From Candidatus Uhrbacteria bacterium RIFOXYB12_FULL_58_10 (lineage in GTDB: Bacteria; Patescibacteriota; Patescibacteriia; UBA9934; GWF2-40-263): a DNA stretch of 39,020 nt. The notes under the pieces are model-generated. The model saw nothing but the letters and a program-made list of their open reading frames with translations. It did not search any database and had not been told where the DNA came from. This document shows, in pieces, positions 1-39,020 of this stretch; the stretch's first letter is position 1; every line of letters starts with the position of its first letter. The DNA lies in contig MGFA01000024.1 in NCBI GenBank assembly GCA_001791645.1, positions 1 through 39,020 of the forward strand. Reading direction: 5' to 3'. The translations under genes and the position numbers were made by a program.

Positions 1-567
1 AAAGGAAAGATCCTTATCGACGGACAGGATATCGTGAATGTGACGCAGGAAAGCCTGCGCGACCAAATTTCGCTTGTCCCGCAGGAACCGGTTCTTTTCC
101 ATCGTACGCTGATGGAAAACATCCGCTATGGCCGGCGAGACGCAACGGAAGAGGAGGTCATCGCGGCCGCGAGGCGCGCGCACTGCGACGAATTCATTGC
201 GACGCTGCCCGATGGATACCGGACATACGTGGGAGAACGCGGAGTAAAGCTCTCGGGCGGCGAACGCCAACGTGTCGCGATCGCAAGAGCCATTCTCAAG
301 AATGCACCGATCCTTGTTCTGGACGAGGCAACGTCCTCGCTCGACTCTGAATCCGAATCACTCATCCAGGACGCGCTCCATGAGCTCATGCGCAAGAAAA
401 CGGTTATCGTCATCGCGCATCGGCTTTCAACGATCATGGAGATGGACCGGATCGTGGTCATCGAAAACGGCAAGGTCGTTTCAACGGGCAAACATAAGGA
501 GCTCTTGCGCGAAAAGGGAACCTACTCCAAACTGTGGAATATTCAGGCCGGTGGGTTTAATGAATAA
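1..567 (+). CDS. ABC transporter, ATP-binding domain C-terminal part (partial)
   Basis: The reading frame is open from base 1, so the 5' end of the gene lies outside the window and about 188 residues are visible. They form the second half of an exporter-type nucleotide-binding domain: the Q-loop (LVPQEP), the signature LSGGERQR, Walker B with D-loop ([13 protein letters not shown]) and the H-loop (IAHRLST). The family couples ATP hydrolysis to export of lipids, peptides or drugs, usually as a fused permease-ATPase homodimer or heterodimer in the membrane. The short tail after the H-loop is typical of MsbA/MdlB-like half transporters, so a fused membrane domain upstream is expected but not visible. 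The substrate cannot be told from this part. Confidence 0.95.
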
Positions 568-581
568 GTACTTAAAACAAT

Positions 582-734
582 ATGCTGTGCCCAAACTGCA
601 GCGGATCGATGGGGACGAACAAAACGGACGTGAATCACGCGACGAACGGCGTCACCTATGACAGTGTCGTGTATCACTGCCAATACGATGACTGGTGGGT
701 CACGGTCGAATCGCCTCAAGAAAAAGAATCTTAA
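582..734 (+). CDS. small zinc-ribbon-like protein (50 aa)
   Basis: This short open frame lies 14 nt after the ABC transporter gene on the same strand and encodes 50 residues. It has a CPNC pair at residues 3-6 and a further His-Cys pair near residues 32-33, followed by an acidic, Trp-rich end (QYDDWW). The spacing suggests a one-knuckle zinc-binding mini-protein, but only three Cys and scattered His residues are available, so the metal site is uncertain. No clear Shine-Dalgarno sequence precedes the ATG. Read-through from the upstream gene is likely because no terminator separates them. The function is unknown, and a chance frame is not excluded. Confidence 0.45.
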   Translation: MLCPNCSGSMGTNKTDVNHATNGVTYDSVVYHCQYDDWWVTVESPQEKES

Positions 735-768
735 CTGAAACCATGGGCGCGTTCTTGAAAATGCGAAA

Positions 769-800
769 GCCCCGGACATGCTGCGTGCACGTGCCGGGGC
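769..800 (-). terminator. intrinsic terminator, end of block A
   Basis: A GC-rich hairpin (GCCCCGG paired with CCGGGGC, with a bulged inner part) is followed, reading the minus strand, by CTTTCGCATTTT. It lies about 70 nt after the stop of the last gene of the minus-strand block. The + strand gene pair ending at 734 converges on it. Confidence 0.6.
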
Positions 801-826
801 CGTCAGTCTGGGAATCTTGGAAAGTC

Positions 827-865
827 GGCCGTTGCCACACGCGCGTAGGGCACGTGGCAACGGCC
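827..865 (-). terminator. strong hairpin just after the stop of the 752-aa gene
   Basis: A perfect 12-bp stem pairs GGCCGTTGCCAC (827-838) with its complement (854-865) around a 15-nt loop. It starts 5 nt after the stop codon of the minus-strand gene. No long U-run follows directly. It may protect the 3' end, or act together with the terminator further on. Confidence 0.55.
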
Positions 866-870
866 AGCTG

Positions 871-3129
871 CTAACTGCGACCAAACCTATTGAGAAGCCT
901 GGAAAGGTCCGGGCCTCCAGCGGCGCGCTTGGCATCTGCCTCGCGCTTGGCCTTCTCAGCCGCCGCGAGAGCCTCTGCTTCCTCGCGGGCCAGCTTGGCC
1001 TCACGCTCCGGGTCATCCGGAGTCTGCGGGTTGGCGACTATAATCGGACGTCCTTGACGATCGCGGCCGATCACTCTCGCTCCCCACGACCCCCTCTGCC
1101 AGGAGCAGAACCAGGTCTCGTCGGGACGTGGCCGCGAGATTCCCTGATCATCCAACCACTTGCAGCGGTCGGGGTCACAGACGAATCTCACTTCTCCGTC
1201 CACGGCCTGCGTGGTTCCGTCCTTCCACTCCACCGGAAAGTCTGCCATCCGTACGATGGCAAACAGCTTCCCCTGGGAGCGTTGGTGATCCCAGGTAAGG
1301 CGGACACGCGTGGCGTGATCGCCCAATGCCCGGTCGCGTTCGGCTCTGAGCGCGTCGGCCGCCGAACGAGCCTGCCTGTGCTGTTCCCAGGCGTGGAGCT
1401 CGCTTTGGGTCGGTACCCAGACAAGACGTGTGGTCACGTCCGAAGGAACCGAGTCGGCGTGCGCCACCAGGGTGATTCGTCCGTCCCGCCCCCAGACCAC
1501 TTCTACCAACACCTGGCCGCCGGGCGCGACCGAGTGCTTGAGCGTAATGTCCTCCGCGTCGGGCGGATACACATCTCGCATGCACTCGCAGTGCTTGCCG
1601 TTGCGGCGAGTCTCGTACCACTCGCCTTTGCAGGCGGGGCACGCGGCGTACTCGCTCGCGAGCAGATCGGTCAGACGTTTCCGACCTGCCAAACCATCCG
1701 CAAGCTCGGCCACCTTTGCCATGGCCCCGGCATAGTCGTGACGACAGATCATCTGATCCAACTCGTACGACTCGCCACCATGGGTCTTGCACGAGGCCAC
1801 CGCCCCTATGGCGGCAATCCGGTCGGAAAGCGTTCCGCACAGCTTCACGGCTGCACAGGCGTCGCGCAGGTAACTCTCGTGAAGCTCAGGTTCAAGAATC
1901 TCTCCCCGAACCTGGGTCTTCTCGTAGAAGTCCCCACGCGTCATGGCCTCCGCGGCCTTGTGCTCGCTGGGCTGTCGCGGAAACCACGCCGCCAGCCTCA
2001 CCAGACCCTGACCCTGAGCAGAACCGAAGGTGCTCAGGATCATCATGGCCACGGGCGGGAAACGCGAGGCGTAGAACCCCTCCGTGGTCAGGTAGTACCA
2101 CGGATAGCCTTCCCAGTCGGGATTGGCACGAGGCTCATCACTCATGAGGGTGCTCAGCAGGTCAAACCCCGCCTGTCCCTCAAACGCATGACCAGCGTCG
2201 GCGGCCTGATGGCACAAGGCGGCGACGTGCGCGATCTCCTTGCGCTTATCAACAGGCAAGCACCTATCGATGAGCGCAACGGCCGTCTCCTCGTGCTGGC
2301 ACACGCTACACGTGGTCGCACCCGAGGGCGTGTCCACGCGCTCGCGGCCGCAGGCGCACACTGGGTAGGGTGCCATGAGGTGCGCTTGCGCCCAAACCGG
2401 CAGTTCCTTCCAGAGCGCCGAGTGACGATGGGAGGTATCGCCGTATGTCACGGCGAGATGTACCCCGGCCTCGTCGTCTTGGGAGAGACTCAGCCTGTCG
2501 CGACGCCACGACTTGGTCCAGCCGCTCTGGTAGGCGTCTGGCTCGACGGTTGTGACCGGGTGATCCACCTGTGTGGTACCACCGTCACGCGTGCTGGTCT
2601 CGCGCTCAACGAGCTTCCCGTCCGAAATCACTTCCCGAATTTCGGGAATCTCGGTGCGGGTGCTCACGCGCACAAGCGCGTCGACCAAGCACGTACCCCA
2701 CACGATTTCCGTCGTGGAGTAGTGACGAGGCACGCCGTCGCGCTGGACGAGCGCACGAGTTTCCGACACGCCCTCCTTGCCCTCCTCCAGCATCCAATTA
2801 TTGCTGAAGGTGACACGCGAGACCGTGCCGTCGCCGTTGTCCCGCCAACGCTCGAAGTACTCGGGCGGGGCGGGGCGAGCGCGGTACATGACGTTTCCCC
2901 CCCTGTCCTTTTTGGGGAGGCCGGTTTGGTCCTGGATGGCGATGAGCACGACGCGGTACGTCTTGCCGGAATCACATCCACGGGGAAGGAAAACTATGGA
3001 GCGCTGGTAAGTGCCGATGCACTCGCCAGTCTCCGCATGCCGATTCCCAACTCGTGCCTCCAAGGTCACGACGAGGGGCTCGGGCTTGGGCTCGTCCTTG
3101 TGACCAGGGTCACTAGAGGGAATGGCCAT
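871..3129 (-). CDS. unrecognised 752-aa protein with two Cys-rich zinc motifs
   Basis: I do not recognise the family. The N-terminal 100 residues are beta-rich (residues 18-85) and could form a small barrel. A CxC...CxxC group (C258, C260, C274, C277) and a second group in the middle (CPAC followed by CEC) look like two treble-clef or ribbon zinc sites. The last 60 residues are a charged Ala/Glu/Lys helix, probably a coiled coil. The start is fixed by AAAGGAGG five nt before ATG. The opposite strand is also open over this stretch (778-3246), but zinc motifs, the Shine-Dalgarno sequence and gene direction all favour the minus frame. It is the last gene of block A. Confidence 0.75.
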   Translation of the reverse strand: MAIPSSDPGHKDEPKPEPLVVTLEARVGNRHAETGECIGTYQRSIVFLPRGCDSGKTYRVVLIAIQDQTGLPKKDRGGNVMYRARPAPPEYFERWRDNGDGTVSRVTFSNNWMLEEGKEGVSETRALVQRDGVPRHYSTTEIVWGTCLVDALVRVSTRTEIPEIREVISDGKLVERETSTRDGGTTQVDHPVTTVEPDAYQSGWTKSWRRDRLSLSQDDEAGVHLAVTYGDTSHRHSALWKELPVWAQAHLMAPYPVCACGRERVDTPSGATTCSVCQHEETAVALIDRCLPVDKRKEIAHVAALCHQAADAGHAFEGQAGFDLLSTLMSDEPRANPDWEGYPWYYLTTEGFYASRFPPVAMMILSTFGSAQGQGLVRLAAWFPRQPSEHKAAEAMTRGDFYEKTQVRGEILEPELHESYLRDACAAVKLCGTLSDRIAAIGAVASCKTHGGESYELDQMICRHDYAGAMAKVAELADGLAGRKRLTDLLASEYAACPACKGEWYETRRNGKHCECMRDVYPPDAEDITLKHSVAPGGQVLVEVVWGRDGRITLVAHADSVPSDVTTRLVWVPTQSELHAWEQHRQARSAADALRAERDRALGDHATRVRLTWDHQRSQGKLFAIVRMADFPVEWKDGTTQAVDGEVRFVCDPDRCKWLDDQGISRPRPDETWFCSWQRGSWGARVIGRDRQGRPIIVANPQTPDDPEREAKLAREEAEALAAAEKAKREADAKRAAGGPDLSRLLNRFGRS

Positions 3130-3305
3130 AAGGCCTCCTTTGGTCCGGAGCCTAACCCCGGAACCGGAATAGGTTTCAATTCTCGCCGCTCAAACACACG
3201 ATGTGCTCAAGAGGCAGGAAAGGATCCGGTTCCAACACCCGCGTAGAGCATTGGGACCGGAGAGATTCCCGCGCCTGCAACCGAAGTTACAGACGCGGGA
3301 AAAGA
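3130..3305 (-). other. hairpin-rich spacer
   Basis: This 176-nt gap carries no gene. It holds a TCCCGCG/CGCGGGA stem near 3265-3300, directly downstream of the next gene's stop on the minus strand, and a distant 9-bp inverted repeat (GGAACCGGA/TCCGGTTCC). The first is terminator-like but lacks a good U-run. The Shine-Dalgarno sequence of the downstream gene lies at its low-coordinate end. Confidence 0.4.
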
Positions 3306-4466
3306 TCAGTCGAGCTCCTCGGGGTGGGGCTCGTATGCCTGCATGGCATCCGGGAGACTGGCATACGTCGTCTCCTCTGGGCACCAGTCCTCGCCCATGG
3401 TGCCGTTGTCGACGACCACTACCGACCCGTCCGAAAAGACGTGCATCGAGTAGTCGTCTACCATCCCGCCGGACACGGTGGACTTACTTTCCAAATCCGC
3501 CATCGGGTCGAAAGACCCGTCTTCCCATTCGGCTGCTTGTGACTGGAAGTGCTCCAGCCACTGTGCGGCCTCGCTCGTGGGTGAGGCTTCTGTGGCGGAG
3601 GCTCGATGCGCCTCCCAGTCGGCCTCGACCTTGTCGGCCCTGGCCTTCGTGGCCCTGGTCTCGACCTTCCTGGCCGAACCAAATGCCTGGTAGGCGGCCT
3701 GGACAGTAGCCCATTTCGGGTGGTTGGGATCCTCGACCATCGCAGACGCGCAGGACGCGTCGAGGTCGAGGCTCGCCAACAAGGCGGTCACTCCCGCGAG
3801 CACGGCCAGGCGTGCCTTGGAGTAGACCTCCTGCCCCTTCCGCTCGAAACTGTCGGGCACCAGGAAGGCACCGAGAGGATCATACCCCCTTGGAGTGATG
3901 GCCTGTTCGACCAGACCATAAATGGAGCGCGGAATCCCACCCGGGAGATCGACCCAGGTTCGCCCAGTGTGACCGGTGATCGCGAGAATCTTGGCGATCA
4001 CGCGGCGCAGGCCGCATCCGTGCAATCCGTCGAAGGACCTGGCGTAGTCCTCCGGCTTGTAGGCATCCTGGTCGCGCCAGTGCTCGGCGCGCCACCCGCA
4101 GAGGGGGCAGGGCGCATCGATTGGCACGCCCAGTCGAGCGGCCTCGGCGCGGGCCTGCGCAGCGGACGCCTGCGTCTGCGCTTGCCAGCTGGCCCGCTTC
4201 ATGGCGCGGCGCTCCTCCTCGCGCTGGCAGTCGGGGCATCGCGCGGACTTGGCGCGCAGACCCCTGGGGCCCGGCTCGATTTCGAGCAAAACCTGGTCGG
4301 TGGTGGCGAATGCCCAGGTCATGGGCCGTCCCTTACGCACCGGATGCTTGCACACGCTACTCGCGTGTACGAACACCATTTTTCCCTTTTGAGCCCCATC
4401 TTCCACGACTGCGAACGCGAATCCGCGGTCGTTGATGGGGGACTCGAACTTTGCCGAAACGGCCAT
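3306..4466 (-). CDS. protein with cold-shock-like N-terminus and zinc motifs (386 aa)
   Basis: The open frame extends upstream, but GGAGG six nt before the ATG at 4466 fixes the start. Residues 1-60 resemble a cold-shock OB fold, with an RNP1-like RGFAFAV and an RNP2-like MVFVHASSV, as in CspA-type single-strand nucleic-acid binders. Two Cys pairs follow (CPDC, then CPLC with later His/Cys), separated by a basic and Ala/Gln-rich helix. The rest is unrecognised, with an acidic C-terminus that includes a VFSDGSVVVVDNG strand pair. An RNA- or ssDNA-binding role is inferred from the N-terminus only. It is separated from the VWA gene upstream by a structured 167-nt spacer. Confidence 0.7.
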   Translation of the reverse strand: MAVSAKFESPINDRGFAFAVVEDGAQKGKMVFVHASSVCKHPVRKGRPMTWAFATTDQVLLEIEPGPRGLRAKSARCPDCQREEERRAMKRASWQAQTQASAAQARAEAARLGVPIDAPCPLCGWRAEHWRDQDAYKPEDYARSFDGLHGCGLRRVIAKILAITGHTGRTWVDLPGGIPRSIYGLVEQAITPRGYDPLGAFLVPDSFERKGQEVYSKARLAVLAGVTALLASLDLDASCASAMVEDPNHPKWATVQAAYQAFGSARKVETRATKARADKVEADWEAHRASATEASPTSEAAQWLEHFQSQAAEWEDGSFDPMADLESKSTVSGGMVDDYSMHVFSDGSVVVVDNGTMGEDWCPEETTYASLPDAMQAYEPHPEELD

Positions 4467-4536
4467 CTTGGCCTCCTTACACCATGGTGGGTGGATGATA
4501 GGACTCACACGCCGCAAGAAACTACTCCTTGTGACG

Positions 4537-4614
4537 CTTCCTCTGCGCACAAGTTTTGTGCTCAGGGGAAGATGCGGGTGCAAGCCAGGGATTGGACCTG
4601 GAACTCGCACCCGC
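4537..4614 (-). other. two adjacent hairpins between the VWA and cold-shock-like genes
   Basis: A long imperfect stem (4537-4571, built from CTTCC/GGAAG, CTG/CAG and GCACAA/TTGTGC) abuts a second stem (GCGGGTGC at 4574-4581 with GCACCCGC at 4607-4614) that encloses an inner CCAGG/CCTGG stem. Neither has a U-run. They lie in the spacer after the VWA gene stop and could attenuate transcription or stabilise one end of a processed mRNA. Confidence 0.5.
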
Positions 4615-4633
4615 CGTTGGCCGAAGCCCACAC

Positions 4634-6418
4634 TCAGCTGAGGTGGGCGAAAACCTTGCTCTCAGCTTCATCGGCCGTGAAGCTGGAGGCGCGCTCGACG
4701 CGATCGGCGAACTGCCTCACCGTCGCGTCGCCTGCGTGGTCATCCACGATGACCGCGATGACGCTGACCTCCTTGATCCTCTTCCACGCGAGAAACTCGC
4801 GCAGGAAGACCTCGGAGACAGCGCACTCGCCGTCGGTGATGAAGACGATGTCGGCCTTGGAGAGGCCTTGATCGTCGATCATCTTCATGGCGCCACGCAG
4901 GGGCGCCTCGAAATTCGTCCCGCCACCGGTGTGAGTCTCCACGATCTCCAGGAGATCGCGAGCGCCCACGGCTCCGGCCTTGAACACCTTCGAATGCGCA
5001 ACGCGCGTGTCGAAGATGATCGAGCCGAAGGCCCGATTCTGAACCTTGGCGTATGAGGCCAAGGCCAGATGCGTTCCGGTGGCCCAGCGCTGACGCTCGC
5101 CAGCCATGGACCCCGAAGAGTCCCGACAGACGACGACCGGACCCTTGCCCTTGGGCTTGTTCTGGGTCTCAGTCGCGCGGAGTTTCAACTCCCCGCGGCT
5201 CCATCGCTGGAGCATCTGGGCGCGCAGGGCGCCGCCGATGGCGTAAGCCGTGAGCTCGGACGGGAGCGCGCGGGAGATGTCGCGACCGGTTTCCCGACGC
5301 GGCACTTGCCTTTGCTCGCCCTTATCCTTGCTCTTGGCGGCCTTCTTGGCCACCGCGCGCAGACGCCCCAGGAGCTTGGTGAACTCCTTGAAGCCACTGT
5401 TGCGCCTCATGCGCTCCAGCAACCCCAGGGCCTCCGGTACGGGCATCCGGTTGAGCTCGCCTGGCTCCAAGCCCCAAGCACGGATCGTGTCGGCGATATC
5501 GCCAACCTTTTCCTGCGCCTTGAGCATCGCTCCCATGCCGAGCCGTCGAAGCTCGGTGAGCTTGGCCTCGGCTTGCGCGCTTCCGGGCTGTCCCATCAGC
5601 GCGTCGGCCTTGGCGTTGGCTTCGGCCTTGGCAAGATCAGCAAGTTCCCTCGCCTCTCCCACCGTGACCTTCTGCTTGGCAAGCTCGTCCGCCAGACGCT
5701 GAGCCTGATCGGCCGTGAGCGGCATACCACCGGCACTGGACGCTCCCGAAGGGGTGCCGGCGCCGGGCTGTGGCAGTCCCGAGCCTTGACCCTGGCCTGG
5801 CTGGCCTTGACCCTGGCCTGGCTGGCCTTGACCCTGGCCGGGTTGCGGCTGTCCGCTTCCCGAACCCTGGCCGGCCTGCGCCCCCGACGCTTCGGTCGGG
5901 GCGGGCTGCTGAGTCATCTGGGCGAGCATGGCCTCGAAGGCCTCGGCCTGCGCCTGAGCCTGCTGGGCCGCCTGCTCGAGCTCATCAGCCTGGGCTTGCG
6001 CCTGGGCGATGTTCTCGAGCTCTTGGGCGTCCTCGTCGGGAACCAGCTCGAGGATCTCTCGCGAGGCCTCGATGGTTCCAAGTGTGGACATGAACCAATC
6101 CGCGCGTGTCTGAGCCGATAGGCTCTTGAACGCGCTCGAATCGACCGTCTGGCCGAGGAGGTCACGCCAGTACCGCCGATCGGCCGGCACCTCATCCTTC
6201 ACCCCAGGCTCGTGAGCCCAAAGCGAGAAAGCGAGGTCGGCCAGCACGGCCGGCATGCCGGGCAGTCTCCCATTGGCCTCGAGCTCTCCCAAGGCCGGAG
6301 TGTCACGCCGACGCTCGTCGTACTGCATCAGCGAGAACGCGTCCGCAGAGGTAACGAGCTGAGGCGCGACTTTTTTCCGGTCGAGGGGAGCGGGACGTTT
6401 GAACTTGTGATCGCTCAT
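4634..6418 (-). CDS. VWA-domain protein, ViaA/CoxE-like (594 aa)
   Basis: The C-terminal 160 residues are a von Willebrand A domain with a complete MIDAS metal site: DSSGS (D433, S435, S437), the Thr of GGGTNF (about T501) and the Asp of ITDGE (about D529). Ahead of it lies a helical region, and near residues 185-220 a low-complexity Gly/Gln/Pro linker built from GQGQ/PGQ units. VWA proteins of this kind pair with a MoxR/RavA AAA+ ATPase and present or remodel client complexes. Such an ATPase gene lies 10 nt upstream on the same strand, so the two are very likely co-translated partners. The client is unknown. Start: ATG at 6418. Confidence 0.88.
   Translation of the reverse strand: MSDHKFKRPAPLDRKKVAPQLVTSADAFSLMQYDERRRDTPALGELEANGRLPGMPAVLADLAFSLWAHEPGVKDEVPADRRYWRDLLGQTVDSSAFKSLSAQTRADWFMSTLGTIEASREILELVPDEDAQELENIAQAQAQADELEQAAQQAQAQAEAFEAMLAQMTQQPAPTEASGAQAGQGSGSGQPQPGQGQGQPGQGQGQPGQGQGSGLPQPGAGTPSGASSAGGMPLTADQAQRLADELAKQKVTVGEARELADLAKAEANAKADALMGQPGSAQAEAKLTELRRLGMGAMLKAQEKVGDIADTIRAWGLEPGELNRMPVPEALGLLERMRRNSGFKEFTKLLGRLRAVAKKAAKSKDKGEQRQVPRRETGRDISRALPSELTAYAIGGALRAQMLQRWSRGELKLRATETQNKPKGKGPVVVCRDSSGSMAGERQRWATGTHLALASYAKVQNRAFGSIIFDTRVAHSKVFKAGAVGARDLLEIVETHTGGGTNFEAPLRGAMKMIDDQGLSKADIVFITDGECAVSEVFLREFLAWKRIKEVSVIAVIVDDHAGDATVRQFADRVERASSFTADEAESKVFAHLS
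5765..5860 (-). repeat. short tandem repeats encoding the Gly/Gln/Pro linker
   Basis: A unit of about 24 nt (reading ggcctggctggccttgaccc on the + strand) recurs in tandem inside the VWA gene and keeps its frame. It encodes the repetitive linker between the helical part and the VWA domain. Copy number may vary by slippage. Confidence 0.7.
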
Positions 6419-6428
6419 GACGCCCCCC

Positions 6429-7691
6429 TCAGCTCAACGCCGACTTCAGGCTGTTGTAGGCGACCTGAGCGGCGTTGCGGTCGATGGAGCCACCAGCCGA
6501 GCTGGCGATCAGCGTGACCATGGCGGCCAACGCCGTGATCCAGCTCTGAACCTTGGTGTTCTCCGCGCCCGAAAGCGTTCCGACCTTGGTCGTCAACGCG
6601 GTCTTGCAGGTGTTGACCTGCGTGACCGCATTGGCCCACTGATTCGCCGTCCCCTGGCAGACCTGGTCCACGATCCCGCCGGTTGCTAGCAGCGTATCGA
6701 CCAGCTCGCGGCACTCCCCGAAGGGCGTGCGGCACAGCGGATCGACGATGGCCTCCAGGACCGGGATCTGCGACGAGTCGTTCCACAGGAGCCAGCGCAG
6801 GACCGTGAGATCCGAACTGGTGACCTGGGTCCGCCCGTGCATGAGGGCGTGGGCCTGGAGGACGTCGAAGACTCGGCCGAAGCGCCGGTCATCCTCCCAG
6901 ATCCAGCGGAACCCTTCGTCCTGGTCGACCAGATCCTGGTAGACATCCAGCACCTGATCGACAACCGACTCGGGAACGTCCACAAACGGACGCATCCCAC
7001 GGAGCAGGTCGACCTCTTGGAGGGTCAAACCTGCCTTCGACTGGGGAGTTGAGATTCCCCGCTGGTGATCCAGACGGGAGGTCACCAACCTGCGCTTGCC
7101 GACGGCATCCAGGGGATTCACTTTGACGCGCAGGATCATGCGCGCCCACGTGGCCCCCATCAGCCCGTCGGGATCGGGCAGCTCATTGCCCGCGGCCATG
7201 AACAGCCGCAGAGAGCTCCGAAGCTTCGCTCCCTCATGACGGACGGTGCCGTTGAGGGCGTAGTCGATGAGCTCCAAGAGCGCCGGATTCGTGGGATCCT
7301 TGAAGAACTCATCTCCAAAGAAGACGTGCGCCAGGAAGGCGCGCCCAAGAACCTGGTGGATATCCACCATCTTCTCTCCCTCGGCAACCGTCCTCTCGCG
7401 GATGGAGCTCGAGACCACGAGAATCTGATCCGCGCTCTTGACCTGCGGGATCAGCTCGTTGGCGAAGGTGGCAGAGAGAAGCCTCCCCACCATCTGCTCG
7501 ACCATCTGCGTCTTGTTGACGCCATAGGAGCCGAACAGGAAAACCGGGTAGCCGCTGATCAAACCCAGCCAGAAGGCCTTGGCCTCGCGCTGGCGATCGA
7601 TGTTGCGGATGAGTACGTCATCCGTGACGGCTCGGATCTTCGGAGCCAGCGCGATGGCGCCGGCGAAGTCGGGGGTCTGGGGCTGGGACAT
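6429..7691 (-). CDS. MoxR/RavA-type AAA+ ATPase (420 aa)
   Basis: Residues 25-300 are a AAA+ module of the MoxR/RavA clade. Walker A reads GSYGVNKT (54-61), where the family usually has GPPGTAKS. Walker B is VFFGDE (123-128) and sensor 1 lies in AAGNELP (166-172), which matches the RavA sensor strand closely. The C-terminal 120 residues are helical and unrecognised. ATPases of this clade form hexamers that work with a VWA partner, encoded here 10 nt downstream. The start is supported by AGGAGG five nt before ATG, and a hairpin abuts that Shine-Dalgarno sequence. The altered Walker A keeps the key Gly, Lys and Thr, so activity is plausible. Confidence 0.88.
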   Translation of the reverse strand: MSQPQTPDFAGAIALAPKIRAVTDDVLIRNIDRQREAKAFWLGLISGYPVFLFGSYGVNKTQMVEQMVGRLLSATFANELIPQVKSADQILVVSSSIRERTVAEGEKMVDIHQVLGRAFLAHVFFGDEFFKDPTNPALLELIDYALNGTVRHEGAKLRSSLRLFMAAGNELPDPDGLMGATWARMILRVKVNPLDAVGKRRLVTSRLDHQRGISTPQSKAGLTLQEVDLLRGMRPFVDVPESVVDQVLDVYQDLVDQDEGFRWIWEDDRRFGRVFDVLQAHALMHGRTQVTSSDLTVLRWLLWNDSSQIPVLEAIVDPLCRTPFGECRELVDTLLATGGIVDQVCQGTANQWANAVTQVNTCKTALTTKVGTLSGAENTKVQSWITALAAMVTLIASSAGGSIDRNAAQVAYNSLKSALS

Positions 7692-7701
7692 GCGTCCTCC
7701 T

Positions 7702-7721
7702 AGCCCGACAACTGCCGGGCT
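7702..7721 (-). promoter_or_regulatory. leader hairpin abutting the Shine-Dalgarno of the MoxR-like gene
   Basis: A six-bp stem, AGCCCG (7702-7707) with CGGGCT (7716-7721), sits immediately before AGGAGG on the minus strand and after a TCAAAACC element. The same layout with a different stem precedes the start at 9673, which suggests the structure is kept rather than the sequence. Confidence 0.45.
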
Positions 7722-7730
7722 GGTTTTGAT

Positions 7731-7855
7731 TGAAGGTTCGACCGTCCGACAGGATTGTCAGGCGGCTTCAGGAAGGGTCGAGGAGAGCTGAGAGGCAGCC
7801 CGTTCAACCGTTCGTGAAGATGTGGAGGAGCGATGATGAGTCGCTCCTACACGAG
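7731..7855 (-). repeat. 125-bp intergenic repeat, copy 1
   Basis: Bases 7756-7848 are identical to 9748-9840, and the similarity extends to roughly 125 bp with a few mismatches and small indels. The unit lies between the stop of the 604-aa gene and the leader of the MoxR-like gene. It includes a stem-loop (about 7821-7851) that has one mismatch in this copy. Confidence 0.9.
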
Positions 7856-7858
7856 AGT

Positions 7859-9673
7859 CTAGAGATGTTGCTCAATGCCCGCGGCGATGTCCGCGAGCTC
7901 GGCGTCCGTGGCGTCCTGGCGCTCCAGGATCGCCTTGATGGCGCGGAACTCATTTCCGAGTCCGCACGCATCGGCCAGGGACGCCATGTCCTGGCCACCC
8001 GGGAACCTTCCCTCGCGCTCCATGAAGGCCGAGCGAGGAAGCAGGTCACAGGCCACCCGGTAAAGCGGGATGACCTTCTTGACCTGCGTGAAGCCCCCGT
8101 TTCTCCGAGCTGCCCAGCTCTTCCGGTCGGACGCATCGCGCATGAAGCGCTCTGCGACCTCCCGATACTTCTGGGCGAGTGCGGCAGGGTCGACTTCACT
8201 GGTAAGACGCTTGACGAGCGCCTTACCCTCGGGGGTGCGGGGCGTGCCGTTGGCCAGCAGCATCTCTGCCACCGACTGGAACGACGGATGCCCGCCCGAG
8301 AGGTGCTCGTCTGCGCCGAGCGTCGCGGCGACCGCCATGATGTCGAGTCGCTGACCCGACAGCTCGTCCTTCAGCTGGACAAGCACCGGCGCTCCCTGAC
8401 CGCTCACGATGGACACCATGTCCATGTCGTGCGCGTCGGGAACACCGATCACGATGTCGCCGCGGACCAGTTCCGATCCTCGATCGAGTGAGATTTCCTC
8501 CGGAAGGAGGATCACGCGCCCGGTACGCGCGTCGGTCATGAGATCGCTTAGCGCCTTGCGGCACTCGTCGATCCCTCCGAACTCCTCGACAAGCCCCGCC
8601 ACCATGGCGTCGATCTCATTGGCCAGTGCGAGACCAGCCTGCAGATCGAGCTCACCGGCTCGACCTCGATTGGCTTGCGCCACGAGCGGAGCGATCTCGG
8701 AGTCCCGCAGGAACGCGTCCTGCTGTGCCGGGAACCTACGCTCCACGACATACAGCAGGCAGTCCTGCAGGGCACGGGTCGCCGACTTGAACGCCTTGCG
8801 GGGCGCCAAGCCGTCCTGGGTCAAGCGGTCGCGGAACTCGCTGGCGAACTCGGCCGCTTTGGCGACGAGTGCCGGCCACTGCGCGACGGGGATTGCATCC
8901 CACGCCGCACGGCGGATTGCGAGTCCCTGCTCGTCTTCGTGGGAGGCGTGACACGCCACCACGAAGACGAGCGAGAGCCACGACGCCTGGTGCGTGGGAT
9001 AGTTTCCCCACGTGCCGACCTCCCTGGGGAGGCACAGCAAGACGTCCTTGCGGGCGTCCACCAATTTGGTCGACTTGTCGAACGGCCCGACGATGACGTC
9101 GTTGCGGTTGTTCGCCACGGCGGTGGTGAACCGGCCGGAGCCGAAGACCAAGCGAACCTCCAGGAAAAACTCCCCGACGTCCGACGTCTGTGTGTCGGGG
9201 ATGGTCGGCTCATGTCGCCAGCACAGGGCGTGTCGGCTCCAGAAGGCCACCGCCTCGCGCATGCGCGAAGCGTCACCACTCAGGCGCGCCGCCCAAGGCT
9301 CCACAGCGCCGGGCCCGCCGATGTAGGCGGTGCCCAGCTCGTAGTGCCCATCCGACCGAAGTCGCATGGACACGGTCAGGAACCGGCTGGGGACAGGATT
9401 GCGATTCATGACGAACCGCGTGAGCCCACCGCGATTCACCCTCTGAGCGAAGACGATCTCATCGCCCTCGATGGTGGGGACGCAGTTGGAGGTACCGATG
9501 ACGCGGTCGAAGTCAATCGTCCGCTTCACCTTCTCCTCGCCGGGCTCGGCAGAGATCTGCCTCAAAGCCTCGCCCAGAAGGTCGAGGGTCACCCCGACAT
9601 GAACGTGACTCGGCGAGCGGTCGAAGACCTGCTGGCCAGTGGCAAGAATTCCCACGGGGGAAGAGTTGGACAT
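7859..9673 (-). CDS. unrecognised 604-aa protein with a toxin-like N-terminal domain
   Basis: The start is set by GGAGG before the ATG at 9673. Residues 45-140 share a clear pattern with the 215-aa gene at 11121-11768: a V(I/V)G..N stretch, GD.IV(F/Y)AQR, GLTRFV(M/L)NR and L.TAYIG with a following E-P. The beta-rich run ending in TAYIG is reminiscent of BECR-fold ribonuclease toxins, but I cannot confirm the fold or a catalytic residue. The central third is helical. The last third, near GDIVIGVPDAHD and beyond, is unrecognised. It lies between the Csx3-like NTPase gene and the MoxR/VWA pair, each junction carrying a copy of the same 125-bp repeat, so it could be an effector or adaptor of block A. 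Confidence 0.7.
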   Translation of the reverse strand: MSNSSPVGILATGQQVFDRSPSHVHVGVTLDLLGEALRQISAEPGEEKVKRTIDFDRVIGTSNCVPTIEGDEIVFAQRVNRGGLTRFVMNRNPVPSRFLTVSMRLRSDGHYELGTAYIGGPGAVEPWAARLSGDASRMREAVAFWSRHALCWRHEPTIPDTQTSDVGEFFLEVRLVFGSGRFTTAVANNRNDVIVGPFDKSTKLVDARKDVLLCLPREVGTWGNYPTHQASWLSLVFVVACHASHEDEQGLAIRRAAWDAIPVAQWPALVAKAAEFASEFRDRLTQDGLAPRKAFKSATRALQDCLLYVVERRFPAQQDAFLRDSEIAPLVAQANRGRAGELDLQAGLALANEIDAMVAGLVEEFGGIDECRKALSDLMTDARTGRVILLPEEISLDRGSELVRGDIVIGVPDAHDMDMVSIVSGQGAPVLVQLKDELSGQRLDIMAVAATLGADEHLSGGHPSFQSVAEMLLANGTPRTPEGKALVKRLTSEVDPAALAQKYREVAERFMRDASDRKSWAARRNGGFTQVKKVIPLYRVACDLLPRSAFMEREGRFPGGQDMASLADACGLGNEFRAIKAILERQDATDAELADIAAGIEQHL

Positions 9674-9685
9674 GTGTCCTCCGTT

Positions 9686-9713
9686 GCCCCCCGAAGCTTT
9701 AGCGAAGGGGGGC
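9686..9713 (-). promoter_or_regulatory. leader hairpin next to the Shine-Dalgarno of the 604-aa gene
   Basis: A seven-bp GCCCCCC/GGGGGGC stem with a 14-nt loop lies three nt before GGAGG on the minus strand, again after TCAAAACC. It is the counterpart of the hairpin at 7702-7721, with an unrelated stem sequence. It could gate ribosome access or protect the 5' end. Confidence 0.45.
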
Positions 9714-9722
9714 GGGTTTTGA

Positions 9723-9847
9723 TGAAAGGGTCGACCGCCCGACGGAATGTCAGGCGGCTTCAGGAAGGGTCGAGGAGAGCTGAGAGGCAGCCCGTTCAAC
9801 CGTTCGTGAAGATGTGGAGGAGCGATGATGAGTCGCTCCTCCACGAG
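9723..9847 (-). repeat. 125-bp intergenic repeat, copy 2, with a 12-bp stem-loop
   Basis: This is the second copy of the unit at 7731-7855, offset by 1992 bp and in the same orientation. Here the terminal stem is perfect over 12 bp (GTGGAGGAGCGA with its complement, about 9813-9843) around TGATGAG. It follows the stop of the Csx3-like gene on the minus strand. A terminator or processing role is likely, although no U-run follows. Confidence 0.9.
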
Positions 9848-9859
9848 GAGAAAGTCCTG

Positions 9860-11092
9860 CTAAGCCTTGGCGAGGCCGACCGGTACGGTGATCATCCGTC
9901 CGATCTGCCAGTCGCCACCGGAGGCGACGACGACCGCCGGAGCTTCGCCCGGATGGGCATCACTCCAGGCACGCCCATCGGGCAGGGCCTGCCCGGTCTC
10001 GTGCAGCGCGAGCACGGCCACGGGGTGGCCGGCGCGGGCGTAGGCCGCGGCGACACTGACCATGAGCCAGTGTGGGCCGCGGCCGGACAGCACCACGGGC
10101 GCGCCCTGCGGGAGCACCGGGGGGTGGATCGCGGCGAGGTCGTCGACGCTGATCACTCCTCCGGGGATCGAGAAGGAGACGACGCGAACGCCATCGTGCT
10201 CCTCGACCCGCCACTGCAGACCGTCTGGCTCGATGGCGAGCTGGAGCTCCGGCACGAGGACGTACCCCAGCCGGATGTCCCAGAGCTCGACCGATCCGCG
10301 GGCGGCGCAGGCGAGCGCGGCGTAGAGCCACGAAGGCCCCGCGCCCCACACCCGGCAGACATCCCCGTCCAACGCCGCGCGGGAAAGCGCGACGCTGGGG
10401 GCGGCGTGCCAGGGACGGATACCCAAACGGGAGTCCTGCTCCGCAGTCGAGATCCCAAGTCCCTTGACCAGCCGTCCAGTGTGGACACCGGCCTCGAGCT
10501 CCCCGGGGGCGAACGCGATGCCTGCCAGCAATGTCAGGCACTGGACGAGCGCATCGATGACCGGGCTTTCCACCCGGGTCCCGCGCTCGAGTCCTGCCTG
10601 GGTACCGCTGATGACCTCGGCGTCGGGCTGACTGTCCAGGGATGACTCGCCGTGGAGCACGCTCCACAGCAGAGCCAGAGGCCTGCACCCCATGGCCTCA
10701 CCGAACTCGTGCCAGAGCTCGAGCTCGGATCGGCCGTCGGGACCGACCTTTTCGGGGTTGGCGAGCACGATGAAGGCATCGCACTCGCGGAAGATTCGCT
10801 GGTTTTCAGGCGAGCGAATCCCTCCGACGTCAACGAGCGTCACGGGCTGTTGAGCCTCACTCACACTCCGGATCACCCAGTCGACGAACTCTGGCGTGAA
10901 TTTTCCCTTCACGCGCAGATCGCCGACCAGATCCTGGTCGGTAGCACCGGCCCAGCCGCCCTCACCATCGGGACATCCTTCGATGACCCCGATGAGTCCG
11001 GTCGACAGCAGCCGATCTCTCAGCTGCTGGACGAAGACAGACTTCCCGCTATGAGGGGGCCCGCAGACAACTATCCTGAAAGACCTGGCCAT
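9860..11092 (-). CDS. P-loop NTPase fused to tandem Csx3-like domains (410 aa)
   Basis: Start: ATG at 11092 preceded by GGGAGG. Residues 1-150 are a P-loop domain with Walker A GPPHSGKS (11-18), a PDGEGGW motif (41-47), KGKFTPEFV (62-70) and a VTLVDVGG strand (84-91). The PDGEG and KGKFT motifs are features I associate with the Csx3-AAA fusions of type III CRISPR loci. Two segments then match the Csx3 core: GAGPSWLYAALA (250-261) with WDIRLG (271-276), and SGRGPHWLMVSVAAAY (336-351). Csx3/Crn3 proteins cleave cyclic tetra-adenylate. No cas gene or array is present here, so a CRISPR role is not supported. Binding of a cyclic nucleotide is an inference. It lies 28 nt after the 215-aa gene and probably shares its transcript. 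Confidence 0.72.
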   Translation of the reverse strand: MARSFRIVVCGPPHSGKSVFVQQLRDRLLSTGLIGVIEGCPDGEGGWAGATDQDLVGDLRVKGKFTPEFVDWVIRSVSEAQQPVTLVDVGGIRSPENQRIFRECDAFIVLANPEKVGPDGRSELELWHEFGEAMGCRPLALLWSVLHGESSLDSQPDAEVISGTQAGLERGTRVESPVIDALVQCLTLLAGIAFAPGELEAGVHTGRLVKGLGISTAEQDSRLGIRPWHAAPSVALSRAALDGDVCRVWGAGPSWLYAALACAARGSVELWDIRLGYVLVPELQLAIEPDGLQWRVEEHDGVRVVSFSIPGGVISVDDLAAIHPPVLPQGAPVVLSGRGPHWLMVSVAAAYARAGHPVAVLALHETGQALPDGRAWSDAHPGEAPAVVVASGGDWQIGRMITVPVGLAKA

Positions 11093-11120
11093 GCTGGCCT
11101 CCCTGTTTTGGTGGTGATGA

Positions 11121-11768
11121 CTAACAACTATACCCACAGCGCACGTGCCAACGGACGATCTTGCCCGTGCGCTGATTGGCTTGGTTGACCAGACAATACT
11201 GGCAACCAAGCCGACTACACGCGATGCACGCCGCCACCGCGTACCAGAGGGTTCTCTGCCCACAGTGCGGACAGGTCACGGCCTCCGGATGGTCGGCTCG
11301 TGCGTCCTGGCGCGTGCACGACACGACCGGCTCGAACCCCCACAGCAGAGCAAAGTCCTTCCAGAAGCCGTAGCTTGTGGAGAACTTCGCCATGGAGTCG
11401 GCGGGCTCGAGCTCCGAGGCGCGGCCAATGTAGGCAGTGAGGATCTTGTACTCCTCATCCACCCATGTCAGCGCGACCCGCACATACCGGCACGGCTCGG
11501 GCTCGCGATTCAGGACAAACCGCGTGAGGCCGGGCCGACCTGGGCGCTGGGCGTAAACGATGCTATCGCCCGGGCGAGTCGTGACACCGTTGGTCACTCC
11601 CACCACGCGACCCATATCGATCTCCACCAAGATGAACGTACGTCCATCTGAGGAGATGCGACCGAGCGCCTCGGGCAGGAGCTCTGCCACGCCCGCGTGC
11701 AGATGCGAATCTTCTAGATCTCGCACAAGCTCGCCGGAGGCGAGGCGCCAAACGAAGGAGGACACCAT
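11121..11768 (-). CDS. 215-aa protein: toxin-like domain plus Cys-rich tail
   Basis: The ATG at 11768 is preceded by GGAG six nt away. The longer upstream frame has no matching signal. Residues 35-120 match residues 45-140 of the 604-aa protein, with the same GLTRFVLNR and LTAYIG signatures, so the two are paralogous modules. The C-terminal 60 residues hold CPHCG, a CIAC pair, CQYC and a final CGYSC, which is enough for two zinc sites. The combination of a compact, possibly ribonuclease-like domain with zinc knuckles suggests nucleic-acid binding, but the function is unknown. The next gene, encoding the Csx3-like NTPase, begins 28 nt later. Confidence 0.7.
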   Translation of the reverse strand: MVSSFVWRLASGELVRDLEDSHLHAGVAELLPEALGRISSDGRTFILVEIDMGRVVGVTNGVTTRPGDSIVYAQRPGRPGLTRFVLNREPEPCRYVRVALTWVDEEYKILTAYIGRASELEPADSMAKFSTSYGFWKDFALLWGFEPVVSCTRQDARADHPEAVTCPHCGQRTLWYAVAACIACSRLGCQYCLVNQANQRTGKIVRWHVRCGYSC

Positions 11769-12028
11769 GGTGATCTCCAATTTGTTTACGCGAAAAAGCG
11801 TCGAGTCCGCCTTGTGCCTGATTGCACAAGGAAGACTGACGCGAGTCCTCGCGTCGTGCGAATCAACGACGGGTCGCTGGCTCACATGACGTGGGGAATG
11901 AGGAAGTTGAGGTCCCGGCCGCACGCGTCGTACACGCGATTGGCCGGGAGGGGTGAGCGCAGGCGTGCCTAGGATTGCCTGCGCTCGTGAGGGAGAGGGA
12001 ACCGCGCCTAGGACGCGGGGGCGGGGAG
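11769..12028 (-). other. 260-nt spacer with several strong hairpins
   Basis: No gene is visible. Successive perfect stems occur: CCTTGTGC/GCACAAGG (around 11810-11832), GACGCGA/TCGCGTC with a four-nt loop (around 11838-11856), GAGCGCAGGC/GCCTGCGCTC (11955-11964 with 11977-11986) and a short CGCG stem near 12005. On the minus strand they follow the stop of the 310-aa gene and precede the 215-aa gene. They may form a structured 3' end plus leader. Confidence 0.55.
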
Positions 12029-12961
12029 CTAGCCGCGGATCTCGACGCCATACCGGGCGGCGAGAGCGGCGAGGGCGTTGCGGAACTCATCGGGGATCTC
12101 CCCCGAGAGCGTCGCGATCGGGGCGGCAGCGTCGAGCTGGGCGGAGAGGGCGACCGCCCACTGGCGCATGGCCTGGGCGTCCACCACCTCGGCCACGTGG
12201 AACGCCTTCTCGGCGTCCGCGGCGAGGCGGATGACCCACGGCCAGGCCTCGCTGAGCCCGTGGATCGCGACAGCCTGAAGGGCCGCGACGATCCCCATCC
12301 CGCCGGGGAGGAAGATTACCCTCCCGCTCGTCCAATCCTCGGCCGTGAGGCCCAGGCCAACCAACTGGTCGACCATGCCGGCGATGGCGCCCTCGGCCGA
12401 GGTCAGATCGACCTGGCCGCGGTTGCCCGCCTGACAGGAGAGGACGCGGATCTCGTCCACCCCACAGCCGAGCTGGGCCGCCAACTCGCCGAGCTGGTCG
12501 GGGGTCCTGTCTTCCGGATTCTCCGGGTCGGGGCGCGAGAGCCCCCGCCCGGAGCCGTCGATGACGGTGAAGCCTGCGAAGGCCTCACCGTTGGACCTCT
12601 CCTTCCGGCGGTCGCGCGCGATGACGTGGCGGAACTCCTTCAAGTCCACCTCCACGAGTGGCGCGTCCGTTGCGAACCCCTTGAAGATGACGACGGGCAG
12701 GCCTCCGAGCATCTCCAAGGCGGGGAGGCAGAGGATCGCGGCGACCCCCTGCCCGACCAGGGCGACCCTGCTGTTGCCCCGGGCGTCGTTGCCCAGTCCC
12801 TCGAAGTAGGTCTGCACCTGCGGCACGAACGGCCGCGCGAAGTCCAGCATGAGGGGGGCGTTCACCTGCCCGGGGAGGGCAGGGATCATGGAAAGGTCCG
12901 CCACGGGGGTGGCGGCGGTGTTGGTGGCGGCGGTGGTGGTGGCGGCGGCGGCGTGAGTCAT
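12029..12961 (-). CDS. unrecognised 310-aa protein, first gene of block A
   Basis: The ATG at 12961 follows GGAGG by five nt. The first 25 residues are a low-complexity Ala/Thr stretch. The rest alternates strands and helices as in a Rossmann-like fold, with glycine-rich turns at RVALVGQG and at RVIFLPGGMG after a beta strand, and a conserved-looking LSCQAGNRG. The two strand-turn-helix units could be nucleotide-binding sites, perhaps a sensor domain like those near CRISPR accessory genes, but I cannot name a family. It follows a long structured leader and a good promoter, so it probably starts the transcript unit of the block. Confidence 0.65.
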   Translation of the reverse strand: MTHAAAATTTAATNTAATPVADLSMIPALPGQVNAPLMLDFARPFVPQVQTYFEGLGNDARGNSRVALVGQGVAAILCLPALEMLGGLPVVIFKGFATDAPLVEVDLKEFRHVIARDRRKERSNGEAFAGFTVIDGSGRGLSRPDPENPEDRTPDQLGELAAQLGCGVDEIRVLSCQAGNRGQVDLTSAEGAIAGMVDQLVGLGLTAEDWTSGRVIFLPGGMGIVAALQAVAIHGLSEAWPWVIRLAADAEKAFHVAEVVDAQAMRQWAVALSAQLDAAAPIATLSGEIPDEFRNALAALAARYGVEIRG

Positions 12962-13251
12962 GTTTTCCTCCAAATGGATAGCGGCACATGGAGCCGACCC
13001 GGGAGATGATCCCCCGGGATTTGGAACCTTGAGTCCACCCTTCCGCGAAAATGCGGGCGGGCGGAATCTTCAGCGCAACAGAAAACGCTGATGTTTGGAT
13101 TTCTTCGAGAGAAGCAACGCAAACATCAGCGGTCATTTGCCATCCCGCTGTTGGGACTACGGATGGCTGTAGCTCTCTCCCCATGAATTGTAAGGCGCTT
13201 TGCGACCGCTTCGTACGGTCGCTTCACGCCAGATCATCGTAACGTGCATGT
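12962..13251 (-). ncRNA. long structured 5' leader (candidate cis-regulatory RNA)
   Basis: About 285 nt separate the promoter at 13252-13280 from the ATG at 12961, with no gene in between. The leader contains a perfect 12-bp stem (13086-13097 with 13120-13131) enclosing a smaller CTTC/GAAG hairpin, a seven-bp stem GCGACCG/CGGTCGC (13202-13208 with 13216-13222), a TTCCGC/GCGGAA stem (near 13041-13066) and a CCCGGG pair near the start codon. Several independent stems at this density suggest a folded regulatory leader. I recognise no known riboswitch class. Confidence 0.45.
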
Positions 13252-13280
13252 ACAGTATCATATTTTGACCGTTTTGTCAA
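13252..13280 (-). promoter_or_regulatory. promoter for block A
   Basis: TTGACA (complement of 13275-13280) and an extended -10 TGA-TACTGT (complement of 13252-13257 plus TGA) are separated by 17 nt. A TTGAC/GTCAA inverted repeat overlaps the -35 and could be an operator. The flanking DNA is distinctly AT-rich. Confidence 0.65.
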
Positions 13281-13294
13281 GAGTTAGAGAGAAT

Positions 13295-13318
13295 AATATG
13301 GCTTATTTTAGCCATATT
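13295..13318. promoter_or_regulatory. 24-bp palindrome upstream of the block A promoter
   Basis: AATATGGCT and AGCCATATT form a perfect nine-bp inverted repeat around TATTTT, 15 nt upstream of the -35 box. The size and AT-rich sequence fit a dimeric regulator site. An RNA hairpin on either strand is also possible. The remaining bases up to the terminator at 13443 show nothing else. Confidence 0.45.
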
Positions 13319-13432
13319 TTGAGCAAGGTTTTTTCTGTCTTAAAATTCGTGAATCACGTATGGATCAAATTGAAAGCGAACAGCCTGCCGGATTCGTACG
13401 CAAAATCGTATCGGAACCCGACGTCTGCGTTA

Positions 13433-13461
13433 AATAAAAAATGGCAGGAGCTGATCCTGCC
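13433..13461 (-). terminator. intrinsic terminator of the 598-aa membrane protein gene
   Basis: A perfect seven-bp GGCAGGA/TCCTGCC stem (13443-13449 with 13455-13461) is followed on the minus strand by ATTTTTTATTT, 9 nt after the stop codon. Confidence 0.9.
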
Positions 13462-13470
13462 GGGAGGTGC

Positions 13471-15267
13471 CTACCGCGGAGCCGCGAGGGGTTGCTCGGC
13501 GGCGATCTCGCTTGCGCGGCTCTGTGCCTCGGAGACGCGCGTGTCGATCGCCATGTTGTCGAAGCGATCCACCTGCACTACGGTCTCCTCGGTCTCGAGG
13601 AACCCGATCGTCACCGTGTCGCCCGCGCGGGTGAGCGGAAGCTCGGCCGACACGTCGCTCGTGCCGGAGAACACCCGCTCGTTGCCCGCCACCGTGAACA
13701 GGTAGACGGTGTTGCCGGCGCTGACGTCGGCTGCGAACCGCTCCACGGCCGCGACCACGCGCGCCTCGGTCGCGGAATCCTCGGCCACGACGCGGCCGCC
13801 GTCCTCGACCGTCTTGCGGCGGTACTCCGCGAGCGCCTGACGCACATTCTCGCCGAGCGCCACATTCGACGCGTCGGCGCTCACGATGGCGATGCGCTGG
13901 GGAACGCCCGCCGTGGTCACCACGGGAACGATCCAGGCGAGCTTGCCGTAGACGTTTTCCGGGATGGGCGGGGTCGGGACCCAGTCGCTGAAGTTGGACA
14001 CGGCGCTTCGGACCGCACCCATCACGTCGGCCTCGTCGGCGGCCCCCTCCACGCGGTACTCGCGCACCGCGCCGGTCCGCGAGTCCATCAGGATCACGGC
14101 CGTCAGCGCCTGGTCCGTGGACTTGGTGCTGGTCATGCCGGTGAACCAGCAGGCACGGCCGTCGTCGGTCCACACCAAGGTGAGGTCGTCGTCGGTCGGG
14201 GTGACCACGCCGTTTTCGCCCCACACCGAGTTCCACCAGCCCTCGCCGTACTTTCCGTACCAGCGCATCCGCTTGTACGCCTCGGCCTCTGGCATGATGC
14301 GATCGACCCACGCGGGCAGATCGTCGACTCCGTACTCGCTCATCTCCCCGGTCTCCGGGTTGACGATGAGCGCGCCCACTGGATCGAGTCCTCCATAGCC
14401 CACGGTCAGCCCGTAGCGGGTGTAGACGTAGAAGGGGTTGCCCTCGTCGTCCAGCTCGAAGGTCGGGTCGGTGAGACCGTCGAGCGCGGAGTTGCCCGTG
14501 ACGACGTGCCGCCACAGGTTGTCGCCGAAGTACGCGCTGTCCACGTACTTGAGCTCCCGGTCGGAGACCAGCACCGGATCGCGATCGGGATCCTCGGCGG
14601 ACACCATGACGTAGCCCGGCGTGAAGCCCGCGGCCTGCCAGGCCGAGAACCCCTGAAACTCGATGGGCGCCGCCCACACAAGCTCAGTTCCGAACCGCTG
14701 GATCGTGTACTCTCCGATGGTGAACCGGCTCCCGAGGGCGCCGCCTTTCGCCTGGGACAGGGCCTTGTTGCCTTTCCACTTGGCCATCTCGATCGGCACC
14801 TGGCGGAGGTGTGCCGGATCGATGACCGACACGTCCTTGTCCCACTCGCCCTGTTTCACGCTCTCACCGACGAGCACGCGGTAGTCGTCGGAGTGGAGCA
14901 TGCCACTTGTGGTGAAGAACCAGGTGGCCAGCATGAGCGCCGCAAGTCCAGCGAAACCATAGAAGGCAGAATTGGCCGTGGCGTACCACGGTCGAGCCTT
15001 CCAGTAGCCTAGCTCTTGATCGAAGATCACACCGGTAGCGCCAGAAAACACGGCGACAAAACCGAACTGCACGAGCAGCATGATTTGCAGGGTGAAACCG
15101 CCGAGCGGCCCGACGAGCTGGAACGGGAACAGCCAGCAGGCGAACGTCCAGAAGAGTGCCGTGACGGCCCACCAGATGATGAAGGAGCGGATGCTGCCCC
15201 GCGGACGCAGGAGCATCTGGAAGGCGCCGAACAGCCCGATCAGCGCTCCAAGAACCAGGAAGTACAT
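13471..15267 (-). CDS. membrane protein with large soluble domain (598 aa)
   Basis: Four hydrophobic segments lie in the first 122 residues (about 2-19, 27-48, 55-80 and 98-120), followed by a soluble region of some 475 residues. That region is rich in beta strands and aromatic residues, for example near WYGKYGEGWWNSVWG, and ends in a helical, Ala-rich tail. By the positive-inside rule the large domain is likely outside the cytoplasm, but this was not computed. I do not recognise a family. The ATG follows GAGG by several nt. It has its own promoter (15307-15335) and terminator, so it is a single-gene unit between holA and block A. Confidence 0.7.
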   Translation of the reverse strand: MYFLVLGALIGLFGAFQMLLRPRGSIRSFIIWWAVTALFWTFACWLFPFQLVGPLGGFTLQIMLLVQFGFVAVFSGATGVIFDQELGYWKARPWYATANSAFYGFAGLAALMLATWFFTTSGMLHSDDYRVLVGESVKQGEWDKDVSVIDPAHLRQVPIEMAKWKGNKALSQAKGGALGSRFTIGEYTIQRFGTELVWAAPIEFQGFSAWQAAGFTPGYVMVSAEDPDRDPVLVSDRELKYVDSAYFGDNLWRHVVTGNSALDGLTDPTFELDDEGNPFYVYTRYGLTVGYGGLDPVGALIVNPETGEMSEYGVDDLPAWVDRIMPEAEAYKRMRWYGKYGEGWWNSVWGENGVVTPTDDDLTLVWTDDGRACWFTGMTSTKSTDQALTAVILMDSRTGAVREYRVEGAADEADVMGAVRSAVSNFSDWVPTPPIPENVYGKLAWIVPVVTTAGVPQRIAIVSADASNVALGENVRQALAEYRRKTVEDGGRVVAEDSATEARVVAAVERFAADVSAGNTVYLFTVAGNERVFSGTSDVSAELPLTRAGDTVTIGFLETEETVVQVDRFDNMAIDTRVSEAQSRASEIAAEQPLAAPR

Positions 15268-15306
15268 GTCTACCTCGCTTCGCCGGCGAATGTGCGGCGG
15301 ACGCGA

Positions 15307-15335
15307 AAGGTACCAAAAAACGGCCCGTTTGTCAA
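15307..15335 (-). promoter_or_regulatory. promoter of the membrane protein gene
   Basis: TTGACA (complement of 15330-15335), a 17-nt spacer and TACCTT (complement of 15307-15312). The -35 begins only 10 nt after the holA stop, and the same TACCTT -10 recurs upstream of the GNAT gene at 36804. Confidence 0.7.
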
Positions 15336-15345
15336 CCGATTCCGG

Positions 15346-16305
15346 CTAACGTACGAGGGCCGTCGTGATGAGGTCCACCGCCAGCTCCGCGTCGAGCAGG
15401 CCCGACTTCATGCCAGTGTCATAGCGAAACAGCAGGTCGTGCGTCGCGCGCAGGTCGGCGAGCGTGAACTTGCGCGCCTGGTCGAGCGTCTTCTGCGCCA
15501 CGAACGGATGCACGCTCATCTCGCTCGCGAGCTGTTGCGAGGATGCGCGCGGATCGTCGTCGAGCAAGGCGCGTGCACCGAGCAAAAGCCGTACCTGACG
15601 TGCCAGCATCCCGAAGATAGAAAAATCCGACGCGCCGCTTGCTCGCTCCTGCCGGAGCAGCTTGATCGCTTGCGCGCCCTGCTTGCGGCTCACCGCGTCC
15701 ACGAGCGCAAAGATCTCGCCGTCGAACGATGCGCGTACCAATTCCTCGATGTCGCTCTTCGCGATCGCGCGTCCCTTTGCGAACGCGACGAGCTTTCCAA
15801 TCTCATTGTCCATCTGCCAGAGGTCGCTGCCCACGCGCTCCGCAAGCTCGCGCGCCGCGTCCGCCGCAATGGAACCGCAGCGCGCCCTCACGCGCTCCGT
15901 CGCCCACTTCGCGAGCGCGGACCCTTCGAGCACAGGAAACGGATATGCGTGCACGTCCGCACCTTTTTTCAATGTTTGGAACAATACCTTCTTTTCGAGC
16001 ACCTTTGGCTCCGCGGTTTCCCACAGCACGACAATGGATGATTCCGGCGTGTTTGCGAGCGACGCCCACGCGCCCTCGCCATCCTTTTTTGTCGTCGCGA
16101 TCAGGTCGCGGATCACCACCATGCGCTTCTTTCCCATGAACGGAAGGGAACCGATGGCCTGAAGTGCCTCGCCAGGCTTTGCATCCGCGCCAAAAGACGC
16201 AAAATTAAACCCGGTCGAGTCATGTTTTTGCACGAACGCGGTCTGCAGGGCCTTCACCTTCTCCTGCACCCGAAACGTATCGTCTCCATACACGAGAATC
16301 AACAT
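15346..16305 (-). CDS. holA: DNA polymerase III subunit delta
   Basis: The delta subunit opens the sliding clamp as part of the clamp loader. The 319-residue length and layout fit the family: an N-terminal AAA-like fold beginning MLILVYGDDTFRVQEKV, the SLPFMGKKRMVVIRDL strand pair near residues 53-68, the central helical part with W.MDNEIGKL near residue 160, and the C-terminal collar helices with FSIFGMLARQVRLLLGA. No Walker A is expected in this subunit and none is present. The -10-like TAAGAT (complement of 16315-16320) lies nine nt before the ATG and no Shine-Dalgarno is seen, so the message is probably leaderless. Confidence 0.93.
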   Translation of the reverse strand: MLILVYGDDTFRVQEKVKALQTAFVQKHDSTGFNFASFGADAKPGEALQAIGSLPFMGKKRMVVIRDLIATTKKDGEGAWASLANTPESSIVVLWETAEPKVLEKKVLFQTLKKGADVHAYPFPVLEGSALAKWATERVRARCGSIAADAARELAERVGSDLWQMDNEIGKLVAFAKGRAIAKSDIEELVRASFDGEIFALVDAVSRKQGAQAIKLLRQERASGASDFSIFGMLARQVRLLLGARALLDDDPRASSQQLASEMSVHPFVAQKTLDQARKFTLADLRATHDLLFRYDTGMKSGLLDAELAVDLITTALVR

Positions 16306-16330
16306 AGCGGGAGAATCTTACCGCCCATCA

Positions 16331-16365
16331 ATAAAAAAGAAAAATCCTCGTCAGGATGACGAGGA
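16331..16365 (-). terminator. intrinsic terminator overlapping the stop codon of the E2-like paralog 2
   Basis: A nine-bp stem TCCTCGTCA/TGACGAGGA (16345-16353 with 16357-16365) with a three-nt loop is followed on the minus strand by TTTTTCTTTTTTATT. The upstream arm encodes the last Ser codons, and the stop codon lies inside the hairpin. Confidence 0.93.
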
Positions 16366-19284
16366 GAGCTTAACGATTTCGAGATCGTCGGGATGCGCGT
16401 GCCATCCGGGATGGCTTGGAAAGTCGACGACCAGATGATCCGGTGCCTCCACCCTGACGATGACACCTTCGTCCATGTCCGTGACCGTTCCGCGCCGGTA
16501 CGCATGGACCACGCCCGCGCGAACGCGAACCATGTCTCCGATCCGCAGAAAAGCCGTTACCAGTTCCGAGAGTAGCCCTACCCATTCGGGTTCGCGGGGG
16601 AACGCCACGAGCGCGTCCTCACCGAGAACCTGGATAATGCGACCACGGTCAGTCGGTCCGACATTGCCCCATCCGCAAGAAGGGGTGATGCCGGGCTGAA
16701 CCGAGACGAAAGTCCCGACAGAGTGTGACACGGGCCCTTGCTTCCGTTCCTCCAGTTCCTCACGACGCATGACCGTGAGGTTCTTGATCATCGTGACGCC
16801 GACTCGGAGCGGCCCAGAATCTGGACGGCATTTTTCGGGGATATCCATATACCCCCTATCATCGTCCCTGGCTGGATCAAGTACGCCATGGGCATCGCAC
16901 AGAACGTACAGAAGATTGTCGCTGATTTCCACGACAATGCCCGTTGCCCCGTCACGAATCGATGCGCCTCGGCCCCAGCGGTACCCGCGATCCACGCGGA
17001 CGACGTCACCGACACGGACCATCACATTGGAATCTTCGGTCAGCGTTGAATTGGGAGCCAGCCTTTCGATCTCATCACGCATCTGGCGCAGGTCATCCGA
17101 AAGAGTGATCTCCTGACCATAATCGTCCACGAAGCGAATGGCGCGCCGCGAAGACGACATCTGCGACGAACGTTCCGGCAAGCCAGATACCCTTATGACC
17201 AGCCGTGAAGAATTCGTCAGGCTTACCGGATCCCCACCAGGATGAATCCGCACCTTGATCGGATGTTGCTGGCAGCACATAGACACGAATTCGACGATCC
17301 TGGGTCCGAATGAGGAACCGCTGATTCGCTTGAGGACCGCCTGGTCATTTCCCATGTATTCGAGGAGAGTCCCTTCCTCGTACGGCCCTGCCCAACTCGA
17401 CGGCTTCATTTCCATGGATGGCAAGCCGGTCAGGTCGGCCGATCGAAACCGCCTTCTTGAACCGTCCTCGGCCATGACCTCGAACAGCGACATTCCTTGC
17501 CGCCCGAGCGGAAACTGTACGCCGTTCGTGAACTCAATCGCGGGAATGCCGCGCGTAGAGATGACCACGCCATTCACCTCGAGGATTGTTCCTGCTTCCA
17601 ATTCACCGCAGCGCTTGGCGACGCGCAGACGCATTCCTCGAACAATCGTCAGTGGGCCGTTGCTCCATTCCGACCGCAACAGCCTGTGTTTGAAGGGCAC
17701 CCATGCACCGTCACGGATGACGGGAATGGGCTCGTTGCACGGATCGAGGACAAGATCCGTATCGCACGGATCTGCGCCTGGTCGAACATTGCGCTTGAAC
17801 CCGATAACCTTCATCGTGACGACATGTCTATTGTCGCCTGAAAAATCGAGGACCATGCCGTCGCTGCCACTGAGATCAAGCGTACGATCAAGAAACCTCA
17901 CGCGGCGCTCGCTGCGTTCGAACGGAATCACCTCCCAGGAAAACGTGAAGACGCCGCCGGCAAACAGAACCTCATGCTCAGATACGCCCTCAAAGTCGAC
18001 GTACACCATACTCAGTGTGGTATCCGACGACCAGAGGCGCGCAACGACAACCACGGATCCCCGTTTCCGTCCGTTGTGCAGACGAATGACGGAACCGACT
18101 CGGAGCTCAGACATGCCGAACCGAAATGCTTCGGCGGTCAGAACCGGACGCATCGCGGACACACCGTGAAGGAGCGTCCCGCCGTCCATGGTGATCCAAA
18201 ACCAGAATCCTCCGACCTGCACCTGAACGTCAGCGTCAGCGTCTAGCCGGATTTCCATCACCGAATACTCGGTACCAACCGAGAGACGAGGCCCGCTGTC
18301 GTCCGTGACCATGAACCGTGACCCCTTTCCCCACACCGTTCCGTTCGCGTCGGTCCACGTTTCCAGGCTCTTCCATTCCTGTTGCCGGGCGGAAATTGGC
18401 GTGACTCCGCGGTTCAGATGAACTGGCGAACCGATCCCTTCCGCACGCAGAGCGACAACGATGCCCTTCGCGTCCTGATAGAACCCAGTCACGACGACCC
18501 TGCGATCGTTCGCTGTCACCTCGTCTCCGAGCCGGACCAACGATTTCGTCAGGAAGATCTCGCGAACTGGGCTTTCCGACAAATCGGCCGTGACGTCGTT
18601 TCTCTCTGGCGGTCGCCGTTCCAACGCGTCAACGAGAATCTGGAACGCGACGTCTTCCACCTGGGTCCCATCGACGCTTCCGGCGGCCGTCTGTTCAAGG
18701 GTACGCGCGCTTGCCGGCCACTTCTGGGAAAGCAGACTGAGCGGATCGTGTTCGCTCATTTCTCGCCAGCTCGTCAGTTCAGAGACGACTGGAACCTGGA
18801 TACGAACGACGCTGGAGAACTGGGGGAACGGTCGCGACCAGAACGCGTCGATGACCGCGGACAATCGATCCGCCAACGTTTCGCCGAACGAGAATTCGCG
18901 AACGACGTTCAAGTCACTTACGGAGATCTCGGGAATTCCGACGTCGAACAGGTAGTCCGAACGCGCGCGCAAGGGGTGCGATCGAAAGTACACTCGAATC
19001 GATTCCACGGCATCGCCACGCGCCAGGACAAGGAACACGACGTACGGAAACGCGAGATTGACTGTTCCCTCGGTCGACGGCCAAATCACCTCGCGCGTTC
19101 CAGGCGGTTGCTCGATGACGTACACGTCTTGACTTGGCAGGCTGAATACCTGCCGACAGCCGCGCGGAAGAAGCCTTGATCGAGCACTCGCGAACAGCCC
19201 CGCGAGACGCCCTTGGACGACGAGGGGAACGCCATCCCTGGTCAGCTCAACGGAACCGTTTTCGAGAACCAGAATGTTGTTCAT
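16351..19284 (-). CDS. E2-like (PRTRC-B type) domain protein with SH3-like repeats, paralog 2, Cys lost (977 aa)
   Basis: The start is the ATG at 19284 (MNNILVLENG). An upstream frame has no support. Residues 60-200 resemble the E2 family D / PRTRC protein B domain: the LAFPYVVFLVLA strand, VYFRSHPL, DYLFDVGIPEIS, and the later VIDAFWSRPF helix. The Cys that follows the Asn in the family is absent, so this copy is probably inactive as a conjugating enzyme. A long run of beta-rich barrels follows. The last ~170 residues carry SH3-like units with CGWGNVGPTDRGRI, VRVRAG and VVDFPSHPGWHAHP, resembling the repeats of Mind bomb and KEG. It is a full-length paralog of the neighbour at 19371 and has its own promoter and terminator. 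Confidence 0.68.
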   Translation of the reverse strand: MNNILVLENGSVELTRDGVPLVVQGRLAGLFASARSRLLPRGCRQVFSLPSQDVYVIEQPPGTREVIWPSTEGTVNLAFPYVVFLVLARGDAVESIRVYFRSHPLRARSDYLFDVGIPEISVSDLNVVREFSFGETLADRLSAVIDAFWSRPFPQFSSVVRIQVPVVSELTSWREMSEHDPLSLLSQKWPASARTLEQTAAGSVDGTQVEDVAFQILVDALERRPPERNDVTADLSESPVREIFLTKSLVRLGDEVTANDRRVVVTGFYQDAKGIVVALRAEGIGSPVHLNRGVTPISARQQEWKSLETWTDANGTVWGKGSRFMVTDDSGPRLSVGTEYSVMEIRLDADADVQVQVGGFWFWITMDGGTLLHGVSAMRPVLTAEAFRFGMSELRVGSVIRLHNGRKRGSVVVVARLWSSDTTLSMVYVDFEGVSEHEVLFAGGVFTFSWEVIPFERSERRVRFLDRTLDLSGSDGMVLDFSGDNRHVVTMKVIGFKRNVRPGADPCDTDLVLDPCNEPIPVIRDGAWVPFKHRLLRSEWSNGPLTIVRGMRLRVAKRCGELEAGTILEVNGVVISTRGIPAIEFTNGVQFPLGRQGMSLFEVMAEDGSRRRFRSADLTGLPSMEMKPSSWAGPYEEGTLLEYMGNDQAVLKRISGSSFGPRIVEFVSMCCQQHPIKVRIHPGGDPVSLTNSSRLVIRVSGLPERSSQMSSSRRAIRFVDDYGQEITLSDDLRQMRDEIERLAPNSTLTEDSNVMVRVGDVVRVDRGYRWGRGASIRDGATGIVVEISDNLLYVLCDAHGVLDPARDDDRGYMDIPEKCRPDSGPLRVGVTMIKNLTVMRREELEERKQGPVSHSVGTFVSVQPGITPSCGWGNVGPTDRGRIIQVLGEDALVAFPREPEWVGLLSELVTAFLRIGDMVRVRAGVVHAYRRGTVTDMDEGVIVRVEAPDHLVVDFPSHPGWHAHPDDLEIVKLSSSS

Positions 19285-19327
19285 GTGCATCTCACTTGTG
19301 AAGGATCCCACACGCGTGGGACGGGTC

Positions 19328-19356
19328 GTCTTATCATATCGTACCCGATGCGTCAA
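19328..19356 (-). promoter_or_regulatory. promoter of E2-like paralog 2
   Basis: TTGACG (complement of 19351-19356), a 17-nt spacer and TAAGAC preceded by TGA (extended -10). The -35 directly follows the U-run of the preceding gene's terminator. Confidence 0.6.
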
Positions 19357-19357
19357 T

Positions 19358-19385
19358 AAAAAAGCCCCCGTCAGGTCAACGGGGG
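19358..19385 (-). terminator. intrinsic terminator overlapping the stop codon of E2-like paralog 1
   Basis: A seven-bp CCCCCGT/ACGGGGG stem (19365-19371 with 19379-19385) is followed on the minus strand by CTTTTTTATT. The stop codon lies in the loop, as in the paralog's terminator. Confidence 0.9.
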
Positions 19386-22300
19386 GATTGCTACGATCTC
19401 AAGCTCGTTCGGATGCGCGTGCCATCCGGGATGGCTTGGAAAGTCGACGACAAGGTGCTGGCTGGTCGACCGCGAGACGACCGTGCCTTCCTCTTCACGT
19501 TGCGCGTCGCCCGGTCCGTACAGCGGGATGGCACTGGCACGAATCCGGACACGGTCTCCGACCCGTGGATCGGCGCGTACCAGATCCGATACCAAGAACT
19601 TCCGCTCCGTTCCGTTCGAAAACGTGATGGATGCCTCATCGGAAAAAAGTTGCGTGACCCTTCCCCGATCGTTCGGACTGACACCCCCCCAACCGAACCT
19701 CGGCATAGCCTCGGGCTTTACGGAAACGAAGGAACCGGGTTCGATTGATTCCGTGCTTCCGCCGTTCGGTACAAGACGGACGACTCCATTCGACTTGTTC
19801 AGGCATACCCGCTCTTTTTTCGGTGAATTCCTGTACTCCACCGGCACGTTCTCGTATCCACTCGTATAGCCATACCGATGCGCGGGAATCCTGACATCCT
19901 CCGGCATGCAATACAGATATAACATCTCGTTCGAGGGGGCGTACGAAACGACCAGCGCGACAGCGTCCCTCATGACGCTCCTTCCTCCATCACTCCAGTC
20001 CGTCGGATACTGCGCCAGAACGAAGTCGCCAAAGTGCAGCTGAACCTTATCGACATCTTTTCCGCAGGGATGCGGCGCTCCGGTCGTTTTTCTGTGTTCA
20101 CGATGCAGTTCTTTGGGAATCGGGATCTCAGGACCCGAACGCATCACGCCAAACAAGCCAACAATGGTCACGAACTTCCGATGGGCCTCGGCGATCACTC
20201 GCGCGACGTACTTCCGATATACGCCATCGTACGTCATCCCACCGATACGAATTTTGAGCGTCCTGTCATCGACGTTGCTGTACACGACCGTCGCGATCTT
20301 CCCGCGATGCTCCTCGGGAACGGAGGCGGAACCACCGAGATACCGTACGACTTCATCACGCACATAGCGCCTGTTGACGATCGCCCCGTTGGGAAGCGAC
20401 TCACAGTCAGTCTCGGAGAGGGGATCGAACCGATTCGTTCCGACGACACGCTCAATCCTCATGGTTCCGGCGACCCGGCTGTCCAGTTCGATGGATCCTC
20501 CGTCCGAAAACACGATCTCCACGCGGCCGGATTTCCCATTGCAGAAACAGAGGATCTCGAACGTTTCCCCTGCATCCAGTCCGAGAATGTCTTCCGAAAC
20601 GAACCGAACGCGCTGGCCTCGGCTCAACGTGCATTCTGGCAACGCGTGCGTGATAGCACACGGCTCGCCCTCGAGCCCGACCCATTCGCTGTTCCGAATG
20701 ATCGGAATGGCCGCGTTATATGGCACGACCTCGAGCGAGAGATCAAGCGGATGTCCGGCGTTCTCGGAAACGCACCAACCCCCGACCTCGACCACCACGC
20801 CTTTCGAAAGCAGCAGGTGCGATACATCTCGGAGGTCGAGACAATTTTTTCCAAGGACGACATGACGTTCGTTCAGCTCAAAAATCAGTGGGTTCCATGA
20901 AAACTGAAGCGCACCGTTCGAACAGATGTTCAGTTCACCGCGTCCCTCGAACGTGGCCGCGTACGTGCCTGGTGCCTCGAGCCGCTCCCAGATGTTCGTG
21001 ACGCGCGTCAGAACGCCTTGCAACATGCCCGCTTCGCCAACCCGCAACCGGAAGTCGTCGAAGGTGAACGTGCCAGCAGAAAGCTCCGGAAAGAGAAGCC
21101 GAACCGACGGCAGCAGCGTTCCACCGCCGTAAGTGACGAATATCCATCTCGGATCGGTTTTGCCGAAGAGGATCTCTACGTCACCGTCAGGGTCGACCCG
21201 CAGATCACCAATCTCGTAGACCTTGCGCGTATCGACGTCCGCGAGGTCTTCGCAGCTCGTAAAGCGGAAACGAAGTCCCACCGAAAGCCGCAGTCGCTCG
21301 ATCGTGTCAGCGGCAGCGCGCTTGGGATCAACCGCTTCCGTGTCACGATCCCTGCCCGTCAACTCGAGAAGCGACACGGCGCGCGAAACGCCGGTGAGCG
21401 CCACGTACCGTATGCCGGCTTTGCTAACCTCATAGAAGTGAGCGACCGCGTACGCCTCGCCCGCGTTGAGTCCGGCACCCGGATCGTCTATTTGGGAAAC
21501 CAACTCGGTTCCGATCTCGATCACCTTGCCATTGTGGATGACGGCGACTGATTCGCACATCAGGAGATCACCCTCGCGCTCGGCGGCGGGACGCCACAGA
21601 GGTGCCGTGCGCGCGGCGGCGAGCATCTCCTGAAATCCGAAGCGCATGCTTGCGCCACCATATTCACGACGCCATTTTTCGATGATTTCCCACAGCGCAA
21701 CCGGAAACGGAAGCATGGGCGCGTCGAGAACCCACGACGGATTGCGACGGCTCCAGTGCTCCCACTCCCAGACGGACCGCAATCGTGGAACTTCCGTTCC
21801 ATATTTCGTCCACCAGGTAGACCAATGGTCGTTGAACGCGGTTGCCCAGAATTCTTCGACAACCCGTTCAACGGCGCGCGGCCCATCCGAAAGTCGGACG
21901 GCAGGAATATCCTTGAAGCAGATCTTCCCCGTGTCCGCGTGAATGTTCGTCGTCCAAGGCCAGAACAAGGGCTCGCGCAGGTCATGCAACGGACCAGGGC
22001 GAACGAACAAATGCGCGTCGCGCATTCCCGTATCCTTCATGTAGACCACGAAGATCATGTAAGGAAATGCGAGACGGAACTGGTTTCGAGTCCTGTCCGC
22101 AGGCGTGAGATCGAACTTGGGAAGCCCGCCGGCATGCACGAGCTCGTCCCATCCGGTACCGTACTTCCATGTCACAGAGCGCACCTGGGGAGGACACTCG
22201 ACGACGAAGATGTCCTCGTGCGCTCCAGACTCGTGGAACACGCACCCTTCCGGGAAGGTCTTCGAAAGCATCGACGGCGGGAGCAGCGCCTTTCCGTCTA

Positions 22301-22418
22301 CGGTCCTGCGAAGAAGCTTGATCCTTCGAGCGTCCGGACCGTCCTTTATTCGGTCCATCTCAAGCGTTGCCGTGCCATCATCGGTGAAGATGATACGCGA
22401 TTCGTCACGAATGGACAT
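19371..22418 (-). CDS. E2-like (PRTRC-B type) domain protein with SH3-like repeats, paralog 1 (1015 aa)
   Basis: The ATG at 22418 follows AGAGGAAA. The track's longer frame would start inside the -35 box. Residues 110-220 match the E2 family D / PRTRC protein B pattern: RLAFPYMIFVVYM, a VRPGPL turn, LFWPWTTNIHADTGKICFKD with the presumed catalytic Cys in GKICF, and the VVEEFWATAFND helix. Such domains are thought to carry a ubiquitin-like protein as a thioester. The C-terminal 700 residues are repeated small barrels. The last ones show FGWGGVSPNDRGRVTQ, VRIRA and VVDFPSHPGWHAHP, closely like the Mind bomb/KEG SH3-like repeats that bind E3 substrates. E2-like catalysis plus substrate-recruiting repeats in one chain is the inferred design. 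Confidence 0.7.
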   Translation of the reverse strand: MSIRDESRIIFTDDGTATLEMDRIKDGPDARRIKLLRRTVDGKALLPPSMLSKTFPEGCVFHESGAHEDIFVVECPPQVRSVTWKYGTGWDELVHAGGLPKFDLTPADRTRNQFRLAFPYMIFVVYMKDTGMRDAHLFVRPGPLHDLREPLFWPWTTNIHADTGKICFKDIPAVRLSDGPRAVERVVEEFWATAFNDHWSTWWTKYGTEVPRLRSVWEWEHWSRRNPSWVLDAPMLPFPVALWEIIEKWRREYGGASMRFGFQEMLAAARTAPLWRPAAEREGDLLMCESVAVIHNGKVIEIGTELVSQIDDPGAGLNAGEAYAVAHFYEVSKAGIRYVALTGVSRAVSLLELTGRDRDTEAVDPKRAAADTIERLRLSVGLRFRFTSCEDLADVDTRKVYEIGDLRVDPDGDVEILFGKTDPRWIFVTYGGGTLLPSVRLLFPELSAGTFTFDDFRLRVGEAGMLQGVLTRVTNIWERLEAPGTYAATFEGRGELNICSNGALQFSWNPLIFELNERHVVLGKNCLDLRDVSHLLLSKGVVVEVGGWCVSENAGHPLDLSLEVVPYNAAIPIIRNSEWVGLEGEPCAITHALPECTLSRGQRVRFVSEDILGLDAGETFEILCFCNGKSGRVEIVFSDGGSIELDSRVAGTMRIERVVGTNRFDPLSETDCESLPNGAIVNRRYVRDEVVRYLGGSASVPEEHRGKIATVVYSNVDDRTLKIRIGGMTYDGVYRKYVARVIAEAHRKFVTIVGLFGVMRSGPEIPIPKELHREHRKTTGAPHPCGKDVDKVQLHFGDFVLAQYPTDWSDGGRSVMRDAVALVVSYAPSNEMLYLYCMPEDVRIPAHRYGYTSGYENVPVEYRNSPKKERVCLNKSNGVVRLVPNGGSTESIEPGSFVSVKPEAMPRFGWGGVSPNDRGRVTQLFSDEASITFSNGTERKFLVSDLVRADPRVGDRVRIRASAIPLYGPGDAQREEEGTVVSRSTSQHLVVDFPSHPGWHAHPNELEIVAIPPLT

Positions 22419-22461
22419 GGGTTTCCTCTTGTGAAGGTGCATCCGCTTGCGCGGAGAAATC

Positions 22462-22490
22462 GTTCTAACAAACTTCGGTGTCCCTGTCAA
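22462..22490 (-). promoter_or_regulatory. promoter of E2-like paralog 1
   Basis: TTGACA (complement of 22485-22490), a 17-nt spacer and TAGAAC (complement of 22462-22467). The transcript would carry a leader of about 40 nt with an AGAGGAAA ribosome-binding site. Confidence 0.7.
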
Positions 22491-22499
22491 TGCGTAACA

Positions 22500-22527
22500 A
22501 AAGAAAAACCGGCCTAGGAGGGCCGGG
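22500..22527 (-). terminator. intrinsic terminator of the ubiquitin-like operon
   Basis: CCGGCC (22509-22514) pairs with GGCCGG (22521-22526). GGTTTTTCTTTTG follows on the minus strand, 15 nt after the stop of the ubiquitin-like gene. Confidence 0.88.
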
Positions 22528-22541
22528 TGTTGGGACGGGTA

Positions 22542-23015
22542 CTACCTGCTACGGGCAGCCTTGTCCCCGCTGGGCTTCACGAACTCGAGCGAATCGCCCG
22601 GGCTCAAGACACTGTTCGCGTTCGCGGTCAGCCCGTTGACGCGCGGAACGAAGGCCTGGCCGATGTTCAGCGCCTCGCGGAGCTGCTCGCGAAGCTGCGC
22701 GACGGTCTGGCCTGCCGCGATGACGTCGAGGGACGCCGCGCCGCACTGGACCGTGATCTTCTTCTCGCCCTGGACGTCGTCGTCGTCCTCCTCCTCGTCG
22801 TCGTCCAAGGCGTCGATGCCCTGCCGTGCCATGCCGGCAGGCTGGGCTTTGACCTCGACGGTCGCTTGCTGCTGTTGCTGCGCCTGCAGGATGCGTTCGA
22901 TCAACTCCGAGCCTTGCGTGCCGTTGTCGAACTCGACGCCACAGTCTCTTGCAATGTGCCGAAGCTCAAGCTTGGTCTTGGCTCCGAGCTCGGACCGCGT
23001 GAACCTCTTGTTCAT
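22542..23015 (-). CDS. SAP plus ubiquitin-like beta-grasp protein (157 aa)
   Basis: The ATG at 23015 overlaps the stop of the E1-like gene in an ATGA, so translation is coupled. Residues 7-45 fit a SAP/HeH helix-extended-loop-helix (TKLELRHIARDCGV, then SELIERILQ). Residues 70-83 are an almost pure Asp/Glu linker. Residues 85-148 form a beta-grasp unit: KKITVQCG, a VAQLREQLREAL helix, VNGLTANANSVL and GDSLEFVKP, as in ThiS/MoaD/ubiquitin-like proteins paired with ThiF and JAB. The protein ends SGDKAARSR without a Gly-Gly. A single Gly at 150 could be exposed if the JAB protein trims the tail. The role as the conjugated tag is inferred from the operon. Confidence 0.75.
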   Translation of the reverse strand: MNKRFTRSELGAKTKLELRHIARDCGVEFDNGTQGSELIERILQAQQQQQATVEVKAQPAGMARQGIDALDDDEEEDDDDVQGEKKITVQCGAASLDVIAAGQTVAQLREQLREALNIGQAFVPRVNGLTANANSVLSPGDSLEFVKPSGDKAARSR

Positions 23016-23728
23016 TCCTTCTCCTCTGCGCTCGCATTGCGAGCAATCGGGTTCACCCTTCCAGCCACCATGTCGAAGTAGAATTCTCCGATTGACGGCC
23101 GCCGGGCGAACGTGTCGTCCGTGGTGAGCAGGTAGAACACCCACGACATGAGGGTGGCCACCGTCTGGTTGGCGAAGAAGAGCTGCGGCGCCGAAGCGCG
23201 CGCGCGTTCCTCGCACCCCATCTCGTGCGGGGATTTGTCGGCCGGGTTGGCCGTCTCCTCGTGTACCTGGCAGAGCGAAAGGGTAGTGTCCCTTCCGCCG
23301 CGCCTGGCGTAGACCTGGACGTTGCCGTCCGTGTAGTCGTTACCACCGTTCACGAGGGTCGCATCTTGCAGCGTTCCGACGTGCTTGTCAAGAAGCTTTC
23401 TTGTGGTGTGGTTGTCCACGGCCGAGAATACGATCGCGCCCTCGCCGATCAGCATGTCGACGTTGTCGGGCGTGACGTACTCGGGAAACGGCACGAACCT
23501 TACGCGGGGGAACTCCTCCAAAAGCGCCTCCGTCGTCACCTCGGCCTTGTTCCCGAAACGTCCGAATAACTGACGCGGGGCATTGCCTTCCTCGTAGTTG
23601 TCTCCGTCCGCAACGGTGACGACGATCTCGTCGAAGACCGGTGGGAGGTATTGGCAGTAGCGCCCCAACATGGGAGCAAGCGCGCTGCCGACGCCGCCGG
23701 CGCCGACAATTACGATGTCGAGTTTCAT
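23012..23728 (-). CDS. ThiF/E1-like adenylating enzyme (238 aa)
   Basis: The Rossmann fold of the ThiF/MoeB/E1 superfamily is clear: GAGGVGS at residues 9-15, an acidic pair (D41, D43) at the end of strand 2, N49/R52/Q53 in the ATP-binding NAPRQLF, K61, and the SAVDNHTTR strand with D105. Cys candidates for a thioester are C153 and C172. Enzymes of this family adenylate the C-terminus of a ubiquitin-like protein. It overlaps the JAB gene by 4 nt and the ubiquitin-like gene by 4 nt, so the three are made together. The length and the lack of a second domain resemble the ThiF protein of PRTRC modules rather than eukaryotic E1. Confidence 0.87.
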   Translation of the reverse strand: MKLDIVIVGAGGVGSALAPMLGRYCQYLPPVFDEIVVTVADGDNYEEGNAPRQLFGRFGNKAEVTTEALLEEFPRVRFVPFPEYVTPDNVDMLIGEGAIVFSAVDNHTTRKLLDKHVGTLQDATLVNGGNDYTDGNVQVYARRGGRDTTLSLCQVHEETANPADKSPHEMGCEERARASAPQLFFANQTVATLMSWVFYLLTTDDTFARRPSIGEFYFDMVAGRVNPIARNASAEEKE

Positions 23729-24777
23729 TTCTCGTTGTCCTCGTCGCTTGGTGCGAGCTGGGTGTAATCGGACGGTTCCTTATCGAACCGGTCGATTTTG
23801 GACGGAATGACCCCGAAGAAGTTTCCGAATGCATCATCCGCCCACGCCGTGACGGCACTGATGAACGCATTCCTGGGCGGCTTTCGTTCGAACGCCTGGT
23901 CGCAGTGCGGAGAAACCGGAGTTCCCGTGATGACGATGCTCGTCTTACGCGGTGGCGGTGGCACGTGAACCTTGTCCATCCACTCGGGCGGGCACGGGTA
24001 GTCGTCGAGCGTCCGTCCATCGTGGAACTTGAACGCAAAACCCTTTTCCTTGTGCAGGTAGTCCACAGGAACGACCCGCCTTTTCGCCTGTTGCGCGGCC
24101 GTCCCCTTCGTCGTTGCTGGCACGAGTACCGAAACCGACTCGTACCGCGTGACCCTTACGACGGATTCCGCCGGCGTGATACCGCCGACATACTCGTCGG
24201 GCCCCTTCAGAAACCGATGGCCGTTGACCACAACGGACGCGCTCATGGTCGGGACGTCACGCGTGATATTGCCCACGGTGACGTGCAGTCCGTCCCAGTT
24301 CATCTCGTCATTGTGGTCCCCGCCGCTGTGAAACGCGGAGAAGTCACAGTGCGAGTGGACTGTTCCGGCCCTCAGCCATCCGGGCCCGATCTCCAGGTCG
24401 TCCTCGTAGTGAACGCCCCCGCCATGGCCACGCTGCATGGGCGCGACCGCCTGCCACTCGCGGGTCGCCGGACAATAGAGGAGGATCACGACCGCTTCGG
24501 CCTTCTGCCGAGCGAAAACCGCCCGGAAGAAGACGAGAATCTGGGCGAATAGTTCCATCGGAACCTTCGTGACGTCCAGCTCGCCACACATTTCCTGTGG
24601 CTTGAGCATCGGGATGTTCTCCACCCTGACGATCGCCTCCACGATGCCGACCTTCTTGCGAAGGAAGACGCCGTTGCACGCGACGATGTAACACAGAGGC
24701 ACGTCGTCGGGGATCGGTTCGTCCCCGCGCGCCCTCACGATGACCGGAATTCCGGTCGAATGTACACTACGTTTCAT
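23725..24777 (-). CDS. JAMM/JAB-domain metallopeptidase (350 aa)
   Basis: Residues 85-170 hold a JAB/MPN domain with the complete JAMM zinc motif: HSH at 141-143, S151 and D154, giving H-x-H-x7-S-x2-D, plus a likely catalytic Glu at E94 in AEAVVIL. JAMM enzymes cleave isopeptide bonds of ubiquitin or trim ubiquitin-like precursors. The remaining 180 residues are beta-rich and basic and end in an acidic tail. They are unrecognised. The gene starts inside the end of the RuvB-like gene (11-nt overlap) and overlaps the E1-like gene by 4 nt. Removal of the tag or maturation of the ubiquitin-like protein encoded two genes on is the expected job. Confidence 0.87.
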   Translation of the reverse strand: MKRSVHSTGIPVIVRARGDEPIPDDVPLCYIVACNGVFLRKKVGIVEAIVRVENIPMLKPQEMCGELDVTKVPMELFAQILVFFRAVFARQKAEAVVILLYCPATREWQAVAPMQRGHGGGVHYEDDLEIGPGWLRAGTVHSHCDFSAFHSGGDHNDEMNWDGLHVTVGNITRDVPTMSASVVVNGHRFLKGPDEYVGGITPAESVVRVTRYESVSVLVPATTKGTAAQQAKRRVVPVDYLHKEKGFAFKFHDGRTLDDYPCPPEWMDKVHVPPPPRKTSIVITGTPVSPHCDQAFERKPPRNAFISAVTAWADDAFGNFFGVIPSKIDRFDKEPSDYTQLAPSDEDNEK

Positions 24778-25930
24778 CGGAACCTCGTGAGATGACGTTG
24801 CGTCCCTGAGGCGTGCGCGCGATGAATCCGCGACGCACGAGCCATGGCTCGATGGTGTCTTCGACTTCGCTCGCTTCCATGTCGAGCGCCTGCGCGAGCG
24901 TGCGCAGGCTTGCCCTGCCCATGCCGGCGAGCGCTATCATGTATCGGCGCTCGTCTTCGTGGAGTCCGTCCTCCCCGAAACCGTTGAGCATGAGCGTTCG
25001 CCGCGCCTCGTCGATGCCGACGGAGGCGAGACCGCGCGCGACCGCGGTTTCGGAGAGCTGCAGGAGCAGGTGGTTGAGCGAACGCGGGTTGTCCCGCGCG
25101 TGCGCCACCAGAAGCCGCAGCACGTCGTCGTCGGCCGCAAAGCCAAGCATCGACGCGCTCCGGCGCGCGATCCGCAGCATCTCTTCCTCCGTGTAGAAGG
25201 GGAGGCGATACGGACGACCGAACCGATTGCGGAACGGCTCGAGCAGCTTGGCCGGGTTGGTGGTCGCGGCGACGATCGTCACCTTGGGCGCAGGGACTTC
25301 CGTTTGCACGGATGTGCCGCGCCTGGTTTCGACGACCGGCACTCTTCCGTCTTCCATGATGCCGTAGAGCGTCTCCTGTGCCGGGCGCGACATGCCGTGT
25401 ACCTCGTCGATGAACACGAGGCTCCCGGACGTCCAGCGGACGGCCGCCTGCACCACGTCCGCCGGCTTGCGGAGCTGGCTGCCGACGAGTACCTGCGCGT
25501 CGACGCCGAGCTCGTGCGCCATCGCGAGGGCGAGCGTGGTCTTTCCAAGTCCGCGCGGCCCTGAGAAGAGAACGTGCTGAAGAGGACGATTCCGCATGCG
25601 TGCGGCCAGGATCGCGTCGGTCATCATCTCCTTGAATGGAGCGTGGCCGACCACCTGGTCGAACGAGGCGGGCCGCAGGCGGCCATGGGCATCGCCCGTG
25701 ACCGAGATCCGCGTGACCGTGTCGGCGCGAATCGCGGACGCGAGCGCGCGGCACACTGGCACCGGAAGACCGGTGTCTTTGAGGTCTTCCGCCTCTATGG
25801 ACGCGGCGACAGCTGGCAGACCGACGCCGAGTTCGGCAAGCCTGGCCAGAACCCCCTCCACGCCGTCGGAATTTCCGACTGACGCGAGATAAGGACGAAC
25901 GATTTCCTCGACAACCCTTCGAACGGACAT
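24767..25930 (-). CDS. RuvB-like AAA+ ATPase with N-terminal helical domain (387 aa)
   Basis: The ATG at 25930 is preceded by GGAG six nt away. A TTG 12 nt upstream is less likely. Residues 5-70 form a helical, SAM/HhH-like domain (GLPAVAASIEAEDLKDTGLP) that also opens the protein at 26075-26965. Residues 88-330 match RuvB: SFDQVVGH, Walker A GPRGLGKTT (124-132), Walker B FIDEVH (173-178), sensor 1 AATTNPA (221-227) and an FRNRFG arginine-finger region, then a winged-helix C-terminus. True RuvB is shorter at the N-terminus and lies near ruvA or ruvC. Here it heads an operon with the JAB, E1 and ubiquitin-like genes, so it is probably a dedicated remodeller. Confidence 0.83.
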   Translation of the reverse strand: MSVRRVVEEIVRPYLASVGNSDGVEGVLARLAELGVGLPAVAASIEAEDLKDTGLPVPVCRALASAIRADTVTRISVTGDAHGRLRPASFDQVVGHAPFKEMMTDAILAARMRNRPLQHVLFSGPRGLGKTTLALAMAHELGVDAQVLVGSQLRKPADVVQAAVRWTSGSLVFIDEVHGMSRPAQETLYGIMEDGRVPVVETRRGTSVQTEVPAPKVTIVAATTNPAKLLEPFRNRFGRPYRLPFYTEEEMLRIARRSASMLGFAADDDVLRLLVAHARDNPRSLNHLLLQLSETAVARGLASVGIDEARRTLMLNGFGEDGLHEDERRYMIALAGMGRASLRTLAQALDMEASEVEDTIEPWLVRRGFIARTPQGRNVISRGSDET

Positions 25931-25977
25931 GAGTCGCTCCAAAGGAACATCCGCCGCACAGCGCGGCGGAAGGGGTC

Positions 25978-26006
25978 GTTTTAGCGCACAGGCCCCAAAT
26001 TGTCAA
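25978..26006 (-). promoter_or_regulatory. promoter of the ubiquitin-like operon
   Basis: TTGACA (complement of 26001-26006), a 17-nt spacer and TAAAAC (complement of 25978-25983). A GCCGCGCTGTGCGGC hairpin lies in the leader, about 20 nt before the start codon. Confidence 0.7.
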
Positions 26007-26020
26007 GGAATCCCGCGGGA

Positions 26021-26046
26021 TAAAAAAGAGCAGCGCCTGGCGCTGC
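26021..26046 (-). terminator. intrinsic terminator of the 296-aa gene
   Basis: A perfect seven-bp GCAGCGC/GCGCTGC stem (26030-26036 with 26040-26046) with a three-nt loop is followed on the minus strand by TCTTTTTTAT. Confidence 0.92.
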
Positions 26047-26074
26047 GTAGAGGGTCTCGCGCTGGCCTCGTGGC

Positions 26075-26965
26075 CTAGCGCTTCTTGTCGACGGACTGAC
26101 GGCGATCGATCGGCTTCACGAGCACGATCGGGCGACCGGTGTTGGCCCACTTCTCGGCCTGGAGGATGGCGTCGGCCCAGTAGCCCCCCCTGATGTCATC
26201 GAGCGCCTGGAACATGAGGTCGATGCGCGCATCGCCGGACGGAGGAGTCTCGCCCCAGACCTCCTGCGTCTGCAGGTAGGCCAACTCGCGTGCCGGACGC
26301 TGGATCTCGGACCAGCCGCGGTGGCAAGCGTTGCAGAACTCGGCTTCGCCGACCAGGTGGTTACCGTGGATCGGGCAGATCGAGAGCGCCTGGTCCGGCA
26401 ATTCGCCGGCACGATGCAGCTCGACCATCTTGCCGTTGACCGAGGTCCGGCTGCCGACGTCGATGCCCTGCTTCAGGAGCATGAGGAGCGCGAGGCTGCG
26501 TTCGACGTCGATGCGCAGGCTGGCTTTGTCCGCGAACACGATGAAGGGCTTGTTTTCCGCCCGTCGGTTGAGCGCGCTGATGATGTCGTCACGACCCATC
26601 GGCTGGTAGTTCGCCAGGAGGAGGCCGTCGTTCAGGGAGTCCACGTTCCCGATCGCGAGCGCGAGCTCGGCGATACCCCCCTGCAGTCCGCCGATCTGCA
26701 CCATCGGATCGCCGGCCTTGGGCTCGGCGGCCGGAGCGGGAGCTGCGGGGGCCGCGCGCCAGAGGTTCGCGATCGCGCGGGCCACGGGCATCGGCACGCC
26801 GGCGCCGGCGATGTCCTCGAAGCTGATCTCCGCGGCGATGGCCGGGACGCCGGCGCCGAGCCCGATCAGCTTGGTGACGACGGCTTCGATGTCGATGCGC
26901 CTGTCGTCCGGCAGCGACGCGTTGAATTCCGCCAGCAGGCGGGAGATGCCTTCCTTACGGTGCAT
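26075..26965 (-). CDS. helical-domain plus zinc-ribbon protein (296 aa)
   Basis: The ATG at 26965 follows AGGAG. Residues 5-70 align with the N-terminal domain of the RuvB-like ATPase next door (G(V/L)PA(I/V)AA and (V/L)P(M/V)PV.RA(I/L)A in both). A Pro/Ala linker follows, then an alpha/beta part with PFIVFADKASLRIDVERSL. A C-P-I-H...C-N-A-C group (residues 197-214) is a probable zinc ribbon. Sharing a domain with the ATPase suggests the two proteins meet through it, as an adaptor or substrate-recruiting subunit. It has its own promoter and terminator just upstream of the operon. The function is not known. Confidence 0.68.
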   Translation of the reverse strand: MHRKEGISRLLAEFNASLPDDRRIDIEAVVTKLIGLGAGVPAIAAEISFEDIAGAGVPMPVARAIANLWRAAPAAPAPAAEPKAGDPMVQIGGLQGGIAELALAIGNVDSLNDGLLLANYQPMGRDDIISALNRRAENKPFIVFADKASLRIDVERSLALLMLLKQGIDVGSRTSVNGKMVELHRAGELPDQALSICPIHGNHLVGEAEFCNACHRGWSEIQRPARELAYLQTQEVWGETPPSGDARIDLMFQALDDIRGGYWADAILQAEKWANTGRPIVLVKPIDRRQSVDKKR

Positions 26966-27060
26966 GTCTCAACTCCTCTCCTCTCGACTCTCTCTCGAGG
27001 AGAATGGATGTCCCACCAATGGGACCGCCACCGTCCGAACCTTCGGACAACAGCGGCACA

Positions 27061-27090
27061 GACTTATCATAGTGTGCCTAAAAACGTCAA
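27061..27090 (-). promoter_or_regulatory. promoter of the 296-aa gene
   Basis: TTGACG (complement of 27085-27090), an 18-nt spacer and TAAGTC with a preceding TGA. The motif is nearly the same as at 19328-19356. Confidence 0.6.
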
Positions 27091-27098
27091 GGGAATCC

Positions 27099-27821
27099 CT
27101 AAACCTTCGAAATTACAGACAACATTCCCTCGCTTGAATCGCGCGACAGTGCATAGCTAAAAAAGAGGTCTGGGTGGCAGGCAGTGCATGGGGCGGAGAG
27201 GTCGATGTTCGCCGGCAATATGCCGGATGCGGAAAGTTGGCGCGTGACAATGGCGCGCAAGTCCACGTGGCCGGCATGAAAATCGGATGGCTCAATAAAG
27301 GGGGTTCGTTCAAGCATTTGATCGCGTCGCTCGTCATGCACGACGTAATGGCACGGACCAATGGACGGGCCGATGGCGACGACAAGATCGGACGGGCGCG
27401 AGCCATGCCCGAAAAAGGCGCGAACAGCCTCAATGGCCATGCCGGATGCGACGCCCTTCCAACCGGCATGCGCCACGGCGACCGTCCGGACCGTCGGATC
27501 AACGAAAAACAACGGGAGACAATCCGCGGTTTTCGTCGCGAGTGGAACGTTCGAGACCCCGGTGATCAGTCCGTCGCAATGGCCCACGCGCCGCGGGCTT
27601 TTGCCGTCCACCGACACGATGTGATTTCCATGCTCATTCCCCGATACCACAAGCTGTGCCGCGTTGAGTCCAAGCGTGAGCAGAAATGCCGCACGATTTT
27701 CTTCCGTCGCATCTTGTCCCTCGCCCGCGTTCGGATACCGGGTGGAACCAAAATTCCTGGAGGCCGTGCCATGGACCACCCAGGAAATTTTTTTCAGACG
27801 TTCGGATTGCCAAATTTCCAT
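27099..27821 (-). CDS. pgeF: YfiH/PgeF family multicopper-like purine nucleoside enzyme
   Basis: The protein carries the family's fixed motifs in order: VVHGTASRNFG near the N-terminus, HCDGLITG, TADCLPLFF with the metal-binding Cys, AHAGWKG with the key His, and GPSIGPCHYVV with the second Cys. Members (formerly laccase-like, YlmD/YfiH) act on purine nucleosides and may edit muropeptide synthesis. The length of 240 residues is normal. The start MEIWQSERL overlaps the 3' end of polA by 28 nt, so the two genes are co-transcribed. A slightly longer TTG-initiated form is possible. Confidence 0.9.
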   Translation of the reverse strand: MEIWQSERLKKISWVVHGTASRNFGSTRYPNAGEGQDATEENRAAFLLTLGLNAAQLVVSGNEHGNHIVSVDGKSPRRVGHCDGLITGVSNVPLATKTADCLPLFFVDPTVRTVAVAHAGWKGVASGMAIEAVRAFFGHGSRPSDLVVAIGPSIGPCHYVVHDERRDQMLERTPFIEPSDFHAGHVDLRAIVTRQLSASGILPANIDLSAPCTACHPDLFFSYALSRDSSEGMLSVISKV

Positions 27822-30472
27822 ACGTTCATTTCTCCCCAATTTTTTCCAACCTCTACCTCCACCGCGAGCGGGACGTCGAAGCTTGCCACGCCCTCCATCA
27901 TTTCCTTCACGCCGCGCGCCACCGCGTCCAGGGCCTTTTCATCGCATTCTATCACCAGCTCGTCGTGTACTTGCAAAAGCATTTTGGCCGGCCACTTGCT
28001 TGCGGTCAGCCATCCGTCTACCGCGATCATCGCGAGCTTCATGAGATCCGCGGCCGTGCCTTGCACCGGCATGTTAATGGCCATGCGTTCGGCCATGGCA
28101 ACGAGCATTGGCACGTTTCCCTGGATCTCCGGGAGATATCTCCGACGGCCGAACGCGGTTTTCACGTATCCTTCCGTATGCGCCATGGCCTTGGTTGCGT
28201 CGAGATAATCGCGCACCGCGTGGTGGATCTGAAAATAACGGTCAATGAACTCCTTTGCTTCCTCAAGTTTCATGCCCGTGGAACGCGCGAGCGAACGCGG
28301 CCCCATTCCATACATCACCCCAAAGTTGATCGCCTTTGCCGCATGCCGCTGCTCCGGCGTTACTTGGGCCTCCGGAACTCCCCACACTTCGGACGCGGTA
28401 CGAACGTGGATGTCCGCGCCCTCGCGGAACGCGTCAATGAACGGTTTGTCCTTCGCGATGACCGCAATGAGACGCAGTTCCACCTGCGAATAGTCGGCGG
28501 ACACGAGTACGTTGCCCTTGTCCGCCACGAATGACTTGCGGATCTCGTTTCCAAGCTCGGTCTTGATGGGAATATTTTGCAAATTCGGATCGGAGGAGGA
28601 AAGCCGTCCGGTTGCCGTGACCGTTTGGTTGAACGTGGTATGAATGCGTCCGTCCTTGCCAATAAGCTTCGGGAGCGACTCCGCGTACGTGGACTGCAAC
28701 TTCGCATGTTCACGGTATTCCCCGATGAGCGGAATGATCTCGTGCGCATCCTCCAGTTTTTCAAGCTCGGACGCCGCGGTCGAAAAGCCGCTGCTCGTCT
28801 TTTTGATGCCTTTGGTTGGCAAGCGTAGTTTCTCGAACAGAATCGTCGCGAGTTGCGATGGGGAATTGACGTTAAAGTCCTCGCCGGCGAGCGCTCGGAT
28901 ATGCGCTGACAGCTTCTCGAGCCTCCTTCCAAGCACCTTTGAAAATCTGTCGAGCGCCTTCGCGTCCACGCCGATCCCTTCCTTCTCCATTTCGAAAAGA
29001 ATTGGAATGAGCGGAAACTCGATGTCAGCCAACACCGTTGCCATGCCAGCGGACTCAATTTCTTGAAGCATGTCGTTCGCGACGCCGGGCAACAGGACCG
29101 TTATTTTTCCGAGACTCCCAAATTCTTTTTCCGTTGCAAATGACTCGGGTATCGCCATGGTAGAAACCACGGAGGCAAGGTCGTGCGAGCGCGAGCCCGA
29201 GGAGAGAAGATACGAAACAATCATCAGATCGACGATACGGTCGTCGGCATCCCAACCGGTCAGATGCATGACATGCTTCCAATCGTGGGAAACGACGCGC
29301 GTAGCCGCATCGAGCTTCTGCTTCGCGAGCGCGAGCAACTCCGCATTGGGACTTGGAACCACGGCCGTGCATGCACCGTCCGAAATCGCGATGGCCGCAA
29401 GCGTGGAACCAAACAGGTCGGCGGCCTGCTCAACGACGAGCACGGCCATGGTTTCTTCGCCAATCGTCGCCAACGCTTCTCGGACATTTTCCATTCCATG
29501 CACGATCCGCGTTTTTCCTTGCGAACCAACGTCCCTGCGAACCTGCGAACCTGCCGTTCCCATCGCGTCCACGGGCGGTGCCTCTCCATGCGCGTCCGGC
29601 GAAATTCGCTTGATAAGCGTCCGAAAATCCAGATCGCGATAGAGCTGAAGCAGCCGGTCCATGTTCGGCTCGCCAAGCTTCGCCTGGTCGAACGCGAAAT
29701 CCATTGGCACGTCGCGCACCACGGTCACGAGCTCCACGGAGTCGCGGGCCAGCTGCTCCTGGCCCTCAAATTTTTTCGCGGCCTTTGCCGGCAACGTTCC
29801 GTTCTTCAACGCCGAAAGAATTCCTTCGACCGATCCGAACTGCGCGATCAATTCCTTCGCTCCCTTTTCTCCGATTCCTTTCACGCCAGGAACATTGTCG
29901 CTCGGATCTCCGCGCAACGCCTTATAGTCAATGAGCTGCGCGGGGCCGAACCCGAATTTTTCATGCACCGCGGCCGAATCAAACGTCTTGGTCTCGGAAA
30001 TGCCCTTGAGGAAATACACCACCTTCGTGGTGTCGTCCACGAGCTGAAGCGCATCCTGGTCGCCGGTCACGATAAGCGTTTCGAATGCCTCGTCCTTCGC
30101 GCGCATCGAGAGCGTGCCAATCACGTCATCCGCCTCGAACCCCTTCGCGCTCAACGACGGGATGCCGTAAAGCGACAAGATCTCCTGGATGAGCGGAATC
30201 TGCTCATACAACTCCGGCTCCTTTTCCTTTCGCTGCGCCTTGTATGCCTCGAACTTCTCATGGCGAAACGTCTTGCCGGGAAGGTCCCATGCCACGACCA
30301 TGTAATCCGGCTTGAACCCCTTGAGCATCTTGTCGAGCACGACCGCGAATCCGTACGCGGCGTTCACCACGCGGCCGTCCTTTGCGGTCAGCGGCGGGAT
30401 GGCGTGCCACGCGCGATGTAAGAGGGCGTTGCCGTCGAGAAGAATGAGCCTTGTTTTGTTTTTCGTGGCCAT
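27794..30472 (-). CDS. polA: DNA polymerase I
   Basis: The 892-residue protein has the three expected parts. The 5'-3' exonuclease (residues 1-290) starts with LILLDGNALLHRAW and includes FEADDVIGTL and TGDQDALQLV. The middle 3'-5' exonuclease-like domain lacks the acidic metal-binding residues, so it is probably not proofreading. The polymerase domain has motif A (SADYSQVELR), motif B (KAINFGVMYG) and motif C (QVHDELVIE). The start is MATKNKTRL. The -10 box TAAGCT ends 10 nt before the ATG and no Shine-Dalgarno is seen, so the mRNA is likely leaderless. pgeF follows in the same transcript. Confidence 0.95.
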   Translation of the reverse strand: MATKNKTRLILLDGNALLHRAWHAIPPLTAKDGRVVNAAYGFAVVLDKMLKGFKPDYMVVAWDLPGKTFRHEKFEAYKAQRKEKEPELYEQIPLIQEILSLYGIPSLSAKGFEADDVIGTLSMRAKDEAFETLIVTGDQDALQLVDDTTKVVYFLKGISETKTFDSAAVHEKFGFGPAQLIDYKALRGDPSDNVPGVKGIGEKGAKELIAQFGSVEGILSALKNGTLPAKAAKKFEGQEQLARDSVELVTVVRDVPMDFAFDQAKLGEPNMDRLLQLYRDLDFRTLIKRISPDAHGEAPPVDAMGTAGSQVRRDVGSQGKTRIVHGMENVREALATIGEETMAVLVVEQAADLFGSTLAAIAISDGACTAVVPSPNAELLALAKQKLDAATRVVSHDWKHVMHLTGWDADDRIVDLMIVSYLLSSGSRSHDLASVVSTMAIPESFATEKEFGSLGKITVLLPGVANDMLQEIESAGMATVLADIEFPLIPILFEMEKEGIGVDAKALDRFSKVLGRRLEKLSAHIRALAGEDFNVNSPSQLATILFEKLRLPTKGIKKTSSGFSTAASELEKLEDAHEIIPLIGEYREHAKLQSTYAESLPKLIGKDGRIHTTFNQTVTATGRLSSSDPNLQNIPIKTELGNEIRKSFVADKGNVLVSADYSQVELRLIAVIAKDKPFIDAFREGADIHVRTASEVWGVPEAQVTPEQRHAAKAINFGVMYGMGPRSLARSTGMKLEEAKEFIDRYFQIHHAVRDYLDATKAMAHTEGYVKTAFGRRRYLPEIQGNVPMLVAMAERMAINMPVQGTAADLMKLAMIAVDGWLTASKWPAKMLLQVHDELVIECDEKALDAVARGVKEMMEGVASFDVPLAVEVEVGKNWGEMNVWKFGNPNV

Positions 30473-30482
30473 AGATAAGGGT

Positions 30483-30511
30483 AGCTTACGCGGTTTGACG
30501 CCCAATATCAA
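30483..30511 (-). promoter_or_regulatory. polA promoter (leaderless type)
   Basis: TTGATA (complement of 30506-30511), a 17-nt spacer and TAAGCT (complement of 30483-30488). The expected transcription start is only 3-4 nt before the start codon. Confidence 0.65.
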
Positions 30512-30524
30512 CCGCAGGAGCAAA

Positions 30525-30560
30525 TCAAAAACCCCGGTTTCACGGAGCGAAAGCGGGGTT
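30525..30560 (-). terminator. intrinsic terminator of the GerMN lipoprotein gene
   Basis: ACCCCG (30531-30536) pairs with CGGGGT (30554-30559), extended by a TTTC/GAAA inner stem after one mismatch. GGTTTTTGATTT follows on the minus strand. Confidence 0.85.
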
Positions 30561-30565
30561 TTGGC

Positions 30566-31570
30566 CTAGGGCTGCAAGGCGGTGTCTGATTCGCCGTCGA
30601 CGCTGATGATGACTTCGTCCACGGTGTCGAACTGCTGGATGGTATTTTCGATTTGGCTGCGGATAGCCGTCACGAGGCATGAACCGCCTCCAGGCTCGAT
30701 CCCACGCGTGAAGTCCGCCTTTGCCGTGCGATCGCCGATCACGAGCGAATTAAGTGCCGCATACTCCGGGATACTCGTCGAATATCCTTGCGCGTGTTCC
30801 TCGGGCGTTGGCCCCTTCAAAAGCTCGGCGATCGACGCGCGACCGACCGCCGCGGTCTGCGCGACAGTCCGGCGCACAGGGAATACGAGCGAGCAATCGG
30901 CTGATCCAGACGCTGGCTTTCCAAAGTATACGTTGAACGAGGATACTTTCGTTGAAAGAAGATTGAGCGGGACGCTAACTAAATCTTGTTCGCTTCCATC
31001 CTTCGCGGAGTAATCGAGAACTTCGAACGTGAATGACTGGCTCGTCATCGCGGGAAGAAACACCTCGAAGGTGAATGATCCGAACCATCCGACGTCGCGC
31101 GCATTCGTCATTGCCGTTCCTTGGTCGAGCACCGTGCCATCCACATCCTTCACGCGCCAGTTAAACGCGCCCTCGAACACGCGCCCGAACCCGGACACCA
31201 CGAGTGGGGAAGTCACGGTCGCGCCAATGCCAGGCGAGGCAACCATCAGATTCTGGCTTTCCGGCACATCCACCGCATCTGCGATGACCACGAGCGTTGA
31301 CGGATCCCGCTCACCCGAGGCAACGATCATCTGACCAAGCAACGTGTCTGGAGAAACCGCGTCGGACAACCACAAAATTTCCTCGATTGCGCCCGTCGCC
31401 GTCCGAACCGTAACCAGGCCGGTTTCAACATCATAGGCCTCGACGATTCCATTGACGTTCTGAACAATCGCTGCCACCGGTTCTTCCAAGTCCGCGGGCG
31501 CTTCCTTCTGGAACACGCACCCCGCGCCAATAAATAGAACCGCGATAATGAGGGGGATGAAATTCTTCAC
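30566..31570 (-). CDS. GerMN/Gmad2-domain lipoprotein (334 aa)
   Basis: A signal peptide of 18 residues ends in a lipobox-like IGAGC, so the mature protein is probably lipid-anchored. Residues 105-205 are an Ig-like Gmad2 domain (ATVTSPLVVSGFGRVFEGAFNW ordering in shorter parts: TSPL, SGFGRVFEGAF and W.GSFTFEVF). Residues 215-330 are a GerMN domain with VYFGKP, then AIAELLKGPT-like ASIAELLKGP, a later VIGDRTAKADF and IENTIQQF. The pair is known from sporulation proteins and is widespread in non-sporulating bacteria as an envelope protein of unclear role. The start is GTG (31570), nine nt after the -10 box, again leaderless. Confidence 0.85.
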   Translation of the reverse strand: MKNFIPLIIAVLFIGAGCVFQKEAPADLEEPVAAIVQNVNGIVEAYDVETGLVTVRTATGAIEEILWLSDAVSPDTLLGQMIVASGERDPSTLVVIADAVDVPESQNLMVASPGIGATVTSPLVVSGFGRVFEGAFNWRVKDVDGTVLDQGTAMTNARDVGWFGSFTFEVFLPAMTSQSFTFEVLDYSAKDGSEQDLVSVPLNLLSTKVSSFNVYFGKPASGSADCSLVFPVRRTVAQTAAVGRASIAELLKGPTPEEHAQGYSTSIPEYAALNSLVIGDRTAKADFTRGIEPGGGSCLVTAIRSQIENTIQQFDTVDEVIISVDGESDTALQP

Positions 31571-31579
31571 ACGCCCGCC

Positions 31580-31608
31580 ATCCTACCGAACTCTTGCCAG
31601 TTCCGCAA
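31580..31608 (-). promoter_or_regulatory. promoter of the GerMN lipoprotein gene
   Basis: TTGCGG (complement of 31603-31608), a 17-nt spacer and TAGGAT (complement of 31580-31585). It is interleaved with the tRNA-His promoter on the other strand. Confidence 0.55.
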
Positions 31609-31622
31609 ACGCCTGCTAAACT
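31594..31622 (+). promoter_or_regulatory. promoter of tRNA-His
   Basis: TTGCCA (31594-31599), a 17-nt spacer and TAAACT (31617-31622) end 10 nt before the tRNA. Confidence 0.6.
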
Positions 31623-31632
31623 GCGCGCACAC

Positions 31633-31708
31633 GGCGGCTATAGCACAATGGTTAGTGCACCTGGTTGTGGTCCAGGCTATGAGAGTTCGATTCTCTCTAG
31701 TCGCCCCA
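31633..31708 (+). tRNA. tRNA-His (GTG)
   Basis: The sequence folds as a standard cloverleaf. The acceptor stem GCGGCTA pairs with TAGTCGC (one G-U). The D arm is GCAC/GTGC, the anticodon stem is CCTGG/CCAGG around TTGTGGT with anticodon GTG, and the T arm is GAGAG/CTCTC around TTCGATT. An encoded G at position -1 (31633) faces the C at the discriminator position, the identity mark of tRNA-His. CCA is encoded. Confidence 0.96.
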
Positions 31709-31712
31709 GAAG

Positions 31713-31744
31713 AGAATCTCCCAGAAATGGGAGGTTCTTTTTTT
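31713..31744 (+). terminator. terminator of tRNA-His
   Basis: AGAA-CTCCC pairs with GGGAG-TTCT, followed by a run of seven or more T on the + strand. Confidence 0.92.
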
Positions 31745-31769
31745 GTAAAATTTACTACCCCAGACAGCC

Positions 31770-31798
31770 TGGACAATAGCTGTAAGGTGTGCTAATTT
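31770..31798 (+). promoter_or_regulatory. promoter of the asparaginase-family gene
   Basis: TGGACA (31770-31775), a 17-nt spacer and TAATTT (31793-31798). The leader of about 65 nt carries GGAG before the start. Confidence 0.55.
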
Positions 31799-31871
31799 AG
31801 CCTATCGTTCTGAAGCCTAGACTGTTTGGGCTTGAAACGATGAACCTTTCCGCCTCTCCACGGAGTTGAAG

Positions 31872-33074
31872 ATGTCGATGACCCAACGTGAACGCCATGA
31901 GACACAGGCGGCGGCAGTCGTGCCGTTCGCGAACATGACCGACCTCCCGGAGGCCGTGCTCGATCAGATAGCCAGGCTGAGTCCGCACCTGCCGGTCGTG
32001 TTCGTCCTCTACTACGGCGGCACGATCGGCATGACCAAGACCAAGGCCAAGTTCGAAGAGGCCACGCGGATCGTCTACACCCCCGCAGATGACGCGGAGA
32101 AGCTTCTCGAACCACTTTCCGTGAAGGGACTTAAAGACAAGGTGCAGGTCGTGTGGGTTCCCGTCTACACGAAGGCGATCGACTCCACCAACGGACGCTG
32201 GGTCCACTGGGTGTCGATCGGGAACATGATCAGGCTCCTTTACGACAAGGCAACGGGCTTCGTGGTGTGCGGCGGCACCGACACGATGGCGCACATGATC
32301 GCGGCGATGCGCTTCATGTTCCCCAACGTCGGCAAGCCGATCATTGCCACTGGCGCGCAGGTGCCGATGGTCGAGCTCGGTGACGACGGGACCAACAACC
32401 TGTACTTCGCCATCACGGCGGCGGCCAGCGACCTCTCCGGTCCGTTCCTCATGTTCGGTGACAAGCTGATGGACGGGATGCGCGTGCACAAGGTTCAGGA
32501 TCGGCGTCGTGACGCCTTCGCCTGTCCCACGCAGTACGTGCTCGGACACTACGACAGCGAGCTGCGGGTCTACCCGCACGCCCCGCGTCGCAACCCGATC
32601 ATCACGTCGGCGCGTCTGATCTACCGGCCTCACTTCCGCGAGGGCGTGAAGATCGTGAAAATCAGCCCCGCAACCCCATCGGAGTCGATCCTGCACGATG
32701 CGAGCGATCCGTCGTGCAGCGCGATGCTCCTCATCACCTTCGGCGCGGGCAACGTTCGCGACGAGGATGTAGTCGAGGACGTGCCGAGCCACGTCGACTG
32801 CCTCTGGCAGCTCTACCAGCGCCGTTACCCGGTAGTGCTGGGGAGCCCGATGATGGACGGCATGGTGGACAGCCACTACGAGACCGGCACCAAAGCCGTT
32901 TCCCGCGACGAAGGAAAAGGCAACGCCATCTCAGCGGGATCTACCACCGGTCCGCTTCTCGAAGTGAAGTGCATGGTCGCCATGGCGGAGGCATGGGACA
33001 ACGAAAAGGGATCCGTCGACTACGACAAGTTCCGTGCTTCCATGGAACGCGATCACGTAGGTGAACTGACGTAG
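31872..33074 (+). CDS. asparaginase/glutaminase-family amidohydrolase (400 aa)
   Basis: The ATG at 31872 follows GGAG by seven nt. After a 45-residue extension comes the family's first catalytic motif YYGGTIGM with the nucleophile Thr, then CGGTDTMAH with the Thr-Asp pair, then PIIATGAQVPM. Family members hydrolyse asparagine or glutamine, or act as the ammonia-producing GatD subunit of the archaeal amidotransferase. Near 400 residues it is longer than bacterial AnsA (about 330), and the N-terminal extension recalls GatD. No gatE partner lies nearby, so a stand-alone amidase is more likely. Substrate and location are not settled by the sequence. There is no signal peptide. Confidence 0.85.
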   Translation: MSMTQRERHETQAAAVVPFANMTDLPEAVLDQIARLSPHLPVVFVLYYGGTIGMTKTKAKFEEATRIVYTPADDAEKLLEPLSVKGLKDKVQVVWVPVYTKAIDSTNGRWVHWVSIGNMIRLLYDKATGFVVCGGTDTMAHMIAAMRFMFPNVGKPIIATGAQVPMVELGDDGTNNLYFAITAAASDLSGPFLMFGDKLMDGMRVHKVQDRRRDAFACPTQYVLGHYDSELRVYPHAPRRNPIITSARLIYRPHFREGVKIVKISPATPSESILHDASDPSCSAMLLITFGAGNVRDEDVVEDVPSHVDCLWQLYQRRYPVVLGSPMMDGMVDSHYETGTKAVSRDEGKGNAISAGSTTGPLLEVKCMVAMAEAWDNEKGSVDYDKFRASMERDHVGELT

Positions 33075-33266
33075 CCAACATTTGACCAAGTCCACTCGCG
33101 CACTCGCGCGGCTTGAGCCACCCTTCGTGGCACGCCGTCGGGTGCGCTCTTGCTTTTGTAAAAACTTGAAAAAGTAGACAAATGACGTTTCGATTGATTT
33201 CGCGGACTATTTGCATACCGACTCAAGGCACGTCCGCTTCGCGCAATCGGAATTGGAATCATCCTT

Positions 33267-33599
33267 ATGTCGGTCGTGCTAGTGATTGCTTTCCTTTCAA
33301 GGTCATTGGCGGCGATCGGTCTAATGCTGTCCTTGGAACTTCTGAAGGAAAATGGAATTTTGAGCGGAATCGCGTTCGGTTGGATCGTTCATCGCCTTGA
33401 TATCCAAAGCGGATACTTATTTTTCGCGATTCTCATCCTTCTCTATTTCCCATCCGTCTGGATGCTGGACACGGTGAGAAAACGCATGCGGCCAGATCCG
33501 ACGAACTCATCAACCCGAGAACAAACGGTTGACGCGCAAGCTCAAATGAGGTACATCGATATTGTCGAATCGAGGTCAAATTCCAAAACTCTACGATAG
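33267..33599 (+). CDS. small membrane protein (110 aa or longer)
   Basis: Two hydrophobic segments (about residues 1-22 and 48-68) flank a short loop, and a polar C-terminal tail follows. The frame stays open upstream to about 33196 and there encodes more of the first hydrophobic helix (AIGIGIIL), but without an ATG. The true start may therefore be a rare codon, or a frameshift may separate it from the ATG at 33182. No good Shine-Dalgarno precedes 33267. I do not recognise a family. It lies 11 nt before another small membrane protein, so the two may act together. Confidence 0.5.
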   Translation: MSVVLVIAFLSRSLAAIGLMLSLELLKENGILSGIAFGWIVHRLDIQSGYLFFAILILLYFPSVWMLDTVRKRMRPDPTNSSTREQTVDAQAQMRYIDIVESRSNSKTLR

Positions 33600-33610
33600 G
33601 AGACACCGCG

Positions 33611-33967
33611 ATGACCGTTCTTCCGTATTTTCAGCAGGCGCCTACCGAACCCTGGATGTGGCTATACGCCATGTACATCGCCTGGATCGCCGGGATCAGC
33701 ATGTTCTACTTGCTGGCATCCCATCCAGACGGAGTGAAGCTGGTGCGTTCGTTCAGCGACAGCTCGATGATAATCATTCCGACCCTGTGGATCATGGCGT
33801 CCGTTCTCCTGGCGGGCGTCGCGTGGCCGTACTTGTTCATGCTCCCCGCCATCACGCTTCTCTCCGGTGCCCCGTGGGGCGCCGCGATCATCATGTGGGG
33901 ATACGCGACCTTCGTCTTCTGGTCCAGTGGCAAATGCCTGTTGGCGCGTTTCCCCGCTCGCGCCTGA
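33611..33967 (+). CDS. small membrane protein (118 aa)
   Basis: AGGAG lies eight nt before the ATG. Three hydrophobic stretches (about residues 15-35, 52-78 and 84-105) indicate a compact integral membrane protein with little outside the bilayer. It follows the 110-aa membrane ORF by 11 nt and ends before a strong terminator, so it closes the + strand unit. No family is recognised. Confidence 0.65.
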   Translation: MTVLPYFQQAPTEPWMWLYAMYIAWIAGISMFYLLASHPDGVKLVRSFSDSSMIIIPTLWIMASVLLAGVAWPYLFMLPAITLLSGAPWGAAIIMWGYATFVFWSSGKCLLARFPARA

Positions 33968-33990
33968 TCTGCTACCAAGACCTCAGTATG

Positions 33991-34014
33991 CCCGCCGATC
34001 GAAGCGGGTTTTTT
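33991..34014 (+). terminator. terminator after the small membrane proteins
   Basis: CCCGC (33991-33995) pairs with GCGGG (34004-34008), followed by TTTTTT. Confidence 0.85.
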
Positions 34015-34018
34015 CGTT

Positions 34019-34045
34019 CAAAATACCTCCATCTCTGGAGGCATT
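34019..34045 (-). terminator. terminator of the 260-aa gene
   Basis: CCTCC (34026-34030) pairs with GGAGG (34037-34041). The minus strand continues TATTTTG. It meets the + strand terminator at 33991, so the two units converge here. Confidence 0.8.
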
Positions 34046-34049
34046 TGCT

Positions 34050-34832
34050 TTATCGGAGCCGGAATGTGCGAACTACCTTGTCTGCCTGGTCGATAAGGTC
34101 CGTGGTATCCGACTCTGTATTCACTGACACGCTGAGCAGGTACACGCGATCCGGCGCGTCGATAAAATAGATGACGTTGGTCTGCGCCGCGCCCTCGATG
34201 TAACACGGCTTCAGACATTCGAGCGTATTGCGCTTCGCGGTCAGGCCTCCCACGGAGGTATCTTCCATGTCGACGTTCACGTCCGCCTCGGAATAATCCG
34301 GGAAGATCTCAGCTGCTTCCGCGCTCATGAACGCGACGATCTTGGTCACGTCCTCGGCATCCCAGGACAGCGTGGCGACCGCTTCATCGAACGTCCGCCC
34401 TTCCTTGAGCGCGTCTTTGATTTGAATTTGGACGACGTCAGGATCGGTCATTTCATCGGCAGCGGTGTTGTACAGCCATCCGTACCACAGGGTTCCGTCC
34501 GGCATGCGCGTTGAATCATCGGCGCCGCGCACGACCCATCCCGGGAGCATCTCAAGGGAGAACGACTCGCTCATGACGGTATTCGACGCGTCCAAACGCG
34601 CCAGCATCGGAGAGCCGGAGTCTGCAGACTCGGAACCGCTCATGATTCCGCCAAGATTGCCTTGCGACTGATCGATCTCGTCCGATAACGTCGTAGCCTC
34701 GCGAAGCAGAAACGTCTCGAGTCCGCCCAATTCGTTGTTGTCCTGTGAAATGACGACATAGGCGACCGTCATGACGCACACCGCTAGTGCCACTCCAACG
34801 AGAATGAAAAATGATTGTTTGTGTTCTTGCAT
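34050..34832 (-). CDS. membrane-anchored extracytoplasmic protein (260 aa)
   Basis: One N-terminal hydrophobic segment (residues 8-28) without a cleavage motif anchors the protein. The remaining 230 residues are soluble, mostly beta-alpha-beta, with two Cys close together (TLECLKPCYIE) that could form a disulfide outside the cell. The pattern of a Ser/Asp-rich stalk, then MLPGWVVRGADD and a VIYFIDAPDRVYLLSVS strand pair resembles PsbP-like lipoproteins, but weakly. The start lies 7 nt after the tRNA-Arg 3' end, so it is co-transcribed with the tRNA and its mRNA start may be created by tRNA processing. Confidence 0.7.
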   Translation of the reverse strand: MQEHKQSFFILVGVALAVCVMTVAYVVISQDNNELGGLETFLLREATTLSDEIDQSQGNLGGIMSGSESADSGSPMLARLDASNTVMSESFSLEMLPGWVVRGADDSTRMPDGTLWYGWLYNTAADEMTDPDVVQIQIKDALKEGRTFDEAVATLSWDAEDVTKIVAFMSAEAAEIFPDYSEADVNVDMEDTSVGGLTAKRNTLECLKPCYIEGAAQTNVIYFIDAPDRVYLLSVSVNTESDTTDLIDQADKVVRTFRLR

Positions 34833-34839
34833 AATGGTC

Positions 34840-34916
34840 TGGTGCCCCCGGTAGGAGTCGAACCTACAACCTCGGGCTTAGAACGCCCTCGCTCTATCCA
34901 GTTGAGCTACGGAGGC
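34840..34916 (-). tRNA. tRNA-Arg (TCT)
   Basis: The acceptor stem GCCTCCG/CGGGGGC (one G-U), D arm GCTC/GAGC, anticodon loop GTTCTAA with anticodon TCT, and T arm with GTTCGACTC are all present. CCA is encoded. The first pair of the anticodon stem is mismatched, which is tolerated. Confidence 0.95.
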
Positions 34917-34951
34917 AAAATCTCTTGTCCTGATCCTACCCGAACGAGATA

Positions 34952-34977
34952 AAAAAATCGAGTGCGCGAGGCACTCG
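34952..34977 (-). terminator. terminator of the VWA gene, twin of 36157-36182
   Basis: CGAGTGC (34959-34965) pairs with GCACTCG (34971-34977), followed on the minus strand by ATTTTTTT. The 26 bases including the T-run recur exactly at 36157-36182. Confidence 0.9.
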
Positions 34978-35009
34978 GGAAGGAGAGAACGTCGATCGAA
35001 GGACGGGGT

Positions 35010-36089
35010 CTACCGGCTCCAGTCCTCGACCTCGTACAGGAATCCGGCACCGCCGACGAGCTTGCGGTTGACCGAGGTGCTCTGGACGAACACCCGGAAC
35101 TCAGTGAGCGCGCTCGGGCGGATGCGCGCGTTCACACCGGCCGGGAGGCCGATCATGGCCCGGGCTTCGCTCCCGGTGAACATGTCGCCGGTGGCTCGGT
35201 CCATGAGCACCACTTCCTTGTAATCCTGGACGGTCTCGGGCTTGGTGAACTCGTAGAACCCGCGTCCCTGCTTGAAGGCGAGGCCCTGGGCGAGCACGAA
35301 CTGCTTGATCGGCGTGTCCAAATCCACCTTGAGCACCTGGAAGCGCCCCGCGGGAACGGGCACGAGCCCCGGCCGGTCGGCGACGGTCTCGCGTTCGCCG
35401 GTGAGTACCTGGAACACCTGCGACATGTTGCGGGTCATCCTCCGACCATCGCGGACCTCGTCGCGGAACGCGCGAAGCTGGTCCGGACCCGATGCCCGGT
35501 AGGCGACGGCGCAGATGATGTCGACGATCGCCGCGAACTGGTCGAGCGTGAGATAGTACCCGCCGGTCGCGCGCGCGATCTCCTCGTAGAAGTGCTTCGA
35601 GTGCCTGCGAATCCCCGGCATGGCATGGACGCCGTACACGTGGATTCCGGCCTCGAGCAGGAGCGCCAGCTCGTTGCGCCAGTCGATCCTCTTCAAATTC
35701 AGCGGGTAGCTCGCCTCGTGCGGAACGTCGTCGCCGACCATCACCAGGGCCTTCTCCGCGCCAGCGCGCCAGGACATGGACCGCACGTCGTGGAGCACGA
35801 GCTCGTAGCACTCCGGGGCGTCGCCGCCGCAGGTCGCGCCGACGTTCTCCACGAACCGGCAGATCGCCTGCTCGTCGGAGGAGAAGTCGAACGTTCTGAT
35901 CACGTAGGTCGACCCGGCGTCACAGTAGTCGCCGTGGGCAACGATCGCGATGCACAGGTTGGGAATATCCCTGAACAGGCGCCGTACCAGGTCGACCACC
36001 GAACGGCGGACCTGGGTGAGGCACGGGTACATGGACCCGGTGGTGTCGAACGAGATGCACAGATCAACGCCAGGAATCTCCGAATGCAT
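35010..36089 (-). CDS. VWA-domain protein (359 aa)
   Basis: AGGAGGG lies five nt before the ATG at 36089, which replaces a longer unsupported frame. The first 200 residues are a von Willebrand A domain with a degenerate MIDAS (DTTGSMYPCL, with Thr for the first Ser), a GDYCDAG loop, and GATCGGDAPECYEL, which recalls the VWA type found next to alpha-kinases. MVGDDVPH supplies the later acidic position. The C-terminal 110 residues are beta-rich and not recognised. No AAA+ partner is adjacent. The gene has its own promoter (36117-36145) and terminator. A link with block A is conceivable but not shown. Confidence 0.75.
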   Translation of the reverse strand: MHSEIPGVDLCISFDTTGSMYPCLTQVRRSVVDLVRRLFRDIPNLCIAIVAHGDYCDAGSTYVIRTFDFSSDEQAICRFVENVGATCGGDAPECYELVLHDVRSMSWRAGAEKALVMVGDDVPHEASYPLNLKRIDWRNELALLLEAGIHVYGVHAMPGIRRHSKHFYEEIARATGGYYLTLDQFAAIVDIICAVAYRASGPDQLRAFRDEVRDGRRMTRNMSQVFQVLTGERETVADRPGLVPVPAGRFQVLKVDLDTPIKQFVLAQGLAFKQGRGFYEFTKPETVQDYKEVVLMDRATGDMFTGSEARAMIGLPAGVNARIRPSALTEFRVFVQSTSVNRKLVGGAGFLYEVEDWSR

Positions 36090-36116
36090 TTGACCCTCCT
36101 GAGGAAATGCCGCCGG

Positions 36117-36145
36117 AGTATGCAGCATTGCGGTGGAATTGTCAA
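36117..36145 (-). promoter_or_regulatory. promoter of the VWA gene
   Basis: TTGACA (complement of 36140-36145), a 17-nt spacer and CATACT (complement of 36117-36122) with a nearby TG. Confidence 0.5.
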
Positions 36146-36156
36146 TGCCAGTCGTT

Positions 36157-36182
36157 AAAAAAATCGAGTGCGCGAGGCACTC
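36157..36182 (-). terminator. terminator of the GNAT gene, twin of 34952-34977
   Basis: GAGTGC (36166-36171) pairs with GCACTC (36177-36182) and runs into the stop codon of the GNAT gene. A T-run follows on the minus strand. Confidence 0.9.
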
Positions 36183-36766
36183 TAGAAGTCGAAAGAGAGG
36201 CTGCGCGATGAAAACAGGACGCGCGGGACGACCTCGCTGCTTACACCATCGCGGCTGAAGCGCATGCCGAGCAACCTGTGGGCAATCCACGAATCGCGGG
36301 CCCTTGCCGCGACATACACACGCTCACCCTGAGCGCCGCGGATTCCGTTGAGCGCGGCGTTCGCGAGCGTCCGGCCGATGCCCGTCCGCCGAACGGTCGG
36401 ATCAACGGCCACGAGCAGCGCCCACGAGCGCTTCCGATCGAGCGATTCGCGCACGTGCGACTCGAAGCGATCCATGCGCAGGACGTCCGCGAGCTCCTGC
36501 GGCGACGCGACCGGCACTGCCAGCGCGAACCCGAGCGGCGGCATTACCTCACGCGCGCTCATGGCCGCGACACGCACGGCGGACGCGTGAGCGAAGGCGA
36601 GGTCGAACGTCCCGTCGTGATCCGTCTGTGTCTCGGCGATCCCGATCGCGAGACGGAACAGACTCCAGAGAGCATTGGGCAGCGACCCGGCGGCAGAAGA
36701 GCAAATCACGATCCCGCGATTTGCGATGGGGTCGCCTTGGGGATGGAAGGGGAGGACGACGGCCAT
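36182..36766 (-). CDS. GNAT-family N-acetyltransferase (194 aa)
   Basis: AGGAG lies six nt before the ATG at 36766. The C-terminal half has the acetyl-CoA binding motif A (LLVAVDPTVRRTGIGRTLANAAL in shorter parts: LLVAVDP, RRTGIG), followed by the strand and helix of motif B (ERVYVAAR, then a helix to the end). The first 90 residues are less typical but include a SAREVMPPLGFAL strand. Family members acetylate small molecules or protein amines. The substrate is unknown. It is a single-gene unit with a TTGACA/TACCTT promoter. Confidence 0.8.
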   Translation of the reverse strand: MAVVLPFHPQGDPIANRGIVICSSAAGSLPNALWSLFRLAIGIAETQTDHDGTFDLAFAHASAVRVAAMSAREVMPPLGFALAVPVASPQELADVLRMDRFESHVRESLDRKRSWALLVAVDPTVRRTGIGRTLANAALNGIRGAQGERVYVAARARDSWIAHRLLGMRFSRDGVSSEVVPRVLFSSRSLSFDF

Positions 36767-36803
36767 GATCAACTCCTGGGAAAACGGCTTTCAACGTGAC
36801 GGA

Positions 36804-36832
36804 AAGGTACGCGAAACAACGCCGCGTGTCAA
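36804..36832 (-). promoter_or_regulatory. promoter of the GNAT gene
   Basis: TTGACA (complement of 36827-36832), a 17-nt spacer and TACCTT (complement of 36804-36809). The -35 overlaps the last codons of the recombinase gene. Confidence 0.7.
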
Positions 36833-37752
36833 TTCTGCTTCCCGTGGAACTTCTTATGAATGTCCTTGAGATGCGCATTCGTGACATGCGTATAAATTTG
36901 CGTCGTGGTGATGGACGCGTGGCCGAGCATCGACTGCACGGAACGAATGTCTGCGCCGTTCATAAGCAGATCGGTCGCGAACGTGTGCCGAAGCGTGTGC
37001 GGAGTAATGCGCTTTGTAATTCCCGCGGCCCTGGCATAACGCTCCACCAAACGCTGGACGCTGCGCGGGGTGAGCGGACCCGCGTTATCCCGTCCGCCCT
37101 TGGCGCGGTCATGAGAAACAAACATGTACGGCGACGCGTCCCGACGTTTATCGAGATACGCCTTGATGGCCGCCTTCGCCATGTCAGACAGAAATACTAC
37201 GCGAACCTTGTCGCCTTTCCCGCGCACCGTAAATTCGTCGCGCCTCAGGTTCACCTGATCGATTTTTAAATTAGCAAGCTCGCTGACGCGCAGACCTGTC
37301 GCAAAAAGAAGCTCCAAAATTGCCTTATCGCGCAACGCGACCAACCCTTCGCTCTCACGCATCGGTACCGCGAGAATGCGGTCAAGCTCGTCAGGTTCCA
37401 AAAATGACACGATGCGCGAGGGAGCCTTCGAAAGCTCGATCTGCTCAGCCGGCAACGACTTCACGTCACGACGCGAAAGGAACTTTAAAAAGGAGCGCAA
37501 CGCGATGAGATGATAGTTTTGCGTGGACTTTTTTATGAGATCCTCGTCGCGCCCGGGCACGTCGCGATTAAGCCAAAGCCGGTACTTGTGAATCAACTCA
37601 CGCGTGATCGCTGACGGCTTCGGATGCTTGGCCCACGTCGCAAACCGGCGCAAATAAAAATCATAATTCTCAATCGTGCGACGCGAACGTCCGCGATCCA
37701 CTTCCATGTATTCGAGAAAATCCGTAATCCGTTTGTCAATCTCATGCAACAT
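36829..37752 (-). CDS. XerC/XerD-type tyrosine recombinase
   Basis: The 307-residue protein has a SAM-like N-terminal core-binding domain (FLEYMEVDRGRSRRTI) and the catalytic domain with all six residues: R in TGLRVSEL, K in VRGKGDKVR, H-x-x-R in HTLRHTF, H in LGHASI and Y in TTQIYTHV. Length and motif spacing fit the chromosomal dimer-resolving XerC/D recombinases rather than phage integrases. A single Xer in this size of genome would act on a dif-like site, which is not in this window. A TATAAT -10 lies nine nt before the ATG and no Shine-Dalgarno is seen. Confidence 0.92.
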   Translation of the reverse strand: MLHEIDKRITDFLEYMEVDRGRSRRTIENYDFYLRRFATWAKHPKPSAITRELIHKYRLWLNRDVPGRDEDLIKKSTQNYHLIALRSFLKFLSRRDVKSLPAEQIELSKAPSRIVSFLEPDELDRILAVPMRESEGLVALRDKAILELLFATGLRVSELANLKIDQVNLRRDEFTVRGKGDKVRVVFLSDMAKAAIKAYLDKRRDASPYMFVSHDRAKGGRDNAGPLTPRSVQRLVERYARAAGITKRITPHTLRHTFATDLLMNGADIRSVQSMLGHASITTTQIYTHVTNAHLKDIHKKFHGKQN

Positions 37753-37761
37753 AGCGTCATC

Positions 37762-37780
37762 ATTATACCTGTGCTAACAT
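37762..37780. promoter_or_regulatory. divergent leaderless promoter pair
   Basis: On the minus strand TATAAT (complement of 37762-37767) serves the recombinase. On the + strand TGCTAACAT (extended -10, 37772-37780) serves the 104-aa gene. Each -10 lies nine nt before its start codon. Confidence 0.55.
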
Positions 37781-37789
37781 AGCGACGCT

Positions 37790-38104
37790 ATGCCGTGGCT
37801 TTCTCGAATGCTCGTGTGCGCTTTGGTGGCGGCGGGAATTTCCGTCGCTGTCGTTTCTGGTTGCCAGTCTTTCGTGGGCGTAACACTCGACGGAGGTTCC
37901 TGTTCGCAGACGCAAATCGAGCCGTTCGCGCCTCTCGCGACGCTCACGGACGTTGCCGTCCCAGGCGCGCGATTTGAACTTTTCGGAATCCTTGCCGCCG
38001 TGTGTCTCCTTCTCCTCCCCACGCTTGAAACTGCATTTCCACCCAGACTTCGAAACCAATCTCGCGGGAGTCCGAAGCTGGCATTTCTTCCAATGAGAAA
38101 TTGA
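37790..38104 (+). CDS. small secreted or lipid-anchored membrane protein (104 aa)
   Basis: An N-terminal hydrophobic segment ends in VVSGC, a good lipobox, and a second hydrophobic segment spans about residues 62-82 (FELFGILAAVCLLLLP). Both suggest an envelope protein with a short external loop that contains an isolated Cys. I do not recognise it. Its start lies nine nt after an extended -10, like the other leaderless genes here. It runs ahead of the DsbA-like gene with 52 nt between. Confidence 0.5.
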   Translation: MPWLSRMLVCALVAAGISVAVVSGCQSFVGVTLDGGSCSQTQIEPFAPLATLTDVAVPGARFELFGILAAVCLLLLPTLETAFPPRLRNQSRGSPKLAFLPMRN

Positions 38105-38156
38105 TGCGTCATAACCCAACGGCCCCACGATTTTATTTCTTCACGATCTTCTCTCT

Positions 38157-38945
38157 ATGGAACCGGGCAAATCTCTTTTTGACATGATGCCATCGAAAAC
38201 CGCTTTCTGGGTCGGATTCGGCACTGCGATTCTCGCCCTTGGCACATTGGGATTCATTATTCTTGGCAGCTGCACGCTAAAGGGGACGTGCGGGTTCCCG
38301 GCATCGGCCGAAGCGGCCGCGGTCAAGACCACGACAACAACGACAACGACCGGAACGGGAACGACCGCGACCGTCCCGACGGCTACCGGTTCCTCAGTCG
38401 CGGTTTCGAGAATCGCGGCCGTGGACGATGACGACCATATTCTTGGGGAAAAGGACGCGGAAATCACCATCATCGGATACTCCGACTTCGAATGCCCGTT
38501 CTGCGCGCGCTTTCATCCCACGCTTCAACAAATGGTAGATGATTACGATGGAAAGGTACGCTGGGTCTACCGTAACTTTCCGCTCTCATTCCATCCGGAG
38601 GCGGAAAATGCAGCTGAAGCCGCGGAATGCGCAGGCGAACAGGGCAAGTTCTGGGAATATGGCGATGCGATCATCGAAAACCAGACGGATCTTGGCGAAG
38701 ACCTCTACAAAAAGCTCGCCTCTGACATTGGATTAAACACGACAGCGTTCGATTCCTGCCGCTCCTCAGACAAATATCTCGACAAAATCGCAAACGATGC
38801 GAGCGAAGGAGCCGCGGCCGGCGTTACTGGTACGCCAGGATCGCTCATCTACCGTACCGACGCGAAGGGAACCGACTCGGCCATCGTCATCAAGGGTGCC
38901 CAGTCGGCTTCCGCGGTAAAAGCAGCCATCGACTCACTGCTCTAG
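38157..38945 (+). CDS. DsbA-like thioredoxin-fold protein, membrane-anchored (262 aa)
   Basis: A hydrophobic segment (residues 16-36) anchors the protein, followed by a Thr/Gly-rich stalk (about 58-80). The thioredoxin fold begins near residue 95. SDFECPFCARFH carries the redox pair CPFC, the VYRNFPLSFHPEA strand follows, and the cis-Pro loop is GTPGS. This matches BdbD/DsbA-type oxidoreductases that form or repair disulfides outside the membrane. Many bacteria of this kind rely on it for envelope proteins with Cys pairs such as the 260-aa protein here. No clear Shine-Dalgarno is seen before the ATG. Confidence 0.9.
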   Translation: MEPGKSLFDMMPSKTAFWVGFGTAILALGTLGFIILGSCTLKGTCGFPASAEAAAVKTTTTTTTTGTGTTATVPTATGSSVAVSRIAAVDDDDHILGEKDAEITIIGYSDFECPFCARFHPTLQQMVDDYDGKVRWVYRNFPLSFHPEAENAAEAAECAGEQGKFWEYGDAIIENQTDLGEDLYKKLASDIGLNTTAFDSCRSSDKYLDKIANDASEGAAAGVTGTPGSLIYRTDAKGTDSAIVIKGAQSASAVKAAIDSLL

Positions 38946-38984
38946 TAGAGCAACGACAAATACGGGGCTTCCTGAGGCTGTCCC

Positions 38985-39012
38985 AAAACTCCCGACCACC
39001 GGGAGTTTTGTG
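38985..39012 (+). terminator. terminator after the DsbA-like gene
   Basis: A ten-bp stem AAAACTCCCG/CGGGAGTTTT (38985-38994 with 39000-39009) with a five-nt loop supplies its own T-run. Confidence 0.9.
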
Positions 39013-39020
39013 TATGCCAA

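Follow-up and report, generated by a model that had tools for sequence, protein, structure and literature searches.

A candidate ubiquitin-like conjugation cassette in an Uhrbacteria genome and its relatives in large phages

The grouping of ubiquitin-like genes on one strand of a bacterial chromosome raises the question of whether their products form a system of protein conjugation and to which of the known systems it is related. The original prediction assigned to one strand a beta-grasp protein, a ThiF/E1-like enzyme, a JAMM peptidase, a RuvB-like AAA+ ATPase, two E2-like proteins of PRTRC-B type and a zinc protein, and proposed a complete cycle of tagging, attachment and removal with its own remodeller. 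All seven genes are indeed found on the minus strand of the window, the 39,020-nucleotide stretch of DNA from an uncultured Candidatus Uhrbacteria member (Patescibacteria) analysed here, and encode a Zn protein, the RuvB-like AAA+ ATPase, the JAMM (JAB) peptidase, a ThiF-type E1, the ubiquitin-like protein (Ubl) and two E2-like proteins of ~1000 aa (Table 1).

Gene arrangement and transcription units

The AAA, JAB, E1 and Ubl genes overlap pairwise in series on the minus strand, by 11 nt (AAA/JAB, 24767-24777), 4 nt (JAB/E1, 23725-23728) and 4 nt (E1/Ubl, 23012-23015), as expected from the predicted operon of four overlapping genes. Terminator-like hairpins are located 3′ of four genes, those of the Zn protein, Ubl and both E2-like proteins, and because of them transcription probably proceeds in separate units for Zn, AAA-JAB-E1-Ubl, E2 and pseudo-E2; such sites (14 observed, 10.1 ± 3.5 expected in shuffles) are suggestive by position and not by number. 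Translation of both large proteins probably begins at ATGs inside the listed reading frames, for protein A at about 19284-19290 and for protein B at the position given in Table 1, since its listed TTG is upstream of every homologous start and directly follows a terminator-like hairpin. The cassette is flanked by housekeeping genes (holA, a gene for a laccase-domain protein and polA), and a Pfam scan of the seven genes and of some flanking ones gave no match to a ParB-like protein. Elsewhere in the window are genes for a Csx3-domain protein and for a MoxR/vWA pair resembling a ternary system.

Table 1. Features of the cassette (positions in the window)
Feature	Position	Strand	Description	Basis
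Zn protein	26075..26965	-	296 aa; N-terminal ~70-aa domain common to AAA protein; metal motif CPxHGxH...FCxxC ~26324-26377	HHalign, alignment
Terminator-like hairpin	26030..26046	-	3′ of Zn-protein gene	hairpin scan
RuvB-like AAA+ ATPase	24767..25942	-	likely ATG 25930; Walker A GPRGLGKTT, Walker B FIDEVH, RuvB_C winged helix	Pfam, NCBIfam, PDB match
Additional N-terminal domain of AAA ATPase	~25718-25930	-		alignment
JAMM/JAB peptidase	23725..24777	-	PRTRC_A-like N-terminal region; HSH-x7-S-x2-D at ~24316-24357	NCBIfam, alignment
E1/ThiF-type activating enzyme	23012..23728	-	adenylation residues conserved; invariant Cys172 (~23213-23215)	Pfam, NCBIfam, alignment
Ubl	22542..23015	-	157 aa; Rho_N/SAP-like head (~22866-22991), acidic linker, beta-grasp core, tail GDKA + ARSR	Pfam, alignment, fold of relative L027
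Ubl C-terminal tail	22545..22568	-	conserved GDKA (22557-22568), then 4-residue extension ARSR	alignment
Intrinsic-terminator-like hairpin	22509..22526	-	CCGGCC-CTCCTA-GGCCGG-TTTTT; end of AAA-JAB-E1-Ubl operon	hairpin scan
Large protein B, catalytic-type E2	19371..22418	-	1015 aa from ATG 22418 (listed ORF: TTG 22490)	profiles, HHalign, alignment
Sites of large protein B		-	Cys codon ~21918-21920; His of FNDHW ~21825-21827; C-terminal HERC2/Mind-bomb-type SH3 repeats ~19374-19778	
Large protein A, pseudo-E2	16351..19290	-	lacks Cys and FNDHW His; same C-terminal repeats ~16354-16725 (listed ORF: TTG 19356)	alignment, profiles

Components of the cassette

Pfam profiles matching the window Ubl are Rho_N (4e-4) and ThiS (1e-3), the latter being the best match of the core. 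The structure model of family member L027, and not of the window protein, resembles ubiquitin, SUMO and NEDD8 (prob 1.0, E only ~2e-3), so that the beta-grasp fold expected from the original prediction is that of the Ubl family as modelled on this relative. Tails of the window family follow the pattern GxK[GA], with the Ala-ended GDKA, not GxKG, in the window clade; this terminal Ala in place of Gly counts against conjugation. Viral Ubls carry xxKG in 63 of 67 cases, 41 without extension and 22 with 1-9 additional residues, and plasmid PRTRC Ubls terminate in GTKG or GAKG. Conserved ends of this kind, with or without extension, fit a processed tag, as expected. HHalign failed to join the Ubl with PRTRC_C (Prob 5), thus solely fold, tail and linkage connect it with PRTRC; a profile search of the genome for Prok_Ub, run without positive control, gave no match.

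The assignments of E1 and of a JAMM peptidase with full motif were borne out. E1 is matched by Pfam ThiF (2.2e-16) and NCBIfam PRTRC_ThiF (1.2e-11), which outscores the ThiF/MoeB equivalogs, and alignment reveals conservation of the family invariants, Cys included; its 44.4 bits are nevertheless below the TIGR03736 cut-off of 144.75. Used as pattern query against genome contigs, E1 had no match, the patterns being too strict, while tblastn of the window E1 against plasmids returned a single weak record and its homologue from genome G220 as query reached PRTRC plasmids. The peptidase matches PRTRC_A (1.5e-6), being below the cut-off of TIGR03735 (protein A; 27.9 bits vs 101.8), and has an intact H-S-H-x7-S-x2-D, the JAMM residues being conserved in 12 of 13 cases; the JAB alignment is too diverse to query viral contigs.

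Searched singly, large proteins A and B matched no E2 family. Pfam Prok-E2_D matched their relatives (1.9e-5, two of 19 members), HHalign aligned the family to PRTRC_B/Prok-E2_D (Prob 95, E 2.5e-8), and the model of PRTRC protein B (TIGR03737) matched one of 18 relatives (0.0015) and not the window protein. For the E2 fold, the structural check suggested together with the original prediction came out negative: Foldseek comparison of the E2 model with PDB found no E2 and nothing with E < 0.5, the structural matches of the model being four phage proteins only. By profile, the large proteins appear to be remotely homologous to Prok-E2_D, while the comparison with solved E2 folds was negative. The pair is present in all five genomes (5/5), one member with the active Cys and the downstream His and the other devoid of both. 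From the two predicted PRTRC-B-type proteins the remote relationship stood for both, but an E2-like active Cys is found only in protein B, which on these residues is the only one that can be a catalytic E2. The C-terminal SH3 repeats match a HERC2 profile (5.8e-10) and the Mind bomb SH3 repeat (PF18346; best E among relatives 9e-5), although protein B of the window with its 18.7 bits does not reach the gathering score of 24.

The ATPase possesses both RuvB domains, RuvB_N (5.6e-37) and RuvB_C, and its Walker motifs are intact, which confirms the predicted RuvB-like AAA+ enzyme; it matches solved RuvB with E 2e-61. It is 36% identical to the separate canonical RuvB of the same genome and falls below the NCBIfam RuvB equivalog cut-off (235 bits vs 282), by which it is a RuvB paralogue and not true RuvB. 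The Zn protein has no match in Pfam, NCBIfam or PDB; its N-terminal domain is homologous to that of the ATPase (HHalign Prob 97.6, E 2.6e-12). Assignment of this shared domain as SAM was rejected as lacking support in Pfam and PDB searches. Both elements initially regarded as new, the RuvB paralogue and the ~1000-aa E2 fusions, stand as such.

Occurrence in relatives and in viral contigs

Five Uhrbacteria-type genomes share the gene set, the order including AAA and Zn protein being identical in loci L007, L009 and L010, and in genome G020 the Zn-protein gene adjoins the E2 pair on a separate contig. Since relatives link the same genes, their association is not a matter of chance, and the neighbourhood survey proposed at the outset thus gave a positive answer. 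The cassette occurs in 6 of 43 genomes of the family, and this patchy presence implies that it is dispensable. Zn protein, conserved in the same three loci and partly in L166, was encountered in a scan of 84,980 genomes solely in three, all with the cassette. AAA and Zn protein are missing from every viral and other Patescibacteria cassette found, and the core reaction can therefore do without them; the search for a viral RuvB-like partner retrieved only general RuvB-like proteins with 25-33% identity. No proteasome-family protein was found in any of six genomes searched (6/6).

Among IMG/VR viral contigs the cassette is present at 75 loci, with E2-JAB-E1-Ubl in 54; terminase was found in 31 of 46 tested and ribosomal S11 in none. 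In the E1 tree the window clade adjoins the main viral clade, the Ubl head domain and a piece of the E2 tail are common to window and viral homologues, and on one viral contig MIB_HERC2 proteins adjoin the cassette (8.5e-11). As judged from these comparisons, the nearest relatives of the cassette sit in large phages, which could not be inferred by the earlier reader.

Interpretation and relation to known systems

With moderate confidence we consider the cassette a reversible Ubl protein-conjugation system, homologous to yet distinct from PRTRC/Iyer type 6d and sharing descent with that of large tailed phages. The JAMM enzyme would cut Ubl back to its GDKA end and, at a later step, strip it off its targets, while E1 would adenylate the Ubl C-terminus and hand Ubl to Cys172. 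Protein B may then take Ubl on its active Cys and pass it to target lysines, with protein A, devoid of both Cys and His, as a putative non-catalytic partner resembling Mms2/UEV with Ubc13, and SH3 repeats on both might select or hold the substrate in E3-like manner. The DNA-binding-type Ubl head and RuvB-derived ATPase suggest DNA-bound complexes as possible targets, which the ATPase, presumably coupled to Zn protein via the shared N-terminal domain, could dismantle or load. Tagging is probably regulatory or disruptive and not a signal for proteasomal degradation, as no proteasome gene was detected. From the cycle originally proposed, a PRTRC-like set of genes for tagging, activation, conjugation and removal stood, whereas the remodeller is conjectural.

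Combination of E1, Ubl and JAB without E2 is a known design for sulfur transfer. A pathway of this type, in which a ThiS/MoaD/CysO-like carrier receives thiocarboxylate by means of E1 and JAMM frees the product as in CysO-Mec+, would agree with ThiS (0.001) as top core match of Ubl and with similarity of E1 to ThiF/MoeB. We consider it highly improbable, since nearly every complete set includes an E2-like protein, the tail is GxK[GA] and not GG, sulfurtransferase or biosynthetic enzyme is absent from the cassette, and PRTRC_ThiF beats the ThiF/MoeB equivalogs. The notion that AAA and Zn protein are mere neighbours outside the Ubl system, prompted by their absence from all viral and other Patescibacteria cassettes found and by terminator-like hairpins setting the Zn-protein gene apart, is also rather improbable given that AAA is the first gene of the core operon overlapping JAB, that the order is kept in three loci, that the Zn-protein gene of G020 accompanies the E2 pair on another contig and that in the scan of 84,980 genomes Zn protein turned up solely in cassette-bearing ones.

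Two other readings concern the role of conjugation. DNA maintenance, as supposed for plasmid PRTRC, implies that Ubl modifies replication or partition proteins and the RuvB-like ATPase acts on DNA junctions; the ParB-family genes accompanying plasmid PRTRC cassettes, the Rho_N/SAP-like head and the retained RuvB winged helix speak for it, but the lack of ParB-like matches among the genes scanned by Pfam, the presence of a separate RuvB and the novel N-terminal domain of its paralogue make it unlikely. A possibility of somewhat greater weight, still short of probable, is phage-related conflict, with the cassette exchanged with viruses and tagging incoming phage or host proteins for defence or superinfection exclusion, as in BilABCD or CBASS type II. 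It is favoured by the 75 viral loci, the adjoining E1 clades, the shared Ubl head and E2 tail piece, the patchy distribution and the MoxR/vWA-like pair with Csx3-domain protein in the window; no fitting PADLOC model and the housekeeping neighbours argue against it. Such a role can be compatible with a conjugation system.

The Uhrbacteria lineage looks like it acquired extras, namely a dead E2 twin, modules resembling those of eukaryotic ubiquitin ligases and a motor that originated as a copy of a DNA-repair protein. More tentatively, and at somewhat less than even odds, we suggest that a phage-borne Ubl conjugation system, unreported in the literature searched, is shared with Patescibacteria, one lineage of which gained a UEV-like pseudo-E2, HERC2/Mind-bomb E3-like modules on both E2s, an Ala-ended tag and a RuvB-derived motor with zinc adaptor, giving a bacterial counterpart of the tag-writer-eraser-segregase set. 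New here are the occurrence in viral contigs, the E2/pseudo-E2 pairing, SH3 repeats on E2 tails, the GDKA tail and the shared AAA/Zn N-terminal domain. The range of bacterial Ubl conjugation thereby comes to include the ultra-small Patescibacteria as well as large phages, in which it is seemingly common, and it becomes possible to test whether bacterial viruses attach a tag to proteins of the host or of the virion. Retention of about 10 kb despite the reduced genomes of Patescibacteria implies use, and the natural catalytic/dead E2 pair with HERC2/Mind-bomb-type repeats bears on the first origins of E2 variants and E3 substrate modules.

Relative to known systems, the cassette is, by profile scores, a remote relative of PRTRC/Iyer type-6d cassettes (Iyer, 2006; PMC1779556), under every curated PRTRC cut-off. 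Shared with them are the conserved C-terminal K-G tail of Ubl, a family-D E2 that carries a His downstream, a JAB extended at its N-terminus, an E1 of ThiF type that stands alone and the order E2-JAB-E1; the differences include E1 and JAB scores under NCBIfam cut-offs, the lack of a PRTRC_C match for the Ubl profile and of a ParB-like protein, E2s of ~1000 aa with a pseudo-E2 twin, the added AAA and Zn proteins, and chromosomal instead of plasmid location. Features of the broader type-6d class (linkage of a stand-alone E1, a JAB, a small Ubl and an E2 that has the Cys and a His downstream of it) are all present, the exception being the conserved C-terminal residue, Ala in the window clade. Large-phage cassettes (IMG/VR loci L071-L149) are closest by the E1 tree and have the same core genes, Ubl head and tail, and E2s of ~850 aa with long beta-rich tail, but differ in order (E2-JAB-E1-Ubl, E2 first), mostly single E2, lack of AAA or Zn protein and GRKG/GKKG instead of GDKA. 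BilABCD and CBASS type II (Cap2/Cap3) likewise conjugate a Ubl or Ubl-like protein by means of E1 and E2 and possess a JAB peptidase, but in them E1 has two lobes or forms an E2-E1 fusion (PMC11354881, PMC10097602), unlike that of the window, and PADLOC called no defence system, its E1-E2 models giving E 0.016 at best. RuvB, the Holliday-junction motor, shares AAA+ core, sensor motifs and winged helix with the window ATPase, which differs by the additional N-terminal domain common to Zn protein and by being a dedicated paralogue beside Ubl genes. The operon of Caldiarchaeum subterraneum similarly groups Ub, E1, E2 and JAMM (Rpn11-like) enzyme (PMC5654768, PMC6043591), its E1/E2 being of eukaryotic type with RING E3, whereas the window has family-D E2 and no proteasome was found.

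Gene composition and conservation of the cassette

In a 1.12-Mb genome of 28 contigs (estimated completeness 100%), belonging to a Uhrbacteria-type member of Patescibacteria, the window makes up contig 24, and all seven genes originally predicted to lie on one strand are confirmed on the minus strand. The four middle genes, for the RuvB-like ATPase (AAA), JAMM peptidase (JAB), ThiF-type enzyme (E1) and ubiquitin-like protein (Ubl), share 11, 4 and 4 nt at their successive junctions. Terminator-like hairpins are located 3′ of the genes for the Zn protein, Ubl and both large proteins, the number of such sites (14 vs 10.1 ± 3.5 in shuffles) being not significant in itself. Since a hairpin follows Ubl, and in view of the starts of homologues, the first large gene likely begins at ATG 22418; a search for sigma-70-like promoters found none.

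E1 is present in 6 of 43 family genomes, the window's included. The full order Zn-AAA-JAB-E1-Ubl-E2-pseudoE2 is repeated in three relatives (L007, L009 and L010) and divided between two contig ends in one more (L008, L166), confirming the expectation that these genes stay together; the sixth genome (L011) has the short form. Short E2-JAB-E1-Ubl forms devoid of AAA and Zn protein occur in about ten scattered families elsewhere in the class and phylum, and when 84,980 genomes were scanned with the Zn protein as target, only three were returned, all already having the cassette.

Features located in the window and in related loci
Locus	Positions	Feature
Window	16335-16437; 19355-19457	103-nt direct repeat, 79% identical, 3′ ends of both large genes
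Window	4634-7691	vWA (CoxE-like) adjoining bpMoxR AAA, as in MoxR-vWA-beta-propeller ternary systems; adjacent proteins (441-752 aa) match no family
Window	9860-11263	467-aa protein whose Csx3 domain (Cas_csx3, E 3e-8) is of a family ancillary to CRISPR type III
Window	36829-37752	Phage-integrase-family recombinase (1.7e-46), ~10 kb from cassette; could be Xer-type
L028	11953-12384	Ubl, apparently two tandem beta-grasp units, tail GEKG
L049 (Patescibacteria)	2-5871	E2-JAB-E1 twice in tandem; no Ubl recognised adjoining
L066 (Polaromonas JS666 plasmid PRTRC)	7462-8502	MoxR AAA gene slightly downstream, a further case of an AAA close to a related cassette
L073 (60-kb viral contig)	13085-14756	Small proteins in tandem next to cassette; MIB_HERC2 domains matched in 3 of 4 scanned

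Properties of the encoded proteins

In profile searches E1 matches the ThiF family (2.2e-16) and PRTRC_ThiF (1.2e-11), its adenylation residues and one Cys being invariant across 15 homologues, and JAB matches PRTRC_A (1.5e-6) with a complete JAMM motif. AAA matches RuvB_N (5.6e-37) and RuvB_C, and is 36% identical to the true RuvB encoded separately in the same genome. The Zn protein, matching no known family in profile and structure-database searches, has an N-terminal domain of ~70 aa in common with AAA (HHalign Prob 97.6, E 2.6e-12).

Pfam search assigns the window Ubl a Rho_N-like head and ThiS-like core. The proposed beta-grasp fold is supported by the model of another family member, which has a confident beta-grasp core and top PDB matches that are nearly all ubiquitin, SUMO, NEDD8 or related carriers (probability 1.0, E only ~2e-3). 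All five window-clade Ubls carry the tail GDKA, followed by four more residues in the window only, whereas plasmid PRTRC Ubls have GTKG or GAKG, extended in some; 63 of 67 viral Ubls have xxKG with 0-9 residues beyond. Such a conserved tail with a variable short extension is the pattern expected if a peptidase trims a freely varying end. The head domain recurs in at least 37 viral Ubls and in no compared Ubl of other Patescibacteria.

The large proteins are paralogues (26% identical). Judged by profiles, their N-terminal 300 aa belong with E2 family D: HHalign aligns this part (Prob 95, E 2.5e-8) with PRTRC_B from plasmids and with proteins annotated as “prokaryotic E2 ligase family D”, and relatives match Prok-E2_D in Pfam (1.9e-5). 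The Cys and downstream His described for type-6d E2 (Iyer et al., 2006, PMC1779556) correspond to the N...[IV]-C motif and the His of FNDHW; in all five genomes of the window clade one paralogue has both residues and the other neither. The AlphaFold model of E2 (mean pLDDT 84) combines a beta meander with a Cys loop and subsequent helices. Searched with Foldseek, this model returned no E2 from PDB; from BFVD it returned four phage proteins (E 2.8e-8 to 8.6e-4). An E2 fold was not confirmed by this structure comparison, and “E2” here denotes family-D homology rather than structural similarity to the eukaryotic enzyme. At the C-terminus, ~125 aa comprise two SH3-type repeats (HERC2 match 5.8e-10), the last recently duplicated or gene-converted according to the direct repeat; a relative matches the Mind bomb repeat (9e-5), the window proteins scoring below the Pfam cut-off.

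Viral cassettes

Scanning IMG/VR with a broad E1 profile revealed 75 loci, which are spread over 74 contigs (18-527 kb), encode 67 distinct E1 sequences and keep the exact order E2-JAB-E1-Ubl in 54 cases. Terminase was matched in 31 of 46 contigs tested (23 above the Pfam cut-off) and ribosomal S11 in none, so most of these contigs are truly viral. The large-phage cassette, with E2s of ~850 aa, is widespread (L071-L149); it seems unreported, no published account being found in the literature searched (subscription papers and preprints outside its scope), and named phages yielded only distant ThiF relatives, one with a neighbour annotated PRTRC_A. In the E1 tree, Patescibacteria and viral rows form one clade apart from plasmid PRTRC/6d rows (100/96), within which the window clade (96/100) adjoins 51 viral rows with moderate support (90/88; bootstrap not settled). 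The opening portion of the E2 tail recurs in a few E2s from viruses and from other Patescibacteria, and in L073 the MIB_HERC2-domain proteins directly follow the cassette (best 8.5e-11).

Proposed mode of action and relation to known systems

The cassette most likely operates in the manner of a reversible system for Ubl conjugation. For the originally suggested tag, attach and remove cycle with its own remodeller, the analysis shows the parts with their conserved residues, linkage and descent; the activities are proposed as follows: JAMM would trim the Ubl tail, E1 would charge Ubl and E2 would transfer it, partnered by pseudo-E2, with SH3 repeats possibly choosing the substrate and AAA and the Zn protein presumably remodelling it. 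Proteasome-mediated degradation is unlikely because a search for proteasome-family proteins, which gave hits in 10 of 14 controls, found none in these genomes. A lead toward DNA-bound targets may come from the Rho_N/SAP-type head of Ubl and the RuvB origin of AAA.

The cassette falls short of all the curated PRTRC cut-offs to which it was compared, and for this reason is not to be filed as PRTRC. Its largest novelty is the viral connection together with the E2/pseudo-E2 pair bearing HERC2/Mind-bomb-type repeats; with respect to PRTRC and type-6d it is homologous, as a new variant and not PRTRC itself.
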